Position numbers and translations under genes: made by a program. Positions 1-64,000 of a stretch of 64,000 nt of DNA are shown one piece after another (the stretch's first letter is position 1; every line of letters begins with the position of its first letter). Under the pieces are notes generated by a model. The model ran no database searches. It was not told the DNA's origin and saw only the letters and a list, made by a program, of their open reading frames with translations. Source of the DNA: a virus; the IMG/VR virus record IMGVR_UViG_3300042308_001371, positions 1-64,000 of that record; one strand, written 5' to 3'.

Positions 1-17
1 GGCATGTCTCTTGCATC

Positions 18-86
18 TGCAAGGCCTGTGCCAAGCCAGTGCATGCAAGGCCGGTGCCAAGTGGCCCATGCAAGAACGATGCCAAG
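18..86. repeat. Three imperfect 18-bp direct repeats (iteron-like)
   Basis: Copies of TGCAAGGCCKGTGCCAAG lie at 18-35 and 44-61, and a diverged one (TGCAAGAACGATGCCAAG) at 69-86, giving a period of 25-26 bp. The block is far richer in G+C than the rest of the window and has no credible ORF. Regular spacing next to the end of an operon fits replication iterons, a packaging or terminus site, or foreign DNA. The sequence does not decide between these. Confidence 0.6.
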
Positions 87-112
87 CCACGGACGGCTGA
101 GCTGTGCGGCTA

Positions 113-134
113 GGGGGGGGGGGGGGTGAGGGGG
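113..134. other. G14 homopolymer followed by a G5 run
   Basis: There is an uninterrupted run of 14 G at 113-126, then TGA and a further run of five G at 130-134. Such a tract is unexpected in A+T-rich phage DNA. It could form a G-quadruplex, mark a genome end, or be a homopolymer error or join made during assembly. Its exact length should be treated with caution. Confidence 0.7.
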
Positions 135-198
135 ATAGGAGTGTGGAGTTGAAGGTGAATATGCTCCACAATATATTTCCCACTTTATAGTTAGACTG

Positions 199-399
199 TC
201 ACAATAATTCTTTGATCAACGCAGAGGTAGCTACTTGCACAAGCGTTGGTTGGCTGCTATGCTCATCCCACGTTACAATAGCTTTGAACCCTCTTGACAT
301 GTCCATGTCGTAACCACTAGGAAAAACGCTTCGCTCATGCCAGTCTTTTAATAGCTTAGCATATTCTTCTCCAGTTACCCATTTAATCTTATAATTCAT
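199..399 (-). CDS. Small hypothetical protein with C-terminal SALIKELL tag
   Basis: A 66-residue protein of unknown function and the last gene of the left minus-strand operon. Its start overlaps the stop of the preceding gene by ATGA and is served by an AGGAG lying inside that gene's last codons. It ends in SALIKELL, a member of the octapeptide pattern [ST]-x-L-x-x-[EQ]-L-x-COOH seen in 16 small proteins here. No gene follows it, so the tag cannot be explained as a ribosome-binding site for a neighbour. Confidence 0.7.
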   Translation of the reverse strand: MNYKIKWVTGEEYAKLLKDWHERSVFPSGYDMDMSRGFKAIVTWDEHSSQPTLVQVATSALIKELL

Positions 400-629
400 A
401 ATAACTCCTGCTCTAAGCTACTGAGTTCAGTAATAACCCAGCAATCTGGCACAAACCCAGATAGTCTATAACCGGGATGCCTTACAACTTCGTAAGATAC
501 TAATCCTCCAAACTCGGCATAGGTATTAACCTTACTAGAGATTCTTTTAACAATTATACTAGATTTAAAGCTTGCTGTGCTACCAGAATCAGTATACCAA
601 GTAGCGTTATACCAGACATCTATTTTCAT
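396..629 (-). CDS. Small hypothetical protein with C-terminal SSLEQELL tag
   Basis: 77 residues, rich in beta-forming residues and aromatics (an N-terminal VWYNATWY segment), with no recognised domain. It ends ELSSLEQELL. The codons for the last residues spell AGGAGTTATTATGA and so form a good ribosome-binding site for the next gene. It is coupled by 4-nt overlaps on both sides. It resembles its two upstream neighbours in length and in a short beta-rich body followed by the tag, so gene duplication with fast divergence is plausible. Confidence 0.75.
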   Translation of the reverse strand: MKIDVWYNATWYTDSGSTASFKSSIIVKRISSKVNTYAEFGGLVSYEVVRHPGYRLSGFVPDCWVITELSSLEQELL

Positions 630-871
630 AGTAGCTCAACTTCTAAACTGCTAAGTTCTTCTATTATTTCCCAATCATCTGGGTATAAGTGCATGAAATA
701 TGATTGGTTTAGTAGGTCGTCTCCCATTTTAATAATCTGGGCTTTATAGTAGTATTCGTTATGAGAGTATATCATAGGTTCTTGTATAACTTTAATAGTA
801 TAGATTATTTCATCCCATGGGTCGTATACGGAATTACCCAACTTATATAACTTACCAAGCTTTAGCGTCAC
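626..871 (-). CDS. Small hypothetical protein with C-terminal SSLEVELL tag
   Basis: 81 residues. The N-terminus LGKLYKLGNSVYDPWDEI resembles small beta-barrel 'L..G..Y' starts, and the protein ends IEELSSLEVELL. The start codon is GTG, overlapping the preceding stop. The ribosome-binding site inside that gene's last codons is weak. The downstream gene also has only a weak GAG in these tag codons, although the peptide is fully conserved. Function unknown. Confidence 0.72.
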   Translation of the reverse strand: MTLKLGKLYKLGNSVYDPWDEIIYTIKVIQEPMIYSHNEYYYKAQIIKMGDDLLNQSYFMHLYPDDWEIIEELSSLEVELL

Positions 872-1065
872 AGTAGTTCTTGCTCTAAACTGCTTAATTC
901 CATTACAAACTCACAGTATTGTTCAGATATGACCGTGGTAGTTATTTTAGAAATTTGTTTATCATAGATATATACTAAGAAAGCCGCAGGGCCATAGCGT
1001 TCATATGGCTTTACATAGTACTCTCCATGGTAGTGCCATACCTTATACCAGCGATTAAGCTTCAT
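868..1065 (-). CDS. Small hypothetical protein with C-terminal SSLEQELL tag
   Basis: 65 residues, starting MKLNRWYKVW and ending VMELSSLEQELL. The start is supported by AGGA 8 nt upstream (AGGAAATAGTATATG) in a true 26-nt gap after the preceding gene. It belongs to the tandem group of tagged proteins at 199-1065. No known domain is visible; the aromatic, beta-rich body suggests a small barrel. Confidence 0.74.
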   Translation of the reverse strand: MKLNRWYKVWHYHGEYYVKPYERYGPAAFLVYIYDKQISKITTTVISEQYCEFVMELSSLEQELL

Positions 1066-1091
1066 ATACTATTTCCTATCTACTTGAAATT

Positions 1092-1337
1092 TCAGAATAA
1101 CTCCCTTCCAAGTCCTGTATTCTTAAAGAAAAATACATGCTTCTCTGCTCTCTTAAACTCTTGAGTTTTAGCAACTTGCCTATAATCCCCATATAATCTC
1201 TGGGTAAGTATTCTTATGTTGGCATCTGCTGTAATTAAATAACTGGAATTATTAAGCATTAACTCAACACATCGTTGGAATAGGATTAAACTAGCCTCTT
1301 CTGTGGATATTGTATTCCAGTTATTGATTATACTCAA
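1092..1337 (-). CDS. Small hypothetical protein with C-terminal TGLGRELF tag
   Basis: 81 residues, probably starting at a TTG that overlaps the stop of the preceding 59-residue gene (TTGA), with AGAGAATTAGG just upstream. The body is mainly helical (TEEASLILFQRCVELMLNN). It ends NTGLGRELF, the SLG/GLG variant of the shared tag. The next gene starts 26 nt downstream with its own ribosome-binding site, so these codons are not needed for that role. Function unknown. Confidence 0.65.
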   Translation of the reverse strand: MSIINNWNTISTEEASLILFQRCVELMLNNSSYLITADANIRILTQRLYGDYRQVAKTQEFKRAEKHVFFFKNTGLGRELF

Positions 1338-1513
1338 CCTAATTCTCTGCCGAGAGAGCTTGAGTATAAGTTTTTTCTAATACCAGATACCTGCTCAAGT
1401 ACATCTATTATTTCTTGTGCCGACATTCCAACAACTTGCTCATCTAATTCTTCTGTGCATTCAGTATTATTAATAAGATAGTTAATTAATTTAATCTGTT
1501 TGTTATTATTCAT
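1334..1513 (-). CDS. 59-residue hypothetical protein with C-terminal SSLGRELG tag
   Basis: A short gene starting ATG at 1513, directly after the stop of the 1515-1871 gene, with AGGGAG upstream (AAGGGAGTAGTATG). The sequence begins MNNNKQIKLINYLINN, continues with an acidic helical middle (EELDEQVVG, SAQEIIDVLEQV) and ends YSSSLGRELG. It shares the exact-register C-terminal octapeptide with 15 other small proteins. No known domain. Confidence 0.65.
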   Translation of the reverse strand: MNNNKQIKLINYLINNTECTEELDEQVVGMSAQEIIDVLEQVSGIRKNLYSSSLGRELG

Positions 1514-1514
1514 A

Positions 1515-1871
1515 CTACTCCCTTATTGTTACTGTAAATCCAATAAGTTTTCCATCTTTTATTCTCTTTTTTATAATAAAAGCTCCACCTTGCATGTGGG
1601 TATTGATCAAAACTCCCCTACCCGGAAGATATGGGGCTACTTCTACGTTAGTTTCCCCATCCCCTACTAAGTCAAAGGTTCTATCTAAGGTATTGAAAGG
1701 ATTGAGGGGGTCTACTGGAGTGATGTCTTTAGTCTGTCCTGTAGAAATATCCAGTTCTAATACAGGAGTCTGTGCGAAGAATTGACAATCTCCAATAAAA
1801 AGTACTCCACTATGTATGTTTCCTTTAAGATCCTGCTTTTTTTTCCGTGTTCTTTTAAGTTTAACCGTCAC
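1515..1871 (-). CDS. Hypothetical protein, basic N-terminus
   Basis: 118 residues with a strongly basic start (KLKRTRKKKQ) and a beta-rich body containing a Gly/Pro-rich PYLPGRG. The start is GTG at 1871, well placed behind GAGAGG (7-nt spacing). It has no C-terminal tag (ends FTVTIRE), unlike its neighbours. Not recognised. It sits in the middle of the early-type operon, so an early host-interaction role is likely but unproven. Confidence 0.7.
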   Translation of the reverse strand: MTVKLKRTRKKKQDLKGNIHSGVLFIGDCQFFAQTPVLELDISTGQTKDITPVDPLNPFNTLDRTFDLVGDGETNVEVAPYLPGRGVLINTHMQGGAFIIKKRIKDGKLIGFTVTIRE

Positions 1872-1884
1872 TTGTAACCTCTCG

Positions 1885-2094
1885 TTATATTAATTCTTTA
1901 AGTAAGCTGGGAGGATCGTATATATCTGATGTGTGTATGATACAATATCCCTTTTTATGTAAATATTCAAAAACAAAATCCTCGTCAAAATCCTTTCCTG
2001 TATATATTACATAGCATTTAAAATGTTCTGACCATACAACTTGCCCATGTTTTAGGTCAAATAAGTTTAATTTTTTGCCTTTCTCCTCAAACAT
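1885..2094 (-). CDS. Small hypothetical protein with C-terminal PSLLKELI tag
   Basis: 69 residues. The middle LFDLKHGQVVWSEHFKCYVIYTG looks like a short beta-rich fold, and the protein ends DPPSLLKELI. The start overlaps the end of the preceding gene by 28 nt and has AAAGGTAG upstream. The next gene has its own GAGAGG outside this ORF, so the tag codons are not serving as a ribosome-binding site. Function unknown. Confidence 0.68.
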   Translation of the reverse strand: MFEEKGKKLNLFDLKHGQVVWSEHFKCYVIYTGKDFDEDFVFEYLHKKGYCIIHTSDIYDPPSLLKELI

Positions 2095-2369
2095 ACAATA
2101 CTACCTTTAATTTTGCTCTTATCGCTAGTAATTTCAATAGCATCTTCCATTGCTTTCTCAACTAACTTCTTACCTACGTGTTCTTTTAGAAAATCTTCAA
2201 AGTCAGAGCTTAAATATTTTTGATTTAGCACCGATTGTTCATATTCCAACTCAATAAACCAATCACTTATCCACTCTTCCAATGCTCTTTCACGCATTTC
2301 TGTACAGTTCCAATGTTTTTGATCGGTCATCCGTGCAATCCTGCGTAGTGCTTGTAGGGCATCTTTCAT
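2067..2369 (-). CDS. Hypothetical helical protein
   Basis: 100 residues, predicted largely helical, beginning MKDALQALRRIARMTDQKHWN and ending in a basic LRRKAKN. It starts immediately after the stop of the upstream gene; the GGAG inside that gene's LLELK codons is its ribosome-binding site. The length and charged helices resemble small phage regulatory or inhibitor proteins, but no family is recognised. Confidence 0.68.
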   Translation of the reverse strand: MKDALQALRRIARMTDQKHWNCTEMRERALEEWISDWFIELEYEQSVLNQKYLSSDFEDFLKEHVGKKLVEKAMEDAIEITSDKSKIKGSIVCLRRKAKN

Positions 2370-2597
2370 TTACTTAAGCTCCAAAAGAAGGGGGGTTTCT
2401 TTTTTCATATTTTCAATAAACTTAAGATAGTTCTGCTTAGTTTCAGGACTTACTAAGTAAACATAGCCCTTTTCTCCCCCATCAAATACCTCATCAGTCC
2501 ATAAATATGCAAGATTACAACACATATAGGGAGTTGCCTCTACGCTATAACCAGAGAAGTATAGTGTTAAAAACGTTTGTTCGTTAATCTTAATCAT
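2370..2597 (-). CDS. Small hypothetical protein with C-terminal TPLLLELK
   Basis: 75 residues from the ATG at 2597; a GTG three codons upstream is an alternative start. The ribosome-binding site is weak in both cases. The body is beta-rich (INEQTFLTLYFSGYSVEATPY). It ends ETPLLLELK, which fits the shared C-terminal pattern in register, and the GGAG in these codons feeds the next gene. It is preceded by a small region with a perfect -10 box and two direct repeats. Confidence 0.62.
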   Translation of the reverse strand: MIKINEQTFLTLYFSGYSVEATPYMCCNLAYLWTDEVFDGGEKGYVYLVSPETKQNYLKFIENMKKETPLLLELK

Positions 2598-2690
2598 ATG
2601 TGTCACTTTTTACCATTGTGAGTGTACTTTGATGTGTCACTGTGGCACAAACTTAGCTACACTTCATAAAATCATTCGTCACGTATTATA
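2598..2690 (-). promoter_or_regulatory. Candidate minus-strand promoter with 10-bp direct repeats
   Basis: On the minus strand a consensus TATAAT lies at 2690-2685, about 90 nt before the ATG at 2597. No good -35 box is seen 17 nt upstream. Downstream, AGTGACACAT occurs twice in direct orientation (minus-strand reading of 2641-2632 and 2607-2598). Paired repeats between a -10 box and a start codon look like an operator, but this is inference from pattern only. Confidence 0.35.
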
Positions 2691-2695
2691 ACTGG

Positions 2696-2911
2696 CTATT
2701 CTTCGTCTTTTAGGCCAAAACTTACTGGTCCAAAATTACTTAGATTATAGCTGGTTAATATAGCCTGTGCAAGTTGATTAGCATAGTGACGAATAATAGC
2801 CTCATCTCCTGAGAACTCCCATAATGCAAGCTCTAGAACTACTGTTCCGGGAGTTATCATTACTTTCTTTTGTTTCTTTAATGCTTTGCGTCTAACTTGT
2901 TGTTTTTTCAT
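2696..2911 (-). CDS. Hypothetical protein, basic N-terminus
   Basis: 71 residues; very basic first 20 residues (KKQQVRRKALKKQKK), then a predicted helical segment (ALWEFSGDEAIIRHYANQ). It is preceded by AAGGTAG close to the ATG. It is the first gene of the left minus-strand cluster and is divergent from the late region starting at ~3000. Function unknown. Confidence 0.68.
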   Translation of the reverse strand: MKKQQVRRKALKKQKKVMITPGTVVLELALWEFSGDEAIIRHYANQLAQAILTSYNLSNFGPVSFGLKDEE

Positions 2912-3000
2912 TCTACCTTCTAAGGGGGTTATACCACAAATAGGATAATTTGTATAGCTTTGTCTTTAGGTGCGCTTTTGATGCAGGATGCAGAAAAAAG

Positions 3001-3018
3001 CACCCTTATAGTATACGG
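3001..3018 (+). promoter_or_regulatory. CACCCTTATA element, copy 1
   Basis: AGCACCCTTATAGTATA stands 40 nt before the first plus-strand late gene, in the divergent gap between early and late regions. It is one of eight near-identical copies, all on the plus strand, each in a gap in front of late genes. It is the leftmost copy and probably drives genes 3058-5185. Confidence 0.6.
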
Positions 3019-3057
3019 GGAATTAGCATATGTCTTGCTTTATGCTATATTATAATT

Positions 3058-3312
3058 ATGAAAAAGAAAAGATGGTCTAGTCTAAAAGAAAAGCTATCTT
3101 GTAATAGTCCCAAAAGAACTCCCGGTGAAAATAAGTCGTGGGTAGTTAAGGGTTGTGAGGGTGGAGAGGAGAAGATCGTAAGATTTGGAGATCCTGAAAT
3201 GCCAGACAAGTCATATAACCCAGAACGTAGAAAAAATTTTCGCGCCCGCCATAAGTGTGATCAGAAAAACACTAAACTATCTGCTCGTTATTGGAGTTGT
3301 AAAAAGTGGTAA
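3058..3312 (+). CDS. DUF5872-like conserved phage/virus protein
   Basis: 84 residues from the ATG at 3058; longer in-frame extensions have no ribosome-binding site and run through the promoter element. The conserved core is KSWVVKGCEGGEEKIVRFGD, then NPERRKNFRARHKCD and a C-terminal ARYWSCKKW. This combination is typical of a short basic protein found in many phages and giant viruses (DUF5872-like). The retained Cys and His residues suggest metal binding or a compact fold. Its biochemical role is not known. It is the first gene of the late unit. Confidence 0.75.
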   Translation: MKKKRWSSLKEKLSCNSPKRTPGENKSWVVKGCEGGEEKIVRFGDPEMPDKSYNPERRKNFRARHKCDQKNTKLSARYWSCKKW

Positions 3313-3315
3313 TAA

Positions 3316-4773
3316 ATGGCTAAACCAATAGTAGGTATGGGTGATGATGAGCTTTTAGATTTAATATCTAAAGCAAAGTCCAATGATGATATTCAAAAAA
3401 TACTACTAAATTCCGGTAGGGATCTATCTGATGCACAGGCTTTGAACTCTGATGTGCTAGGTTCTTTAATAGAAAAAAGATTTGGAACAGAAGAAGTAAG
3501 GTCTTCTGCGGCACTTAATGATTACCTAACCAAAATAAAACAATCAGATTATCCTGCATTAGATGAGACCCGAAGACTGCTATATCCAGACGCTAAAGAT
3601 GTCTCAGCTACTTATGGAAAGGGTTATTTTGGAGACGGTACGTTTTATGGAAACCCTACTTTGGAAACTCCTATTAGATTAGGAGGTACTCCTATAACTA
3701 ACGATGATTATACAGATGCTAGAGCAAAAAGAGTTCTTGGACATGAACTATCGCATGCAAATGACTTATTAGCTATTCACTTAAAACGACTTCAAAAAGC
3801 AGATCCCGAGCAATATAAAAAATTAACTGAACGTATTGGAAATATTAGTAGAGGTGGAGAAGCTTTCTTGCAGCATTCTGAAAATATAGCAAATAGATAC
3901 CCAACCGCTGCTGCTAATATGCTTACTCCAGAAAAAGCTGATATTTTAGAATCGATAATTAGAGATCAGTCTCCATCTGTATCTAGGGAAAAACATCTCC
4001 AATTAATTAATAATTATAAAAAAGCATTGACGCAAGAAACGCCCGATTCTCCTGATAAAGCTTTAATGGAAAGGTATATGGGAGTAGATCGCAAGAAAAT
4101 ACCTGATGTTCCGGGAGAAGCTGTACAATTCACTCCAGATAGGGAGTATGTGACTAAGGCCTTGGAGTCTGAATTTGATCCAATAAAAGCAGAGTCTATT
4201 AGGTCTCAAGGTCACCATGCTACTAGACCAGACATAGCGGATGACGTAGGTCATTATGAAGGCAGAAATATTAAAAGGCTCTCTAAAGGGGATGGCTTGT
4301 TAGGAGTAACTGGTCCATTAGGAGCTGCTGTAGAATCAGTAAAAGATCTATATAAAGAAGCTCCTATAGAAGAAAGTTCTAAGCTAGGTAGGCTACATGG
4401 AATTTCCACAGTAGCTGCTAAAGCTTTAGGTCCATTAGCAATTGCTTCTGGAGTTATACCAGTGGCGGCTGACATAAAAGAGGGAAAACCTAATACGGCT
4501 TTAGCTAGAGCTGTTTCTTATGCTGCTCCAATGGGTGCAGAAGATTTAACTGATAAACTTATGCAAACTGCTGATATTAGTGATACTTCCCCGGAATTAC
4601 AAGATCCTGAATATAGAAAGCTTCTAATGCGGATTGGTCAAAAGAGAGTAGAGCGAGGAGGTTCTCCAGTTATTAAAAGTTTCTCCGGAAGAGAAGTAGA
4701 TACATCTAAGACAGAAGATAGTGATTTTTTAAATAGAATTAAGGCACTGCAAGATTTGAAAACACAAGGATAG
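3316..4773 (+). CDS. Putative virion protein with HExxH metalloprotease-like motif
   Basis: 485 residues, starting three bases after the previous gene. A zincin signature HELSH occurs at residues 143-147 in the context VLGHELSHANDLL. The flanking regions are helical and charged. The second half has an Ala/Gly-rich hydrophobic stretch (residues ~360-395). Position at the head of the late region, and a mix of hydrophilic and membrane-active-looking segments, suggest a virion or ejected protein; a peptidoglycan or capsid-processing protease is possible. No third zinc ligand can be assigned with confidence. Confidence 0.7.
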   Translation: MAKPIVGMGDDELLDLISKAKSNDDIQKILLNSGRDLSDAQALNSDVLGSLIEKRFGTEEVRSSAALNDYLTKIKQSDYPALDETRRLLYPDAKDVSATYGKGYFGDGTFYGNPTLETPIRLGGTPITNDDYTDARAKRVLGHELSHANDLLAIHLKRLQKADPEQYKKLTERIGNISRGGEAFLQHSENIANRYPTAAANMLTPEKADILESIIRDQSPSVSREKHLQLINNYKKALTQETPDSPDKALMERYMGVDRKKIPDVPGEAVQFTPDREYVTKALESEFDPIKAESIRSQGHHATRPDIADDVGHYEGRNIKRLSKGDGLLGVTGPLGAAVESVKDLYKEAPIEESSKLGRLHGISTVAAKALGPLAIASGVIPVAADIKEGKPNTALARAVSYAAPMGAEDLTDKLMQTADISDTSPELQDPEYRKLLMRIGQKRVERGGSPVIKSFSGREVDTSKTEDSDFLNRIKALQDLKTQG

Positions 4774-4774
4774 A

Positions 4775-5185
4775 ATGGATTATAAAGATTGGTTAGCTTA
4801 TAAATCTAAACTCGAAGGCAAGGATCTTTCTGCTGATGAAAAAGATTATGACTTACAGAGTTATTTTAATAATCTAAAGTATAATGATAAGGATTATAAA
4901 CCTAAGCAGGGAATTCATTTAGAGGATACTTATAAAAAGCCAAATCATCCTACGTTTTCTTCTGACTCTATGTATCATATACCCGGTATTCAAGAGGGTG
5001 GGGATTGGTCTTCTAATAGTCAGGATAAATGGTCTTTTAAACCTTCAGAATTAAATTTAAGAAATAAACCTGCTGAACAAATGCAGCAATACTTTTCCGA
5101 ATCAGATCCTAATGCTAATTTAGACTTATCTGAAAAGTCAAATATGGTTAGACGTTCTGCGTTAGATTCAATCCTTAAGAAATAA
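4775..5185 (+). CDS. Conserved podovirus structural-type protein
   Basis: 136 residues, starting one base after the preceding stop. Contains YDLQSYFNNLKYN, then HLEDTYKKPNHPTFS and a GGDWSSNSQDKWSFKPS segment, followed by QMQQYFSESDPNANL. The 'DTYKKPNHPTFS...Y' pattern recurs in short proteins or C-terminal tails encoded near terminase and portal genes of podoviruses. It is probably a minor virion or ejection component; function not established. Confidence 0.7.
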   Translation: MDYKDWLAYKSKLEGKDLSADEKDYDLQSYFNNLKYNDKDYKPKQGIHLEDTYKKPNHPTFSSDSMYHIPGIQEGGDWSSNSQDKWSFKPSELNLRNKPAEQMQQYFSESDPNANLDLSEKSNMVRRSALDSILKK

Positions 5186-5203
5186 CACCCTTATATACTA
5201 ATA
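5186..5203 (+). promoter_or_regulatory. CACCCTTATA element, copy 2
   Basis: AACACCCTTATATACTAATAG begins one base after the stop of the 4775-5185 gene and lies 52 nt before the next start codon. It is the second of eight copies and would serve the membrane protein, small terminase and terminase genes. Confidence 0.6.
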
Positions 5204-5255
5204 GACTGTCACATAGATACCAATAGGCTCTAAGTGCTTTACTTATAAGGACATT

Positions 5256-5594
5256 ATGAAAAAATACCTAGATGCATTTCCTGCAGTCTTATTACTCGCG
5301 TTTTTTATTTATATTGCTATTAATCCCATCAGTGCTGGTCCAATTGTTGGCTTTGTGGCATCCTCTGTATTATTTGCTTATCAGCAATACTTATTTAGAA
5401 CTGAGCAACCAGATATTCTTGGAGAGCTTGAACTGCTTCGTAAAGAAACTGATGAGCGAGTTATGAAAATTCAGACTAAGGCTGAAATTGAATTAACACA
5501 GCTTAGAGATGATGTTGCTAAATTTAGTTTAAACATGGCAAGAGTTCCGGGTACACTTGACCGTCCAAAAGATAGACCTAAAGTTCAATTCTAA
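5256..5594 (+). CDS. Small membrane protein with C-terminal coiled coil
   Basis: 112 residues with AAGGACATT before the ATG. Two hydrophobic segments (about residues 8-26 and 28-46) are followed by a charged helical region (LGELELLRKETDERVMKIQTK) and a proline/basic tail. Topology suits a holin-like or inner-membrane phage protein encoded beside terminase genes. No family is recognised, so the holin idea is only one option. Confidence 0.65.
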   Translation: MKKYLDAFPAVLLLAFFIYIAINPISAGPIVGFVASSVLFAYQQYLFRTEQPDILGELELLRKETDERVMKIQTKAEIELTQLRDDVAKFSLNMARVPGTLDRPKDRPKVQF

Positions 5595-5601
5595 GGATAG
5601 T

Positions 5602-5946
5602 ATGAGCGTATACCACCAACTTGATAATCTTGAAATTGAAAAGCTTAGAAAAAAAGTAGCTGAACTTGAGCTAGAACTATCTAAAGCTCATTCATTACTA
5701 CAGGACAATGATTTATTTGAAGATTTACCTACAATTTCTGATGAAGAAGTAATTTGTGTCAGTGAAATTCATAAGTTAAGAATCGCGTCAGATAATGGAA
5801 TTCTCACTTTAGAGGATGTTAAAGTATTAGATCTACTTGTTAAAAATCTTCTTGCAATTAGAGGAAAGCCAATAGAGGAAAAGAAAGAGAAGAAGAAGGG
5901 TGCTAAATCTGTTGCCGAGCTTCTCAGCATTGTTGATAGAAGATGA
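5602..5946 (+). CDS. terS: Probable terminase small subunit
   Basis: 114 residues from the ATG at 5602, preceded by AAGGATAG; an upstream in-frame start at 5557 lies inside the previous gene. The N-terminal coiled coil (LEIEKLRKKVAELELELSKAH) is followed by an acidic stretch, a helical LRIASDNGILTLEDVKVLDLL and a lysine-rich tail. It overlaps the terminase large subunit by ATGA. Gene position, length and oligomerising coiled coil support a small terminase, which recognises DNA for packaging. The identification is contextual. Confidence 0.6.
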   Translation: MSVYHQLDNLEIEKLRKKVAELELELSKAHSLLQDNDLFEDLPTISDEEVICVSEIHKLRIASDNGILTLEDVKVLDLLVKNLLAIRGKPIEEKKEKKKGAKSVAELLSIVDRR

Positions 5947-7427
5947 GTGAAAAAAAAGAAAGACCTATTTCTAGAGACGAAGCCGTTGTTCAATTATGGG
6001 AGCATGCTGTCTTAGATTATAAATTAACAGAGCCTCAGAAAATTATTAAGAAAGGCATTCTTGAAGATAGTAGTAAGATAAGTGTAGTAATGTGTGCCAG
6101 ACGATTAGGTAAAAGTTATTTAGCTTTATCTATGGCAATAGAGGCATGCCTAAAAGTTCCTGATACTATTGTTAAGTATGTGTTTCCTAAACAAAAAGCT
6201 GCTAAGAAAAACATTATTCCAATAATGAAAACTATTTTGGAAGATTGTCCAAAGCATTTACGTCCTATATTCATGGCGGCTGATCTACTGTATAAATTTC
6301 CAAATGGAAGTGAACTGCAAATGGCTGGTTCGGATAACGGTAACATCGAAAGTATTCGAGGTGGTAACTCTAGTTTAAATATTGTAGATGAGGCTGGATT
6401 TTGTGATGATTTAACATATGCAGTTAGATCTGTGCTTGCTCCAACTACAAAGCTAACGCAGGGTAGAACAATTCTAGTTTCAACCCCTTCAAGGTATGAA
6501 GATCACGAGTTTGTACAGGATTGGGCTTTAAAGTATCAAGCAGAAGGTCGTATTAGAGTATTTACTATTTTCGACAACCCGCAATTTACAGAAGCAATTA
6601 TCAAAGACGCTTTGGATGATTACCCAGATGGTGAGAAAGATCCGGGCTTTAGGCGTGAGTATATGTGTGAAATTGTAAGAAGTGCAGATACTTCTATTCT
6701 ACCTTCATTCAGTTCTGACGTTGAAAAAGTTATCGTAAGATCGGATTATCCTAGACCTATATTCTATGACTCCTATGTTTCTATGGATATTGGGGGATCT
6801 GACTTAACAGCTGTTTTATTTGGATATTATGATTATCTAAATGCTACTACTGTAATTGAAGATGAGCTTATATTTGGTAAAGAAGTAAATACAAAAGCAG
6901 TCGCAGAAGCAATAAGAATAAAAGAATCTCAATTATGGAGGAATACAATAGACGAAAGTGTAATTCCACCGTATCTAAGAATTGCTGATAACAACAATTT
7001 AATTATGTTAACAGACTTACAAAGAGATCATGGGATAACTTTTATCCCAACTAGAAAAGATAACAGGGAAGCTGCTATCAATGCTTTAGACGTAGCATTA
7101 TCTCAGCATAAGGTAGTAATTCATCCTAGATGTACTCATACCTTGTATCATATGAAATTTGCTAGGTGGGATAAGAATAGAAGAAATTTTTTAAAGATTA
7201 AAGATTCCCCCTCAGGTCAAATTAAGGGTGGACACGCGGATGCCCTAGCTGCTATAATCTACTTACATAGGAATATAATAAAAAGTAAAAATCCATACCC
7301 AGTCGGATATGGAGATATTTCTGGATCTGGCGTATTTACATCTCAGCTTAAAAAAGATGAATCAAAAGACAAGTCTGTGAAATCATGGCTATCTAGTATG
7401 GTTTGGAGAAAAGATAGCACTAAGTAG
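5943..7427 (+). CDS. terL: Terminase large subunit
   Basis: 494 residues. The ATPase that drives DNA into the procapsid and the nuclease that cuts concatemers. Walker A-type CARRLGKS at residues 51-58, Walker B LNIVDE at 145-150. The RNase H-like nuclease domain has MDIGGSD (Asp 282), an IADN acidic residue near 349 and HADALAA (Asp 433). Normal length for the family. It is translationally coupled to the small subunit by a 4-nt overlap and followed by the portal. Confidence 0.95.
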   Translation: MSEKKERPISRDEAVVQLWEHAVLDYKLTEPQKIIKKGILEDSSKISVVMCARRLGKSYLALSMAIEACLKVPDTIVKYVFPKQKAAKKNIIPIMKTILEDCPKHLRPIFMAADLLYKFPNGSELQMAGSDNGNIESIRGGNSSLNIVDEAGFCDDLTYAVRSVLAPTTKLTQGRTILVSTPSRYEDHEFVQDWALKYQAEGRIRVFTIFDNPQFTEAIIKDALDDYPDGEKDPGFRREYMCEIVRSADTSILPSFSSDVEKVIVRSDYPRPIFYDSYVSMDIGGSDLTAVLFGYYDYLNATTVIEDELIFGKEVNTKAVAEAIRIKESQLWRNTIDESVIPPYLRIADNNNLIMLTDLQRDHGITFIPTRKDNREAAINALDVALSQHKVVIHPRCTHTLYHMKFARWDKNRRNFLKIKDSPSGQIKGGHADALAAIIYLHRNIIKSKNPYPVGYGDISGSGVFTSQLKKDESKDKSVKSWLSSMVWRKDSTK

Positions 7428-7457
7428 TTGATTATTCAGCGTATCATTTGCATATAG

Positions 7458-7475
7458 CACCCTTAGTTAATAGAA
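7458..7475 (+). promoter_or_regulatory. CACCCTTATA element, copy 3 (variant)
   Basis: AGCACCCTTAGTTAATAG lies 17 nt before the portal ATG, between terminase and portal. It deviates from the other copies at the two bases after CACCCTTA (GT instead of TA) but keeps the flanking AG and TAATAG. Confidence 0.5.
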
Positions 7476-7491
7476 AAGTAAAGGAATTTAC

Positions 7492-9651
7492 ATGGCTTAT
7501 TATGATAAAAATGAATATTTTGCAGCAAGTGATGATGAGACATTAGTCCTTTATTTACAAAAAAAATCAGATGCTTGGTTTAATTCTCTTATATCTACAG
7601 ATTATTTAGATAAGATTAAAAGAAGTTGGCAAGCATACTACGGCTTCTTCTATGAAGGTGGCCATGCTATTACCTTTGGTGGAGAGACTGGAGAATTAGT
7701 AAATCTACCTATGAACCATTATGGGAACATTGCAAGTCATATCCTAACTATGGTTACTGCTACTAGACCATCTTTTCAAGCAAGATCTGTTAATACTGAT
7801 GTTAGATCTCAGATTCAGACAAATCTAGCCAATGGTCTTTTAGAATATTACATGCGGGATAAAAGATTAGAGCAAGATTTAAAAAGAGCTGTTGAATATG
7901 CTATTGTCATGGGTGCGGGCTATATTAAAATGGAGTGGAACGCTACTACTGGTGAAGTGTATGACTTTATTGAGCCAGAATATAAGCCACTTGTTGACGA
8001 AAGTGGAAACATGCAATACGGTCCTGACGGAGAAGTTATATTTGAAACTGACGAAGATGGCGAAAAGGTTGAACTTAGAGCAGGAGTTCCATTATACAGC
8101 GGTGATATTATATTTAATGTTATGTCGCCTTTTGATGTAGTTTTTGATCCAACTAGATCTGATAGTAATCATGATTGGCAGTTATGTAGAAGTTTTAAAA
8201 ATAAATTTGATTTAATTGCTAAATATCCAGAATTTTCTGAAAAAATTAAAGCTTTAAAAACTAAGTCTGACTTAAATACTACTCGTATTACTATGTCAGC
8301 TTATGATGAAACTACAGATGTTCCAGTTTATGAATTTTTTCATAGACCTACAGAATCACTGCCTAAAGGTAGATATGTTCTATATCTAGACAATGATATT
8401 GTTCTTGAAGATACAGTATTGGTATATAAAAAACTTCCTGTATTTAGAATTGCTTCTAGAGATATTATCGGTACGCCTTTTAGTTATACAGCTATGTTTG
8501 ACCTATTACCAATTCAAGATGCTGTAAACTCTCTCTATTCTACTATTATGACTAACCAAAATACGTTTGGTGTTCAAAACGTATATGTAGAAAGAGGGTC
8601 TGATGTTCAGATGGAACAGATTTCAGATGGACTAAACTTTATTCAAGGTAATCCGGGATTTCAACCTCCTAAAGCTTTAAATCTAACGTCTACTCCTGCA
8701 GAAATATTTAACTTTTTAAAAATGTTAGAATCTTCAATGGAAACTATATCTGGAGTAAATTCGGTTGCTCGTGGTAATCCAGAAGCTCAGCTTACGTCAG
8801 GTAATGCTCTAGCATTAATCCAATCTCAAGCTTTACAGTTTATTTCAGGACTTCAGCAATCATATATACAATTAATTGAAGATGTTGGTACGAATGTTGT
8901 AGAACTTCTTAAAACTTTTGCAAAAACTCCTAGAGTTGCCGCAATTGCTGGTAAATCTAATGTAACTTATATGAAAGAGTTTACATCAGATGATCTTAGC
9001 TCTATTACAAGAGTTATTGTTGATGCGGGTAATGCTCTCGCTCAAACTACAGCTGGAAGAGTAGAAATGGCATCTCAAATGATGCAAATGAGTATTATTA
9101 CTACTCCTGAGCAGTATATATCTGTTATTAATACAGGTAAATTAGAAACTATGACAGAAGGTCAGAACAAGGAGTTATTGCTTGTCAGAGCTGAAAGAGA
9201 ACGCCTTGTGGACGGTACAACTCCCGTGGTGGCTGTACTTACTGATTCTCACTCATTGCATATTAGAGAGCATAAGGCTGTTCTCGCAGATCCTGATTTA
9301 CGTATGGATGCGCAGCTTGTTCAACGAACACTTGCCCATATCCAAGAGCACATTGATATCTTATCTGATCCTAATGTTGCTAATATTCTTACTTTGTTAG
9401 GCGAAACACCTTTAGGGCCAATTGGCGGGGGTATTCCTTCTCCGCAAGCTGCAGCTCCTCAACAGCCTAATCAGCAAGGTCAAGAACAAATTCCTCCATT
9501 ATTAGAAAATCCAGAAGCACAGTCTGTTGCTGTACAACAAAATATGGGACCACTACCTAGTCCAGCACAACCAGCTGGAGTAGCTCAGGGTATATTACCT
9601 GCACAACCAACCACGCCAGAACAACTGGCTATAAATAACTTAGGAGTATAG
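7492..9651 (+). CDS. Portal protein
   Basis: 719 residues, the length of P22-type portals. It forms the dodecameric ring at one capsid vertex through which DNA enters and leaves. The segment DVVFDPTRSDSNHDWQLCRSF is characteristic of the family; an Ala/Gln-rich helical region follows (residues ~415-560), and the C-terminus is Pro/Gln-rich (residues ~645-700). The start has AAGGAATTTAC. It lies between terminase and scaffold as expected. Confidence 0.9.
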   Translation: MAYYDKNEYFAASDDETLVLYLQKKSDAWFNSLISTDYLDKIKRSWQAYYGFFYEGGHAITFGGETGELVNLPMNHYGNIASHILTMVTATRPSFQARSVNTDVRSQIQTNLANGLLEYYMRDKRLEQDLKRAVEYAIVMGAGYIKMEWNATTGEVYDFIEPEYKPLVDESGNMQYGPDGEVIFETDEDGEKVELRAGVPLYSGDIIFNVMSPFDVVFDPTRSDSNHDWQLCRSFKNKFDLIAKYPEFSEKIKALKTKSDLNTTRITMSAYDETTDVPVYEFFHRPTESLPKGRYVLYLDNDIVLEDTVLVYKKLPVFRIASRDIIGTPFSYTAMFDLLPIQDAVNSLYSTIMTNQNTFGVQNVYVERGSDVQMEQISDGLNFIQGNPGFQPPKALNLTSTPAEIFNFLKMLESSMETISGVNSVARGNPEAQLTSGNALALIQSQALQFISGLQQSYIQLIEDVGTNVVELLKTFAKTPRVAAIAGKSNVTYMKEFTSDDLSSITRVIVDAGNALAQTTAGRVEMASQMMQMSIITTPEQYISVINTGKLETMTEGQNKELLLVRAERERLVDGTTPVVAVLTDSHSLHIREHKAVLADPDLRMDAQLVQRTLAHIQEHIDILSDPNVANILTLLGETPLGPIGGGIPSPQAAAPQQPNQQGQEQIPPLLENPEAQSVAVQQNMGPLPSPAQPAGVAQGILPAQPTTPEQLAINNLGV

Positions 9652-9652
9652 T

Positions 9653-9700
9653 ATGGCTAAATGTGGATCAAAAAAAGGTAAAGGCAAGAAAGGTAAGTAG
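9653..9700 (+). CDS. Tiny basic peptide (15 residues)
   Basis: ATG at 9653 sits directly behind the portal stop with AGGAG 7 nt upstream (AGGAGTATAGTATG). The product is MAKCGSKKGKGKKGK. Very small Lys/Gly-rich ORFs directly after the portal occur in other podoviruses. This one is supported by the strong ribosome-binding site and exact fit between portal and HNH gene, but translation is unproven. Confidence 0.45.
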   Translation: MAKCGSKKGKGKKGK

Positions 9701-9701
9701 T

Positions 9702-10208
9702 ATGCCAGCTAGGAATGATCTTGGTCATAAAGATTGTCTAGAATGTGGCAACCTTATTATTCATAAGATTAAAAGAGATATAGAACGTAAAAAATTCTGT
9801 TCTAGAGCGTGTTTGGGTATGTTTACAGTAAAACATAAACTATCTAAAGATCACATGAGTAAAATGTGGGTTTTAGGATGTAGTCCAGAAGCTAATGTTA
9901 AAAAGGGACATAAGGGAGAAAGCCATCCTCAGTATAAAAAGGATAGAAGCCAAGTTAAGAGTAAACGGTCTAGATATGAAAATACTGTTTGGACTAGAAG
10001 TATTTTTGAAAGAGATAATTTTACTTGTCAGGATTGTAGACAACGTGGTGGAAGATTACAAGCCGATCACATAAAACCATACTGCATTTGCTCTGAAGAT
10101 GAGAAGTGGAATTTAGAAAATGGAAGAACTTTATGTGAACCTTGTCATAAGAAGACAGATACTTATGGAATTAAAATGGTACATAAATTAAGAAAGGAAA
10201 AAGAATAA
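9702..10208 (+). CDS. HNH homing-type endonuclease
   Basis: 168 residues from the ATG at 9702; an upstream GTG would lie inside the tiny basic ORF. N-terminal zinc-binding Cys pairs (CLECGNL ... FCSRAC), basic middle, then the HNH core: FTCQDC, LQADHIKPY (first His), NGRTLCEPCHKKTD. It cleaves DNA with a beta-beta-alpha-metal site. Inserted between portal and small late genes, it may be a free-standing homing endonuclease or assist packaging. Confidence 0.9.
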   Translation: MPARNDLGHKDCLECGNLIIHKIKRDIERKKFCSRACLGMFTVKHKLSKDHMSKMWVLGCSPEANVKKGHKGESHPQYKKDRSQVKSKRSRYENTVWTRSIFERDNFTCQDCRQRGGRLQADHIKPYCICSEDEKWNLENGRTLCEPCHKKTDTYGIKMVHKLRKEKE

Positions 10209-10381
10209 TGAGTGCTAAGTCAAAAGCTCAGTTCCGATTTATGAAAGCGGCTGAGAACAATCCTGACTTTGCTAAAAAAGTGGGAATTGAATCAGAGGTA
10301 GCTAAGGAATTTACCAAGGGTAATGTGGGCAAAAAACGCTTTGCTAAACTTAAGGAGAAAGTAAGTGGAAAAAAAAAGTAA
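10208..10381 (+). CDS. DUF3008-like small basic protein
   Basis: 57 residues. The TAATG overlap couples it to the HNH gene. It starts MSAKSKAQFRFMKAAENNPD and ends in a lysine run. The 'AKSKAQxRFM' start matches the short basic proteins grouped as DUF3008, common in phages and proteobacteria. Function unknown; late position suggests a virion-associated role. Confidence 0.7.
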   Translation: MSAKSKAQFRFMKAAENNPDFAKKVGIESEVAKEFTKGNVGKKRFAKLKEKVSGKKK

Positions 10382-10559
10382 AAAAAATTTAGAAGATTAC
10401 TATACAGAGGATCTTTTACAAAATCCCTATAAAGAAACTACAATTTCTGATATGGCTGAAGCGCAAGATCCAGAAGCTATGAGTCGTGCAGTGCAAAAAC
10501 AAAAAAAGCAAAAATCTTATTTTGAGAGACTTAAAAGTAAACTTGATAAGGGTATGTAG
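10365..10559 (+). CDS. Small charged hypothetical protein
   Basis: 64 residues, GTG start inside the end of the previous gene with AAGGAGAAAGTAA upstream. Lysine-rich ends flank an acidic middle (LEDYYTEDLLQNPYK). One of three successive small, highly charged late genes before the scaffold. Not recognised. Confidence 0.6.
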   Translation: MEKKSKKNLEDYYTEDLLQNPYKETTISDMAEAQDPEAMSRAVQKQKKQKSYFERLKSKLDKGM

Positions 10560-10562
10560 TGT

Positions 10563-10769
10563 ATGAGTGAAGCTAATAAAAAAGCAAGAAGACCTCCCGG
10601 GTACAAGCCATTCTGGGAAGGCGACGAAGAAGAAGATACAGCAGAAGAAGCCCCTACTTCTAGCTACAACTGGGATAGGCTTAAGAAGCGAATCATTGGT
10701 GAAAAGACTGCTGCAGAAGTAGCCACAGAAGAAGCTGAGAAAATGAAAAAGAAAAAGGAAGGCTACTAG
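10563..10769 (+). CDS. Small charged hypothetical protein
   Basis: 68 residues beginning MSEANKKARRPPGYKPF, with an acidic run (EGDEEEDTAEEAP) and a Lys-rich end. Its strongly charged composition implies partial disorder. It is in an unbroken series with the portal and scaffold genes, so it may be a minor head or assembly protein. Confidence 0.6.
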   Translation: MSEANKKARRPPGYKPFWEGDEEEDTAEEAPTSSYNWDRLKKRIIGEKTAAEVATEEAEKMKKKKEGY

Positions 10770-10770
10770 T

Positions 10771-11037
10771 ATGGATAAAATGGGAAAACTATTAGAATCT
10801 ATTAAGAAAAAAAACAAAGATGATTATCTTGATGATGAGGACTTTGATAAGGGATTTAATAAAGAATCTACATATAATAGCAGAGACGAGGGTTTTGAAA
10901 AAGAATCTCCTTATGCTGGCAGGGACGAGGGTTTTGAAAACAAAAAAGATGCTAAACAAAGGATTGAGGATCAGTTATATGGCGTATCTAAAAAAGATGC
11001 AAAAAAAGAAGCACTAAAGAAGTTGAGAGGCTTCTAA
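10771..11037 (+). CDS. Small charged protein with internal short repeat
   Basis: 88 residues. A ~15-residue unit recurs: FNKESTYNSRDEGFE, then FEKESPYAGRDEGFE, with DDEDFDKGFNKE ahead. The rest is Lys/Asp-rich and helical. The internal duplication is visible at DNA level. No domain recognised; a minor structural role is inferred from position. Confidence 0.6.
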   Translation: MDKMGKLLESIKKKNKDDYLDDEDFDKGFNKESTYNSRDEGFEKESPYAGRDEGFENKKDAKQRIEDQLYGVSKKDAKKEALKKLRGF

Positions 11038-11115
11038 ACCTTTATAAAATTTATAAGACTTATCCCACTAACGGGACAGTCACTCCGGCTCATACAAACA
11101 GCCAAAGGAAAAGTT

Positions 11116-12069
11116 ATGTCAGAAGAAAATTTGTCTCCAGAATCAGCAGAAGCCCAAACAGACGAAACTCTATCTCAAGAAACTCAAGAGGGTGAAGAGT
11201 CCGGACAAGAAGGTCAATTACAAGATGTGGTAGAAACAGCTCTTGCTAATGGTGCTTCTGAGAAAGAAGTTAAGAGCTTAATCAGAGAATACCAACTCAA
11301 AGTAAATGGTAAAACTATTTCTAAAAAAATTGATTTAGCTGATGAAAACAATCTCCGAAATGAACTACAACTTGCTGCTGCTGCTCGTCAATCTATGCAG
11401 GAATCTGCTAATCTTAAAAAACTATATGAAAGGGAAGTAGGTCGTCTTAAGTCTGATCCTTGGGCTGTTTTACAAGAGCTTGGAATTGACGCAGATGAAA
11501 TGGCTGAGCTTCGTATTCAGCAGCGTATTGAGGAAATGAAGAAATCTCCTGAGCAATTAGAAAGAGAAAAGATCCAAATTGAATTACAGGCTGCTCGTGA
11601 AGAAGCTCGTAAGCTTAAAGAGGAAAGAGATACTGATCAGTTTGAAAAACTTAAAGAACAAGCTGCTGTACAAATTGAATCTGAAATTGAACATGCTTTA
11701 GATGCTCATAAAACTCTTCCTAAATCTCGTCATATTGTTAAGCGTATCGCAGACTCTATGCTATGGGCTATGAATAATGGCTTTGATGATGTTAGTGCTG
11801 AAGATGTCATGCCTCTTGTTGAAAAAGAATGGCGCGATGAAATGAGTCGTCTTATGGATGATTCTCCAGAAGATGTACTTGAGCAATTAATTGGTCAGCG
11901 AAATCTAGAAAGAATGAGAGCCAAGAGACTTAATGTTATGAATACTTCTAATGCTAAGAATGCGAATTCTATCAAATCTACAGCTTCTTCTATCCAAAAA
12001 AAGGAAGAGCCAAGAGGTGAAAAGATCAAGCAACGTGATTTTTTCAAGGCACTAGGTAGATCTAAATAA
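11116..12069 (+). CDS. Capsid scaffolding protein
   Basis: 317 residues, acidic N-terminus (many Glu/Gln), a long coiled-coil centre (residues ~85-220, e.g. EEARKLKEERDTDQFEKLKEQ) and a basic C-terminus ending KQRDFFKALGRSK. Size, composition and place just before the capsid gene match P22-type scaffolds, which template procapsid assembly and leave before DNA is packaged. A 78-nt gap precedes it, with AAAGGAAAAG before the ATG. Confidence 0.82.
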   Translation: MSEENLSPESAEAQTDETLSQETQEGEESGQEGQLQDVVETALANGASEKEVKSLIREYQLKVNGKTISKKIDLADENNLRNELQLAAAARQSMQESANLKKLYEREVGRLKSDPWAVLQELGIDADEMAELRIQQRIEEMKKSPEQLEREKIQIELQAAREEARKLKEERDTDQFEKLKEQAAVQIESEIEHALDAHKTLPKSRHIVKRIADSMLWAMNNGFDDVSAEDVMPLVEKEWRDEMSRLMDDSPEDVLEQLIGQRNLERMRAKRLNVMNTSNAKNANSIKSTASSIQKKEEPRGEKIKQRDFFKALGRSK

Positions 12070-12107
12070 TTGAAATTATTAGGTGCTATAACCATATGAT
12101 ATTATAG

Positions 12108-12125
12108 CACCCTTATACAATAGCT
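12108..12125 (+). promoter_or_regulatory. CACCCTTATA element, copy 4
   Basis: AGCACCCTTATACAATAG lies 126 nt upstream of the capsid gene, the longest leader of the eight. The intervening leader is A+T-rich and could carry mRNA-stability or translation-control structure. A strong private promoter for the capsid gene would suit the high demand for its product. Confidence 0.6.
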
Positions 12126-12243
12126 GGTGTATTTAGTACAGACGATGCCTCCAAATATCTAAGGACTTTGGACAAGCTAGTTAGGAAGAATATAACTTAG
12201 TTATAAACAACTTAACAAAACTTATAGAAACAAGGAAAATTAA

Positions 12244-13500
12244 ATGGCTATTGCAAACACCGTCTCCACACTTGACGGACACTTTAAAGAAGTTTACGCT
12301 TCAAAAATCAGAGATCTAGTTCCAGAAGGTATGAAAATGCTTAAGCTTGCTGAATTCTCAGCTGCTGAAAAACTTCTAGGTAATCTATATCATCAACCAG
12401 TTGTTCTTGGTCTAGAGCACGGTTTCACTTATGGTGGATCTGCTGGTGATGCTTTCATTCTTAACGCAGCTGTAGCTTCTCCAAATAGAGATGCTCAAGT
12501 TAAGGGTCATGAACTAGTTCTAGTATCAGCTATTTCAGTTGGTGCTGCTTCTCGTTCAGTATCTTCTAAAGCTGCTTTCGAGCAAGAAACTAAACGTCTT
12601 GTTCAGAACATGCTTAAATCAACTCAAATCCGTATGGAAGTTCAACTTATGTACGGTCAGTCTGGTATTGCTAAAGTTGCAATCGTTGCTGGCAATATTC
12701 TTACTATCTGTGGTTCTGAATGGGCTGCAGGTATTTGGTCAGGTTCTAAAAATGCTGTTCTAGAAATTCGCTCTCAAGGTGGAACTCTTCGCGGTGTTTG
12801 TAACGTAGTTAAACCAAACCTTAAAGACCAAACTGTTGAAGTTGACGTTATGCCAGCCCTCGTTTCTGGTAATCCAGATTCTGAAAATGCAGCTGCTGAT
12901 ATTGTATATTTCAGAGGTTCGTATAATAAAGAATTTGCTGGTCTTCATAAAATTATTACTAATGATACTACTATCTTTAACATTGATGCTGGTGAATTCG
13001 ATCTTTTCAAAGGTAACGTAGTTAATTGCGGAACTTCTGAAGCTGCAAAAGAATTTATTTCTTTTGAGAAAGTTGAACAAGCTATTGCTCTTTGTATGGA
13101 AAAAGGTCTTACAGAAGAAGATGTTGTTTGTTTAGTAAATCCTAAACATTGGAACAAGTTGATGACTGAGCAAGCTGCTAAGCGTCAATACGACACTTCT
13201 TATTCTTCTGAAAAAATGGAGAATGGTTCTAAGTCTCTAGTTTTCTACGGTCAGAATGGTAAAATTGAAATCCACGCTTCACTTTTTGTGAAAGAAGGTT
13301 TCGCTTATATCTTCCCTCCTGCTGAACTTGAGCGTATCGGTTCTTCTGATATTACTTTTGAACGTCCGGGATTTCCGGGTAAATTTTTCCGTGAAATGGA
13401 ATCTGCTAACGGTTATGAGCTTCGTGCTTATTCTGATCAAGCTCTCTTCACTTCAGCTCCGGGTAAAATGGCTGTTCTTAAGTATATTAAGACTGCTTAA
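12244..13500 (+). CDS. Major capsid protein (HK97-fold)
   Basis: 418 residues, near P22 coat length. Directly after the scaffold and followed by a strong terminator; preceded by CAAGGAAAATTAA. The sequence has the typical mixture of an N-terminal helix (TLDGHFKEVYASKIRDLVP), a central A-domain region rich in small residues, and a C-terminal RIGSSDITFERPGFPGKFF segment. Codon use is visibly biased towards CTT, TCT, GCT and GTT compared with neighbours, as expected for a highly expressed gene. Confidence 0.9.
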   Translation: MAIANTVSTLDGHFKEVYASKIRDLVPEGMKMLKLAEFSAAEKLLGNLYHQPVVLGLEHGFTYGGSAGDAFILNAAVASPNRDAQVKGHELVLVSAISVGAASRSVSSKAAFEQETKRLVQNMLKSTQIRMEVQLMYGQSGIAKVAIVAGNILTICGSEWAAGIWSGSKNAVLEIRSQGGTLRGVCNVVKPNLKDQTVEVDVMPALVSGNPDSENAAADIVYFRGSYNKEFAGLHKIITNDTTIFNIDAGEFDLFKGNVVNCGTSEAAKEFISFEKVEQAIALCMEKGLTEEDVVCLVNPKHWNKLMTEQAAKRQYDTSYSSEKMENGSKSLVFYGQNGKIEIHASLFVKEGFAYIFPPAELERIGSSDITFERPGFPGKFFREMESANGYELRAYSDQALFTSAPGKMAVLKYIKTA

Positions 13501-13524
13501 TTTTAAAATCTTATTCAAGAGAAG

Positions 13525-13553
13525 AGGACTCCTTTCTGGAGTCCTTTTTTTTT
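13525..13553 (+). terminator. Rho-independent terminator after the capsid gene
   Basis: Stem AGGACTCC / GGAGTCCT (8 bp) with loop TTTCT, followed by an uninterrupted T tract to 13553. It lies 25 nt after the capsid stop. Confidence 0.92.
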
Positions 13554-13559
13554 GGAAAA

Positions 13560-13597
13560 CCTCCTAACAAGAAAGGGAGGAAAAACTTGTTAGGAGG
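13560..13597 (+). repeat. 12-bp perfect inverted repeat after the terminator
   Basis: CCTCCTAACAAG / CTTGTTAGGAGG with a purine-rich 14-nt loop. There is no T tract, so it is not an ordinary second terminator. It could protect a read-through transcript's 3' end or be an RNase III-type processing hairpin. The 5' arm also equals an anti-Shine-Dalgarno sequence. Confidence 0.6.
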
Positions 13598-13722
13598 ATG
13601 ATTAGATTGAGGCTAATAGATTGTGGCCTCTTAATAAGAGTATTAGATATTTAACTAAAAGTCAACAAATATTTTCCAAATAAAATCAGTATCTTAGTTA
13701 CCAATTCAATAGCCATATAAAA

Positions 13723-13740
13723 CACCCTTATATTACAGAT
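13723..13740 (+). promoter_or_regulatory. CACCCTTATA element, copy 5
   Basis: AACACCCTTATATTACAGATG lies 28 nt before the ATG at 13761 and follows the capsid terminator. It would start the fibre-gene unit 13761-24011. The rest of the 13598-13722 gap shows no ORF or clear structure. Confidence 0.6.
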
Positions 13741-13760
13741 GCTTTTCAAAGAGGATACTA

Positions 13761-14231
13761 ATGCCTAAATTATTAACCGTGGGAACTGAAGAATTTGAAT
13801 TCCCTTTAGAAGGGGAAAATCCCGGTTATGGCTCTGAAATTACAGATTGGGCTGTTGCTGTCACAACTGCTCTTGAAACTGTACAGAAGCCAAATGATAT
13901 ACCAACAAGAACTGAATCCATATTAAATAATAGATCAACTCTAACTCCAATCTCTGGATTTAATTTTAATACTTCAGAAGTTATTTCTATAGAATGTAAA
14001 TATTTTATACAAAGATCTAGCTCTACTACTTCAATTATAGCTGAATCAGGATTTATTGAAGGTTACTATGATGGCAATGATTGGGGAATAAGTAGAAGAA
14101 CGACTGGAGATTCTGGTGTATTGGAAATATCTATTACGTCAACAGGACAAATACAATATAAAAGTTCTGATATAGGATCTGTTTCTTATATAGGTACTAT
14201 AACTTTTGAAGCTAAAGTGATAAATAAATAG
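13761..14231 (+). CDS. Tail or fibre-associated structural protein
   Basis: 156 residues. N-terminal FEFPLEGENPGYGSEITDW is a pattern seen at the start of phage tail/fibre proteins. The C-terminal beta-rich domain ends ITSTGQIQYKSSDIG and resembles the end of the 1,835-residue fibre at 18504-24011 (ITTSGQIQYTSDN). Likely a short fibre, connector or head-decoration protein. Confidence 0.65.
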   Translation: MPKLLTVGTEEFEFPLEGENPGYGSEITDWAVAVTTALETVQKPNDIPTRTESILNNRSTLTPISGFNFNTSEVISIECKYFIQRSSSTTSIIAESGFIEGYYDGNDWGISRRTTGDSGVLEISITSTGQIQYKSSDIGSVSYIGTITFEAKVINK

Positions 14232-14241
14232 GAGTTCTATA

Positions 14242-16593
14242 ATGGCACTTAAAAAGACACGTTTTATTAAAGGAATTATTTTAGCTCCAGATGATGTTGC
14301 TATTGAGAGTATCAATGGAGAGTTAAAAGTTGACTCTGCTGATGGCTATAAAATTAAGGCGTACTTAGACGGTGCTTCTAGAGAGATTATTACAAACTCT
14401 CAATCTCAAGTTCTTACAAATAAAACTCTAACTTCTCCAGTTATCAACACTGGGGTAAGTGGAACAGCAATATCTTTAGATGGAACTCTAACTGCTAACT
14501 CTGATACTCTATTATCTTCTCAAAAAGCTATTAAAACATACGTAGATGCTCAAATAGGTCAAAAAGATCAGGCCAATGAAATTTTAACAAACCCTTCTAT
14601 TAGTGGAACGGTTGGAGAAACTGTTCAAGTCGTGTTACAAGAGCATGAGGATAGGCTAGATGACCTAGTAACTCTATCTGGAGTTGCCGCTAATGCAGAG
14701 AACCTTGGAACTTTTACTGGAACAACAATTCCTGATAATTCTACAGTTAAGGGTGCTCTACAATCAATTGAAACAACTTATGAATATGGAATTTCTAATA
14801 TTGAAGTTTCTAATTTAAAATCAGGAGTACTTAATACAAGTACGACTCTAGCCTCTGCATCTGATTTACAAGTTCCATCTGCTCTTGCAGTAAAAAGTTA
14901 TGTAGATTCTTCTGTAACTCCCGATGCAACTACCTTAATAAAAGGTAAGATTAAATTAGCAGGAGATCTTGCAGGTACAGCAGATCTTCCAACAGTTCCC
15001 TCACTGTCTTTGAAAGCTCCACTAGCTTCTCCTACATTTACAGGAATTCCGAAAGCACCGACCGCAACAACTGGAGATGATTCCACTCAAATTGCGACAA
15101 CTGCATTTGTGACCAATGCAGTACTAGGGGCAGGAGGAGGAGGAGGAGGATCTTCTGACTACCTTATAGATGAGATGATTTCCAAAACATCTACTGACAC
15201 AAGTGCTTTAAATCTTATTTATAAAAGAGTAAGAGAAGCGACTAGTTTAACTTCATTTAATTCATTAATGGTGAACGAAGGAACTCCTACATCTGGAAAT
15301 CTAACAATTGATATAAAAGTTGGAGCAGTTCCATATACGTTATCGGCAAGGTTTAATGGAACAATTAATAGCATGGCGGTACAAGCAGATGGCAAAGTAA
15401 TACTTGTAGGAGCTTTTACTTCATATAGCGCAAAATCGGTCGGTAGAAATATTATACGGTTAAATACAGATGGTACAGTAGATCCTACATTTGTAGTAGG
15501 TACTGGATTCAATGTTGGATCAGTTGTTAACGTAGTTAAAATTCTTTCGGATGGTTCAGTCTTGGTTGGAGGTGCTTTTAGTAGTTATAATGGAGCAACT
15601 CTTCGTGGACTTTGTAAATTAAGTAGCTTGGGTATATTAGATACTGCATTTACATCAGGAACAAGAGGACTACTTACCGGAGCTGGAGAAATTAAGGATA
15701 TTCAGGTAAGATCAAGCGGTAAAATAATTTTATTAGGTGGTTTTACAACAAGTGGATACCCCGTTACAGCAAAGGGATTAATACAGTTAAATACAGACGG
15801 TTCTTACGATTCTTCTTTTGAAGCAGGAAATTTATATACTTTTTCATATACATTCTTTCAAGGATTATTATTAAGTGATGATAGTTTATTTCTAGTTGGA
15901 TATGTAGGTGAATACGATTTACTATCTGGTGCTGCATATTCAGCACCCGGTATTATAAAGTTAACCCCGAGTGGGACACAAGATCCTACATTTACAACAC
16001 CGGGAGCACCATCTACTAATGTTAATACTATAGCCCTACATCAAGGTGACATTGTTCTAGGAGGTGCTTTTAGTACAGTAGCCTTTGGGGGAGGACTATC
16101 AGCTTCAAGAATTGTGAAACTTAATTCAACTACGGGAGCCGTAATTGGTCCTACTACATTTTCCCCACCTACAGGATTAACAGAAATACTAGAAATTATA
16201 GTTGACACAGATGATACGATATTCTTAGCTCCACTTAGTGCAAGTATGCTTAAACTAAATGCTGATGGAACAAGTAATGCTACGTTTACTAGTACACTTG
16301 CAACTGTAAAATCTTTTGCATTTGCATCCAATGGGAACTTGCTCGTTGGTGGAGCATTTACTACGAATAATACAAGGATACTACCAAGCACGGGGGCTTT
16401 TGATATTACTTATGATACTATGATTTCAATATTCGATGCTCCTCCAAGTTTTAACTTTGCATCACTTGCAAATGGGGATATCCTAAATGGAACAATAGTA
16501 AGGGATTATATCCCAGCTGGATACTATGTTAAAGTTGATATCACAGCAGTACCCGCAACATATATAGGAAGCTTTTACATAACATTGTATTAA
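14242..16593 (+). CDS. Tail fibre with seven-repeat beta-propeller
   Basis: 783 residues. Residues 1-130 form an attachment-like region (FIKGIILAPDDVAIESINGEL; ISLDGTLTANSDTLLSSQKA). At residues ~371-733 seven units of roughly 45-50 residues recur with 'DGKVILVGAFTS...IIRLNTDGTVDPTF' style motifs, as in delta-60-type repeats, which form beta-propellers. A small C-terminal beta domain ends YITLY. A receptor- or glycan-binding role is inferred. It shares its attachment motif with the 18504 fibre. Confidence 0.82.
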   Translation: MALKKTRFIKGIILAPDDVAIESINGELKVDSADGYKIKAYLDGASREIITNSQSQVLTNKTLTSPVINTGVSGTAISLDGTLTANSDTLLSSQKAIKTYVDAQIGQKDQANEILTNPSISGTVGETVQVVLQEHEDRLDDLVTLSGVAANAENLGTFTGTTIPDNSTVKGALQSIETTYEYGISNIEVSNLKSGVLNTSTTLASASDLQVPSALAVKSYVDSSVTPDATTLIKGKIKLAGDLAGTADLPTVPSLSLKAPLASPTFTGIPKAPTATTGDDSTQIATTAFVTNAVLGAGGGGGGSSDYLIDEMISKTSTDTSALNLIYKRVREATSLTSFNSLMVNEGTPTSGNLTIDIKVGAVPYTLSARFNGTINSMAVQADGKVILVGAFTSYSAKSVGRNIIRLNTDGTVDPTFVVGTGFNVGSVVNVVKILSDGSVLVGGAFSSYNGATLRGLCKLSSLGILDTAFTSGTRGLLTGAGEIKDIQVRSSGKIILLGGFTTSGYPVTAKGLIQLNTDGSYDSSFEAGNLYTFSYTFFQGLLLSDDSLFLVGYVGEYDLLSGAAYSAPGIIKLTPSGTQDPTFTTPGAPSTNVNTIALHQGDIVLGGAFSTVAFGGGLSASRIVKLNSTTGAVIGPTTFSPPTGLTEILEIIVDTDDTIFLAPLSASMLKLNADGTSNATFTSTLATVKSFAFASNGNLLVGGAFTTNNTRILPSTGAFDITYDTMISIFDAPPSFNFASLANGDILNGTIVRDYIPAGYYVKVDITAVPATYIGSFYITLY

Positions 16594-16608
16594 GAAGGAG
16601 ATATTTTT

Positions 16609-17250
16609 ATGACTACATATATTGGTTTAGATCCTTATACTAAACTAGTTGCCGCTGGGGCTTTAAAAAGTGTAACTACATTTACAACATCAGGCACCTA
16701 TACTCCTGCAACTGGCGTAACTAAAATTTTAGTTCACGTTGTCGGAGGCGGTGGAGGTGGAGGAGTGGCAGGAGGATTAGCAGCTGGTGCTGGAGGCGGT
16801 GCTGGGGGATATAATAGCAGTCTTCTTGCTGTTACAGCGGGAACTGGATACGCTGTTGTAGTTGGGACAGGAGGAGCATCCGCTACGGCAGGATTTGCTT
16901 CATCTTTCACTGGAGTGGTTACGGTAACTGCAGGAGGTGGAGGCGCAGGAGCAAGTAATACTGTAAATGGATCAGGAGGCAATGGCGGTACAGCGGGTAG
17001 CCCTGCAGGAACTATTATATCTATTGCAGGTGGAGCTGGGGATTCTCCCTTTTCAACTACAAGGTCTGGAATGGGGGGAGATAGTGCCTTCTTAAACGGA
17101 GGCGGTAGATCAAAAGCAGTAGCTGGAACTGGAAGTGTAGGAACTGCAAATACTGGTGGAGGAGGAAGCGGTGGGCATACTTCCGCAAATGCTGGCGGTG
17201 CTGGCGGTGCTGGTATTGTAATTATTTATGAATATGGTATTGTCCCTTAA
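16609..17250 (+). CDS. Glycine-rich fibre-tip adhesin
   Basis: 213 residues with AAGGAGATATTTTT before the ATG. After FTTSGTYTPATGVTKILVHVV the protein is dominated by glycine runs (GGGGGGG, GAGGGAGG, GGGGAGA, GGAGGAG) separated by short beta strands. This is the architecture of glycine-rich polyproline-II sandwich tips, such as gp38-type adhesins, which bind outer-membrane receptors. It follows the propeller fibre and probably caps a fibre. Confidence 0.8.
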   Translation: MTTYIGLDPYTKLVAAGALKSVTTFTTSGTYTPATGVTKILVHVVGGGGGGGVAGGLAAGAGGGAGGYNSSLLAVTAGTGYAVVVGTGGASATAGFASSFTGVVTVTAGGGGAGASNTVNGSGGNGGTAGSPAGTIISIAGGAGDSPFSTTRSGMGGDSAFLNGGGRSKAVAGTGSVGTANTGGGGSGGHTSANAGGAGGAGIVIIYEYGIVP

Positions 17251-17379
17251 GAAAATATATAGCAATTAAATAAAAAGATACTATGTGCAGAAATTGTTAA
17301 AAATAGAAGTTTAAAGCATAGCGTTAGGTAGCTAGGGATAGAGTTATAAAAGGCTAAGAATTTTTAGTAAAGAAGATTT

Positions 17380-17871
17380 ATGTATAAGTTACTTATTAAA
17401 AATGTAGATTCTGGAGAGGAAGAATTAAAAGAATTTGAATCTGCAGAGCTTGCAATTTTGTATAGAGATTATCATTTAGCTTTTGGACAGTGGAATTGTA
17501 CAGTAAAGTGGGTAGATGAAAAATGTTTAACTAATGAACAAAAACCATTCATTATTGATGAAAAGACAGAAATTGTAAATGGAAAACTATCCAGATTATT
17601 TAAGCTTTCTGAAGGTATAGAGGTAAAGGTAGAGGAAGTAGCTAAACAAGAAACCAAATACTTTTGGAAATGTATAAGAAAAACAAGAGATTATTTATTA
17701 CAATCTTCTGACTGGACCCAGCTTGCAGATGCAGATATAGATACAGATCTTAGAAAAGAGTATAGATCTTATAGAGCATACTTAAGATTTCTGCCGAGAT
17801 TACACGACGATAGTACTATATTTCATGCAGAAGTTTATAATTTTGAAGATTGGAAAAAAGGAAAAAGATAA
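17380..17871 (+). CDS. Probable tail fibre assembly chaperone
   Basis: 163 residues. The C-terminal segment TRDYLLQSSDWTQLADAD...YRSYRAYLRFLP matches the 'R.xLL..SDWTQL...YR..LR.LP' core of tail-fibre assembly (Tfa-like) proteins. Such chaperones fold or trimerise fibres. Position just after the adhesin genes fits. A 129-nt gap before it has no visible ORF or terminator. Confidence 0.72.
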   Translation: MYKLLIKNVDSGEEELKEFESAELAILYRDYHLAFGQWNCTVKWVDEKCLTNEQKPFIIDEKTEIVNGKLSRLFKLSEGIEVKVEEVAKQETKYFWKCIRKTRDYLLQSSDWTQLADADIDTDLRKEYRSYRAYLRFLPRLHDDSTIFHAEVYNFEDWKKGKR

Positions 17872-18144
17872 GTGAAGCGTCTAAAAGATCCTAAGTCACA
17901 GTTTACTGAATGGTGTACTAAAAAAGGTATACCAGTCCCGGTATTACGAGATGCGTTATCTCAAAAACCCTCCGCATCTTTTACGCTTTTGGTAATATCT
18001 TCTGGATTAGTTATATTTGGTCTTTTAAATAAAATAGCAAAGTTAGTCGATGGAGTAGATATAGATAATGCATTACAATTTTTTTATGCATGTGCTGGAT
18101 TATATTTTGGAAGAAAATTAACTTCTAAAAAAAAAGAGGGATAA
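17872..18144 (+). CDS. Small two-helix membrane protein, holin-like
   Basis: 90 residues, GTG start one base after the previous stop. Hydrophobic segments at ~35-53 (FTLLVISSGLVIFGLLN) and ~66-82 (ALQFFYACAGLYFG) with basic ends (RKLTSKKKEG). Size and topology are compatible with a holin, but it lies within fibre genes, away from the endolysin. An alternative is a membrane factor used in entry. Confidence 0.55.
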   Translation: MKRLKDPKSQFTEWCTKKGIPVPVLRDALSQKPSASFTLLVISSGLVIFGLLNKIAKLVDGVDIDNALQFFYACAGLYFGRKLTSKKKEG

Positions 18145-18501
18145 ATGGGTTGTATATTAGATAGTATAAGACTTAAAGAAATATTAGAAGGTTCACAAAC
18201 TGTAAATGTTGATTGGACTTCTCCATCTTTTTCTTTAGATGATAGAGAATCTGAATTTTCAATAATGGTTACTTATGAAAATGGAGTTTCTCCAAATATG
18301 AGGCTGATTCTTCAATTTTCCTCTGATAATGTTAATTTTTCAGATTTAGCAGAGTCCTATCAACGAATTACAGATTCATCTGGAAGTCATATATGGGATA
18401 TAAATGGAGCTGGTTCCTTATATGTACGTGTAAAAGTACTTGTAACATCGGGTTCTATAGATATCTCTAGAATATTTTACGCTGGAAAACAAAGGCATTA
18501 A
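18145..18501 (+). CDS. Beta-rich structural protein
   Basis: 118 residues starting MGCILDSIRLKEILEGSQTV. The middle alternates hydrophobic and polar residues (MRLILQFSSDNVNFSDLAESY), typical of a small beta-sandwich. Coupled to its neighbours in the fibre unit. Probably a fibre or decoration protein; no family recognised. Confidence 0.6.
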   Translation: MGCILDSIRLKEILEGSQTVNVDWTSPSFSLDDRESEFSIMVTYENGVSPNMRLILQFSSDNVNFSDLAESYQRITDSSGSHIWDINGAGSLYVRVKVLVTSGSIDISRIFYAGKQRH

Positions 18502-18503
18502 TT

Positions 18504-21500
18504 ATGGCAAATACATTACTAAGAATAGGCTATATATCTGGTTCTGGTGGAGGAGGGGGAATCTCTCAATACCCAGATCTTGCTAGTTTTCCTCCGACTG
18601 GATCTGTTAACGTCTTATATTTTGCTATTGATACTGCAAAGTTATATGCTTGGGATGGAGCTACTTATGTAGAAGCATCTCCTTCTTTAGTAACTTCTGT
18701 AAATACTCAAGTTGGAGACGTAGTCTTAGATAAGAGCGATGTAGGTTTAGGAAATGTTGATAATACAAGCGATGCCGACAAACCTATAAGTGATGATACT
18801 CAGGCAGCATTAGACGCTTTAGACGACAGAATTATTCCTATTGAAGATCGCGCCGAAGTTTTAACAGTTTACGCTTACGAAAATAATACACAAGTTTATG
18901 CAGACGGACAACCGGGTATAAAAGACCCTTCTGCGTTAATTAGAGATGGTTGGTATTTTAAAAATTCAATAGCTGGACAAAAGATAAACTGGTATTATTT
19001 TGATGGTACAAGCCAAGGTAGTATAACTTTAGGCGATTTTAAATCAGCCTATGCTGTAATGACTTTTGATGCAGTGTCTGGAGCAGCGTCTCCAATTATT
19101 GCAATTTATACATTTCCTACTGGAGCTGGGGACGTAATCCCCGGCTTTGCTCATTCAAGAATTGTTTACGACGGACCAATGACTCCGACTCCAGTGGTTG
19201 GAAAACAATATTTAGTATATGTCGGAGAAAACCCCTCTGTTAATCCAGAGCTTCCCAGAATTAATCTATCTTTAATTCCCGGCTTATCAATTGGAGACAA
19301 ACTTCCAACTGAACAAATCTTAACTATTTCATTTGGTTCTTCTTCAGGAGTCGCGGTAAATCAAATTCAATACATGGTTGAAACTTTGGGATTATTCTCA
19401 GATCCCGTTAAGCATGAAATGGATTTAAGAATTAGGGTTGCTTCTGAGGATGCATTAGATCTTAAAGTTGCTAAAGCTGGCGACACGATGTCCGGACTTT
19501 TAGATATCACGGTTACAGGGGCTGCTGCTCTTGAAGCTAATGATATTGTTATTGGTAACCCATGGGGCGCAGGGTACTCTGTAATCACAGGAAAAGATGG
19601 TTCGACTGATGCTCTGTATATACAGTCGGCAGATCAATTAGGTACATTTGCTGGAAATTCTTCTAAACCAGTAACCGTTGGTTCAGGTTATACGCAAGGT
19701 GCAAATTCTGGAGCTGTTGAGGTTCTTTCAGCTCCGGCAGCAGTAAGCGGGGCTTCTGGTTCTGTTTATATTCATTCGGGAGATACCGTCGGTGCTACTG
19801 GGTTTACAACTGTAAAATCTGGTAATTCATCGTCAAGTAGTACAGGTACTGCTGTTTTAAGATCAGGTGATGCTGCGGTAAGCTCAGGTAACACACAAGT
19901 TAGATCTGGAAATTCTGTTGCAAATTCAGGTGTAACATCTCTTCTCTCTGGTCAATCTTCTGGTGGGAGTTCTGGTCAAGTTCAAGTTCAGTCGGGCGCT
20001 GCTGCAGTAGCTTCTGGAAATATCTTAATTTCTTCTGGTTCTGCAGCTACGCGAGGATTGGTTCAAATTGATGGTTCTAAGCTAAATATGCTTACTTCTA
20101 TTGATATGAACTCTAGTAAGATTACTGAATTACTTGATCCTACTGATAATCAAGATGCTGCAACAAAAAAATATGTTGACGACAAAGATGCATTAAAACA
20201 ATCTTTAATAGATAAAAATCAGGCGAATGGATATGTTGGATTGAATGGTTCAACAAAAATCGATTCAATATATTTACCTAGTTATGTTGATGATGTATTA
20301 GAATTTGCAAGTCTTTCAGTTTTTCCTTTGGTTGGAGAAACTGGGATTATTTATTTGGCATTAGATACAAATCTTTGTTATAGATGGGCTGGTTCTGTAT
20401 ATGTAGAAATTTCTGCTGCTCCTGTTATTTCAGTAAATACTAAAGTTGGTGCAGTTGTATTAGATAAAACCGACATTGGCTTGGATCAAGTTGATAATAC
20501 TTCAGATGCTGATAAACAAATATCAGATGCAACTCAGTTGGCTTTGGATGATAAAGTAAGTAAAACTGGCGATACGATGACTGGCCAGCTTACGATGCAA
20601 GATGATTCAATTCTAATAGATGCTTCTATTTCAGAAGGAATGCCAAATACTCTATTACTTGAATCAGGAACAATCCAGTCAACTGTTATAAATGGAGATA
20701 TAACTTCAACATCTATTTTGTATCCTTATCAACACTCAATACAAACTACTGACAGTGTATCCACTTCAAATACATCGTTAACTATTAGTGCAGAACATAA
20801 TGCTCCTATCCTTGAGGTTTCAATTGTAAATGCTGAAACTGAAATGGATTCTACGGTTAATATACTTAATTCTGGATTATATGTTACTAACATAGATTAT
20901 ACTAATAATAATGAACTTTTAGGTAATTTTATTGCTGGATCTTTCATCATTGAAACCATTCTAGCTGATTCAAGTAACAGTACTATTGTTGGTGATCCAA
21001 CTGGTATAACTCTTTCTAGCTTTGATGGAGATGTCACAACCGAACCGTTAATGCCTGCGACTGATTTTCATGTAACAGTTAAAAAGTACGTAGATGATGC
21101 TGACGATTTAAAAGAAAATTTAGCCAATAAATCAATCGACGGAACATTAGCTTCTAATTCAGACACGTTATACCCTTCTCAAAAAGCAGTTAAAACTTAC
21201 GTAGACTCTGTAAGTGGTGGAGGCACTGCGAATTTTGAAGCCTCTACATATTACCACGAATTACATGTTAATTACGATTTCACTGGAGCTACCTCAGATG
21301 GCTCTCCATATAGACCATTTAAAACCACTCAAGCAGCAGTAAACGCTGCTCAATTACAAAATATTGGTGGTAATACTGCCATTTTAATTCATTTAAAAAA
21401 TGATATTAATATTGTGGAAAATATTGCAATAACTAATGCCGTATCTAACTTATACATTATGCCAGCAGTTAGAAACAATACTTCCTCTGCTCCTCTTAAA

Positions 21501-24011
21501 ATTATAGGTAGTCTAACAATTAGCGGATCTCAGACAAATAGAGTTCGTGTTCAGGATATTGAGTTTACCCCAACTTCTGGTTATGCTTTAGTTATTAACG
21601 ATACTCAAGGAAGACATTTATTTCAGAATTGTGGTTTTGTAAATGGATCAGTCGCTGGTCAAGCTGGAACAGGAGTAAATTTAACTAGTACTTATAGAAA
21701 TTTTCTTGAATTTGTAGATTGTACAATTGAAGGTACTTTAAACATCGCAGGAACTCCCGTAGCTGGTACGACTGTTTTAATGTATCGTTGTAAGCTCGGT
21801 TATGCGAATGTTATTGTAAATAGTGCAAATATTGCCGTTGGAATATATGATACCTATGGTATCTATGGACTTACTCATACCGCTGGTGCTTTGGCAATTA
21901 CTGGGTTGTGGGGAATTGCTCAGACTGGATTTTTTAATTCAACTGCAACTTTAACTGCCACTAACGTATTAAGTCTTTCAAACGTCTCACTACAAAAACC
22001 TGATTTAAGTTTTGTTGCTTTAAATAAAACAGGAACATGTTTTTATCAATTGATGAATGTACATCGTGGGGAAACTGCTGATGTTTTAAATGGCACGAGA
22101 GTTGTATATGGTCCAACTGCTACCGATGCCGGGTATAAAATGGGTACATCAGGAAACTGGCCCGCTGCAGTATCTAACGTGGCTGGGGCTTTAGATAGCT
22201 TAGCTGCTAATAAAATTGCTATAACCCAAAAAGCTGCAATAAATGGAGTAGCTTCTCTTGATGGAACTGGTAAAGTTCCTCTTTCTCAGCTTCCTGCATC
22301 TACATTTGCAGCTGATGTATTAGAGTTTGCTAATTTAGCAGCATTTCCTATACCCGGAGCAGCGGGAATTGTATATGTAGCGTTAGATACTAATAAAATA
22401 TATAGATGGAATACAACAGTTTATACTGAGTTATCTACAGCTCCAGTTACTTCTGTTAATGGAAAAACTAACGTAGTTACTCTAAATGCAATAGATGTGC
22501 CATTTTCTCCTACAGCAACTATTTTATCAACCGATGTACAGTCGGCTATTGTTGAAATTCAAGCTGCATCCACATCAACGGCTATTTATCAAGATACAAA
22601 AGAACCTACTGGATTTTTAAATAGAACAGATTCGGCTATTTCTTTTGTCGATGGTACTAGAATTTTTACAATTGCACCAGTTACAACTTCATTTGATTTT
22701 TATATTAAAGGTACTAAGTTTACAAAAAGTACTGCACAGAATTTAACTATTCCTAATTTATCAGGAAATCATTATATTTACTTTAATACTTCTGGAGTTT
22801 TAGAATCTACCCAAATATTTAGTAGTGATATTATTGAGCAGAATGCTTTTGTTTCAGTTATTTATTGGAACACAGATTTAAATACCCATACGTATTTTGC
22901 AGAAGAGAGACATGGTATAACGATGGATGGGGCAACTCACATATACCTACATACTACTTTTGGAGCAAGGTACTTATCAGGATTAGCCTTACAAGGTTTT
23001 ACGCCTGATGGTAATGGTAGTCTTGATGCACATGCTCAGTTTACCGCTGATGAAGGCTCTATTAGAGATGAAGATATACTTTTATCAAGTGCAGCTCAGG
23101 CTCAGATTCCTATTCTTTTCAGACAAGGCCAGTTATGGAGAAAAAAGGCAGCGGATGCATTTCCTTTAATCTATAGCGGTACAGCTGGATATACAGGAGC
23201 CAATGGAAGAATTCCATATAATCAATTCGTTGCGGGATCTTGGCAGTTAACACAAGTAACTAGCGGGGATTATGTATTAGTACATTTTTTTGCAACAAAC
23301 GATAAAGAGAATCCTATTGTAGGTATTCAAGGTATTGCTCAATATAATAATGCTCCACAAGCAAAAGCTGCGGCAAGTACTGAAATTACTAGTCTATCTG
23401 GACTTCCTTTTGCAGAATTTGTAGCAATTGGTACAGTTTTGTTCCAAACTAATACTTATGCTAATACTCCAGATGCTAGGGTTGTGAGTGTAAATGGAGC
23501 TACTTACATTGATTTTAGAGGAACTCAGCTTTATACTCCAGCTGGAGAAGCGACTACTCATAGTCTTTTGTCAGGATTAAGTAACGATGATCATATCCAA
23601 TACCATACTGATGCTAGAGGAGATATCAGATACTATACAAAAGCTCAGGTAGATACCCTAATAACTGGAATAACATCTACGGGAGACATTGATGAGAAGT
23701 TGTTTAGCATTTCAAATTCACAGGCACTTCCAGACAATGTCCATAATTTTGTATTTTCAAATTCAATTGTAAGAGCATTTGAAGCACTTGTATCTATTGA
23801 AATAGAGGCGACCGCTTCATTGTATGAGACTGTTAAGATTTCAGGAATTCAGAAAGGATCTGACTGGGATATCACCCTTATTTCTAGTGGGGATATTAGT
23901 GGTGTGGCCTTTAGTATTACTACTTCTGGTCAAATTCAGTATACGTCGGATAACGTGGCTGGTTTTGTTTCTGGAATCCTTAAATTTAGGGCAATTACAA
24001 CCTCAGTATAA
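18504..24011 (+). CDS. Giant multi-module tail fibre (1,835 residues)
   Basis: It carries three copies of a module containing 'FPxxGxxxxxYxAxDTxxxYxWxxxxY' and 'SVNxxxGxVxLxxxDVxLxxVDNTSDADKxIS', at about residues 22-110, 595-690 and 1270-1340. Between them are a Ser/Gly-rich beta repeat region (residues ~390-510), a 'DGTLASNSDTLYPSQKAVKTYVD' attachment-like motif and a probable right-handed beta-helix (residues ~910-1190). The C-terminal beta domain resembles that of the 13761 gene. Likely the main receptor-binding fibre. Confidence 0.85.
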   Translation: MANTLLRIGYISGSGGGGGISQYPDLASFPPTGSVNVLYFAIDTAKLYAWDGATYVEASPSLVTSVNTQVGDVVLDKSDVGLGNVDNTSDADKPISDDTQAALDALDDRIIPIEDRAEVLTVYAYENNTQVYADGQPGIKDPSALIRDGWYFKNSIAGQKINWYYFDGTSQGSITLGDFKSAYAVMTFDAVSGAASPIIAIYTFPTGAGDVIPGFAHSRIVYDGPMTPTPVVGKQYLVYVGENPSVNPELPRINLSLIPGLSIGDKLPTEQILTISFGSSSGVAVNQIQYMVETLGLFSDPVKHEMDLRIRVASEDALDLKVAKAGDTMSGLLDITVTGAAALEANDIVIGNPWGAGYSVITGKDGSTDALYIQSADQLGTFAGNSSKPVTVGSGYTQGANSGAVEVLSAPAAVSGASGSVYIHSGDTVGATGFTTVKSGNSSSSSTGTAVLRSGDAAVSSGNTQVRSGNSVANSGVTSLLSGQSSGGSSGQVQVQSGAAAVASGNILISSGSAATRGLVQIDGSKLNMLTSIDMNSSKITELLDPTDNQDAATKKYVDDKDALKQSLIDKNQANGYVGLNGSTKIDSIYLPSYVDDVLEFASLSVFPLVGETGIIYLALDTNLCYRWAGSVYVEISAAPVISVNTKVGAVVLDKTDIGLDQVDNTSDADKQISDATQLALDDKVSKTGDTMTGQLTMQDDSILIDASISEGMPNTLLLESGTIQSTVINGDITSTSILYPYQHSIQTTDSVSTSNTSLTISAEHNAPILEVSIVNAETEMDSTVNILNSGLYVTNIDYTNNNELLGNFIAGSFIIETILADSSNSTIVGDPTGITLSSFDGDVTTEPLMPATDFHVTVKKYVDDADDLKENLANKSIDGTLASNSDTLYPSQKAVKTYVDSVSGGGTANFEASTYYHELHVNYDFTGATSDGSPYRPFKTTQAAVNAAQLQNIGGNTAILIHLKNDINIVENIAITNAVSNLYIMPAVRNNTSSAPLKIIGSLTISGSQTNRVRVQDIEFTPTSGYALVINDTQGRHLFQNCGFVNGSVAGQAGTGVNLTSTYRNFLEFVDCTIEGTLNIAGTPVAGTTVLMYRCKLGYANVIVNSANIAVGIYDTYGIYGLTHTAGALAITGLWGIAQTGFFNSTATLTATNVLSLSNVSLQKPDLSFVALNKTGTCFYQLMNVHRGETADVLNGTRVVYGPTATDAGYKMGTSGNWPAAVSNVAGALDSLAANKIAITQKAAINGVASLDGTGKVPLSQLPASTFAADVLEFANLAAFPIPGAAGIVYVALDTNKIYRWNTTVYTELSTAPVTSVNGKTNVVTLNAIDVPFSPTATILSTDVQSAIVEIQAASTSTAIYQDTKEPTGFLNRTDSAISFVDGTRIFTIAPVTTSFDFYIKGTKFTKSTAQNLTIPNLSGNHYIYFNTSGVLESTQIFSSDIIEQNAFVSVIYWNTDLNTHTYFAEERHGITMDGATHIYLHTTFGARYLSGLALQGFTPDGNGSLDAHAQFTADEGSIRDEDILLSSAAQAQIPILFRQGQLWRKKAADAFPLIYSGTAGYTGANGRIPYNQFVAGSWQLTQVTSGDYVLVHFFATNDKENPIVGIQGIAQYNNAPQAKAAASTEITSLSGLPFAEFVAIGTVLFQTNTYANTPDARVVSVNGATYIDFRGTQLYTPAGEATTHSLLSGLSNDDHIQYHTDARGDIRYYTKAQVDTLITGITSTGDIDEKLFSISNSQALPDNVHNFVFSNSIVRAFEALVSIEIEATASLYETVKISGIQKGSDWDITLISSGDISGVAFSITTSGQIQYTSDNVAGFVSGILKFRAITTSV

Positions 24012-24045
24012 TGTAATTTCGGCTATTTAAATACGGCATAGAAAG

Positions 24046-24063
24046 CACCCTTATAATACAGAG
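24046..24063 (+). promoter_or_regulatory. CACCCTTATA element, copy 6
   Basis: AGCACCCTTATAATACAGAGG lies only 13 nt before the ATG at 24069; the ribosome-binding site (AGAGG) begins 3 nt after TTATAATA. If this is a promoter, transcription must start inside or at the very end of the element for the message to keep its ribosome-binding site. Confidence 0.6.
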
Positions 24064-24068
24064 GTAAC

Positions 24069-24914
24069 ATGGCACAGGTAAAGCCTAATCCAAATTCATT
24101 CTATGATCCGGGCTTAATTGTCAAGGAAATCCATGACTTACATGCTAAGTCTATTAGGGTATCCGATACTAGATCCGTAGTAGATAAGTTTTATACTCAC
24201 TTTAGGGTTTTATACACTGAGCTAAATTTACCATCAGAAGTTTCTTATTTTAGAGGAACAAGATCTCATACAACTATAATAGGTTGTGTTGATGATGTTG
24301 AAGCCTCCCTCCAAAATTCATATATTAAAATATACTCCTGTCCAGATAATACTCCATTCCATATTTGGTTTAATGTAGATAATCTAGGAGTTCCCCCAAC
24401 AATTCCCGGATCTACTGCAATTGAGATTCCTATAAATAAAAATGAAGGATCTTCTGTTATATCTATGGCTGTGGGTTTAATTATAAACTCTTTGTTTAAA
24501 TCTGATTTTTCAGTATCTAGATCTAATTCGGTTGTTGAAATTACAGCGGTTGGAATGGGTGAGATACTCGATTCATCAGACGAAGGAACTGGGTTTGCGT
24601 TAGTAAACTCTAGAGGAGAGCAGGAATTAGCTAATTATATTCAAATAGGATATCAGGATCTGCATCCTGTATATAAAGGACAAGTTTTAAAAAATTACAT
24701 CTTTAATGTATTTTCTGGACAATTTGAAATTAAAGAAGAGCTTCCAACAACTATTCAAGAAGTGGTCTGGGATGAAATTGTAACAACATTTCCACTTGAA
24801 AATCAAGAGCTGTATTCTTATAAATATAACTCTAATTTAGTTCAAGAAATGCTAGTAACTTATATTGATGCTACAAAAAAAGCAATAGTATCTATTCAAA
24901 AGACAAGGTATTAA
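24069..24914 (+). CDS. Structural protein, fibre unit
   Basis: 281 residues, beginning MAQVKPNPNSFYDPGLIVKE. Mainly beta with short helical parts; no recognised domain. First gene of the element-6 unit, followed by two small proteins and the long coiled-coil fibre, so it may be an adaptor connecting fibres to the tail. Confidence 0.65.
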   Translation: MAQVKPNPNSFYDPGLIVKEIHDLHAKSIRVSDTRSVVDKFYTHFRVLYTELNLPSEVSYFRGTRSHTTIIGCVDDVEASLQNSYIKIYSCPDNTPFHIWFNVDNLGVPPTIPGSTAIEIPINKNEGSSVISMAVGLIINSLFKSDFSVSRSNSVVEITAVGMGEILDSSDEGTGFALVNSRGEQELANYIQIGYQDLHPVYKGQVLKNYIFNVFSGQFEIKEELPTTIQEVVWDEIVTTFPLENQELYSYKYNSNLVQEMLVTYIDATKKAIVSIQKTRY

Positions 24915-25100
24915 ATGTCTTGGAAATTTGATCCATTTATTATGAGTCTAATCTGGGTAGCTCCAATCTCTATTGTAGATAATGTAGGGGATATCGACAT
25001 GGGTACAGTAGATAGCGATATTATAATTGACATGGGTTCTAGAGAGGATAGTCCTTCTGGCATTGATCAGGGATTAAGAGTATACGATGGCGATTTTTAA
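24915..25100 (+). CDS. Small hypothetical protein
   Basis: 61 residues starting directly behind the preceding stop (TAAATG). N-terminal hydrophobic stretch (IMSLIWVAPISIV), then Asp/Gly-rich repeats (DIDMGTVDSDIIIDMG). Overlaps the following gene by 14 nt. Not recognised. Confidence 0.55.
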   Translation: MSWKFDPFIMSLIWVAPISIVDNVGDIDMGTVDSDIIIDMGSREDSPSGIDQGLRVYDGDF

Positions 25101-25464
25101 AGCTCCCAAATTAACTAGTGCTCAAAGAAACAACCTCGTTCTAGAGGTTAGTGAACTTGTATATGATTTAGATCAAAAAGCATTCTACGGTGGAGACGGC
25201 TCTGTATCTGGTGGCTTTTTAGTTGGTGCTACCTCCGGCTTTATTGTTGAAACAATTGAATTAACGCAACAAAATATAAATGATAAGTTTGTGACGCTTG
25301 CGCAAACACCCTTAATTCCTAGTGCTGTAATTGTTACTCCAGAGGGTGGAATATCTCAAGTTAATGGAGTTGATTATAGTATTATCGGTAGTAAATTATC
25401 ATGGGAAAATTTAGGATTAGATGATTTTTTAGATAGTACAGATGTACTGATAATTCAGTACTGA
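25087..25464 (+). CDS. Short fibre-like protein
   Basis: 125 residues. The N-terminus KLTSAQRNNLVLEVSELVYD then FYGGDGSVSGG matches the start of many phage tropism/fibre proteins ('R......GEL.YDTD...LYVGDG...GG'). The C-terminal half is beta-rich and resembles the end of the next fibre (VNGVDYSIIGSKLSWENLG compared with YSVSVVDGKSVLTWMGD). Likely a short fibre or a subunit of the long one. Confidence 0.68.
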   Translation: MAIFKAPKLTSAQRNNLVLEVSELVYDLDQKAFYGGDGSVSGGFLVGATSGFIVETIELTQQNINDKFVTLAQTPLIPSAVIVTPEGGISQVNGVDYSIIGSKLSWENLGLDDFLDSTDVLIIQY

Positions 25465-25494
25465 CCCCCGCCATAACAAAAACAAGGAGAAATC

Positions 25495-27999
25495 ATGGCC
25501 CAGCAAATTAAAAAGAAGTTTATCCAAAACGACGCAGTCGATGGACAAAAACTCAAACTTCAAAAAGACCAATCAATTCGTGGTCAGAAACAGGACGGAT
25601 CAGAAGTCGAATTACTAAAAATGGATGGTAGCGATAAGCTAGTATCTGGTGGACAAGAGCTTGCTTTTAAAGAAGTTGTAGACGCTCAAGTTTCAGATCT
25701 TCAAGATAAACTTGATTCTGAAGAAGCTTCTCGTATTTCTGGAGATGAAACGCTTCAGTCAAATTTGAATGTTGAACAGTCTGCTAGAGAACAAGCTGAT
25801 CAAGGTCTTCAATCTTCAATTAGTTCTGAAGAGGCTCGTGCTGAAAGTGAAGAATCTCGTATTGAATCTAAATTAGATAGCATGATTGTTTCTGAAGAGT
25901 CTGCTCGTGAAAGTGCGGATCAAGGCTTGCAGTCTCAAATTAACACAGAAAAAGGTCGCGTTGACGCTATCCTTTTAGCTTCTGATGCTGATAAAGATTC
26001 ATTTGCTGAAATCGTTCAATTGATTAACTCTGTTGATACTGAGAATGATTCTGCTTTTGGTTCTTACGTTCTTTCAAATAATGCAGCTTTAGCTTCTGAA
26101 GTTTCTTCTCGTGAGCAAGGTGATCAAGATCTTCAGTCTAACATTGATGCCGAAGAGTCTCGTGCTAGTGACGAAGAATCTCGTATTGAGTCTAAGTTTG
26201 ACGGTATGCTCGCTTCTGAAGAAGCTGCTCGTATTGCTGGTGACTCTGCTGAGCAAACTCGGGCTATGGGTATTGAATCTAGCTTACAATCTCAGATTAC
26301 TCAAGAAGTTTCTGATAGACAATCTGCTATTTCTAGCGAAGAATCTGCTCGTCAGTCTGCAGACTCTAGCTTACAGTCTAGCTTAAATTCTGAAATTTCT
26401 GATCGCCAAGCTGCGGTTTCTGCTGAAGCTTCTGCTCGTCAAGCTGCAGATTCAGATCTTCAATCTCAACATGATGATCTCGATGGTTATGCTCAAGATG
26501 TTCGCTCTGACTTGGATGATCTAGATGGTTATGCTCAAGACATTCGTTCTGATTTAGATCAGGAAATTGTTGATAGAGCTGCGGCGGTCTCTGCTGAAGC
26601 TTCTGCTAGACAATCTGCTGATTCTAGCTTACAATCTAGTCTGAGTTCAGAAGTTAGTCGTGCTCAATCTGCTGAGTCTACTGAGCAAGCTGCTCGTATT
26701 GCAGGAGATGCTTCTTTACAAAGCTCTTTAGATTCTGAAATTTCTTCTAGACAATCAGCTGATTCTCAACTTCAGTCTAATATTGATTCAGAACAAGCTG
26801 CTCGTATTGCTGGGGATTCTTCTACTTTACAATCTTCTAAAGATTATACAGATGGAAAAATCTCTCTTGTAATGAGTAATTTGGATACGGAAGCTCTAGA
26901 TTCATTAGTTGAAATTGTTACAGCTTTCCAAAATGCCGACGGTGATTTGAACGATACAATTTCTAGTTTATCTTCTGCTGCTTCTTCTGCACTTGCTGCT
27001 GAGCAAGCTGCTAGAATTTCTGGAGATGAGTCACTTCAATCAAATCTTGATGCTGAATCTGATCGTGCTATGTCTAAAGAATCTGAATTAGAAGATTCTA
27101 TTGATTCTGAACAGTCTAGAGCTATGGACGCTGAGAGTTTGATTCAATCGAATCTCGATGCTTATTCTCTTCAGAATGACATTAATCTCAATTCTATCCA
27201 TGAGCAAATGCAAATCAATGATGAGCGTGCTGGTGCAGCAGAAGAAGGTCTCCGAACCGAACTTGAAGCTGAAATTGAGCGCGCAATGGCTGCTGAGCAA
27301 GGTCTTGAAGACAACAAAATGAATCGCGGCGGTGATTCAGTAGAAGGTGAATACTTCTTTGATGATGGTGAGGGTGTTGTCTCTTCTATTTTGGGAACTG
27401 GATTTAAGGTTGAACAAGATCTTGGATATAAAGTTCTTAAAACTGAAATTAAGTCAGATAGAATTAACTTTAGCTCTCAGAATGGTAGCTTAGTTGTTTC
27501 TGGTGATCAGATTGCTCTTTCTCACATTGTTCCAGAAGCATCAGGACTTCCTGAAGCTGGCTTTGATGTATTTGTTGGTACTGACAACAATACTATGCGT
27601 ATGGGACAATTTTATAACTATGAAGGCGTAACACAGCCTTATCTTCCTGTTGAAGGACATGAGTTTACTGTTAAAGCTTATGTTGATCAGCAAGATTCAG
27701 CATTGTCTGACAGAATTACAGCTCTTGAAGTTCAAACTGATGGTCCTTACTTTCAAAAACAAAAGTTTGTTATTGACGAAACTTCTGAGTTAAGTTCTAT
27801 TGAGCTTTCTCATGAGTGTATGGAAAATTCACTTACTGTTTGTGTTGGTCGTTTGATGGTTCACAAAGACGAAGATTACTCTGTTTCAGTTGTAGACGGT
27901 AAATCCGTTCTGACATGGATGGGTGATTTTGCTCAAGGTGAATCTGAAGGTATCGAAGAAGGCGATGTAATTTTTGTTACATTCGCTAGAGAAGTTTAA
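25495..27999 (+). CDS. Long coiled-coil tail fibre
   Basis: 834 residues. From ~75 to ~610 it is built of short degenerate units such as SEEAARIAGDxxLQS and SAEASARQAADSxLQS, giving a very long Ser/Ala/Glu-rich coiled coil broken by a few linkers. The N-terminal ~60 residues (IKKKFIQNDAVDGQKLKLQK) look like an attachment domain. The C-terminal ~200 residues form a beta-rich tip with a coiled 'VKAYVDQQDSALSDRITALE' neck. Preceded by AAGGAGAAATC and followed by a terminator. Confidence 0.85.
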   Translation: MAQQIKKKFIQNDAVDGQKLKLQKDQSIRGQKQDGSEVELLKMDGSDKLVSGGQELAFKEVVDAQVSDLQDKLDSEEASRISGDETLQSNLNVEQSAREQADQGLQSSISSEEARAESEESRIESKLDSMIVSEESARESADQGLQSQINTEKGRVDAILLASDADKDSFAEIVQLINSVDTENDSAFGSYVLSNNAALASEVSSREQGDQDLQSNIDAEESRASDEESRIESKFDGMLASEEAARIAGDSAEQTRAMGIESSLQSQITQEVSDRQSAISSEESARQSADSSLQSSLNSEISDRQAAVSAEASARQAADSDLQSQHDDLDGYAQDVRSDLDDLDGYAQDIRSDLDQEIVDRAAAVSAEASARQSADSSLQSSLSSEVSRAQSAESTEQAARIAGDASLQSSLDSEISSRQSADSQLQSNIDSEQAARIAGDSSTLQSSKDYTDGKISLVMSNLDTEALDSLVEIVTAFQNADGDLNDTISSLSSAASSALAAEQAARISGDESLQSNLDAESDRAMSKESELEDSIDSEQSRAMDAESLIQSNLDAYSLQNDINLNSIHEQMQINDERAGAAEEGLRTELEAEIERAMAAEQGLEDNKMNRGGDSVEGEYFFDDGEGVVSSILGTGFKVEQDLGYKVLKTEIKSDRINFSSQNGSLVVSGDQIALSHIVPEASGLPEAGFDVFVGTDNNTMRMGQFYNYEGVTQPYLPVEGHEFTVKAYVDQQDSALSDRITALEVQTDGPYFQKQKFVIDETSELSSIELSHECMENSLTVCVGRLMVHKDEDYSVSVVDGKSVLTWMGDFAQGESEGIEEGDVIFVTFAREV

Positions 28000-28011
28000 T
28001 ATATTTTAATG

Positions 28012-28034
28012 GAGGGGAGAAATCCCCTCTTTTT
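28012..28034 (+). terminator. Rho-independent terminator
   Basis: GAGGGGA / TCCCCTC stem with GAAA tetraloop followed by TTTTT, 13 nt after the coiled-coil fibre stop. No CACCCTTATA element stands between it and the next gene, so some read-through or another promoter is needed for the spike gene. Confidence 0.88.
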
Positions 28035-28053
28035 ACTTTTTTAAGGAGACTAT

Positions 28054-29655
28054 ATGTCTACATTTTATGTGCGGAAAAACGGGTCAGGTACGCACACTGA
28101 CATTCAAAGTGCTTTTGTTCAAGCAGTATCTGGTGACACAATTGATATCGAATCTGGAGTTTTTGAGGAGAATGTCGATTTTTATAAATCAGGAATTACT
28201 CTAAAAGGTGCTGGAAAAAATCTAACGGAAATTAAAGGCATACAAGAGGCAACCGTAACTAAAACTACCTCATGGTTGCTTGGTGCAACATCTTTATCGT
28301 TTCCCGGTGGTACTTCTGGTTTTATTGTTGGAAGATTCCTATCAGGCGTTGGCTTGGCGACAAACACTAGAATTACGTCAGTTTCTCCTACGTCTATTAC
28401 GCTTTCAGCAGCAGCTACTGTTGCTAAAACAAACCAAACTGTTTCTATGCCTTTGGTTCCTTCAACTATCGTTGTTCGTGGTGCAAACCATGTAATTCAG
28501 GATTTAAAGATCACTGCCCCTCAAGCACTAGAATCAAGATGTCTTGCAGATAACGCGGCTATCTTTTTTAGAACCGCTGGTAACGGGGAAGCCCCTGCTA
28601 CTGGGTATATTCTCCAAGATTGTATTATTGAAGCAAGAGGTGAATCAGCTATCGTGACCGATTATAGTTCTTTCGTAGGAAGTGGGATTATTCGCAGAAA
28701 CACAGTCCAAGGTCAAACCTTTGTTGGCGCATCTGCTGCTCAGGTTCCTTCTTTTGGAACAATGTCGAAGTCTGGTACAGTTTTATCAGCTAGAACTATT
28801 CGCTTTAGTGAAATGAGTGGTATTACTGCCCCTCATGCTGGTAACTCGCAAGGTAGTGAGATTACCCCGGGTCTTCGTGTAGTTTCTATTAGCGGAGATG
28901 TGGTAACTGTTTCTGCTAACATTCCTGATGCGGTCAATACTGTAAGAGCTTTCTCTTTTGGTAACGTACAGTTCAACTTTCCAAACGTAGCTAGACAATT
29001 AGTAGTTATCCAAAGTGTTAACATGGCTACTCAGTTTTTGAGCAATACTGTAAAGGGAGCGACCGGAAGCGGATTCTCTTACAATACGGCAGCAACTATT
29101 GATACAGCCAATGCAACTATCACGAGCAATACTTTCAATGGTAGCTTTAAGTATGGTTATGCTCTTAGAGCCAGAGGAGCAGGGTCAAGCGTTAATAATA
29201 ACGTAAACTACTCCTTGACTAGTAATCCTAACGCAGGGTATCTTATTGGTCCTACAGGAGCGCAAACTTCTGGCATGACTATTGGAACAAATAGCTCAAT
29301 TACTAAAGGTATTGTTGCTAGTACTCAAGCGTCGTCTGGAGAAAAAATCGTATCTGAAATGAGTAAGGAATTGGTATCTGCCCTTTCTAGCGTTTCCTCA
29401 GATGCCGATTTTTCAAGCATCTCTAGTTGGTCAATGGTAAGTTATGTTTTTAAACATAGCGAATCAAGCAAGAGACTTGTTTCTTCATTTAAATCTTTTG
29501 ATGGGTTTAAATCAACGGCACTCAAATCGGGTATGGCTTCTGGTCAAAAATTTGAACTACACAAGATCATTGTGAAAAATGCTTCAGGTGCTCTTAAGGT
29601 TGTGAAAAGATCGGACATTCCAGATGCTTCTAGTTTTGATATTACTTTAAAGTAA
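28054..29655 (+). CDS. Right-handed beta-helix tail spike
   Basis: 533 residues with AAGGAGACTAT before the ATG. The start STFYVRKNGSGTHTDIQSAF...AVSGDTIDIESGVFEENV is the classic opening of pectate-lyase-like beta-helix proteins, followed by repeated short beta rungs with Asn/Ser/Thr-rich turns. The C-terminal ~100 residues are more helical and charged. It probably binds or degrades a surface glycan; catalytic residues cannot be assigned. Confidence 0.82.
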   Translation: MSTFYVRKNGSGTHTDIQSAFVQAVSGDTIDIESGVFEENVDFYKSGITLKGAGKNLTEIKGIQEATVTKTTSWLLGATSLSFPGGTSGFIVGRFLSGVGLATNTRITSVSPTSITLSAAATVAKTNQTVSMPLVPSTIVVRGANHVIQDLKITAPQALESRCLADNAAIFFRTAGNGEAPATGYILQDCIIEARGESAIVTDYSSFVGSGIIRRNTVQGQTFVGASAAQVPSFGTMSKSGTVLSARTIRFSEMSGITAPHAGNSQGSEITPGLRVVSISGDVVTVSANIPDAVNTVRAFSFGNVQFNFPNVARQLVVIQSVNMATQFLSNTVKGATGSGFSYNTAATIDTANATITSNTFNGSFKYGYALRARGAGSSVNNNVNYSLTSNPNAGYLIGPTGAQTSGMTIGTNSSITKGIVASTQASSGEKIVSEMSKELVSALSSVSSDADFSSISSWSMVSYVFKHSESSKRLVSSFKSFDGFKSTALKSGMASGQKFELHKIIVKNASGALKVVKRSDIPDASSFDITLK

Positions 29656-29714
29656 TCAAGGCAAGATATTGAGCTAAGAATATGGAATCCTAATTTTAGT
29701 ATCTTACCTAATGA

Positions 29715-29740
29715 AGGGGGTGGTTTATCCACCCCTTTTA
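29715..29740 (+). terminator. Terminator after the spike gene
   Basis: GGGGTGG / CCACCCC stem with TTTAT loop, flanked by AA and TTTTA, 60 nt after the spike stop. The short T tract makes it slightly weaker than the other two plus-strand terminators. Confidence 0.8.
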
Positions 29741-29799
29741 TATTCTATAACTCCTTAATTTTATTGTGTTAAAGTCTAAATTACATTCTTTGGTTATAA

Positions 29800-29817
29800 C
29801 ACCCTTATAATATGTAG
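29800..29817 (+). promoter_or_regulatory. CACCCTTATA element, copy 7
   Basis: AACACCCTTATAATATGTAG sits 27 nt before the ATG at 29837, right after the spike terminator. It would start the connector/nozzle unit 29837-36735. Confidence 0.6.
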
Positions 29818-29836
29818 CAATAAGGAGCTGTAAACT

Positions 29837-30235
29837 ATGGAAAAGAAAGCAAAAGCTAAGTCTGCAATGCTAAAAGAACTTTCAAAGGAGATGTCTGACG
29901 ATATGTACTCTCCAATGAAGGATATGATTGGCAAAAAAGGTCTTAAGAAAGTATCCGTTATGTCTGATTCTCCTGAAGGTCTTAAAAAAGGTTTATCAAT
30001 GGCTGAAAAGCTTATGAAACTTAAAAAAGATCAATCTCCTTCAGAAGATGAAGAAACAGAATCCGAAGAACAATCTTGCTCCAGTTGTAAAGGAGAGGGT
30101 TGTGACATGTGTGAAGAGAAAGAAGAAAGCCCTTCAGACGAATCTGAGGAAAGTGCTTCTCCCGAACTTCCAGAAATGTCTCCTTCAGAAATGGAAGCTG
30201 TCTACGAGATGCTTAAGAAAAAACTCGGAAAATAA
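29837..30235 (+). CDS. Acidic protein with CxxC metal-binding motif
   Basis: 132 residues with AAGGAGCTGTAAACT upstream. Lys/Met-rich helical first half; second half is Glu/Ser-rich and carries SCSSCKGEGCDMCEE, two CxxC pairs like a DnaJ-type zinc knuckle. No family recognised. Lying first in the unit with tail connector proteins, it may help their assembly. Confidence 0.65.
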   Translation: MEKKAKAKSAMLKELSKEMSDDMYSPMKDMIGKKGLKKVSVMSDSPEGLKKGLSMAEKLMKLKKDQSPSEDEETESEEQSCSSCKGEGCDMCEEKEESPSDESEESASPELPEMSPSEMEAVYEMLKKKLGK

Positions 30236-30247
30236 TTAAGGTTTAAA

Positions 30248-31453
30248 ATGAGTAGTATTTTAAAGACTGCAGATTTGATACGAAGTATCAAGCGTAGAGC
30301 TATGATACCTACAAGTCAAGAAACATTTACAGACACTGACTTATTAGAAATGGCTACAGAAGAGATTAATCTAGGTCTAGTTCCTTTAATTCAAAGAATG
30401 CATGAAGAACATTTAGTGTATTATATCGATATTAAACTTGAAATAGGTAAAAAAAGATATCCCATTCCCTCTAGAGCACATGGTAATAAATTAAGAGATG
30501 TTGCTTTAATTGATGAAAACGAAAATGTTTTTGAAATGCACAGGTATTCATTAAATGAATTATCTGATTTTTCCAATACTACGGCATATATTAATGCTCG
30601 TGGTTTCTACTTAGAAAATAATGATGTTATTCTAACAAATTTTCAAACAAATATAGGTCAGAATTTACGTATGTATTTTTACATGCGTCCAAATTGTTTA
30701 ATATTAGAATCTAATGGTGCAGTAATTGAAACTATAACCGATCTGGTAGAAGTAGATAAAATTACCCCTGTAACTAAAAGTATAACTTCTCTTACTCCAA
30801 GTGGATCTAAAGCTATTATCACATGTCCAGATCATGGAATAAGTAATGGAAAAAAAGTATCCTTGTCTGGAATTACTCTATCCGACCTAAGTATTTTTAG
30901 TGGTATTTATGAAATTTATGTTATTAATTCAAATAGTTTTAGTATTACATCTTCTATTTCTTTATCTGGAACTGGCGGTAGTGCTTCATTGATGCTTGAT
31001 GTAAAAAGTATTAAATTTAAAATATTACCAAGTCATATGGTAGCAGATGACTTATTTGATTTTGTTCAACATGTATCTCCAAATAAAATTCTATATTATG
31101 ATATTATAAAAAATGATGTAAGTCCATCGCTAAATACTATGAGTTTTCCTGCTTCTAGTGTTCCAGATATTCAAATAGGCGATTATACTACTGCTGCGGA
31201 AGAGACTATTGTACCCAATATCCCATCAGAATTACATCCAATATTAGCGCAGAGGGTTGCTATTGCTTGCTTAGAAGCCATGGGTGATGAAAATAACAAG
31301 CAATCAGCCGAAAGAAAACTAGCGTCTATGGAAAAAGATGCAGGAACTTTCTTAGATAATAGGGTTGAAGGTGCGCAGATAAAAATTAAATCAAGACACT
31401 CTCCTTTAGTAAATACATTAAATACGCTAGGAAGACGAAATAGAAGGTGGTAA
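30248..31453 (+). CDS. Head-tail connector / tail accessory protein
   Basis: 401 residues. Helical start (TADLIRSIKRRAMIPTSQETFTD) followed by 'EINLGLVPLIQRMHEEHLVYY' and a beta domain, typical of podovirus tail accessory or adaptor proteins. At residues ~177-245 it carries one copy of a ~65-residue beta domain (CPDHGISNGKKVSLSG...YEIYVINSNSFSIT) that recurs four times in the next gene. Precedes the nozzle-like protein by three bases. Confidence 0.72.
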   Translation: MSSILKTADLIRSIKRRAMIPTSQETFTDTDLLEMATEEINLGLVPLIQRMHEEHLVYYIDIKLEIGKKRYPIPSRAHGNKLRDVALIDENENVFEMHRYSLNELSDFSNTTAYINARGFYLENNDVILTNFQTNIGQNLRMYFYMRPNCLILESNGAVIETITDLVEVDKITPVTKSITSLTPSGSKAIITCPDHGISNGKKVSLSGITLSDLSIFSGIYEIYVINSNSFSITSSISLSGTGGSASLMLDVKSIKFKILPSHMVADDLFDFVQHVSPNKILYYDIIKNDVSPSLNTMSFPASSVPDIQIGDYTTAAEETIVPNIPSELHPILAQRVAIACLEAMGDENNKQSAERKLASMEKDAGTFLDNRVEGAQIKIKSRHSPLVNTLNTLGRRNRRW

Positions 31454-31456
31454 TCA

Positions 31457-34400
31457 GTGCCTATATTAACTATAAACCGCGGGCTAGTAACCTCTCCAAA
31501 TGAGTTGGCAAGGCCTGATGGTGCCGCTGATGTATTGGATAATTGTGTAATCGATTCCGACAATGTTGTAGAACCTAGAAGAGGCTTTGCGGAGTTTGGA
31601 AATGTTACAGATGATGACTCTGTTGTTAAACAATTATTAACATATAAAGGCAGAGTATTACGACATTTTGCAAATAAATTAAGTTTTGACTCAACTGGTA
31701 ATGGATCTTTTTTAAATTTCTCTGGAACTTATAACGAACTGGTATCTAGGCTTAGAATTAGATATTTTGAACTTAATTCAAATTTATACTTTACTACTAG
31801 TGAAGGGATCAAGAAGATTTCTGCAAAATCTGCAGATGATTTTTCTAATTCTGCGGAATATATAACAAAGGCTGGTGGAGTTAAAGCCACTGGTTTAGAG
31901 TTAAACTTAGTACCATCCGCTTCAGGATTTCTTCCTGCACAATCTAAGGTAGCTTATAAAGTACTATGGGCTAGAAAAGATGTAAACGGTAACATTATAC
32001 GCGGAGTTCCTAGCTCACGACATGTGATAACAAATACGTCTCAAGATCTAAATGTAGGTGAGAGTTTTACAGCTACTATATTAGATGCTGGAGCTGGGAT
32101 ACATAAATCCTTCGATGCAACCTCTAGTATTTCTGATGGACCTCAAATTACTTTTTTAGCTGCAGCAGTAAATATTACAGATAATACAATAGCATTGACC
32201 GCGGGTGCAACAGATCATAATTACCAAACAAATGATTTAATAAAATTATTACAAAATGGAGTTAACCCATTACCTGTAGGTCTTGCGGTAGGTAACTATT
32301 ATGTGATTAGAGTAGACACTAATAAAATTAAACTAAAAACAACTACAACTGGATCTGAAGTAGATATAACAAGTGTAGCAGCTGCAGGAACTAGTGGCAT
32401 TGTAGAAAATACAACTACTGGTAAAACTATAACTATAGCATCGCATGGCTATACTGATGGTACTAAAGTTAGATTATTTGGTATTTTAGCTAATGAATTA
32501 GATAAAACACAAACTTACTATATTAGAAATAAAACTACTAATACTTTTCAATTATCATTAGAACCTGCTAGTGTTATTATTACCCTAACTAAAAAAGTTG
32601 GAACTTCTGAGATTTACAGTGGGATATCTAATAATGATTTTTTCTTATTTGATAGCTTAACTAATAAGTTTGCAGTGTGGTTTAATATTTCTGGAACTGA
32701 TCCATCTCCTACTAGTAGTTTATTACTAGGAAGACAATTAATAGAAATCCCTATATATAATATAACACTAAAAAATAAAATAAATTATGCATCAAAAATA
32801 GCTGAGATATTATTCTCTATATCGGATGTAGAAATAGAAGTGGCTTCTGAAGTAGTAACAATTACCAACAGGGATGGTGGGGATGTATTGGATGCTAGTC
32901 AGGGCAGTTTAGATATTACTTATGGTACAATATCTACTGTATATGACGGTCAAACATCTATTGGAATTCCTTCTAATACTCAAGTCATTACTACCGTACC
33001 AAGTGGGATAAATAGTAAAGACTTCTTTTATGAGGTTTATAGAACTGCGATAACAACTGTTCCTACTGGGCTGACTCTTAATGATATAGATCCGGGAGAA
33101 GAATTTCAAAAAATATATGAATCTCCTGTAAGTTTAACAGATGTTATTCCATCAGAAGTTACTTTTGATGATTATATTCCTGAAACTTTTAGAGAAGGTG
33201 GATTATATCTATATGTAAATCCTGTAACAGGAGAGAGTGCTCTTCAAGCTAATGAAGCTCCTCCAATAGCTCATGATGTTGCTATTTTTAAAGGATCTGC
33301 TTTTTATGCTAATACTAAGGAAGTTCATAGACTTCAATTTAGCATGCTTTCAGTATTCCCCTATAATTCAGGATCATCTAAGTTGCATGTGGGAAATTCT
33401 ACAAAAATGAGTACATATACATTTATAGGTCAGAATGAAATAATTCAGTTTACAGCAAAGAAGAAATCAGAAACAGTGGGAGGATCTTATTTTGACATAT
33501 ATAATGCCCAAAATAAAATTAAATACAGGACATGGTTTGATAAAGGATCTATAGTTTTTAATTTTGATCAAACTGCTATAAATAGTACTACTGAGGAAAT
33601 AACTCTATCTAATCATGGATTTGCTACTAATGATCTTGTGACGATAGATGGAACAACTTTACCGGGTGGATTATTAAAAAAATCATATTATGCTATAAGA
33701 GTAAGCTCTAACACTATTAAATTATCCGATTCTATAAACGGATCTGCAATAAACTTAGATTCATCTTCTGGTTCTGCATCCATTTCCCACATATCTAAGG
33801 CTCCTAGTGTAGACAATTGTCTACTACTAAAAATACCTCTATTACTTCCCATTTATGAAGATACAGTGGAGGGGTCCGTAGACGCATTTGCTGATGCATT
33901 TTTTGACATAAATGATTTTAATATAAACGATAATATCTATCACTTATTTGATTCATTTTATGATATTAATGGATCTACTGAAACTATAAACATAAAAAAT
34001 CATTCATTTTTTAATAATGATCAAGTAACTTTTTCTCAAAATTGTCCTGACGGAATCCTCATAGATACTCCCTATTATGTTATAAACAAAACTAATAATA
34101 GCTTTGGAATATCGACCTCTATAGGTGGACCTTCAGTAGACATAACCCCCAAGTCTGGAGCAGGAAAAGTAACCTTTGTAGCACCTAGTTCTATTGTAAA
34201 ATTAGTTTACACTGATAATGGTGACGTATCTCCAGTAGTTCAATCATCTCCTGTTACAGGATGGTCAGACCCTCTAGTATTACAACAAGGTGATGGAGAA
34301 GATGCTTCTTTAAATCAAGTATTGCTATCTGGGTTATCTTCCCAATCCTTATCTATAGAAGACACTGCCAGATCCTTGGAGAGAGTTATAAATAAAGATC

Positions 34401-36325
34401 CTAACTCTCCAGTTAATGCGTATTATATTTCTGGTCTTAACGACTTGCAGGGTATTTTACTTTTAGAATCTAGATCTCTAATAGATGATCCTTTCTATGT
34501 TGGATTTAGTGAGCAGTTCTCAGATGGGTTTGGAAATCCAATAGCTGTATTCGAGCCTAATATTCCGGTAGCAAAAACAATTAAGGATCTTACATCTCCG
34601 GGGGTTATAACTACAACTACTTCTCATAGTTTTACACCAAACCAACAAGTATATTGTTTCATAAAACAAACTTCTTTACCAGCACTTTTATCTGGATCAA
34701 AGATAATAGAAACTACTCCCGGAGTAGATACTCTTACAATTTATGGATTTAGTTTTTCTGGAGCACAAATAACTTCTTTCGAATCAGCCGTAGTATTCCC
34801 AGCTGATGTAGTTTCTGATAATTCGGTAAATCCGAATAGAGTTTATTTCTCTAAGATATACCAACCAGAGGCTGTGCCGCTAGTTAACTACATTGATATT
34901 GGACCAAGAGACAAGAAAATACAAAGAATCATTGCATTAAGAGATAGTCTTGCAGTACTCAAAGAAGAGGGCGTCTACATCATATCAGGACAGTCTGCAC
35001 CAAACTTTTCTGTGCGTCTTTGTGATTCCTCTGCCTTAACCCTTGCTCCAGATACAGCTGTTAACTTAAATAATCTAGTATATGTATTAACAAGTCAAGG
35101 AGTAGTTACAGTATCCGAAACTGGCGTTCAAGTAATGTCTAGAAATATTGAAAATAAAATTCAAGAAGTTACAAATTCTAGGTTTGATTATAAGCTTATG
35201 AGTTGGGGAATGTCCTCTGAATCAGATAGATGCTATCTTCTTTGGCTTCCTGAGAAGACTACCGATGGATATGCTACGCAAGCTTTTAGATATAATACTT
35301 TCACAAGAGCTTGGACTAGGTGGACTAAACCTGCGAACTGCGGTGTAGTCAATCCTCTAGATGATAAGATGTATCTAGGAGATTCATCTGGAAGACCATA
35401 TGTATTGCAAGAAAGAAAAAACTTTGAAAGACAGGATCATTCTGACAGAGAAATAATTAGAAGTATTGTAGCAAATTCTGCAAATGGAACTACTTACACA
35501 CTCTCATCGTCTGTAGAATTAGCAGCTGGAGATGTGCTAACTCAAATACAGTATCTTGATATAAATAAGTTTAATAGATTCCTTAAAAAATTAGATAGAG
35601 ATGGATTCTCTTCTCATACTGAGGAGAAATACGTAACATTAAAAGCATCTGCCGGAGACAGTCTTGGATCAAAATTACAAGAAGTTGAAGTAAAGTTATT
35701 ATCTGATGGAATTATAATACCACATAGCTCTGGATCAGATATCGCAATAGATATTGCAACTAACTTTAACGCAATAGTTGCTATCCTTAACCTATCTACA
35801 ACTTTAACTAATTTTAAAGACTATAAATCAGTAACAGATCCTTTAACTTATGAAGTACTTATTACTGGTGTTAATACCATAATGAATACTATTACAGTGA
35901 AGGCAGAGAATAAGTTTATAGTGGGCGATGTTTCTATATTTAAAGGTATCAAGTGTGTTGTTCAATATGCCCCACAACACTTCGGAAAACCAGAATCAAC
36001 TAAGCAAATATCAGAAGGTACTTTTATATTTGATCAGAATAATTTCTGGGGTGGATCTGTTGCCTATTCTTCAGATAGATCGTATGACTTTAAGAGTATA
36101 GATTTTCAAGGAAGAGGTCCGGGATATTGGGATGGATATAATTGGGCTAATGCTACTTTTGGAGGAGAGGGCAATGAAGTTCCTTTCAGAACTTTTGTTC
36201 CTTCAGACAAGGCTAGATGTAGGTATCTCCATGTTCAGTTTACTCATATTAATGCAAGAGAGCAATGGAAACTAATTGGAGTATCTTTAGAACCTAGAGA
36301 AGTCTCCACTAGAGGATATAGATAA
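31457..36325 (+). CDS. Giant tail nozzle-like structural protein (1,622 residues)
   Basis: GTG start three bases after the connector. The opening INRGLVTSPNELARPDGAADVLDNCVIDSDNVVEPRRGF is the hallmark of tail tubular B/nozzle-type proteins of short-tailed phages. A ~65-residue beta domain ('HGxxxxDxVxxxGxxLPxGLxxxxYYxIRVxxNxxKLxxxxxGxxVDI') recurs at about residues 238-310, 318-375, 710-775 and 839-900. The C-terminal part (YLHVQFTHINAREQWKLIGVSL) is also typical. It forms the tail channel below the portal. About twice the size of T7 gp12. Confidence 0.85.
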   Translation: MPILTINRGLVTSPNELARPDGAADVLDNCVIDSDNVVEPRRGFAEFGNVTDDDSVVKQLLTYKGRVLRHFANKLSFDSTGNGSFLNFSGTYNELVSRLRIRYFELNSNLYFTTSEGIKKISAKSADDFSNSAEYITKAGGVKATGLELNLVPSASGFLPAQSKVAYKVLWARKDVNGNIIRGVPSSRHVITNTSQDLNVGESFTATILDAGAGIHKSFDATSSISDGPQITFLAAAVNITDNTIALTAGATDHNYQTNDLIKLLQNGVNPLPVGLAVGNYYVIRVDTNKIKLKTTTTGSEVDITSVAAAGTSGIVENTTTGKTITIASHGYTDGTKVRLFGILANELDKTQTYYIRNKTTNTFQLSLEPASVIITLTKKVGTSEIYSGISNNDFFLFDSLTNKFAVWFNISGTDPSPTSSLLLGRQLIEIPIYNITLKNKINYASKIAEILFSISDVEIEVASEVVTITNRDGGDVLDASQGSLDITYGTISTVYDGQTSIGIPSNTQVITTVPSGINSKDFFYEVYRTAITTVPTGLTLNDIDPGEEFQKIYESPVSLTDVIPSEVTFDDYIPETFREGGLYLYVNPVTGESALQANEAPPIAHDVAIFKGSAFYANTKEVHRLQFSMLSVFPYNSGSSKLHVGNSTKMSTYTFIGQNEIIQFTAKKKSETVGGSYFDIYNAQNKIKYRTWFDKGSIVFNFDQTAINSTTEEITLSNHGFATNDLVTIDGTTLPGGLLKKSYYAIRVSSNTIKLSDSINGSAINLDSSSGSASISHISKAPSVDNCLLLKIPLLLPIYEDTVEGSVDAFADAFFDINDFNINDNIYHLFDSFYDINGSTETINIKNHSFFNNDQVTFSQNCPDGILIDTPYYVINKTNNSFGISTSIGGPSVDITPKSGAGKVTFVAPSSIVKLVYTDNGDVSPVVQSSPVTGWSDPLVLQQGDGEDASLNQVLLSGLSSQSLSIEDTARSLERVINKDPNSPVNAYYISGLNDLQGILLLESRSLIDDPFYVGFSEQFSDGFGNPIAVFEPNIPVAKTIKDLTSPGVITTTTSHSFTPNQQVYCFIKQTSLPALLSGSKIIETTPGVDTLTIYGFSFSGAQITSFESAVVFPADVVSDNSVNPNRVYFSKIYQPEAVPLVNYIDIGPRDKKIQRIIALRDSLAVLKEEGVYIISGQSAPNFSVRLCDSSALTLAPDTAVNLNNLVYVLTSQGVVTVSETGVQVMSRNIENKIQEVTNSRFDYKLMSWGMSSESDRCYLLWLPEKTTDGYATQAFRYNTFTRAWTRWTKPANCGVVNPLDDKMYLGDSSGRPYVLQERKNFERQDHSDREIIRSIVANSANGTTYTLSSSVELAAGDVLTQIQYLDINKFNRFLKKLDRDGFSSHTEEKYVTLKASAGDSLGSKLQEVEVKLLSDGIIIPHSSGSDIAIDIATNFNAIVAILNLSTTLTNFKDYKSVTDPLTYEVLITGVNTIMNTITVKAENKFIVGDVSIFKGIKCVVQYAPQHFGKPESTKQISEGTFIFDQNNFWGGSVAYSSDRSYDFKSIDFQGRGPGYWDGYNWANATFGGEGNEVPFRTFVPSDKARCRYLHVQFTHINAREQWKLIGVSLEPREVSTRGYR

Positions 36326-36735
36326 TGCCTAAATTATCAGACATTAGACGTATTGTTCCAGAAGATTATCCTGATGATTTTCAAGAATCAGCTGGCATGA
36401 TTGCTGGATCTTACAATGAGTTTGCTGATGAAATTTATCAAGTAGTTAATGGTGGATTAGATTTTGATAATCTGGCTAGGTCATTAGGCACGATAGATGT
36501 AGTATTTGATGCATCAGGAAATATAATTGGTAATTCCACTGTCGTTACAAAGCTATCTTATGTATCCATGGTTCATTTGGGAAAAGTTCAAAACCTTACC
36601 AATGCATCCGCTAAGCTTGCTCAAATTCCTTTTATAGACTGGTCTTACACTGGATCGGGAGCTATAAAGATTTTATATGGGATCGGATTTACAGTAGGCG
36701 TTAAGTACAGACTTACTTTGGAGATAATCAAATAA
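36325..36735 (+). CDS. Small tail structural protein
   Basis: 136 residues overlapping the nozzle gene by one base (TAATG). Helical N-terminus (SDIRRIVPEDYPDDFQESAGMIAGSYNEFADEI) and beta-rich C-terminus. Tightly coupled to the nozzle gene, so probably a tail-tip or needle-associated part. Not recognised. Confidence 0.65.
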   Translation: MPKLSDIRRIVPEDYPDDFQESAGMIAGSYNEFADEIYQVVNGGLDFDNLARSLGTIDVVFDASGNIIGNSTVVTKLSYVSMVHLGKVQNLTNASAKLAQIPFIDWSYTGSGAIKILYGIGFTVGVKYRLTLEIIK

Positions 36736-36756
36736 TTCACATAGTTTTACTTATAT

Positions 36757-37010
36757 AGAGCATGAATCTCAATTTGGTAAAACCAGATCCTTAATGTGCT
36801 TTCAGCTATTTGGGGAAAAGGGGTGGGCTTTTAACCTGAATGTCTCTTTTCTACAAAGTTCCAAACTTCCAATAACTTTGCTTAACTCTCTGGCTTTCCG
36901 CTAGGTACTTAGTGGTTTTGCGACACCTAGTCGAGTATTTCGTTTCCTACACCGGCTCGTATATCGGACTCGCTTGTAAGTCCTCTATTTCACGGTCCAA
37001 AAGAGCAAAA
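36757..37010. ncRNA. Orphan structured non-coding region
   Basis: The 400-bp gap 36736-37137 has no credible ORF but several stem pairs: AGCAT/ATGTGCT enclosing ATCT/AGAT and TGGT-AAA-ACCA (~36763-36804); CAAAGTT/AACTTTG; CTAGGT/ACCTAG; CGAG/CTCG; GGACT/AGTCC (8-nt loop). Local G+C is raised. No complete tRNA cloverleaf can be drawn. A structured RNA, a decayed tRNA cluster or a transposon-derived guide-RNA scaffold are all possible; direction is undecided. Confidence 0.4.
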
Positions 37011-37112
37011 AGAGAAGAAATTAATCTTCCTTGATAATATAACATAACTTTGCTATATTCACAACTAGGTATAAGGTGTTGATTTTTTGTAGGAATGAAA
37101 ACTACTATTTAA

Positions 37113-37130
37113 CACCCTTATATTACAGGA
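37113..37130 (+). promoter_or_regulatory. CACCCTTATA element, copy 8
   Basis: AACACCCTTATATTACAGGAG lies 15 nt before the ATG at 37138; its ribosome-binding site AGGAG begins within 5 nt of TTATATTA. It serves the ejection-protein unit 37138-44899. Confidence 0.62.
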
Positions 37131-37137
37131 GAACTCT

Positions 37138-39771
37138 ATGGGAATGAGACTTAATCAGGCAGGAAATCAAACACCCGGACAAGGGATGAGTACTACTTTA
37201 TCTGATGAAGAAAAGAAAAGGAAGGAACAAGAGTCTCTAAAACAACCTCAGATTCCTGAATTAAAATCCCCATCATCTCAGGCAAATGTAGCACAGGCTG
37301 CAGCACCTAAAGCAGCTCCAAAACAACAAGCTGCTGGAACAGGAACATTCTCTAATCTTAAAAGTTATATACAAGCTGCTCAAGGTGGAGGACAGCAAAA
37401 AATTGCACAAGCTGCAACTCAGAAAGTTCAAAACGTAGCGTCTGGTGCTCAAAAAGAAATTTCTCAATCACAAAAAACTTTTGGAAATCAGCTAGAAGCT
37501 GGAAGCTTAGCCAATAGAGGAGCTGCTGGTGGAGATGTTCAAGCTGCAATAGATGCTGCTAGAGGAACAGTTTACCAAGCTCCAATAGAGCCAGCTCCAG
37601 TTGCGCAGCCTACAACCCGTCTCGAAAATGCAGCGAACTCAGTTAGAAATACAGATCAATACTTTAAAGATTTTCTAGGTGATAAATATACTGCATTTCA
37701 AGAAGAACTTAACGCCATTCAGCGCAGAGTACACCCAATGGATTATGGCCCGGGATCTTCTAATGAAGCATCATTAAAACGTCAAAATGACGATATACAA
37801 ACTCTATACTCTAAATATGGAGTTGACAAAAATAAAATTTCGCAATATGCTACAGAAAAACCTGCTGAACCAGCAACTACTGTTGTACCGGCTCCAGTAG
37901 AAACTCCCCAATCCGGAGTAACTCCAGAACAAGCACAGAGATTTCAAGAGATCATTAATGCTAGATATGCAGGTCCGGGATCTATTCAAGAAGCGGGCTT
38001 GTACAATAGAGCCGCAGAAAAAGCAAGAACAGCTCAGGAAGCAGTTAAGCAAACTCAGACAGCAGCTGGAAGAGAGCAACTTCTTAGAAATATATTTAGC
38101 CAAGGTAGAGATTATTCTAGAGGTCAATCTAAACTTGATTCATTACTTTTAAATACCTCTCAACAAGGCCTTGGACAACTTCAGCAACAAGCGCAGCAAG
38201 CGGGAGATTTACAACAAAAACTTCAACAGGCTCAAACAGAATCTGCTAATACAGCAACTGGAAGAGCTAGTGAAATTTCTAATATTCAGCAACAAGCTAG
38301 AAAATCATTTCTAGAAGGAAGAACTGAAGAAGAGACAACAACAGAAAAAGGCATAGATGCTTTAATAAAAGATCCTGCTTTAGATGCTTCAGGAAATAAG
38401 ATTCAAAAACTAGATTCTACCGGAAAACCTATGGTAGATGCAAAGGGTGATCCAGTTTATCAAACTAAATGGGACCAACTGCCAGAATATTATAGAGAAG
38501 CTATACGCAATAAAGAAGCTACAAATAAAGATATACAAAAAGAAAGGTTGGCTGCTTTAACTGCGTATGAACCACAAGTGCAACAGCTTACTGAGGCCAA
38601 TAAGCAAGTGGCAGAAACTGAGGCTGCAATTAGAAGCGCAGAGTATCAAATTAACCAATTAAAGAGATATGGTAATAAAATTCAAGCAGCTGGGCAAATC
38701 CAAGTTCAGCTTGGCAGACTTCAACAATTAAGACAACAATCGAATGCTCAAAAAGCTCAAGCTGCTGCAATTCAACAGAGTCCAGAATACCAACAGTACA
38801 CTCAACAGAAGACAGCTGCTGACCAAATGAATATGAATCAATTGAGCTTATCCCCAGAGGAAGCCGCAGTATTAGGAATCAGTTCTGGAGAAGGCTTATA
38901 TAATGTAGGTCAAAACTTAATTCAAGATGTTAATGCAGAAAGAGAAAGATTAATAACAAAAGATCAATTTGCTAGACAACAAGCACTGGCTAGATTAGCA
39001 GGACTTGATACTTCAAAAGCTTTACAAAAAGATTTGCAATATACGGATGCTGAAAAAGCAGGAACTCAAACATTGAAAAGTTCTTTAAATACTCAAGCTG
39101 TAAGAGACATTTTAAACGAAAAACAACAAAAATTTAAAGAAAGTGCAGAAGGTGCTAATTTAGTTGGAATGGGACAAAAGAAAGTGTCCAGAGGGAATTG
39201 GTCAGGAACGAGAACTAAAACATATTACGCAGATCAATCAGGAAATGTAGCAGACATGTTGCGACAAGCAGGATATGACGTATCCGCTGAAAATCCAGAG
39301 GCTACTAGGACTATACTATCAGATAAAGATGCGTTAGCTAATTACTTAGGAGCTACTGATACTGGCAGAGATGACTCTGGAAGTATGTATGCAGAAGGAG
39401 CAGCTAGAACAGCAACTGGAGCAGCAACTGGAGCAGCTATTGGCGCAGGACTAGGATCTATTGGAGGGCCTTTAGCAGGTGTAACGGCAGCAGGTGGAGC
39501 AATTGTAGGGGGAGTACTAGGGTCAGTCGTTGGTCCAAATTCAAGTTTATCCAATGTTGTCGGAGATTTAAGCGGAGGAAGGATGAGTTCTTCCGCTATG
39601 GCCAAAGTTGGAATGGGAACTGCAAAAGCTAAAGCTATTGAAGATTTAGAGAGAAAGTATAAAGCTTATCTTGAAGGTCAAGGATTTGGAAACCGTTCCA
39701 ATATTGTAGATGCTGGGATTACGTCTACCAGATCTGCAGCTTTGCGAGATTTATTGCGCAGGCAGGGATAA
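37138..39771 (+). CDS. Large Gln/Ala-rich internal (ejection) protein with glycine zipper
   Basis: 877 residues. Long Gln/Ala-rich helical regions (e.g. LLNTSQQGLGQLQQQAQQAG) fill residues 20-600. At ~760-800 a Gly/Ala-rich hydrophobic stretch (GAAIGAGLGSIGGPLAGV...GGVLGSVVG) forms a glycine zipper, as in proteins that line membrane pores. Basic C-terminus. Typical of internal virion proteins ejected ahead of DNA to span the Gram-negative envelope. Confidence 0.78.
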   Translation: MGMRLNQAGNQTPGQGMSTTLSDEEKKRKEQESLKQPQIPELKSPSSQANVAQAAAPKAAPKQQAAGTGTFSNLKSYIQAAQGGGQQKIAQAATQKVQNVASGAQKEISQSQKTFGNQLEAGSLANRGAAGGDVQAAIDAARGTVYQAPIEPAPVAQPTTRLENAANSVRNTDQYFKDFLGDKYTAFQEELNAIQRRVHPMDYGPGSSNEASLKRQNDDIQTLYSKYGVDKNKISQYATEKPAEPATTVVPAPVETPQSGVTPEQAQRFQEIINARYAGPGSIQEAGLYNRAAEKARTAQEAVKQTQTAAGREQLLRNIFSQGRDYSRGQSKLDSLLLNTSQQGLGQLQQQAQQAGDLQQKLQQAQTESANTATGRASEISNIQQQARKSFLEGRTEEETTTEKGIDALIKDPALDASGNKIQKLDSTGKPMVDAKGDPVYQTKWDQLPEYYREAIRNKEATNKDIQKERLAALTAYEPQVQQLTEANKQVAETEAAIRSAEYQINQLKRYGNKIQAAGQIQVQLGRLQQLRQQSNAQKAQAAAIQQSPEYQQYTQQKTAADQMNMNQLSLSPEEAAVLGISSGEGLYNVGQNLIQDVNAERERLITKDQFARQQALARLAGLDTSKALQKDLQYTDAEKAGTQTLKSSLNTQAVRDILNEKQQKFKESAEGANLVGMGQKKVSRGNWSGTRTKTYYADQSGNVADMLRQAGYDVSAENPEATRTILSDKDALANYLGATDTGRDDSGSMYAEGAARTATGAATGAAIGAGLGSIGGPLAGVTAAGGAIVGGVLGSVVGPNSSLSNVVGDLSGGRMSSSAMAKVGMGTAKAKAIEDLERKYKAYLEGQGFGNRSNIVDAGITSTRSAALRDLLRRQG

Positions 39772-39773
39772 GT

Positions 39774-40121
39774 ATGCCTAGCTTATATGCGCAGTTTGTA
39801 GAAGAAATACTAGACCTAAAAACTTTAGAAGATGAAGATAGCTTTGTTACATATGAAATTCAAAAAGCAGGACACGTAGTATGTTTAAAAGTAGTAAATA
39901 TGTATATTGATAAAAAGTCTAGAGGAAAAAATAAATCTATAGATTTGCTTGATAAAATGAAAGATATAGCACATAGCAAAAATTGTTCTTGTCTATCTGC
40001 TCAGATTAACAAAGCAACTAGTGAGTTTATTCAACAGAGAACTACCCATATATGTAGACTATATGGGATGAAAAATACGTATGAAGATTCTCAAATTATA
40101 ATTTTTAGTAGGAGCATATAA
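39774..40121 (+). CDS. GNAT-like acetyltransferase
   Basis: 115 residues. VVCLKVVNMYIDKKSRGKNKSIDLLDKMKDIAHSKN matches the GNAT core: a strand, then an RGxxx-type acetyl-CoA loop (RGKNKSIDLL), a helix, a second strand (SCLSAQI) and a late GMKNTYEDSQIII. Small acetyltransferase-like genes between ejection protein genes are common in T7-like phages. Substrate unknown. Confidence 0.72.
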   Translation: MPSLYAQFVEEILDLKTLEDEDSFVTYEIQKAGHVVCLKVVNMYIDKKSRGKNKSIDLLDKMKDIAHSKNCSCLSAQINKATSEFIQQRTTHICRLYGMKNTYEDSQIIIFSRSI

Positions 40122-41026
40122 TGGCAGGGATATTTGGCGGTGGAGATGCTGGTAAAAGTGAAATGGAGAAAGCCAATAAGCTTATGCAAGATAATATTGC
40201 ACGTTTAGAAGCAATTGGTATTCCATCAATTGAAGCTCAAAGAATTGCTTTACAGACTCCAGAACTTGTGGGACAGTTAGAAGCAGAAGTTTTAGGCCCA
40301 TCTGCTATGGAAGGAGTTCAAGAAGATCCTAGATTAAAAGCTATAAATATGGCAGCTATGCAAGATGTTGCAGGAATTGCAGCAGCTGGAGGACTTGATG
40401 CTAATGCTAGACTTAATTTAGAGCAAGGACTTGGAAGAGTAGCAGGTTCCGAACAAGCAAGATTAAGTGCTCTTAGAGAAAATCCAGATATGGGTGCAGG
40501 TCAAAAATTATTGTTACAAATGCAAGCTATACAAGGAGCTGGTCAAGCTAAAAACCAAGTAGCTTTACAGTCTGCAGCGCAATCACAAGACGCTCGTATG
40601 GCTGCTTTAAGACTACAGGGTGATATGGCAACTCAAATGTCCCAACAACAATTAGCATTGGCTGGACAAAAAGCTTCAGCAGATGATGTAATTAAGCAGT
40701 TTAATACACAAGGTAGACAAGGTGTAAATCAATTTAATGCTCAAAATAGAATCGCAACACAAAGAGGCATAGAAAATACAAGAAATCAAGTAGAGATGTA
40801 TAATAAGGGACTTTTTCAACAAGACTTCCAGAATAGGATGGCTAAGGCTACTGGAGTTTCTGGTGCGCAAAATAATTTAGCTAATCAATATACTGCTCAA
40901 GGCGGGGCTGCTCAACAAGCCCAACAAGCTCAAACAGGAGCATTGCTCAACCTAGCTGGAACTGTTGCGGGAGCTGGAATTGGAGCTTATGGAGATGTTC
41001 AAGCTGAAAAAGTAAAAAAGGCATAA
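40121..41026 (+). CDS. Internal virion (ejection) protein
   Basis: 301 residues overlapping the preceding gene by one base. Glycine-rich start (MAGIFGGGDAGKSEMEKA), Ala/Gln-rich helical body and a C-terminal hydrophobic GALLNLAGTVAGAGIGAYGD. Composition and position match ejection proteins of P22- and T7-like phages. Confidence 0.72.
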   Translation: MAGIFGGGDAGKSEMEKANKLMQDNIARLEAIGIPSIEAQRIALQTPELVGQLEAEVLGPSAMEGVQEDPRLKAINMAAMQDVAGIAAAGGLDANARLNLEQGLGRVAGSEQARLSALRENPDMGAGQKLLLQMQAIQGAGQAKNQVALQSAAQSQDARMAALRLQGDMATQMSQQQLALAGQKASADDVIKQFNTQGRQGVNQFNAQNRIATQRGIENTRNQVEMYNKGLFQQDFQNRMAKATGVSGAQNNLANQYTAQGGAAQQAQQAQTGALLNLAGTVAGAGIGAYGDVQAEKVKKA

Positions 41027-41037
41027 GGATATAGTAC

Positions 41038-42426
41038 ATGGCAAATAATAATTATCAATCTTTAATAGACCTTCTTAATCCAAAAAAAGAAGAACAATTA
41101 TTTTCTCCAATTAATCCAACTTTGGATCAACTAAGTACGCCAATTAATCCAACTCCTGAGCAATTAGCTTCTATTGTGGAACAACAGCAAACTCCTGAGC
41201 CTGAAATTCAAGCTCCCGTTAGAGCAGTTGCAAAACAAGCTTCTCCAAAAAAAGAAGAAATTTCTGGCAATCCATTTATGGAAAACGTAAATTTTGATGC
41301 AGCTATGGCTAAACTTCCAAAAGAAGATAATGCCGTCTTAGATAAAAATTTACCCCTCTCAGAACCTCCAATATCAAAATCAGAGGCTTTAATAGCCGAG
41401 TATAATAAACTACTTGGAAAAGGTGAAACAGATCTTGCAGACGCTAGAAAGCGTGATAGAATGTTAAAAATAGGAGGATCTATTGGAGATGCTCTTGCTA
41501 CATATTTAAATGCAAGATCTCAAATGAATGTTAAAGCTCCGGGAGTTCAAGTTCAACAAGGTGCTGGATTAGGTAAGATAGCTGATATGTTTGCTACAGC
41601 TCCAGAGATTCAGAGTGACTTAGCTCAAAGAAGAGAATCCATGATGAAGCAATATGCAGAACTAGCTAAGGGTGAGAGAGCACAAACTAGACTCACTTCC
41701 GAAGAATTAAGAGCTAAAGATGCAGATTTGAGAGCTAGAGAATTAGCTAAAATGCAAATTGAAGGTAATTTAAAAGCGGCTGGAATTAAAGCTGAAGGTA
41801 ATTTAAAAGCGGCTGGAATTAAAGCCTCTGAAAAAGGAGAGTTCACTCCTTATCAACAATATATGGTGAACAAGGCTGAGAAAAAAGAGTCAAAACTTTC
41901 GGATAAACAAACTACAGAAATTGAAGGTATTAATAACGCACTTAAAGGTTTAGATGAAGTTGAAGCTGCTAAAACAGGAGTAAACACTGGAAGATACGCA
42001 TCTATGTATCAATCAGGAATGGATATTTTACCATTTGCAGAATCCGATAAAGATTTTGTTGCGCTTAAACAACTCTCTGGAACTCAATTATTTGATTATG
42101 TAAAAGCTCAATCTGGAGTATCCTATTCTGTAAAAGAATTAGATCAATTAAAAAGTAATATGCCTAATGTAGATGACGATGATAATACTTTTATGACTAA
42201 ATTAAAAACAGTTAGAGGTATTATCGAAAGAAAACAAAAAGAAAAGTTATCAGCATTTGAAAAACAAGGAAAAAATGTTGGAGCATTCAAAGAAGAATCA
42301 GAAAAAACACAAGAACAGCCAAGTAATTTAGTGAGAATAAAAGGTCCAAGCGGACAAGAAGTTAATATGACAGAAGAAAAAGCTCAAAAATACTTAAGTA
42401 AGCCGGGTTATACAAGGATAAAATAA
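41038..42426 (+). CDS. Internal virion protein with 11-residue duplication
   Basis: 462 residues. N-terminus carries a repeated NPTLDQL / NPTPEQL segment; central helical domain; a perfect 11-residue tandem duplication (EGNLKAAGIKA) at about residues 242-263 from a 33-bp DNA repeat; helical C-terminal half ending in a beta-like GPSGQEVNMTEE. Probably part of the ejectosome by position and composition. Confidence 0.7.
   Translation: MANNNYQSLIDLLNPKKEEQLFSPINPTLDQLSTPINPTPEQLASIVEQQQTPEPEIQAPVRAVAKQASPKKEEISGNPFMENVNFDAAMAKLPKEDNAVLDKNLPLSEPPISKSEALIAEYNKLLGKGETDLADARKRDRMLKIGGSIGDALATYLNARSQMNVKAPGVQVQQGAGLGKIADMFATAPEIQSDLAQRRESMMKQYAELAKGERAQTRLTSEELRAKDADLRARELAKMQIEGNLKAAGIKAEGNLKAAGIKASEKGEFTPYQQYMVNKAEKKESKLSDKQTTEIEGINNALKGLDEVEAAKTGVNTGRYASMYQSGMDILPFAESDKDFVALKQLSGTQLFDYVKAQSGVSYSVKELDQLKSNMPNVDDDDNTFMTKLKTVRGIIERKQKEKLSAFEKQGKNVGAFKEESEKTQEQPSNLVRIKGPSGQEVNMTEEKAQKYLSKPGYTRIK
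41761..41826 (+). repeat. 33-bp tandem duplication inside CDS
   Basis: Two adjacent 33-bp copies at 41761-41793 and 41794-41826 are identical except for the last base. Both are in frame within the 41038-42426 gene, so this is a recent slippage-type duplication. Confidence 0.9.
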
Positions 42427-42427
42427 T

Positions 42428-44626
42428 ATGTCAGATTTTGATCCAGAGGATATTATTAATGAGCCACCCCTTATATCGGATTTTGATCCAGAAGATATTG
42501 CAAATGAACCTGCAATTCAAATGGATCAGCAAGAAGAGATCCCTTTAACTCCAATTACAGAACAAATAACAACCCCAATGGTAGGATATGGAATAGGAAA
42601 AGCAGCTCAAACTGGAATTGAAAAAACAGGCAAAGCAATATTAGAAGCTCCTGAAAAAATAGCTATGAAAATTGGAGGACTTACTCCAGAGCAAGTAGAT
42701 TATTATAAACAAAATTATATAGATATAGAAGCTAATAAAGGTATTTCTCAAGAAGCTATTGACGAAGCATATTCTAAATTAGAAAGTAAGTTTAAACTAA
42801 AAAATATAGAGGCTAATAGGGCAAGGAAAGCTGCAGAATCCGCACTAGATGTTCCAGTTACTCAAAAATTATCTAAGCAAGCTATGGAAGCTGCGTTACC
42901 TAAAGTTTTAAATAAAGTACCCACTGAAAGTGAAGCATTTAAAGGAAAACTACAAGAGAACATAACCTCTAAAGTAGACGCTGATTTAAATAGACTTACT
43001 AATCTATTAGAACAAAAAAAACAAATGTTAATATCGTCAAGTGATATAGCACAAACCAAAGCAGAAGAAGCTGCAAAAAATGCTGTAGAAAAGGCTATTC
43101 CAAAAAAATCTGTTGGACTTGTAAAAGAAGCAGCTCCAGATTTAAAAGCAATATACAATGAAGCTTTCGATAAAACAATAGAACAGTATTCTCCAGAAGA
43201 GAATAAAGCCAAGGCATCTATTAGTAAAGATATCATTAATATACAAAATGAAATGCAAGATTTAAAAAATGAAAATTATATCCAATCTAATGTAGAACCT
43301 TCTGTAAGAGAAGATCTTATAAAATCAAAAACTACTAAATTAGCAAAAGACTACCCATCCTTATATGGATATGAAGATCCTTCTGAAGAATTTATGCCTC
43401 AAGTTAGAAAAATAGAAGGAAAATTATCAGATGTTTCTAGTCTTGAAAAAAAAGATGCAGCAGACTACCTAAGAGCTTCTAAAGAATTAGGTTGGACGAA
43501 GGGAGCTGGTGGCGTTCCTGAAGTATCTAGCGAATTAAGTAAAGAGTATGCAGGTGAGCTTAGATCTTTAATGGCTCCAAGTGGGAGCAAATCTGATATT
43601 GAATATAAAAGAGTTAGTTCATTACTAAATCAATTAGAAGAAGCAAAGCAAAATAAATTCATAACAAGAAATATGGGTGAGGTAGTTGATGATGAAATTA
43701 TAGGTAAATTTGATCCAGAGTCAGTTAGTATAGATTTAAATAATAGAAAAACAATAAATAAAGTTTTAAATCCTAGTCAGGCAGATTTAAAAGATCCTGC
43801 TATAAAAGAAGCAAAAATAGCATTAGATAGACTTGTTGAAAATCCTGATTTAGTAGATGAGATAAAACAAGCTGCAATTAAAGCAAATTTACTAGATGAA
43901 AAAAAGGCATTTAAATTCGGACCATTTGATGCATTAAGATTAAGCTTTGCTACAGGGGCATCATCATTTCTTCCAGTTGGTGTGTACGAGGGAATGAAGT
44001 ATACTAAAACTCCTGAAGGGGCATATAAATTAGCAACATTAGTTCCTAGATTAGGAGACATTGCAGCTAATTACCCTACTACTAGTAAGATAATTAGTAA
44101 GGTTACTAAAGGGGCACTTAAAGCACTTCCTTTTGGAGGAGCTGCAGTAGGAGCAGTAGCTGCTCAAGCCGCAGAAGAAGCATTTAGTCCAGAACCTTCA
44201 GGAGCAAATCCAGAAATGCCAGAATACTGGCTAGAAAAAGGTGTTCGTAATCCCGAAGAGCAGGTGCAAAGAGCTAGATTGGCTAGTTTTAAACAAGGTC
44301 TTCCTAATCAAGGGGCTTATGACAAAATGCCATCTGCTTATGAAAAACCAGAAATCAAAGCTTACAAAGAAAGAGTTTTGGAAGCTGAGAAGGCAAAAAA
44401 ACTTAAACCAAACTACGTAGAGAAGCTGGACACTACAGATTCTAATGAATTACAGAACATTTTAAATACCTTACAATCTGGTCAAGATAAAGTTTCTCAA
44501 GAATATGGCAATGTTTTATCTAAGATAATAGATGCTCCAGAATCACAAAAGCAAGCTACGCTATTTGGGTTAAATCAACAACCAGCTTTTAGAGAACTTA
44601 TTAGGAATATTAAAAATAAAGGATAG
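42428..44626 (+). CDS. Large internal virion (ejection) protein
   Basis: 732 residues. The N-terminus has a duplicated SDFDPEDI.NEP motif (residues 2-30); long Lys/Glu-rich coiled-coil regions follow (residues ~75-330). A hydrophobic Ala/Gly segment lies near 565-590 (ALPFGGAAVGAVAAQAAEEA). Last large gene of the ejection unit. An N-terminal acidic repeat could be a packing signal for the head interior; this is inference. Confidence 0.72.
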   Translation: MSDFDPEDIINEPPLISDFDPEDIANEPAIQMDQQEEIPLTPITEQITTPMVGYGIGKAAQTGIEKTGKAILEAPEKIAMKIGGLTPEQVDYYKQNYIDIEANKGISQEAIDEAYSKLESKFKLKNIEANRARKAAESALDVPVTQKLSKQAMEAALPKVLNKVPTESEAFKGKLQENITSKVDADLNRLTNLLEQKKQMLISSSDIAQTKAEEAAKNAVEKAIPKKSVGLVKEAAPDLKAIYNEAFDKTIEQYSPEENKAKASISKDIINIQNEMQDLKNENYIQSNVEPSVREDLIKSKTTKLAKDYPSLYGYEDPSEEFMPQVRKIEGKLSDVSSLEKKDAADYLRASKELGWTKGAGGVPEVSSELSKEYAGELRSLMAPSGSKSDIEYKRVSSLLNQLEEAKQNKFITRNMGEVVDDEIIGKFDPESVSIDLNNRKTINKVLNPSQADLKDPAIKEAKIALDRLVENPDLVDEIKQAAIKANLLDEKKAFKFGPFDALRLSFATGASSFLPVGVYEGMKYTKTPEGAYKLATLVPRLGDIAANYPTTSKIISKVTKGALKALPFGGAAVGAVAAQAAEEAFSPEPSGANPEMPEYWLEKGVRNPEEQVQRARLASFKQGLPNQGAYDKMPSAYEKPEIKAYKERVLEAEKAKKLKPNYVEKLDTTDSNELQNILNTLQSGQDKVSQEYGNVLSKIIDAPESQKQATLFGLNQQPAFRELIRNIKNKG

Positions 44627-44629
44627 TTT

Positions 44630-44899
44630 ATGCAAGATCACTTAGATAAAATGGACGAAAAGCTAGATCGCATTGAAGATAAAATATCTAATATTGATGT
44701 AACTCTTGCTAAACAAGCTAAAGATCTGGAACATCATATCTATCGCACAGATCTTGCAGAAGAACAGATAAAATTAGTTAAAGAAGAGATTCTTCCAATT
44801 AAAAAGCATGTGGCATTAGTGGATGCTTCGCTTAGAATAATGGGAGCTATAGCGTCTGTAGTGACTTTTATTGCCGCAATTTATAAACTATTGCTCTAA
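44630..44899 (+). CDS. Coiled-coil protein with C-terminal membrane helix, holin-like
   Basis: 89 residues. Residues 1-65 are a coiled coil (DHLDKMDEKLDRIEDKISNID), residues 68-87 a transmembrane helix (ASLRIMGAIASVVTFIAAIYKLLL). This is the layout of XhlA-type and related phage lysis membrane proteins. Last gene of the late region, which fits a holin or lysis accessory role. Its 3' end overlaps a convergent minus-strand ORF. Confidence 0.62.
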   Translation: MQDHLDKMDEKLDRIEDKISNIDVTLAKQAKDLEHHIYRTDLAEEQIKLVKEEILPIKKHVALVDASLRIMGAIASVVTFIAAIYKLLL

Positions 44900-45023
44900 G
44901 ATATACAACAAATATTGGCATCAGTAGAAGACCTATAGATGACTCTACAGGATCATTACTTAAAAATAGCTTGAAAGAATTTACAAGTATTACTACAATT
45001 GAAATTAATCTAACATAATCCAT
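44868..45023 (-). CDS. Small two-helix membrane protein (51 residues)
   Basis: ATG at 45023 lies two bases after the stop of the 45026-45430 gene, with GGAG 8 nt upstream inside that gene's SLEF codons. Hydrophobic segments about residues 4-21 (VRLISIVVILVNSFKLF) and 29-46 (SIGLLLMPIFVVYLRAIV). The 3' end overlaps the convergent plus-strand gene by 32 nt. It is a holin-like candidate near the minus-strand operon end. Confidence 0.5.
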   Translation of the reverse strand: MDYVRLISIVVILVNSFKLFLSNDPVESSIGLLLMPIFVVYLRAIVYKLRQ

Positions 45024-45025
45024 AA

Positions 45026-45430
45026 TTAAAACTCCAAACTCAAAGCATGAGTTATTATTCCAAAAGACACTAAATTATTAATTTTAATAGTATCTGTAAT
45101 GGGTATCTTAAAGTTTAATCCGATAACTGGGGTAAATCCGAAAATTGAGGGAGGTATAATTCCACGCTTTTGAAAGGTATCAAAATTGGTATTATATCCA
45201 CCTAGCATAAAATCTGTATACTCTGATAGCTTGAAGCTAGATATTGGTCCAACAACATTTCCACAGGCTGAATCTTTACCCTTAAGAATACCCACCTTAG
45301 CCTTATCACTTCCAGCCATAGCTATAATATATTCATTATGGATCGTTCCAACATTATTTATTGTATTACAGTAGTTTAATTTAGGGGCCATGTAGTGATG
45401 TGTTATTCCCCCGTAGATCAATGATATCAC
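45026..45430 (-). CDS. Beta-rich protein with outer-membrane-like C-terminus
   Basis: 134 residues, GTG start behind GGAGGAGAGGC. It alternates short beta strands and Gly/Asn turns and ends THALSLEF, a terminal Phe after alternating hydrophobic residues as in outer-membrane barrel strands. No cleavable signal peptide is clear. It overlaps the preceding 50-residue lipobox ORF by 50 nt. Its end resembles that of the 55020 gene (GIALEF), although the shared LEF codons also hold a ribosome-binding site. Confidence 0.55.
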   Translation of the reverse strand: MISLIYGGITHHYMAPKLNYCNTINNVGTIHNEYIIAMAGSDKAKVGILKGKDSACGNVVGPISSFKLSEYTDFMLGGYNTNFDTFQKRGIIPPSIFGFTPVIGLNFKIPITDTIKINNLVSFGIITHALSLEF

Positions 45431-45533
45431 GCCTCTCCTCCATTCCAGTATAAAGCTTATGACACGCTAAGAATCCTATCATAAATGATAAGAACATAGA
45501 AGTTATAAATGTCCCCCAGTTCATATCCTTCAT
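45381..45533 (-). CDS. Short putative lipoprotein (50 residues)
   Basis: ATG overlaps the stop of the ClpX-like gene (TAATG). The sequence starts MKDMNWGTFITSMFLSFMIG and continues FLAC-HKLYTGMEERR: a hydrophobic segment ending in an LAC lipobox-like triplet. It overlaps the next gene by 50 nt. A short lipoprotein overlapping another envelope-type ORF recalls an Rz1-type spanin arrangement, but no partner coiled-coil i-spanin is obvious. Confidence 0.45.
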   Translation of the reverse strand: MKDMNWGTFITSMFLSFMIGFLACHKLYTGMEERRDIIDLRGNNTSLHGP

Positions 45534-46459
45534 TAGTATACCCACTTAGGCTTACCACTCAGCACTACCATGGAGTCTAGCGTGAATTTCTTTGGTTTAA
45601 TTGCTAAACTAGGAGCTTCAAACTGAGCGTTTAGCAACGCTTCATCTAATACGCTATGCAAGCCTCTAGCTCCTAATCCCTTCTCAATAGCCTTCTGAGC
45701 TATGATATTAATAGCACTATCCTGTACTACAAGCTCAATACCTTCGCTCAAAAACCACTCTTTAAATGAGTTTAAGATAGATCCCTTGGAGTCACGTAGG
45801 ATCTTCCTGTAATCATCAAATTTAAGCTCCTGAAGCTGCGTGATAACTGGGAATCTTCCCAAGAATTCTGGGATCATTCCAAAATCCATAAGAGTAGGAA
45901 CTGAAGCAGACTCTAGACCCACAAAAGCTCCAGAGCATATAAACATAATATCTTTAGTATTCATTTTTTTATCGTACTCCCCATTCTGAGAATATCTAGA
46001 AATATATGGAACATCGCTACCTTCTAGTAGTTTTAAAAGAGATTGCTGTACGCCAAGTCCGTTAACATCAGCTCCTCCGTCTTGACTAGTCTTCTTCTTA
46101 ATTTTATCTATTTCATCAATGTAGATAATTGATTTAGAAGCTTTCTTTTCATCTCCCTCACAAATACCTAGCAGATCGGTAATAAGTTCTTCAACACTCC
46201 TACCCTGATATCCAGAAGAAGTAAACTGAGTTGCATCGCTTGTCAAGAAACTTACTCCAAGAATTCTAGATAAGATAGAAACTAGGTAAGTCTTACCACA
46301 TCCAGTAGGTCCAATTAGAAGCACGTTAGATTTTTTTATTGTACTACCATTCATTCTTTTAAAATGATTATATGCAGCAACTGATAAAGATCTTTTAGTC
46401 TTTTCATGACCAATCACGTACTCATCTAATTCTTTTTTAATTTGCTCTGGGGTTTTCAT
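45533..46459 (-). CDS. clpX-like: ClpX-like AAA+ unfoldase lacking zinc domain and ClpP-docking loop
   Basis: 308 residues. The AAA+ module aligns throughout with bacterial ClpX: LDEYVIGHEKTK, Walker A GPTGCGKT (50-57), pore loop GYQG (83-86), Walker B IIYIDEID (111-118), GAFVGLE, arginine-finger EFLGRFP (~199-204), sensor-2 GARGL (263-267). The N-terminal zinc domain is absent. The stretch between GAFVGLE and DFGMIPEF, which in ClpX holds the IGF ClpP-binding loop, is cut to a few residues. It probably unfolds or remodels proteins without delivering them to ClpP. Confidence 0.9.
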   Translation of the reverse strand: MKTPEQIKKELDEYVIGHEKTKRSLSVAAYNHFKRMNGSTIKKSNVLLIGPTGCGKTYLVSILSRILGVSFLTSDATQFTSSGYQGRSVEELITDLLGICEGDEKKASKSIIYIDEIDKIKKKTSQDGGADVNGLGVQQSLLKLLEGSDVPYISRYSQNGEYDKKMNTKDIMFICSGAFVGLESASVPTLMDFGMIPEFLGRFPVITQLQELKFDDYRKILRDSKGSILNSFKEWFLSEGIELVVQDSAINIIAQKAIEKGLGARGLHSVLDEALLNAQFEAPSLAIKPKKFTLDSMVVLSGKPKWVY

Positions 46460-46650
46460 TATGCTTTCTTTGGAAATACTCTGTTTTCATCTTTATCAAA
46501 AAATTCCATTGAAAAAGAGCCATCATCTTTCCATTCAAGCGTATAAGATTCAACTAAGTCTACATCTTCAAACAAGTCAGCTAAATCATAAACGTCAATA
46601 TAATGCTCTCCAGAATCTTCATCTTTTTTAATCTCAATCCTATTTGTCAT
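46459..46650 (-). CDS. Small acidic hypothetical protein
   Basis: 63 residues, very acidic (LADLFEDVDLVESYTLEWKDD). Overlaps both neighbours by one base (TAATG type). Its place directly before the ClpX-like gene suggests it could be an adaptor, but nothing in the sequence proves this. Confidence 0.68.
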   Translation of the reverse strand: MTNRIEIKKDEDSGEHYIDVYDLADLFEDVDLVESYTLEWKDDGSFSMEFFDKDENRVFPKKA

Positions 46651-47204
46651 TACTTCTCGCTTTCTGTTATTAAATCTTCAATAGTGGTATTATCTAGTTC
46701 TTCTACATTAGCACTATATTGCACATCTTCAAAAGATTCAAGTTGTAATCCTTTAGCAGAATTATTTTGAATATCATATCGTCTTTTGTAGTCGTCTGAG
46801 TTGATTTCTCTTTGATCCCAAAAATTGTAAGCTAAGTTACCAAGGGATTTACTTTTCTTATTAAACTCTTCAACAGCGGCAGTAACTTCAGTTGGGTAAA
46901 ATCCATTCTGCTCAAAGAACTTAACATGTTCTTTTTTCTTAGATAACTTCTTAGCCTTTTTAAACAACCGAGTAGACTCTTGATCAGTATTGAAAGTTCC
47001 ATGCACGTATTCTTTATAAAAGTTATTTAGCCACTCTTTTTCAGAATCATCTAAAGATCTCATTACCTTCTCGCCACTTTCATTTATAATTCCAGAAAGG
47101 TACGGAGTTTCAATGAATTCTTGTCTTTGTGCTCTAGCACCCTTTTTATTAAGGTGCTGAAAACTTTTTTTGTGCTTTTTTGTTTTGCCAGTGTTGTTTA
47201 TCAT
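46650..47204 (-). CDS. Conserved hypothetical phage protein
   Basis: 184 residues with a basic N-terminus (GKTKKHKKSFQHLNKKGARAQ), then LDDSEKEWLNNFYKEYVHGTF, a helical motif seen in unassigned phage proteins, and an acidic C-terminus. The start overlaps the previous gene by 56 nt. Function unknown. Confidence 0.68.
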   Translation of the reverse strand: MINNTGKTKKHKKSFQHLNKKGARAQRQEFIETPYLSGIINESGEKVMRSLDDSEKEWLNNFYKEYVHGTFNTDQESTRLFKKAKKLSKKKEHVKFFEQNGFYPTEVTAAVEEFNKKSKSLGNLAYNFWDQREINSDDYKRRYDIQNNSAKGLQLESFEDVQYSANVEELDNTTIEDLITESEK

Positions 47205-47535
47205 ATTGTTTAGCAGCCTTTAGCATATCCTCATTAACATTAAATATCCCCTCTTTTAACATATAGTATCGCTGACTATTCTTTCTGTAATCTGGAAAGT
47301 GCTTTCCAAAAGTCTGAAAGAAAGTTATTTTCTTAGCTTTCTTTTTAGACTGGTCAGGTTTCCAGATAGATCTATAAATAAAGAAAATCAAATAGTTGGG
47401 TACAGCTTGAACACCAGATTCAATTCTAAGATCATTAATAAAATCAAGAACATCTCTACTATCTTGTCTTGGCTTCTTTCCTGACTTAGGCTTTTCTTCT
47501 ATAAGTTTAAGCAACTCTTCTATTGATTTTCCCAT
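47149..47535 (-). CDS. Hypothetical DNA-binding-type protein
   Basis: 128 residues, strongly basic in the second half (KPDQSKKKAKK ... QNKKAQKKFSAP), with a compact helical core (DVLDFINDLRIESGVQAVPNYLIFFIYRSIW). Preceded by AAGGGTTAT. Basic character suggests nucleic-acid binding. Not recognised. Confidence 0.66.
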   Translation of the reverse strand: MGKSIEELLKLIEEKPKSGKKPRQDSRDVLDFINDLRIESGVQAVPNYLIFFIYRSIWKPDQSKKKAKKITFFQTFGKHFPDYRKNSQRYYMLKEGIFNVNEDMLKAAKQYDKQHWQNKKAQKKFSAP

Positions 47536-47542
47536 ATAACCC

Positions 47543-48307
47543 TTAAAATGTTAAGTTCATTTTTCTACTTGTAGATCCCAACTGCTTTTTAATTTTAGAC
47601 ATATTTTCAGGTTTTACATTTCTTTCAAAACGTATACTTAAAGGTGCTGAAATTAAAGGACACTTAGAATACGTAACAGTAGCATTTCCAAATATACTTG
47701 CAATTGATTCAGAATGTGTTTGCTTAAACAACTTCTTACTACATGTAACATTAGCAACCTCATCAGCATGGCCAGCTTTTACAGCATTATCTCCAAACAA
47801 CCACAGTTCATTAATGATAGCTGCGTCATAATCAGCTTTAGACATTCCAGACCTCTTCGATGCTGCATCTGACATTTTAGATAGTAATGCTTGAATATGG
47901 GTTAGTCTTGAATTTAACTCTCCGGGAACTTGACCAGAGATACCTGAAACAGATCCTCTGTGACTCATAAGAGTTCCAGATGGTGTGATATACCTTGCTC
48001 CAAGCTCTTGAACAATTTGATATCCCATAGATGCTGCAAAAATAGTAACTGTGTGTATTTTAATATTAAGAGCTTTAATAATATCAATAAATTGTAATCC
48101 AGCAGTTACAGAACCGCCCGGTGTATCCATAACTAGGTATAGTTCCTTTTCACTAAACGACTTTTCAATAATTTCTACAGTCTTCTTAGAAACGTACCCA
48201 TCAGACACCGCCTGATTAAATACTACACAATTCTTTTCATTTAGTTCAATATCTTTAGCATGTACCATAGTTGACAATAGGGTTAGACTTAATAAAATTC
48301 TAAGCAT
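47543..48307 (-). CDS. Exported ClpP/SppA-fold serine protease
   Basis: 254 residues from the ATG at 48307 (GGAG 5 nt upstream). Signal peptide MLRILLSLTLLSTMVHA with likely cleavage before KD. ClpP-fold motifs: DTPGGS (61-66, oxyanion strand), FAASMG (nucleophile Ser 93) and LMSHRG (His 116), with a late WLFGDNAVKAGHAD like the ClpP 'EA..YGL.D' segment. A member of the ClpP/crotonase protease group directed to the periplasm; it cannot meet the cytosolic ClpX-like protein. A role in envelope remodelling or lysis is possible. Confidence 0.82.
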   Translation of the reverse strand: MLRILLSLTLLSTMVHAKDIELNEKNCVVFNQAVSDGYVSKKTVEIIEKSFSEKELYLVMDTPGGSVTAGLQFIDIIKALNIKIHTVTIFAASMGYQIVQELGARYITPSGTLMSHRGSVSGISGQVPGELNSRLTHIQALLSKMSDAASKRSGMSKADYDAAIINELWLFGDNAVKAGHADEVANVTCSKKLFKQTHSESIASIFGNATVTYSKCPLISAPLSIRFERNVKPENMSKIKKQLGSTSRKMNLTF

Positions 48308-48350
48308 GAATACTCCATAAAATGAAACAAACAAAATCGTTTGTAAATAA

Positions 48351-48379
48351 AATATACTAAATTAGTAAACAAATAACAA
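48351..48379 (-). promoter_or_regulatory. Sigma-70-type promoter before the ClpP-like gene
   Basis: Minus strand: TTGTTA (48379-48374), 17-nt spacer, TATATT (48356-48351), in the 75-nt gap before the ClpP-like start. This is one of the few real gaps in the minus-strand region and the spacing is ideal. Host RNA polymerase could read it. Confidence 0.5.
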
Positions 48380-48382
48380 GGA

Positions 48383-48688
48383 TTATTTTATTAAAATAAC
48401 TCCATTATCAAAACCGCCTCTTTCCAAGCACTTATCTTCTCTTTTTTTAAATACTTCTTCTACAATATTTTGCTTAACTACTAAAGCTTTTAAAACTTCT
48501 AAAACATCAGCTAACTCTTCTATCAGATTTTCATTACTGGTAGCATTTAATACCTCATTAGCTTCTTCTACTAATTTATTCTTTAATAATAAAAGCATTT
48601 CATCTTCGGAAGCTACTCTAGTAACTAAAGTATCTCCTCTCTCCTTAAATACAAACTCCACAATTTTATCTCTTACCAACTTTTCCAT
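48383..48688 (-). CDS. MazG-like nucleotide pyrophosphohydrolase
   Basis: 101 residues. KLVRDKIVEFV, then LLKNKLVEEANEVL and NLIEELADVLEVLKAL match the helical EExxE/ExxD metal-binding pattern of all-alpha NTP pyrophosphohydrolases (PRA-PH/MazG group). Such enzymes hydrolyse (d)NTPs or the alarmone pool, and phages use them to tune nucleotide levels. The start overlaps the tagged small gene upstream by one base. Confidence 0.82.
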   Translation of the reverse strand: MEKLVRDKIVEFVFKERGDTLVTRVASEDEMLLLLKNKLVEEANEVLNATSNENLIEELADVLEVLKALVVKQNIVEEVFKKREDKCLERGGFDNGVILIK

Positions 48689-48843
48689 TAAAATAACTCT
48701 TTTCCAAGGGATGTTTTTTTTAATTCTATCTCTGCTTCACGAATACTAAGGATCTCTATAGCTTCTTCTACAGATAAACAATTAGACTCTAGTAAAATCA
48801 TTAGTATTCGAATATCAGGGATACTAGAAGTAGGAAAGCTCAT
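48688..48843 (-). CDS. 51-residue protein with C-terminal TSLGKELF tag
   Basis: ATG at 48843 overlaps the HNH stop (ATGA); the stop overlaps the MazG-like start (TAATG). Two helical parts: SSIPDIRILMILLESN and SVEEAIEILSIREAEIEL. Ends KKTSLGKELF, the same register as the tag family at 199-2597 and 52-61 kb. The GAG in the tag codons can serve the next gene. Confidence 0.66.
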   Translation of the reverse strand: MSFPTSSIPDIRILMILLESNCLSVEEAIEILSIREAEIELKKTSLGKELF

Positions 48844-49232
48844 TTCTTATTCTCTCTTCTTGCTAAAGCCCTATCACCGCTTTCGGATAGACTTTTAGAT
48901 TTATGACATAGCCAGCATATAGACTGAACATTGTCCTCATCACAGAATAGCCTACTTATGACTTTATTCCAATCCTTATCTTTCCCAGAATCCTCTACTG
49001 GCACAACTGGATCAATATGGTCAACATCCATTTTACCAGCAATTGCAGAAGGATGCTCAATTTGGATATACTCTATAGATCTTTTACCAGTATAGATTAT
49101 TTGCTCACACAAGGGACACTGGTGTAGCTCTGGACCTATCTTAGTCTTTTTTTTCGCTTTTAATATCGGACTCCACTGCTTTGTTAACTTTCTCAACGCT
49201 GACATTATTTTTGCTTGGAATCGTTTGTCCAT
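48840..49232 (-). CDS. HNH endonuclease
   Basis: 130 residues. CPLCEQI, DVDHIDPVVPV (first His) and NVQSICWLCHKSKS are the zinc-stabilised HNH core. Basic N-terminus. The ATG at 49232 has GGAGAAACTGG upstream, so the 92-nt out-of-frame overlap with the previous gene appears real. Probably a homing or recombination-related nuclease in the early region. Confidence 0.85.
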   Translation of the reverse strand: MDKRFQAKIMSALRKLTKQWSPILKAKKKTKIGPELHQCPLCEQIIYTGKRSIEYIQIEHPSAIAGKMDVDHIDPVVPVEDSGKDKDWNKVISRLFCDEDNVQSICWLCHKSKSLSESGDRALARRENKK

Positions 49233-49587
49233 CCAGTTTCTCCAGTTTCTTTACTTCAAGTCTTGGTCTAATTTTTTCTTCGACCTTTAATTCAATCTTC
49301 TTCTCACTATGTCTAACAAGTTTATCTTTAATCTCAGTTAGTCCGTAGTCTTGCAGTTGATTGAATTGATCAACTTGTGGAAAACTTTTAGAAACGAATG
49401 GGCTTCTAAACCAATCACCCACTGTCGCTAAATATAACTGTCCATCATCAGCTTCAATCAATGTACCTGAACTATGAGACAGGATAGTTGCTTTCTTAGG
49501 AACTACCCAATGCCTAGCTGCAGCATTTAGCGAATCACTATTTACTACTTGATCTAAAGTTACTTTCATTGTTCTAACTACATTCAT
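49141..49587 (-). CDS. Hypothetical protein with disordered basic/acidic tail
   Basis: 148 residues, start at 49587 supported by GAGG 6 nt upstream. The N-terminal ~85 residues look folded (AARHWVVPKKATILSHSSGTLIEA, then LYLATVGDWFRSP); the C-terminal 60 are Lys/Glu/Val-rich and probably disordered. The tail region overlaps the HNH gene. Function unknown. Confidence 0.65.
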   Translation of the reverse strand: MNVVRTMKVTLDQVVNSDSLNAAARHWVVPKKATILSHSSGTLIEADDGQLYLATVGDWFRSPFVSKSFPQVDQFNQLQDYGLTEIKDKLVRHSEKKIELKVEEKIRPRLEVKKLEKLDGQTIPSKNNVSVEKVNKAVESDIKSEKKD

Positions 49588-49750
49588 CGTTTACCTCTAT
49601 ATAATCTTCGTTATTTGCCAAAATTCTAATATAATGCTCTGTCTCATCAACAGAAAGCTTTCCACAACTACAACTTACAAATTGTCCGGGATATGATGAG
49701 TAAACTAAATCTGAACATTTTAAACACATGAATTTAGTTTTTTTAAACAT
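49574..49750 (-). CDS. Small zinc-ribbon-like protein (58 residues)
   Basis: Begins MFKKTKFMCLKCSDLVYSSY and continues to a VSCSCGK: CxxC and CxC pairs ~19 residues apart suggest a one-knuckle zinc ribbon. Acidic C-terminus (LANNEDYIEVNDECS). Lies tightly between its neighbours, starting two bases after one stop. Function unknown. Confidence 0.62.
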   Translation of the reverse strand: MFKKTKFMCLKCSDLVYSSYPGQFVSCSCGKLSVDETEHYIRILANNEDYIEVNDECS

Positions 49751-49752
49751 AT

Positions 49753-50034
49753 CTATCCCTTCTTTTTAACTGCTCTAAATCCACAAGCAGATTTACATAA
49801 TTCTAAAAATCCCATGGGTAATTCAGTTATAGAAACTTCGGCTCCACATTTAGGACATTCGTTACACGTATATTTTTTAATCTTTTCAACAGATTTCTCT
49901 ACTTTAAACACCTTAACATCTTTATTTTTATCTTGCAACAACTTTTTTAGTTTATCTATTTGTTTTTTTAAATCTTCTATCTCTCTTTCAAGTTCATATT
50001 CAATTTCTAAATTAGGCTTTCTTTTTCGTCCCAT
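49753..50034 (-). CDS. Coiled-coil / zinc-ribbon protein
   Basis: 93 residues: a basic start, a charged coiled coil (LEREIEDLKKQIDKLKKLLQD, residues ~14-45), then a zinc ribbon (CNECPKCGAEV ... CKSACGF). Resembles small phage DNA-binding proteins. Followed by the 49574-49750 zinc protein, so two small metal-binding genes are adjacent. Preceded by AAGGAGAGTAGT. Confidence 0.66.
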   Translation of the reverse strand: MGRKRKPNLEIEYELEREIEDLKKQIDKLKKLLQDKNKDVKVFKVEKSVEKIKKYTCNECPKCGAEVSITELPMGFLELCKSACGFRAVKKKG

Positions 50035-50062
50035 ACTACTCTCCTTAGAAAGTAAACTTGAT

Positions 50063-50209
50063 TTATTTATACTTCAAATCTGATAGTTCTTTTTCTAAAT
50101 CTTTTATCCTTTTTTTATATTTAGCTAAAATTCTTTTATTAATAATAGATTGTTTAATAAAAACATATGACATAGATATAATAGATAGTACGAGTGAAAT
50201 TATTAACAC
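50063..50209 (-). CDS. Small membrane protein with coiled tail (48 residues)
   Basis: GTG start with AAAGGAAGATTA upstream. Hydrophobic N-terminal helix (LIISLVLSIISMSYVFI), then a basic/charged helix (KRILAKYKKRIKDLEKELSDLKYK). One of two consecutive small membrane genes that fill 50063-50399. An i-spanin-like or membrane regulator role is conceivable. Confidence 0.55.
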   Translation of the reverse strand: MLIISLVLSIISMSYVFIKQSIINKRILAKYKKRIKDLEKELSDLKYK

Positions 50210-50219
50210 TAATCTTCCT

Positions 50220-50399
50220 TTAATTTCGCTTCTCTTTAACTTCGTACACTACCCCATCAATATACACTATATTTGTTTTAAGGCTAGTTTTAGATACAAA
50301 TTCCTTAGTTATTACCCATCCGGTAATACCCATCATAATTACAAATGCAAGATACATACCTATCAGAAAACTATTCGTACATTTAATTAATCTATTCAC
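50220..50399 (-). CDS. Small membrane protein (59 residues)
   Basis: GTG start overlapping the end of the DUF3310-like gene, with GAGG 6 nt upstream. One hydrophobic helix (residues ~11-31, FLIGMYLAFVIMMGITGWVI), then a short beta-rich tail (NIVYIDGVVYEVKEKRN). Function unknown. Confidence 0.55.
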   Translation of the reverse strand: MNRLIKCTNSFLIGMYLAFVIMMGITGWVITKEFVSKTSLKTNIVYIDGVVYEVKEKRN

Positions 50400-50652
50400 T
50401 AGTTACCTCATCAATAGTTTTTTTCCTAAGTTCATAGTAATCTTGATTAGTTTGCTGCGCAAGCATTTTAATAAGATAATTTATAGCTTTTTTTAAATCC
50501 TGCTCCCCATTCTTGTGCCTGTATCTAGCAATATACTTAACAACTGCCCCCTGCATATAATCAAATCCCATGCCAGTTATAGCATCCCAAACTTCAATAG
50601 TTCCATTATTATATCTCGATGGTCTAGCAATTGTTTCTGATTCTTTTGACAT
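50392..50652 (-). CDS. DUF3310-like nucleotide-metabolism protein
   Basis: 86 residues. RYNNGTIEVWDAITGMGFDY, GAVVKYIARYRHKNGEQDLKKAINYL is the DUF3310 signature ('hYn...Evid.i......f..GnvvKYi.R..hK....DlkKA..YL'), the family that includes T7 gp1.7-like domains. The family is linked to nucleotide kinase functions in T7. Early-region context suits this. Confidence 0.85.
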   Translation of the reverse strand: MSKESETIARPSRYNNGTIEVWDAITGMGFDYMQGAVVKYIARYRHKNGEQDLKKAINYLIKMLAQQTNQDYYELRKKTIDEVTSE

Positions 50653-50663
50653 TAATACACTCC

Positions 50664-50897
50664 CTATAAGTTAAGTGTTGAAGCGGATTCATTCAATCTT
50701 TGTTTAACCATATCTTCAGATATGTGTAGCAGATCAGCAATGTCTGATACAGATTCCCCACTAATATACAACATGCATACATACCAGTTAGACTCTATAA
50801 AATAGTTGGTATCCACTGTTAGTCTAATCTCAGATACGGTGGGATACTTATAAATAATTCTATGAATTTTAAATATAATTCTAGCTATTGTTTTCAT
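50664..50897 (-). CDS. HTH regulator (sigma-4/LuxR-like helix-turn-helix)
   Basis: 77 residues. The C-terminal half, YISGESVSDIADLLHISEDMVKQRLNES, matches the sigma-region-4/LuxR helix-turn-helix pattern; the N-terminal half is beta/helical and basic. It could be a small transcription regulator and a candidate for switching to the CACCCTTATA elements, but no direct evidence links them. Confidence 0.62.
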   Translation of the reverse strand: MKTIARIIFKIHRIIYKYPTVSEIRLTVDTNYFIESNWYVCMLYISGESVSDIADLLHISEDMVKQRLNESASTLNL

Positions 50898-51226
50898 TAT
50901 CTTAAAAAGAAATTAAGTATTTGATCTACCATTAAATACATCTCTGCTCCATGTTCTCCGAATATTTCAGCACAAACTTCCTCCATTTGATCTGCGGTTA
51001 AGCTAGAAGAATTAATACTGCAACACATTACATAAGCATGCATAAGTTCATGTCTAATGTAGTCAGGAGATAATTCAGATAGCTTAAAGTATATTTCGTG
51101 ATCTTTGGTATAAGTAATTGCGTGACTATCTGTACCATGCTTCCTATTATAAGTAGAACTAGCCTGAGCATAGAATTTCCATTCTATACCTTTTATCTTG
51201 GCTGTAAAAAATTTAGGCCTATTCAT
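50897..51226 (-). CDS. Small zincin metallopeptidase-like protein
   Basis: 109 residues. SPDYIRHELMHAYVMC carries HExxH at 59-63, with a second acidic helix EEVCAEIFGEH (Glu 83/86) 20-24 residues later, the layout of minimal gluzincins (ImmA/SprT-like). Such phage peptidases often cut a repressor or DNA-protein crosslinks. Overlaps the HTH gene by one base. Confidence 0.74.
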   Translation of the reverse strand: MNRPKFFTAKIKGIEWKFYAQASSTYNRKHGTDSHAITYTKDHEIYFKLSELSPDYIRHELMHAYVMCCSINSSSLTADQMEEVCAEIFGEHGAEMYLMVDQILNFFLR

Positions 51227-51264
51227 TATAGATCTCCACGATCATTTTTAAATTAAAACATATA

Positions 51265-51516
51265 CTAATATCTATGGTTATGTTTTCTTCTACAGTAAGA
51301 AGAGCAGTACATTACAGCATATCCTTTTTTAGTTTCATGTATATAATAATTAGAATTTACATAATGAAATACCATAATAGCAGTCTTAGCTGATATAGGC
51401 ATAACAACTCTAGATGGTGCTTTAATGCTTCTAGAACAGCAGGAGCATAATACCATACCATCTAATCTTCTTCTTATCGGCTGATTTACAATCTTTCCAT
51501 CTATGTTGTAGCTCAC
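51265..51516 (-). CDS. Small Cys-rich zinc-binding protein
   Basis: 83 residues. LCSCCSRSI and, near the C-terminus, YCSSYCRRKHNH give four Cys plus His that could form a treble-clef zinc site. Beta-rich middle. Function unknown; start overlaps the upstream gene by 4 nt. Confidence 0.62.
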   Translation of the reverse strand: MSYNIDGKIVNQPIRRRLDGMVLCSCCSRSIKAPSRVVMPISAKTAIMVFHYVNSNYYIHETKKGYAVMYCSSYCRRKHNHRY

Positions 51517-51713
51517 TTTAGCCTTTTAATAAGTTCTTCTGACTCTCCATCTAACTCACCTCTAATATACTCCCCAATAACTAATCCGTCAATCCAAAGT
51601 ATATCCGAGTTTGATTTTACAATTGGAGCTACAAATTCTAAAGCTTTCTTTTTGCTATTAAAAGTTTTTTGTTTAGGAGTGCAGTCGTCTACGTACAAAA
51701 CTGTATACTTCAT
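51513..51713 (-). CDS. Small hypothetical protein
   Basis: 66 residues (MKYTVLYVDDCTPKQKTFNS...). Short beta-alpha pattern, ends SEELIKRLK. Starts two bases from the exonuclease stop. Not recognised. Confidence 0.62.
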   Translation of the reverse strand: MKYTVLYVDDCTPKQKTFNSKKKALEFVAPIVKSNSDILWIDGLVIGEYIRGELDGESEELIKRLK

Positions 51714-51714
51714 T

Positions 51715-52500
51715 TTATTTACTCCTATAAGCTTTTAATGCATCCTGTACAACTTCAGTCTTATCGAACTCAGATAGAACTATAAATAATTCTTCTGTAG
51801 CAAGTACGTCCATTTTGTTGTACAGCTCCATTTCTTTCCATGCAGCAACATTACCTTTACCACACTCGTCCCACAGCATGAATCCCGGAAACTTACTATG
51901 TGCTAACTTCTTAAGCTTACAGAACTTCTTAGACATCCACTCAAGCTTATTGCTAACAAATTTAAAATGTTTTTTAGCTAATTTTAAAGTATCTATTTTT
52001 TTATAATCACTAGGACTTCCTAGTTTATATTCTAAGAACTTAGCATTGAGCTTTTTAATATCAAAACTATCAGAATTTTGACCTATGATGATATCAGCCT
52101 CATCCATTAACTTCCAAATAGGCTTTAGTAGTTCCTTTTCTTTTGACTTATTGCCCTTAACATCTTTATAAAGAACCTCATTAGAATCAATCCACTTAGC
52201 ACTCCAAGAGAAGATGCCGCCTTCATCTACTATCTGATTAAGGGATATATTTTGATCAAATAACCCCCAAACCTTAGCAGTCATGGGTTTAGTTTCAATA
52301 TCTAGAATTAATACTTTTCTAGGTGATTTTTCAATAGAAGAGCCATACACTTCGATGCAATGCTTTATAGAATCCTGAGTTCTTACATTAGCAGGGTATT
52401 TGTCATTAAACTTCCTAGCAATATCTTTTCTAGAAAATCCTCTCCTATGAAGATTTAAAACAAAATTAATTTCTTTTGTAAGCCAAGATTTCTTAATCAT
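51715..52500 (-). CDS. DEDD-type 3'-5' exonuclease with N-terminal helix-turn-helix
   Basis: 261 residues. Residues 1-55 look like a helix-turn-helix (LNLHRRGFSRKDIARKFND). The rest is an RNase H-like exonuclease: LILDIETKP (Exo I Asp-Glu), IIIGQNSDSFDIKKLN (Exo II), KIDTLKLAKKHF and later YNKMDVLATEELF (Exo III-type Asp). Resembles the free-standing family-B-type exonuclease proteins of phages. Complements the polymerase at 57-59 kb in DNA metabolism. Confidence 0.83.
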   Translation of the reverse strand: MIKKSWLTKEINFVLNLHRRGFSRKDIARKFNDKYPANVRTQDSIKHCIEVYGSSIEKSPRKVLILDIETKPMTAKVWGLFDQNISLNQIVDEGGIFSWSAKWIDSNEVLYKDVKGNKSKEKELLKPIWKLMDEADIIIGQNSDSFDIKKLNAKFLEYKLGSPSDYKKIDTLKLAKKHFKFVSNKLEWMSKKFCKLKKLAHSKFPGFMLWDECGKGNVAAWKEMELYNKMDVLATEELFIVLSEFDKTEVVQDALKAYRSK

Positions 52501-52796
52501 TCTAGTTCCTTTAATAATCCAGTTTTCTTTTTAATTCTAGACTCGTGGTAATAAGCTTCTATCATTCTAACACCAGTTGCCTTAACTGGTAAACAAAAAT
52601 ATGTATAAGGCCTAGCATTACTGGTTATCATAAGAATTTCAAATTCTATATCACTAATCATAACGTATTCATTTATCTTAAATTTAGGCTTTTTAACCTT
52701 CCTATATATCCAATAGTAAAATTGCACGAACTTGTATCCATGCATGAGTATCATATTTAGCGTAAGTAGTATAGATAGTATAGTAATAGTTACCAT
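52497..52796 (-). CDS. Membrane-anchored protein with C-terminal TGLLKELE tag
   Basis: 99 residues. N-terminal hydrophobic helix (TITILSILLTLNMILMHGY), then a beta-rich cytosolic-type domain with KPKFKINEYVMISDIEFEIL. Ends KKTGLLKELE, the shared C-terminal octapeptide; the AAGGA in these codons serves the next gene. It is the only tag-bearing member with a clear membrane helix. Confidence 0.68.
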   Translation of the reverse strand: MVTITILSILLTLNMILMHGYKFVQFYYWIYRKVKKPKFKINEYVMISDIEFEILMITSNARPYTYFCLPVKATGVRMIEAYYHESRIKKKTGLLKELE

Positions 52797-52927
52797 TACA
52801 ACTTACTTCCTAGTAATATTAAAGTCGATATTAAAGTAATTGCTTGAATTAGTATTTGAGCAAGTTGCAATTTAGATTGTAGTCTTTGAAGTTTAATTCG
52901 TTCTTGATGGTAATTATCTTGGTTCAT
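52796..52927 (-). CDS. 43-residue single-helix membrane protein, possible holin
   Basis: ATG overlaps the endolysin stop (ATGA). A charged N-terminus (MNQDNYHQERIKLQRLQSK) is followed by one hydrophobic helix (ILIQAITLISTLILLGSKL). Directly coupled to the M15 peptidase gene, so a pinholin-like or lysis-control role is a reasonable inference. Confidence 0.52.
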   Translation of the reverse strand: MNQDNYHQERIKLQRLQSKLQLAQILIQAITLISTLILLGSKL

Positions 52928-53346
52928 GGAAGAAATATTCTCTTTTTAGATTTAGGTGGAACAATCTGTAAATGTACCCAATTTGTCATCTTTCCAACTG
53001 TAGCAGACTTATCTTCCATATACAAGTTATATTTAGCAAGAATTTCAGGAGTTAGCTTATTAGCCAAAGATTGATTTTTATCATCTAGAATATCAATAGC
53101 ATTTCCAAGCATATGGTTAGATTTTTTAGCAGCACCCTTAGTAGCAGCATTTACTTCACTTGGACGAAACCCAGAAGATACCTTAGCCTTAGATATACCC
53201 AATCCACTTAATAGAGCATTTACATGAATTAAAAGAGTTTCCAGATTAGATATTACCTCGGGAGTGAGTTCTGGATGAACCTCCCTATCTGGGTAAGATC
53301 CGGAAGAAGTAACGGCATCCTTTAAATTAATCACTCTATCTCCCAA
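52924..53346 (-). CDS. M15-family peptidase, endolysin
   Basis: 140 residues. The zinc site of VanY/M15 peptidases is present: SSGFRPSEVN (~57-66), SNHMLGNAIDI with His 78 and Asp 85, and WVHLQIVPP with His 125. The family cleaves peptide cross-links of peptidoglycan. No signal peptide, so export needs a holin; two small membrane genes follow immediately. Confidence 0.88.
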   Translation of the reverse strand: MGDRVINLKDAVTSSGSYPDREVHPELTPEVISNLETLLIHVNALLSGLGISKAKVSSGFRPSEVNAATKGAAKKSNHMLGNAIDILDDKNQSLANKLTPEILAKYNLYMEDKSATVGKMTNWVHLQIVPPKSKKRIFLP

Positions 53347-53552
53347 GTATAGTATCTAACATCATCTTGATCAGCATGATCTCCGTCCATCATAAAAGAC
53401 CATTCATTAAATGGAGGAAGTACGCCTAATTCTTCAAGCTTATCTAGTATTCTTTCAGCATCCATACCTTCCTTATCATAGTCCTCTGGATAATGATTTC
53501 CAGTAAGTCGTAAGACATTAACTACATGTTCGATGGCTTCACTTCTCTTCAT
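53331..53552 (-). CDS. Small acidic hypothetical protein
   Basis: 73 residues, acidic, with aromatic C-terminal segment (DVRYYTWEIE). Start ATG at 53552 has GAAGG upstream (AGAAGGAATAAAATG). It overlaps the endolysin start by 16 nt. The mRNA leader is the structured 53572-53712 stretch. Unknown function. Confidence 0.66.
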   Translation of the reverse strand: MKRSEAIEHVVNVLRLTGNHYPEDYDKEGMDAERILDKLEELGVLPPFNEWSFMMDGDHADQDDVRYYTWEIE

Positions 53553-53571
53553 TTTATTCCTTCTAATAAAG

Positions 53572-53712
53572 CCGTTGGTGTTTTCAGCACCTATCGGGAC
53601 GGAAGCTCCGACATGCTTTTGGACGGCATGCTGACCGCTAGGATTTAAGGTTATTCGCTACGGTTACAAACTAACAAACTCCCGCCCCGCTAGAAGGTTC
53701 CCAAGAACCTAC
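53572..53712. ncRNA. Orphan structured non-coding region
   Basis: 168 bp without a credible ORF, noticeably richer in G+C than its surroundings. Stems: GGTG/CACC (53577-53591), GGA/TCC within a CGGGACGGAAGCTCCG segment, CATGC/GCATG (53612-53630), AGGTTC-CCAA-GAACCT (53695-53710). It could be a leader for the gene at 53331-53552, a small RNA on either strand, or a remnant of an insertion element. It shares CCGCTAGG with the 36.9-kb structured gap. Confidence 0.4.
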
Positions 53713-53720
53713 AACAAATA

Positions 53721-54140
53721 CTATAATCTACCTATCTCAGTATACCCCTTACGACTACTAAACTTATTAAGATAAGTCTTGTCATCAGAGTTCTCTATCA
53801 AGTGTATCTTGCCTGTTCTTTGATTCATGTATATAGGTTGATACTCTTCTTTAGTTCTTACAAGAGACCTATTACCAGAGTATTCAATACTTAAACCTTG
53901 ATTCATAAAGGCTTGAATAATCTCATCCTCGATACAAAATCCAAATATATCTCGCAAGATCTCTGATTGGAGAAAGTCCTTATCCAGCTTCCAACCTCCA
54001 ACTTCACCATTAAAATGTTCCATGGCATTCTCAACTGCCCTACTAATAGCTTCTAGGATTTGTTTTTTTGTTTTAGATACACTTTCAACCTGTAAGTCTC
54101 GTTTAACTGTTGCTGACAATACTAGTTTTGTTTGTTTCAT
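53721..54140 (-). CDS. Hypothetical protein
   Basis: 139 residues from the ATG at 54140, which overlaps the upstream stop (ATGA) and has GGAGAGATGAA ahead. Helical N-terminal half (TKKQILEAISRAVENAMEHFNG), then a beta-rich part ending SSRKGYTEIGRL. Not recognised. Confidence 0.66.
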   Translation of the reverse strand: MKQTKLVLSATVKRDLQVESVSKTKKQILEAISRAVENAMEHFNGEVGGWKLDKDFLQSEILRDIFGFCIEDEIIQAFMNQGLSIEYSGNRSLVRTKEEYQPIYMNQRTGKIHLIENSDDKTYLNKFSSRKGYTEIGRL

Positions 54141-54622
54141 TTCATCTCTCCACAATGAGGACATTTGTAATTATCTACTGTAGACATTTTTCCGCAATGG
54201 TCACAGCTATTGCTCCACATTTTAGCACAGGCTATAGCAAGTTCGCAAGGGAGTAATTCTTTTGGAGCATCGTTAATAATTTCGTCACGTATATGCGGAT
54301 ACTTAGCACATACTATAGTGAAGGCATATTGTATGACTAGCTTCTGCCAGAATCTAATTATAGGAGCAATGTGCTTAAGTGGTTCATTCATTACGTCGAA
54401 TGACCAAAGCCATTTAGGATATCGACTATACATGTATCCGGGATGTGTGAGTGAGTGTAGAGTTCCACTACATAAATATAGATTCCATCTAGCCGTACCA
54501 AACTTTTCTTTACTATGGACACCAATACGTCCATACTTTCTCATTATAGTATGAGCTTCGTTTATAGCTTTATGTAGCGAATCCCAATCAAAGTCTTTAT
54601 CTCCCCAATAGTGACATGGCAT
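54137..54622 (-). CDS. Hypothetical protein with C-terminal zinc ribbon
   Basis: 161 residues starting MPCHYWGDKDFDWDSLHKAI. Rich in Trp and Tyr, with a helical core (LKHIAPIIRFWQKLVIQYAF) and a terminal CDHCGKM...CPHCGEMK zinc ribbon. AAAGGAATATT before the ATG. Function unknown. Confidence 0.7.
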   Translation of the reverse strand: MPCHYWGDKDFDWDSLHKAINEAHTIMRKYGRIGVHSKEKFGTARWNLYLCSGTLHSLTHPGYMYSRYPKWLWSFDVMNEPLKHIAPIIRFWQKLVIQYAFTIVCAKYPHIRDEIINDAPKELLPCELAIACAKMWSNSCDHCGKMSTVDNYKCPHCGEMK

Positions 54623-54641
54623 AATATTCCTTTTGAGTCAA

Positions 54642-54875
54642 TTATAAAAGCTCTTTTTCTAAACTTGATATTTTTCTTATAAATTCATCCTCATAGCAAT
54701 AGCACTCATTCACTGGCATCTCGTTAGCTTCCAGATCCAACCATTTAATACTAATAATGCCATCCCTATAGTCTAATATTAAATAATGCGCATCAGCACT
54801 ATCGTCAAACCATATATCCCCAACTTCAAAATTCTTCTTTTCCCCATTTTTCATAAATTTCTTTTTTAACTCCAC
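54642..54875 (-). CDS. Small hypothetical protein with C-terminal SSLEKELL tag
   Basis: 77 residues from 54875, or 70 from the ATG at 54854. Body FEVGDIWFDDSADAHYLILDYRDG looks like a small beta domain, and it ends RKISSLEKELL. The next gene starts 20 nt downstream with its own AAAGGAA, so the tag codons have no ribosome-binding role here. It overlaps the upstream gene by 50 nt. Confidence 0.68.
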   Translation of the reverse strand: MELKKKFMKNGEKKNFEVGDIWFDDSADAHYLILDYRDGIISIKWLDLEANEMPVNECYCYEDEFIRKISSLEKELL

Positions 54876-55020
54876 ACTTAGTACAATCTTCTACAGTAGA
54901 TATTATAAGTACTGTTTTTTTCCAATTATGGCTACAATACTTCTGCGACCAGTCTGAGTGTTTTTCTGGAACAGGAGGAGGAGGTGGGTAGTCATCGTCA
55001 TCATTATCCATGTACCACAT
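54826..55020 (-). CDS. Small Pro/Asp-rich zinc-binding-type protein
   Basis: 64 residues beginning MWYMDNDDDDYPPPPPVPEK, then HSDWSQKYCSHNWKKT and VEDCTKCGVKKE; Cys/His pairs suggest a small metal site. The start overlaps the previous stop by one base (TAATG), with GGAG in the LEF codons upstream. Confidence 0.6.
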   Translation of the reverse strand: MWYMDNDDDDYPPPPPVPEKHSDWSQKYCSHNWKKTVLIISTVEDCTKCGVKKEIYEKWGKEEF

Positions 55021-55457
55021 TAAAACTCCAGTGCTATACCTAAACCGATTCTTTTAGTAGTGTCCAATGTTCCAACAATGGATAAATTACCAAGCAGAGG
55101 AGATACTGCTACTACTCCAAAATTAGTCTTTTCTGAAAATTTGCCAAGATCTTTTAATGCTAATACTCCAATTGTAATATTAGATTTTTTAAATTTAGTC
55201 TCCTCTGAATAAGATACACTTGATTGTGAATCAGAAGAACTGTCTTCTTCTATTGTAGTATCTACAGTTGAGCTTCCATCAGCATTCGTAGTTTCCTTAG
55301 TAGTAGTTACTTTTTTCTTTTTTTCTTTCTTAACTTCAACTTGTACATATTTAATAACTTCTTTAACTTCTTGTTTTGGCTGTATCACAAATCTACCAAC
55401 TAAAAGTGAAATTAGTCCCACTATAAGTAAATTTTTATACTGACTAATATTTTTCAT
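55020..55457 (-). CDS. Membrane-anchored protein with barrel-like C-terminus
   Basis: 145 residues from the ATG at 55457; a TTG four codons upstream is an alternative. N-terminal membrane helix (NLLIVGLISLLVGRFVI), basic/coiled linker (EVKEVIKYVQVEVKKEKKKK), Ser/Thr/Glu-rich stretch, then beta strands ending KRIGLGIALEF. The layout anchor-coil-disordered-beta could bridge the envelope, as spanins do, but the family is unknown. Confidence 0.6.
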   Translation of the reverse strand: MKNISQYKNLLIVGLISLLVGRFVIQPKQEVKEVIKYVQVEVKKEKKKKVTTTKETTNADGSSTVDTTIEEDSSSDSQSSVSYSEETKFKKSNITIGVLALKDLGKFSEKTNFGVVAVSPLLGNLSIVGTLDTTKRIGLGIALEF

Positions 55458-55484
55458 TAAAAATCCCAATAATTTAAATAATCG

Positions 55485-55679
55485 TTATTCGAGTTCTTTT
55501 CCTAGAGAGGTTCTTCGCAGTAACTCCTGACCTAATTCTTCATCCGTAAATTCGCTTAATATAGAGTAGTCTTTTAGATAACCCCAGTACCCATCTATCC
55601 CTACTTTATACGTAGTTAGCTTAGGGTACAATTCCTCTAATTCTATCTTAGTCTTTTTTGTTGTCATCTTTGTTACCAT
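55485..55679 (-). CDS. Small hypothetical protein with C-terminal TSLGKELE tag
   Basis: 64 residues, or 60 from the second ATG at 55667. Body IELEELYPKLTTYKVGIDGYWGYL. It carries the tag twice in tandem form: EELGQELLRR then TSLGKELE at the end. The next gene starts 28 nt downstream, so the tag is not a ribosome-binding site. Overlaps the upstream membrane gene by 32 nt. Confidence 0.64.
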   Translation of the reverse strand: MVTKMTTKKTKIELEELYPKLTTYKVGIDGYWGYLKDYSILSEFTDEELGQELLRRTSLGKELE

Positions 55680-55833
55680 TTGAAAAAGTTAAGTCTAGCA
55701 GCATACATAAAATGACGGTTAATCCCATGGCTGTTAGTAAACTTGCGCCAATTCCCAAATGACCAGCTTTATACACTGCACCCATAGTTTGACCTACAAT
55801 AAATCCTAATCCAAGTTTAAAAAAATAAATCAT
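55648..55833 (-). CDS. Small two-helix membrane protein
   Basis: 61 residues from the ATG at 55833, chosen because AAGGAG stands 6 nt upstream; longer in-frame starts overlap the neighbour. Two hydrophobic helices (YFFKLGLGFIVGQTMG; LGIGASLLTAMGLTVILCMLL) and a charged end (NGNKDDNKKD). Holin-like in size and topology. Confidence 0.62.
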   Translation of the reverse strand: MIYFFKLGLGFIVGQTMGAVYKAGHLGIGASLLTAMGLTVILCMLLDLTFSNGNKDDNKKD

Positions 55834-55852
55834 ATATCTCCTTATAATAATC

Positions 55853-56155
55853 TTAGCATAAGAATTCTTTAATACGCTCAAGCAGGGATAGCTTACGTAC
55901 ATCCTCAATACAGTACCACATGGTATAATAGAAATACATGCCAGCATTATTGAATTTCCAACACACTTTTACCTGATCAGGCTCAACTATAATAACTTTA
56001 CCAGTTCCAAGTATAGCTAAAGACTCACATAGCATTTGCTCAAAAGAAGAAGCATTCACTCCTCCACGAAGTTGCCAACCATCAAATGCGTCATCAATGT
56101 TATGATAAAAATTAAATCCTCTACTAGTCATCTTAACAAGTGCGCCTTTTTTCAT
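55853..56155 (-). CDS. Hypothetical protein
   Basis: 100 residues. Basic start MKKGALVKMTSRGFNFYHNI, central beta strands with GTGKVIIVEPDQVKVCW, and a C-terminal helix LSLLERIKEFLC. The end vaguely resembles the tag family but does not fit its register. Function unknown. Confidence 0.66.
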   Translation of the reverse strand: MKKGALVKMTSRGFNFYHNIDDAFDGWQLRGGVNASSFEQMLCESLAILGTGKVIIVEPDQVKVCWKFNNAGMYFYYTMWYCIEDVRKLSLLERIKEFLC

Positions 56156-56349
56156 CTTAGCCTAACCTCAGTTCCATCAACTTCTATAGTTGGAGTATTT
56201 AAGTATTCAATTCCAAGGATTTGCCCATCCTTATCGTAGTCAATATAGTATGCACCAGATTGCAATGTTTTGTCAACATGTTCCCCACTCTTTAATTCTC
56301 GTAGCGTTACGTAAGTAGCTCCTGCTCTGGAGTCGTAGGTTATTCTCAT
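56152..56349 (-). CDS. DUF2283 family protein
   Basis: 65 residues from the ATG at 56349 (GAGAGGTTTAAA upstream, right behind the previous stop). MRITYDSRAGATYVTLRELK...VDYIDYDKDG-type core, reading YYIDYDKDGQILGIEYLN, is the DUF2283 pattern ('yD.eaDalYi.l....v..t..l..g...D.d..G.ivGIEil'). Family function unknown, small beta-alpha fold. Confidence 0.8.
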   Translation of the reverse strand: MRITYDSRAGATYVTLRELKSGEHVDKTLQSGAYYIDYDKDGQILGIEYLNTPTIEVDGTEVRLR

Positions 56350-56350
56350 T

Positions 56351-56605
56351 TTAAACCTCTCCCACTTTCTCACGTGCTTCATGAATAATTACGTGAATGT
56401 CACTATTGAAATACTTCATGTCATCATTGGAGCTATCGATCTTAACCAGTGCATCTCGCATAATCTCATTCTGCGCTTGAAGCTTTTCAACTTCATCCTG
56501 CATAAACCCGGCACCTGCGATGAAGCTTTCAATTGCATCTTCCTCAATTAATTCTGGTCTGCGAAATGAATATGTTCTCGCCGCATCTTCGATTCTAGTT
56601 TTCAT
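56351..56605 (-). CDS. Hypothetical phage protein
   Basis: 84 residues, acidic and helical. MKTRIEDAARTYSF ... IEEDAIESFIAGAGFMQDEVEKLQ: 'FxxGAxF' with a following coiled coil is common in short phage proteins of unknown function. Ends VGEV, whose codons contain GAGAGG for the next gene. Confidence 0.68.
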   Translation of the reverse strand: MKTRIEDAARTYSFRRPELIEEDAIESFIAGAGFMQDEVEKLQAQNEIMRDALVKIDSSNDDMKYFNSDIHVIIHEAREKVGEV

Positions 56606-56733
56606 TTTCTATACCCTATTGGAAATAGCCTGTAATTCCTATCAGTGAAACAGGCAGTTAGCCATACAAAGCCTTTAGGATTGCCATTCACATTATTGAT
56701 GGAGTAAGTAAAGCAAATGAACTTATTTTTCAT
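56602..56733 (-). CDS. 43-residue hypothetical protein
   Basis: ATG at 56733 with GAGGTGGAAG upstream; stop overlaps the next gene by ATGA. The sequence starts MKNKFICFTYSINNVNGNPK and ends YRLFPIGYRK: a short beta-type peptide with no recognised domain. The good ribosome-binding site and coupling on both sides support it as real. Confidence 0.58.
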   Translation of the reverse strand: MKNKFICFTYSINNVNGNPKGFVWLTACFTDRNYRLFPIGYRK

Positions 56734-56917
56734 CTTCCACCTCTTCTTCTTTTATTATAGTCAACTCATCACCAAAGTCAATAGGATAGCCACACGCCAT
56801 TAGAAAGCACTTGAAGTCTTCCAGAATCTCGGAAGTAGTCAGAGCATGGGATTCAAATGAAATGGCAGAGGAGTCGAATTGATTGGACTCATCACGAACC
56901 TTTTTAAAGACTAACAT
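56723..56917 (-). CDS. Small acidic hypothetical protein
   Basis: 64 residues, ends in a highly acidic KEEEVEDEK. Helical centre (TTSEILEDFKCFLMACGYPI). Overlaps neighbours by 11-14 nt. Unknown function. Confidence 0.6.
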   Translation of the reverse strand: MLVFKKVRDESNQFDSSAISFESHALTTSEILEDFKCFLMACGYPIDFGDELTIIKEEEVEDEK

Positions 56918-57346
56918 TAGTGACCTTCCATTTTATGTCTAAGTTTTTATCATACACAAGAACATACCTGTGCTTAACACTCCTACCCCTCCACTCTCCC
57001 TCTATTCCTTTAACCTTACCTCTACTATGCTTAATAAATGTTCCATCTGACTGCTTTATGAAGAAATCCTTCTTAGCCTCAGTTAGTCCATAGTACTTGA
57101 AGTTACAAGCTTTGTAAACAGTGCCAGAGTGGAATGTAGAATCTGCGTATGATAAAATAGCTCTTACAGATTTTTCCTTCCTTAAAAGTCTAATAGATCG
57201 AGACACAAACCAAGAAGCTAAATTATGTTCTTGTTAAAGCCACTTTTAAATCCCTTAGAGATGTCTTTTAAATAATGGAACTTTAATAGAATGTCAGCAG
57301 CTTGTTGCTTGGATACTAAGCCTAACTTAAAGGATTCCTTACTCAT
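56904..57346 (-). pseudogene. Mom-like DNA modification gene, internally deleted
   Basis: Two ORF pieces look like the ends of one Mom-type GNAT-fold DNA-modifying protein. The N-terminal piece (57346-57218, 42 residues) reads FKLGLVSKQQAADILLKFHY and KDISKGFKSGFNKN. In another frame follows NLASWFVSRSIRLLRKEK, then AILSYADSTFHSGTVYKACN, FKYYGLTEAKKDFF and a basic end KGIEGEWRGRSVKHRY. The expected ~50-residue middle with the acetyl-CoA core is missing and the frame changes near 57210. The C-terminal piece may still be translated from GTG 57206. Confidence 0.6.
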
Positions 57347-59625
57347 TAATGCCCCTCTCGAAGATTATACGCGAATTGTGGAATTGCTACAAGAGGTACT
57401 GAAATTTTATTAGTCTGCTCCATACATCTCTGAACAATCTCAGCCACTTCGTCCTTCTGACTTTCATTTGCTGATATTATAGCCTGATCATGTACGCTAA
57501 GGCTAACCCAAGCATCTAAACCCCTCAGCAAGAATTCTCTACTCATGGCAATACACGCTCGGCTAATGATAGAAGTAGCAGCTGCTTGAATTGGAAAGTT
57601 CAAAGCATTATTTAGTAAGTTGTTGTACTTACTTCGCATAATCTTAACCTCATCCATTGAAATTCGCTCTTTATAAGCAATTCTCCCCATTGCCTTGTAG
57701 TCTAACAAGCTATCCTTATACTTCTTATACATATCTCTTACTTCTGGCAAGTGTCTAACCCTGCCATATTTAGAGGTAACTTTTCCAGTTGTTTTAGCTT
57801 CATGCAAATAACCATCCATTGCTTGTTTCAATAGAGGAAATGCTTTAAAATAGTTGTCAATCAAATCCTGAGCCTCTTCTTTTGAAATACCTAATAACTG
57901 GGAAATCTTTCCAGCCTTTGCACCGTATCTAATTCCTAAAGAATAGCCTTTAGCGTCTTGTCTTAATTTTGGATGAGTATTTTTTAAAAAGTTAGGTGCT
58001 TTCTTATCAGCAGAAAATCCTTCCAAACCATGTGCCATTATAGCCACCTTAGAGTAGAAGTCTTCCCCATTAATGAAAATATCCCTAAGGGGCTGATCTC
58101 CTGCATCATCAGCAAACACAGATGGTTCCAAACTAGAGTAATCGTCGTCGATAAAAACATAACCAGACTTTGGAACTATTAACTCTCTTAAAACATTAGT
58201 ATAATAAATAATCCTTGCATCATCTTCTCCATCTTCTAATGGTCTACTTAATTGCTGCAAATCTCCACCGTATCTTCCAGAAGTAGTAGCGTGTTGCTTG
58301 AAAGTAGGATAGTAAATTCCATCCTCTTGCATTTCCATGAATCTGTCAAAATAGCTGCTTTTGATCTTATTCATCTTGTTGAATACTCGCAGCTCTAAAG
58401 CCCAAGCAAATCCATAAGTTTCTGCCAAGTGTTCAACGAAGTCTTCATTGAACTGACCCTTCCCACCCTTTGTTTTTGATAGCGGAGCAATCCCCATTCT
58501 CTCAAACACGATCTTGCCGAGCTGATCTTTTGATGCAAGGTTAATGGGATACTGCTGATCTTGGAGCAATAGCCCCATCTGCGCACCCCTCCAGTCGAAA
58601 TTGGGAAGTATAGTTCCATTTGCAAGAAAATCGTAGTGCTCTGGGTGTGTGTCTTTTAAAACCTCAATGCTCTTTTTTGTAAGTTGGAACTTACCACTTT
58701 TTAGTACTGGTAGGAATCTTCCCAAACCACAAAGCTCACAAAAGTATTGCTTCAGCTTGCCACCTGATAATGGGTATTCTTCGTTCAGCAAATCGTCCAC
58801 AAACTCTTTTGCCTCAGGAGTCGCCATAATAGCCTCAACTACGGCTTTCTCTGTCCTCGCTAATTCTAGCTTGATTTCCCCAAGGTACTTCTCAAGCTTC
58901 GGCATATCAAGGTAAACTCCGCGGTGCTCCATTTTTATTGTCACTAGCTTATAAAGCGGCATAACTTCGTCAACATAGAATAAGTCAGATAAGCCTTGCA
59001 ATTTCATTTCTGAGTGAAAGTAGTGAAATAGTCGCAAAGTTATGTCAGTGTCAGCAATTGCGTACTTAGCCAAGATTGGCAAGTCGCCTTTGAACATTTG
59101 CTTATTCTCTCTTGTCCAACTCCCACCATTGGCTTTGACATTAAGCTCAAGCTCAATCTGCTCCTGATTGGCTGCGTCCTGATTGTCAAGACCTATTTCA
59201 GCAGCATAAATGAGCGCATTCTCTTTCAGAGCAAACGGACCCTCCTCCGCTAGTGTGTGCTTCATAAGCTGAGTGTCAGCGTAGAGAGCTGAGATTAAAT
59301 TGACCTTAAAGAAGTTAGCAGTGACTCGCACATCAAAACTGGCATTGTGCATAATCAGACGTTTTTGCGACAGCAATTCTAAGAATTTAGTAGCAACAGA
59401 CATTGCCCACTTCTGTTCATCAAGTTGCTGAGTTACTTTGTTCCAAACGAATGTGGGCAAGTACCAACCAGTACCCACAATGCACGAGAATGAGAATCCT
59501 ATGATTTTTACCTTGCGAACATTCAATCCAGTGGTTTCAGTGTCATAAGCCACTACGTCAGCATTTTCTAGCTCACTCAACGCAGTCTGAGAATTCATGA
59601 GATTTATAATTTGGTAGGATTTCAT
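57346..59625 (-). CDS. DNA polymerase I-type (family A) replicative polymerase
   Basis: 759 residues with 3'-5' exonuclease and polymerase domains, no 5' nuclease. Exo: DTETTG (28-33), HNASFDVR (~95), YAIADTDITLRLF. Polymerase: motif A DDDYSSLEPSVFADDAGD, motif B RQDAKGYSLGIRYGAKAG, motif C LSVHDQ, where the usual HDE is HDQ. Comparable to T7-type polymerases; copies the phage genome. Own AAAGGAATCT upstream of the ATG. Confidence 0.95.
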   Translation of the reverse strand: MKSYQIINLMNSQTALSELENADVVAYDTETTGLNVRKVKIIGFSFSCIVGTGWYLPTFVWNKVTQQLDEQKWAMSVATKFLELLSQKRLIMHNASFDVRVTANFFKVNLISALYADTQLMKHTLAEEGPFALKENALIYAAEIGLDNQDAANQEQIELELNVKANGGSWTRENKQMFKGDLPILAKYAIADTDITLRLFHYFHSEMKLQGLSDLFYVDEVMPLYKLVTIKMEHRGVYLDMPKLEKYLGEIKLELARTEKAVVEAIMATPEAKEFVDDLLNEEYPLSGGKLKQYFCELCGLGRFLPVLKSGKFQLTKKSIEVLKDTHPEHYDFLANGTILPNFDWRGAQMGLLLQDQQYPINLASKDQLGKIVFERMGIAPLSKTKGGKGQFNEDFVEHLAETYGFAWALELRVFNKMNKIKSSYFDRFMEMQEDGIYYPTFKQHATTSGRYGGDLQQLSRPLEDGEDDARIIYYTNVLRELIVPKSGYVFIDDDYSSLEPSVFADDAGDQPLRDIFINGEDFYSKVAIMAHGLEGFSADKKAPNFLKNTHPKLRQDAKGYSLGIRYGAKAGKISQLLGISKEEAQDLIDNYFKAFPLLKQAMDGYLHEAKTTGKVTSKYGRVRHLPEVRDMYKKYKDSLLDYKAMGRIAYKERISMDEVKIMRSKYNNLLNNALNFPIQAAATSIISRACIAMSREFLLRGLDAWVSLSVHDQAIISANESQKDEVAEIVQRCMEQTNKISVPLVAIPQFAYNLREGH

Positions 59626-59633
59626 AGATTCCT

Positions 59634-59831
59634 TTAGAGTAGTTCTTTTAATAAATTAGAGGCAGGGGAATACTTCTTCTTAAACTGAGCAGAGTTTACA
59701 GTCCACATGCCCTTAGATCCATCCTTTATATTACAAAACTCATAGGTAACATCGTCGTAGATTATAATGAGTATTATAGCAGAATACGTGAAGTCCTTAC
59801 GGATGTAACACTTTCCCTCTTCTAATTTCAT
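59634..59831 (-). CDS. Small protein with C-terminal SNLLKELL tag
   Basis: 65 residues, MKLEEGKCYIRKDFTYSAII opening like the other beta-barrel-like members; ends PASNLLKELL. The next gene (polymerase) has its ribosome-binding site beyond the stop, so the tag is not an RBS. Start overlaps the previous gene by 4 nt. Confidence 0.72.
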   Translation of the reverse strand: MKLEEGKCYIRKDFTYSAIILIIIYDDVTYEFCNIKDGSKGMWTVNSAQFKKKYSPASNLLKELL

Positions 59832-60046
59832 AATAACTCCATCATTAGCGAGCTATGGTATTTCCCGTCTACCCAATATTTTATACCATCTATGTTTATT
59901 AAGTATACAAAACGTAATCCAAACGGATCTATTGCTTCAATTGGGTGAATCGTTCCGATTATATTAGCAGCTTTAGTTGGGCATAGGGTTAGTATGTTAG
60001 TAACTACTATTATATCATTTATATTTAAATTCTTTATACTTCCCAT
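59828..60046 (-). CDS. Small protein with C-terminal SSLMMELL tag
   Basis: 72 residues, beta-rich (LNINDIIVVTNILTLCPTK; FVYLINIDGIKYWVDG), ends KYHSSLMMELL. ATGA overlap with the next gene, GGAG contributed by the tag codons. The start overlaps the previous gene by 13 nt. Confidence 0.7.
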   Translation of the reverse strand: MGSIKNLNINDIIVVTNILTLCPTKAANIIGTIHPIEAIDPFGLRFVYLINIDGIKYWVDGKYHSSLMMELL

Positions 60047-60285
60047 CCAAAATCCCCATAAGCTAATAAATAAATGGATTCGGCTTTAAGTCTTTCAAGT
60101 TTGCTTATTTTACCAGTTTTAAAATAATTAACTATTATATCCTCTATGTCATCCATATTATGAAATCCTGCTAGAATATTATTACACTCATCTAGCAAAG
60201 CGTCATCACTTAAGCTATCTAATTCCATATAAAGAGTATCACTCTCAAAACATATATCATTATAGTCTACTAGAGTTTGTTTCAT
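60034..60285 (-). CDS. Small acidic helical protein
   Basis: 83 residues, acidic first half (YMELDSLSDDALLDECNN), helical throughout, ends FGWEV (no tag). ATGA overlap with the upstream tagged gene. Sits among replication genes; function unknown. Confidence 0.68.
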   Translation of the reverse strand: MKQTLVDYNDICFESDTLYMELDSLSDDALLDECNNILAGFHNMDDIEDIIVNYFKTGKISKLERLKAESIYLLAYGDFGWEV

Positions 60286-60509
60286 AATAATTGTCTCTCC
60301 AATGATGAAAGTGGAAGAATAAACACATCATCTGTAAAATGTGTATATAAAATTCCCATTACGTTATCATAGTATCGTATTCTTACTTTAAAGTCATCTA
60401 CTTCTTCTAATACAATAAACCAAAATGTGCTATCACTAGTATCTTCATTTAAAGAATACCGTTCATTAATTATCAAATTATTTGTTTTTGTCTTTTGCAA
60501 TAGTACCAT
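60282..60509 (-). CDS. Small protein with C-terminal SSLERQLL tag
   Basis: 75 residues from the ATG at 60509; the start is uncertain, as it overlaps the primase gene by 32 nt with no strong RBS. Beta-rich body (STFWFIVLEEVDDFKVRIRYY); ends LPLSSLERQLL with Gln at the usual Glu position. Confidence 0.66.
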   Translation of the reverse strand: MVLLQKTKTNNLIINERYSLNEDTSDSTFWFIVLEEVDDFKVRIRYYDNVMGILYTHFTDDVFILPLSSLERQLL

Positions 60510-61332
60510 CTTTTATAGATCTTTTAATTTGATACATATCTTTTTTATCTAAATCTTGAGGAGAAATTTTAGACATAACCTCCTCTATTATTGTAGCATC
60601 AACACCAGAAAGGGCAAGTGAAAAGACGCATGCATTTAATGAATTAATCCACAATCCCGATAATCCAGTATGTGCATTGGTCAAGAAGAATTCAACCGCT
60701 TCAGGTATAGTATCCCTTTCCTTGCCATATAATAATTTAACTATTTCGGAAAGCTCCTCGGGTACAATGACTTGTGCTTCATTTAAATTGTACTTAGCTT
60801 CTATAACCTCTTTAGCTTTTTTAGGAATTAGAAACTCACCATCCTGCCAAAATCCATCATCTATCTTAGAAGGGCAGTAGTACCTAGCAGTATCGGAACA
60901 CTGCCTGTCAAGTTCTGGGAATTTTTCAGATAGCCAGTTCCAAGTCTCATCAAAATCCTTTGAATTTAAAATAGTCTTAGCTAATGGAAATACTAGCCTA
61001 AACTTATGTAACTCATTAGTATGACTAGGACTTGGCAGACATAGGCAGGATAATCCAATTTGCTGTATTCTATGCTCAGCTTGTGGAATAGTTAAACCAC
61101 TGTCTACATCTAAAGTCATAAAATCAGTAGATATAAAATGCTCATCAAGCCTAGTTCCAGAAAATATACTGGGACTCCAAGCATAGGATGATATATAAGA
61201 TATTAGATCTTCTTCATTTATAATATCAACTACTTTAGGCAAATTAGGAGTAGAGGCAAGGAATGCTTGCTGTATTTTATCTTGTTTATTCTTAGGTAAG
61301 AAATTAGCTAAGGGATATATTGATAGTCTCAT
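60478..61332 (-). CDS. Archaeo-eukaryotic (AEP) type primase
   Basis: 284 residues. AEP motifs: MTLDVDSG with Asp 75 and Asp 77 (motif I, metal binding), LPSPSH at ~99-104 (motif II), KFRLVFPL and SDTARYYCPSK (motif III-like region). A helical C-terminal part (VEFFLTNAHTGLSGLWINSLN) may be a PriCT-like domain. It makes RNA or DNA primers for the polymerase. Overlaps its neighbour by 4 nt; lies between polymerase and helicase. Confidence 0.8.
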   Translation of the reverse strand: MRLSIYPLANFLPKNKQDKIQQAFLASTPNLPKVVDIINEEDLISYISSYAWSPSIFSGTRLDEHFISTDFMTLDVDSGLTIPQAEHRIQQIGLSCLCLPSPSHTNELHKFRLVFPLAKTILNSKDFDETWNWLSEKFPELDRQCSDTARYYCPSKIDDGFWQDGEFLIPKKAKEVIEAKYNLNEAQVIVPEELSEIVKLLYGKERDTIPEAVEFFLTNAHTGLSGLWINSLNACVFSLALSGVDATIIEEVMSKISPQDLDKKDMYQIKRSIKDGTIAKDKNK

Positions 61333-61517
61333 AATAATTGTATTTCCAATGATGATAGTTTTACTAATCCCATTTCAAAATTAGACTTATAATACCACGA
61401 AGTTTCTCTAAAGATAGATGAATTATATTTTATTACAACAAAAACTAATTGATCAGTAACTTCAGTTATTTCAAATATAGCCCAATAATCATTTCTGTAT
61501 ATATCCCCTTTTTTCAC
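61329..61517 (-). CDS. Small protein with C-terminal SSLEIQLL tag
   Basis: 62 residues, GTG start overlapping the helicase stop; its RBS GGAGATCT lies in the helicase's SGDL codons. MKKGDIYRNDYWAIFEITEV is a beta-barrel-like opening. Ends VKLSSLEIQLL. Overlaps the primase start by ATGA. Confidence 0.72.
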   Translation of the reverse strand: MKKGDIYRNDYWAIFEITEVTDQLVFVVIKYNSSIFRETSWYYKSNFEMGLVKLSSLEIQLL

Positions 61518-62521
61518 AGATCTCCGCTATCTCCGCTAAACTTCTCTACAATAGTAACTACTTTACCACTAGGACTTACTACTTCTTTAATTAAGTCATA
61601 AGTGAAACTCTTATGCTTCTCTTCTGCAGACTTCATTGCTAGAAGTTCATTATAGTATAACTTAAAGGTAGAGTACTCATTAATAGACATTTTCTTAAAC
61701 CCTCTAGTCTCCACATCATAAGCCAGTAGCTTATTTTGACCACGCTTAATCTTATCCTCTTTGTGAGCTTCTCTAATCTTGCAATACCCCCATCCCATTA
61801 CGCTTATCTTAGCCTCTTCTTCAAGTCTTAAAACTGGGCGATGAATCTGCATAATATCAGAGCAAATGTACTTAAACTGACTACAGCCCAATACTGCATC
61901 TGCATCAAGAGGAACCTCTCCCTTCTGACCAGCACCTTTATTTACTTGAGCCATAGGGACTCCAAAAGCATTTAATTCTACAGCCATTTCTTTTAATGTA
62001 ATCATAATAGAATTAAGAGTAGACGGATCGTTCTCGCCTAGACAATGAATATGGTCAATTGCAAAAGCTGCAACATCTCCAATGACTTCACGATACTTAA
62101 CAAGTTCTTTCTTAATCCATCCCATGCTAACCTCACGAGATTTTCCAGTCTCATCATATCTGGAGATTACGTATAATCTTTCAGATACCTCTGGACAATC
62201 CTCAGTAAGCTTAAACCATCGTTGAGAGATCTTTTCGTCGGTCATTTCAAGTGAAACGTATACGGCACAAGAATTTGGATTGTTCTTCAGAATCTCTTTA
62301 AAAAAATATAATACTACCTCAGACTTACCTACTCCAGAATCTCCAATTACTCCAAGTAACTCTTGTCTACTCCATTGATTTATCAAGCAATCAAATTCTT
62401 TAGGTCCGTTAATAAAAAGCTTTGTATTTAATCCACCGGAAACCTTACCAGATCTTTTTAGATCTGCTAAACTCCTTACTCCCATTTGTTGCTTTCTTTT
62501 ATCATTAAAACTAGTCATCAT
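61514..62521 (-). CDS. DnaB-like replicative helicase (RecA fold)
   Basis: 335 residues, single RecA-type domain without the N-terminal DnaB domain. Walker A GDSGVGKS (60-67), then CAVYVSLEMTDEKISQRW (typical DnaB H1a), Walker B FAIDHIHCLG, and VPMAQVNKGAGQKGEVPLDADAVLGCSQ with an arginine-finger/H4-type region. Unwinds DNA at the fork. Ends GDSGDL, whose codons hold the next gene's RBS. AAGGAG stands upstream of the ATG. Confidence 0.88.
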   Translation of the reverse strand: MMTSFNDKRKQQMGVRSLADLKRSGKVSGGLNTKLFINGPKEFDCLINQWSRQELLGVIGDSGVGKSEVVLYFFKEILKNNPNSCAVYVSLEMTDEKISQRWFKLTEDCPEVSERLYVISRYDETGKSREVSMGWIKKELVKYREVIGDVAAFAIDHIHCLGENDPSTLNSIMITLKEMAVELNAFGVPMAQVNKGAGQKGEVPLDADAVLGCSQFKYICSDIMQIHRPVLRLEEEAKISVMGWGYCKIREAHKEDKIKRGQNKLLAYDVETRGFKKMSINEYSTFKLYYNELLAMKSAEEKHKSFTYDLIKEVVSPSGKVVTIVEKFSGDSGDL

Positions 62522-62540
62522 GTAATCTCCTTATTTTTCA

Positions 62541-62765
62541 CTACTCTATAATATCAACTATTCCATAAAATACCTTAACACTCTCAATTCTCCTTGTCAA
62601 TTCCGTATTAGAAGGATCTTTCTCTCTACAAAACCAATAAGCAGCTACAACAGGGCATAAGTTACATGCACAATATAAAGATATAGAATCAATACCTTTC
62701 TCTTCATACGTATCATGTACTAGTTTTTCATGTGCGTTTCTAAATTCACCAATTTTAAATATCAT
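62541..62765 (-). CDS. Small Cys-rich hypothetical protein
   Basis: 74 residues. YCACNLCPVVAAYWFCRE includes four closely spaced Cys, a possible zinc site. Beginning MIFKIGEFRNAHEKLVHDTY. First gene after a minus-strand terminator; preceded by TAGGAATAA. Confidence 0.62.
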   Translation of the reverse strand: MIFKIGEFRNAHEKLVHDTYEEKGIDSISLYCACNLCPVVAAYWFCREKDPSNTELTRRIESVKVFYGIVDIIE

Positions 62766-62773
62766 TTATTCCT

Positions 62774-62799
62774 AAAAAAAGGAGCCTTTCGGCTCCTTT
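62774..62799 (-). terminator. Rho-independent terminator on the minus strand
   Basis: Minus strand: AAAGGAGCC-GAAA-GGCTCCTTTTTTT, directly after the stop of the 62801-63139 gene. It separates the recombination genes from the replication genes, perhaps with partial read-through. Confidence 0.92.
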
Positions 62800-62800
62800 A

Positions 62801-63139
62801 TTATTTCTCTAAATCAGCTACAATTTCCATTTGCACAAATTCCAACCTACCACCTGATCCATAATCTGCTACCTTTTTTTCAAATTCTTTTTTATCAATA
62901 ACACCTTTATCAAGAAGTCTTGCAAATTTAGTATCAGGACGAGATACGTATAGTGTTTTACCACTCATATTAACCCCATTGATAACAACTTCTGTATTCT
63001 TATCTAGCTTAAGAGCGTATAGTTTACGACCCTTATCATCAGTCTTATATTCGCCTTCTAGTCGATTGCCTTCATCATCAAACTGAGATTGGAAGATCAA
63101 ACTTCCTACTGTAGCGTACTTACCCTTCTGTTTCGACAT
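62801..63139 (-). CDS. Hypothetical protein in the recombination cluster
   Basis: 112 residues. A basic start, a beta-rich middle (LYALKLDKNTEVVINGVNMSGKTLYVSRPD) and an acidic end. Small proteins of this type commonly follow ERF genes and may bind ssDNA. No certain family. Highly expressed-like ending with a terminator. Confidence 0.66.
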   Translation of the reverse strand: MSKQKGKYATVGSLIFQSQFDDEGNRLEGEYKTDDKGRKLYALKLDKNTEVVINGVNMSGKTLYVSRPDTKFARLLDKGVIDKKEFEKKVADYGSGGRLEFVQMEIVADLEK

Positions 63140-63482
63140 TTTGCACTCCTTGTGTTAAGCCCTCGGCTTCATTAGTCTTTTGATTTTGAGCAAATCCATT
63201 TAAAATACCTTCAATAGCTGCTTCTGTACCCAACGCTACTAAGCTATCACAAATTCTCTTCCAAGTCGATAGAGCAATTCTAAGTTCAGGTTCTGACTCC
63301 TCAAATTGAGAATCAATTAGGGGATATGTAGCCATAGCTTCCATAAGCCTATCTTTTTGACCATGTTTTAGAATTGATCTAGCATTTTTAAATTCTTCTT
63401 GATCTCCAAGAAGACCTCTAACTAAAGTTTCAGTTACCTCTGTTTTAGAAATAACTCTTGGCGTGTTCGGTGAATTTTCCAC
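63120..63482 (-). CDS. Hypothetical protein in the recombination cluster
   Basis: 120 residues, GTG start whose AGGAG lies in the SGDL codons of the ERF gene. Helical, acidic (FEESEPELRIALSTWKRICDSLVAL). Overlaps the next gene by 20 nt. Possibly an accessory to the annealing protein. Confidence 0.65.
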   Translation of the reverse strand: MENSPNTPRVISKTEVTETLVRGLLGDQEEFKNARSILKHGQKDRLMEAMATYPLIDSQFEESEPELRIALSTWKRICDSLVALGTEAAIEGILNGFAQNQKTNEAEGLTQGVQNVETEG

Positions 63483-64000
63483 TATAGATCTCCTGATGGG
63501 ATTGATGAAGTAGTTGCTTTAGTAGCATTCTTTCTAAAAGAACCCCGACTAGCAGCAGGAGTAGAGTCTACTACTACTTCCTCTAATTTGTCAAAATTTG
63601 TAGTTTGTAAAGTTGCTACTACTTGTGTTTTAGAATTTCCACGACCAACGGCTTGCTCCCCATCGTCATCATCGGCACCAATATTAGCTAGAGATTGTAA
63701 GCCATAACGACGAGCATAGGAAATTCCCGATCCTTGTTGTTGGGCATCATTCAATTTATTTACAATAATCTCTGTGAGACTTGAAATAAACTCACCAGAT
63801 TCATGCAGAAGAATAGTTTCTACAAACGACTTTCCATCAATATGAACAGTTGGCTGTAGAACAGAGATACCATTGGCATTCATAACAGGAAGCACCGCTT
63901 CACGTACAGCATTAAGATCTGCGTAACGACTTTTAAAGAATGGATTTTTAGCATCTTTAATAGCATTTCCCATAGTAGATTGAGCCTTAACTAGAGCAGA
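63482..64000 (-). CDS. erf: ERF-family single-strand annealing protein (5' end cut by window)
   Basis: The reading frame stays open to the window edge (SALVKAQSTMGNAIKDAKN...), so the true start lies outside; an ATG at 63973 is internal. The ERF core is clear: NPFFKSRYADLNAVREAVLP, then GISVLQPT, the LLHESGEFISS strand and QQQGSGISYARRYGLQSLANIGADDDDG. The C-terminus is Ser/Thr-rich and basic. It anneals complementary strands in phage recombination and replication. Confidence 0.9.
   Translation of the reverse strand, partial: SALVKAQSTMGNAIKDAKNPFFKSRYADLNAVREAVLPVMNANGISVLQPTVHIDGKSFVETILLHESGEFISSLTEIIVNKLNDAQQQGSGISYARRYGLQSLANIGADDDDGEQAVGRGNSKTQVVATLQTTNFDKLEEVVVDSTPAASRGSFRKNATKATTSSIPSGDL

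What the first reader, a model, noticed from the sequence alone, without database searches (positions are those of the whole stretch)
199..2597. Sixteen small proteins share an exact-register C-terminal octapeptide
The pattern [S/T]-x-L-x-x-[E/Q]-L-x-COOH ends sixteen minus-strand proteins: SALIKELL (199), SSLEQELL (396), SSLEVELL (626), SSLEQELL (868), TGLGRELF (1092), SSLGRELG (1334), PSLLKELI (1885, Pro first), TPLLLELK (2370), TSLGKELF (48688), TGLLKELE (52497), SSLEKELL (54642), TSLGKELE (55485), SNLLKELL (59634), SSLMMELL (59828), SSLERQLL (60282), SSLEIQLL (61329). The protein bodies are otherwise dissimilar, and many look like tiny beta-barrels. The GAG/GGAG codons often serve as the next gene's ribosome-binding site, but in at least six cases (199, 1092, 1885, 54642, 55485, 59634) no start codon lies in range or the next gene has its own site. 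So selection on the peptide itself seems likely: a docking tag, degron, or assembly signal shared by an early-protein family. I know of no described phage system with this feature.
Basis: partly seen in the sequence, partly recalled or inferred. Interest (0 to 1): 0.88.

Follow-up and report, generated by a model that had tools for sequence, protein, structure and literature searches.

The report
Phage-private C-terminal docking tags
A group of uncultured phages puts the same short peptide on the end of dozens of otherwise unrelated small proteins, and each phage lineage uses its own version of that peptide, which suggests one shared, fast-evolving binding partner inside the infected cell that nobody has described.

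Summary
All 16 proteins end as described, and the full 81.8-kb record has 24, all on the replication-gene strand (22 matches to the stated pattern against 0.02 expected). Relatives settle the peptide-versus-ribosome-site question. Across 125 orthologue pairs averaging 46% body identity, Leu3 and Leu7 never change, and codons of positions 3, 6 and 7 show 226 synonymous against 12 amino-acid changes.

The new finding is that the tag is lineage-private and switches in concert. Position 6 is Glu/Gln in the window's group and Ala/Val/Thr in two relatives, including the same orthologues on unrelated bodies (TGLGRELF to TGLGRTLF; TSLGKELN to TSLGKALL). Three further relatives carry HPxLVKLWxLD, TPL[ED]xL[LIM] or LxRWxLP tags. 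The phage-by-tag matrix is almost block-diagonal. This implies one common reader per phage.

The phage ClpX-like protein is absent from tagged relatives, so it is not the general reader. The best lead is the untagged 100-aa protein at 2067-2369. It occurs in every tagged lineage and in none of three untagged near-complete relatives, and its residue 88 changes K/(I,V)/E as tag position 6 changes E/A/K. That lead is weak statistically. The cellular role is inferred.

The parts
199..399 (-). 66-aa protein ending SALIKELL; positional counterpart by eye in G008 (9675-9857) ends TELMKALL (no BLAST reciprocal hit)
396..629 (-). 77-aa small protein ending SSLEQELL
626..871 (-). 81-aa SH3-like barrel ending SSLEVELL; tag is the C-terminal helix (residues 75-80); orthologues in 6 relatives keep [EQ]LSSLExEL[LF] while the more distant bodies fall to 38-46% identity
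868..1065 (-). 65-aa small protein ending SSLEQELL
1092..1337 (-). 81-aa (long form) protein ending TGLGRELF; orthologue in G010 (75% identical) ends TGLGRTLF; no coupled downstream start
1334..1513 (-). 59-aa protein, helical by sequence, ending SSLGRELG; orthologues TSLGKELN (G004), TSLGKALL (G010), TELGRALL (G008)
1515..1871 (-).
1885..2094 (-). 69-aa protein ending PSLLKELI; orthologue in G010 ends PSLIKVLL
2067..2369 (-). Candidate tag reader: untagged 100-aa protein in every tagged lineage; residue 88 is K in E-type phages, I/V in A-type, E in K-type
2370..2606 (-). 78-aa protein ending TPLLLELK; tagged gene in the same position of G008 (11377-11526) ends RPLLKALL
45533..46459 (-). ClpX/AAA-like ATPase without a zinc-binding domain match; found only in E-type phages and G022, absent from tagged G008 and G007, so not the general reader
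48688..48843 (-). 51-aa protein ending TSLGKELF
52497..52796 (-). 99-aa protein, N-terminal hydrophobic stretch, ending TGLLKELE
54642..54875 (-). 77-aa protein ending SSLEKELL; orthologue in G008 ends TDLTKALL; no coupled downstream start
55485..55679 (-). 64-aa protein, helical by sequence, ending TSLGKELE
59634..59831 (-). 65-aa small protein ending SNLLKELL
59828..60046 (-). 72-aa small protein ending SSLMMELL
60282..60509 (-). 75-aa small protein ending SSLERQLL
61329..61517 (-). 62-aa small protein ending SSLEIQLL

Best explanation
The octapeptide is a short C-terminal docking helix, [S/T]-x-L-x-x-E-L-x, grafted onto many fast-evolving small early phage proteins. All copies in one phage are bound by one common partner, and the residue at tag position 6 sets the match with that partner. 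When the partner's pocket changes, all tags in that phage change with it, so each lineage has a private tag/reader pair. SHOWN: protein-level selection on the tag; its sharing by unrelated bodies; the concerted switch of position 6 across orthologues; lineage-private versions. INFERRED: that a single reader exists; that it is phage-encoded rather than host-encoded; that the best candidate is the 100-aa protein at 2067-2369. INFERRED and least certain: that the small proteins are interchangeable target-binding arms (host takeover or anti-defence) recruited to one hub.
For: Exact register far beyond chance. Tag codons: 226 synonymous against 12 nonsynonymous differences at positions 3, 6 and 7, with Leu3 and Leu7 100% kept, while bodies average 46% identity. 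Ser is written with both AGY and TCN codons. Position 6 among early-strand genes ending LxxxLx: E/Q 16 of 20 in G000; A 30 of 32 in G008; A/V 7 of 7 in G010. The same orthologues switch: TGLGRELF to TGLGRTLF (75% body identity), TSLGKELN to TSLGKALL or TELGRALL, PSLIKELL to PSLIKVLL, TSLEMELM to SSLEKALC, SSLEKELL to TDLTKALL, SSLIKELM to TPLIETLV. The cross-matrix of tag types against phages is nearly block-diagonal: E 24/20/24/5/13/9/11/5 in the E-type phages; A 8 in G010 and 36 in G008; HPxLxKL 13 only in G007; PLxxL[LIM] 5 only in G013; RWxLP 15 only in G014. Reader lead: among 70 conserved families tested, 2067 is the only non-structural one found in G007, G013 and G014 yet absent from G016 and G019. 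It also has the single column K / I,V / E that mirrors tag position 6.
Against: No binding partner has been shown. The charge-swap column is a single residue, and two such columns occur in about 4,300 scanned, so chance is not excluded. The distribution of 2067 is phylogenetically confounded (one clade), and G013 and G014 are partial contigs. Its model is only pLDDT 70 with no convincing PDB match. In the barrel proteins part of the tag's conservation could be structural, because it is predicted as an ordered helix.
Confidence: 0.72

Rival explanations
1. The tag is a C-terminal degron: tagged early proteins are removed after the early phase by a protease or adaptor that reads the peptide.
For: It would explain one short peptide on many unrelated small proteins. 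The phage encodes ClpX-like and ClpP-like proteins.
Against: Phage ClpX-like is absent from tagged G008 and G007. The ClpP-like protein has a hydrophobic, signal-like N-terminus. Tags tolerate extra residues after them (G010 SSLEKALCIGY, G007). A degron read by a conserved host protease would not be expected to switch in concert between close relatives. Tag ends do not resemble ssrA ends.
Confidence: 0.13
2. The tagged proteins are paralogues of one SH3-like barrel family and the tag is a conserved folding element of that fold.
For: In G007 21 of 55 and in G008 15 of 630 body pairs are detectably related. AF2 places the tag as an ordered C-terminal helix on a barrel.
Against: In the window's phage only 1 of 276 body pairs is related. 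Bodies that look helical (1334, 55485, G008 10529 and 65910) carry the same tag, and orthologues of 1334 make the same position-6 switch. A folding element would not change at one residue in concert across different bodies.
Confidence: 0.1
3. The tag is a loading signal that packs the small proteins into the phage head for injection, as the encapsulin cargo-loading peptide does on an HK97-fold shell.
For: Short shared C-terminal peptides on unrelated cargoes are how encapsulin loading works (PMC7355545). The phage is tailed, with a terminase, portal and capsid-protein module.
Against: Tagged genes lie on the replication strand, not the structural one. The capsid protein is 88-91% identical between E-type phages and 89% to the A-type G010, with 5 fixed E/A differences, of which only 2 also differ in the K-type phage. 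The 11116 head-module protein has none.
Confidence: 0.07
4. The tag helices bind each other and build a hetero-oligomer, so all copies must match.
For: Mutual binding also predicts concerted change.
Against: The conserved face is about one and a half helical turns (L3, E6, L7), short for a self-assembling helix. Faces that all carry E, or all carry K, would repel rather than pair. Both points are inference.
Confidence: 0.06
5. The sequence reflects ribosome-binding sites: GGAG near stop codons that overlap the next start, read by chance as E-L-L.
For: Most tagged genes overlap or abut the next start (21 of 24 in G000, permissive test). In G014 the RWx codons include TGGA.
Against: GAA and GAG are both common at position 6 regardless of coupling. 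Positions 1-3 are conserved with AGY/TCN and TTR/CTN codon switching. The A-type tag has GCN at position 6. Uncoupled genes keep the peptide.
Confidence: 0.02

Closest known systems
Encapsulin cargo-loading peptide (PMC7355545)
   Same: A peptide of about 10 aa, usually C-terminal, shared by unrelated cargo proteins and docked in a hydrophobic pocket of one partner.
   Different: Here up to 36 tagged proteins per genome, on early-strand phage genes, with a tag version private to each lineage. The major capsid protein shows almost no change that tracks the tag.
SspB and its C-terminal ClpX-binding (XB) tail (PMC12373786)
   Same: An adaptor whose C-terminal peptide docks on a shared machine. 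That the SspB domain is a small beta-barrel is from memory.
   Different: SspB is one adaptor and its tail binds the ClpX zinc-binding domain. Here there are dozens of proteins, the phage ClpX-like protein gives no zinc-domain match, and it is missing in tagged relatives.
ssrA-type C-terminal degrons
   Same: One short C-terminal peptide on many proteins, read in trans.
   Different: Genome-encoded rather than added by tmRNA; different ends; extra residues tolerated after the tag; version differs between close relatives.
Bacterial sliding-clamp binding motif (QLxLF; consensus from memory)
   Same: A short motif that lets many proteins share one hub.
   Different: Tag L-x-x-E-L-x lacks the Q and the L-F pair in register, and its A, K, L and W versions do not fit.

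Membership tests
ssrA/ClpXP C-terminal degron | hydrophobic small-residue end such as LAA at the free carboxyl terminus | tested here: not met
   Ends are LL, LF, LG, LK, LE, LT, LI; G007 and a G010 orthologue have residues after the tag
ssrA/ClpXP C-terminal degron | tagged proteins are degraded by ClpXP | not testable with these tools
   needs half-life measurement
phage-encoded ClpX as reader | ClpX-like gene present wherever tags are present | tested here: not met
   HMM of 45533 finds G000, G009, G002, G004 and G022 only; G008 and G007 (84.7 and 79.6 kb) lack it
SspB-type ClpX adaptor | partner ClpX carries the zinc-binding domain that holds the tail | tested here: not met
   Pfam scan of 45533 gives AAA domains but no zinc-binding ClpX domain; host ClpX untested
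SspB-type ClpX adaptor | small beta-barrel body with C-terminal docking peptide | tested here: inconclusive
   626-871 is an SH3-like barrel with terminal helix, but other tagged bodies look helical
Encapsulin cargo-loading peptide | shared C-terminal peptide on unrelated proteins | tested here: met
Encapsulin cargo-loading peptide | docks on an HK97-fold shell | tested here: inconclusive
   Major capsid protein has 5 E/A fixed differences in 418 and no charge-swap column; binding not testable
Sliding-clamp binding motif | QLxLF-like pentapeptide | tested here: not met
   read directly from the tags
Known small phage protein families (Pfam, PHROGs) | profile match | tested here: not met
   10 tagged proteins: no Pfam match over cut-off; best PHROGs matches E 0.001-0.01, to families of unknown function

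The most novel reading that the evidence does not exclude
Each phage in this clade runs a private lock-and-key network: a phage-encoded hub (product of 2067-2369 and its homologues) captures 5 to 36 small effector proteins through a C-terminal helix. Tag position 6 and hub residue 88 form the specificity pair (E:K, A:I/V, K:E), so relatives cannot use one another's effectors.
Probability: 0.25. Interest if true: 0.95.

Novelty: categorically new. Interest (0 to 1): 0.87.

Why it matters
Small early phage genes are a very large pool of unknown viral proteins, and they are usually studied one at a time. Here up to a quarter of a phage's genes carry the same read-in-trans label, and the label was replaced wholesale several times within one phage clade. 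That gives a direct handle, one bait peptide per phage, on what dozens of unknown proteins have in common. It is also a natural case of one-to-many co-evolution of a short linear motif in a prokaryotic virus.

Tried and rejected
(1) Ribosome-site artefact: rejected on codon evidence. (2) Phage ClpX-like as general reader: rejected on distribution. (3) MoxR/VWA pair (70432, 69145) as reader: present in tagged phages, but the ATPase is also widespread in unrelated phages and neither has a charge-swap column; not favoured. (4) Proteins 1515 and 2696 as reader: no column separates the E from the A type. (5) Host search: no GTDB contig encodes the terminase; nearest cultured record is 29% identical at the terminase. 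(6) More relatives through 2067, 1515 or MoxR profiles: same contigs, plus two unrelated ones. (7) tblastn of 2067, 1515 and a tagged barrel against 50,697 phage records: no match. (9) De novo C-terminal motif search in T4 1-45 kb and KVP40 1-100 kb as controls: no shared tag. (10) PDB fold search of the 2067 model: nothing convincing. (11) Literature searches found no description, but the held library lacks most subscription papers.
Full report
WHAT IS THERE. The window is bases 1-64,000 of an 81,765-bp IMG/VR phage record. Late structural genes lie on the plus strand and replication genes (DNA polymerase A, DnaB-like ATPase, ERF annealing protein, B12-type RNR) on the minus strand. All lie on the replication strand. 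In 60 dinucleotide shuffles the stated pattern appears 0.017 times on average, against 22 observed. Within the same proteins it is found 15 times at the C-terminus and never at offsets of 1-30 residues. With the tag removed, only 1 of 276 protein pairs is detectably related.

PEPTIDE, NOT NUCLEOTIDES. Relatives were gathered from IMG/VR by terminase and capsid protein, and contigs were read whole or nearly so. In 125 reciprocal-best orthologue pairs within the window's group below 75% identity, bodies average 46% identity, Leu3 and Leu7 are kept in 100%, and position 6 in 90%. The codons of these three positions differ synonymously 226 times and non-synonymously 12 times. Ser and Leu use both of their codon boxes, and GAA and GAG are both common at position 6 whether or not the next gene is coupled. 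The ribosome-site reading cannot explain this.

THE TAG IS LINEAGE-PRIVATE. The most informative result was not in the finding. In G008 (terminase 62% identical, 84.7 kb) 36 early proteins end in an [ST][EPD]LxxALx-like tag, with Ala where the window's phage has Glu. G010 has the A/V/T version. In G007 (79.6 kb) 13 proteins carry HP[IT]L[VI]KL[WY]xLD a few residues before the end. In G013 five end [TN]PL[ED]xL[LIM]. In G014 fifteen overlapping micro-ORFs in 2.6 kb end LxRWx[LIM]P or nearly so, with Arg written as AGR or CGN, and three more proteins share L[DE]I[YW][KQ]ALT. A matrix of six tag patterns by phage is almost block-diagonal. Three untagged near-complete relatives (G016, G017, G019) have none, nor do T4 1-45 kb or KVP40 1-100 kb.

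THE SWITCH IS CONCERTED AMONG ORTHOLOGUES. Orthologues of different families, including one that looks helical by sequence, change position 6 together when the lineage changes. 1092 goes from TGLGRELF to TGLGRTLF with 75% body identity, as close as within the E group. 1334-family proteins go from TSLGKELN to TSLGKALL (G010) and TELGRALL (G008). 1885-family proteins go from PSLIKELL to PSLIKVLL. 72565 goes from TSLEMELM to SSLEKALC. 54642 goes from SSLEKELL to TDLTKALL. 64780 goes from SSLIKELM to TPLIETLV. Common descent of bodies does not produce this. A single trans-acting partner whose pocket changed can. This step is inference, but it is the simplest reading.

STRUCTURE. AlphaFold2 on the 626-871 family gives an SH3-like barrel (pLDDT 86) with the tag as a terminal helix at residues 75-80. 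Foldseek finds PWWP, tudor and other SH3-like barrels and many small unnamed phage proteins, none below E 0.001. Leu3, position 6 and Leu7 would fall on one helical face, as in a docking motif. In G007 and one G010 orthologue residues follow the tag, so a free carboxylate is not essential.

WHO READS IT. The phage ClpX-like protein occurs only in E-type phages and G022, so it is not the general reader. A phage-encoded reader must occur in all tagged phages and must differ between tag types. Of 70 conserved families, 1515 and 2696 show no column separating the types. The MoxR ATPase is common in unrelated phages. The 100-aa protein 2067-2369, untagged and lying among tagged genes, is the only non-structural family detected in G007, G013 and G014 but not in G016 or G019. 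Its residue 88 is Lys in all eight E-type contigs, Ile/Val in A-type, and Glu in the Lys-tag phage; it is Thr in G013 and probably Ala in G014. This is a lead. About 4,300 columns were scanned, one other charge-swap column of this kind exists (in a late protein), the phages form one clade, and G013 and G014 are partial.

WHAT IT PROBABLY DOES. The tagged proteins are small (median 66-74 aa in four phages), fast-evolving, on the early strand, and the ten scanned have no confident relatives in Pfam or PHROGs. That fits interchangeable host-takeover or anti-defence arms recruited to one hub. This last step is inference from gene character alone. Degron, fold-element, head-loading and self-assembly alternatives are weighed in the rivals.

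NOVELTY. Shared C-terminal peptides are known (encapsulin loading, ssrA, SspB tail), but in the searches made here (open-licence papers only) no phage was found in which a quarter of the genes carry a private tag that is replaced wholesale between relatives.

Noticed in passing
G016/G017 (L099-L103, L146-L150), e.g. G016 1050-1427, 3339-3917, 78605-79258: About nine ankyrin-repeat proteins in one phage share an N-terminal NDLNNDLITFSRxGHLAVVQYL-like stretch and a C-terminal VVQYLKNVIKKG-like stretch; a different multi-copy family in an untagged relative.
   Followed up: no
L114 (G014) 7411-10003: Fifteen overlapping micro-ORFs of 38-61 aa in tandem, each ending LxRWx[LIM]P or nearly so; next start overlaps the stop (CCATGA).
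   Followed up: partly
window 47543-48307: ClpP-like protease with a hydrophobic signal-like N-terminus, conserved in tagged relatives (53-58% identity) and present in G019.
   Followed up: no
L002 7145-8338 and 8432-9619 (record 69145-71619): MoxR-type AAA ATPase next to a VWA/metallopeptidase-like protein; homologues of the ATPase in 276 described phage records.
   Followed up: partly
window 1-180: Record end carries a poly-C/G run and short repeats (cttgcatg, tggcac) unlike the rest; possibly an assembly end artefact.
   Followed up: no
window 5943-7427: Large terminase of A-type G010 is only 66% identical to E-type phages although its capsid protein is 89% identical, so packaging and head genes have different histories.
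   Followed up: no
record 75303-75620 (L002): One early protein in the E-type record ends SSLENALN, an A-like tag, as do its A-type orthologues; a possible exception to the rule.
   Followed up: no
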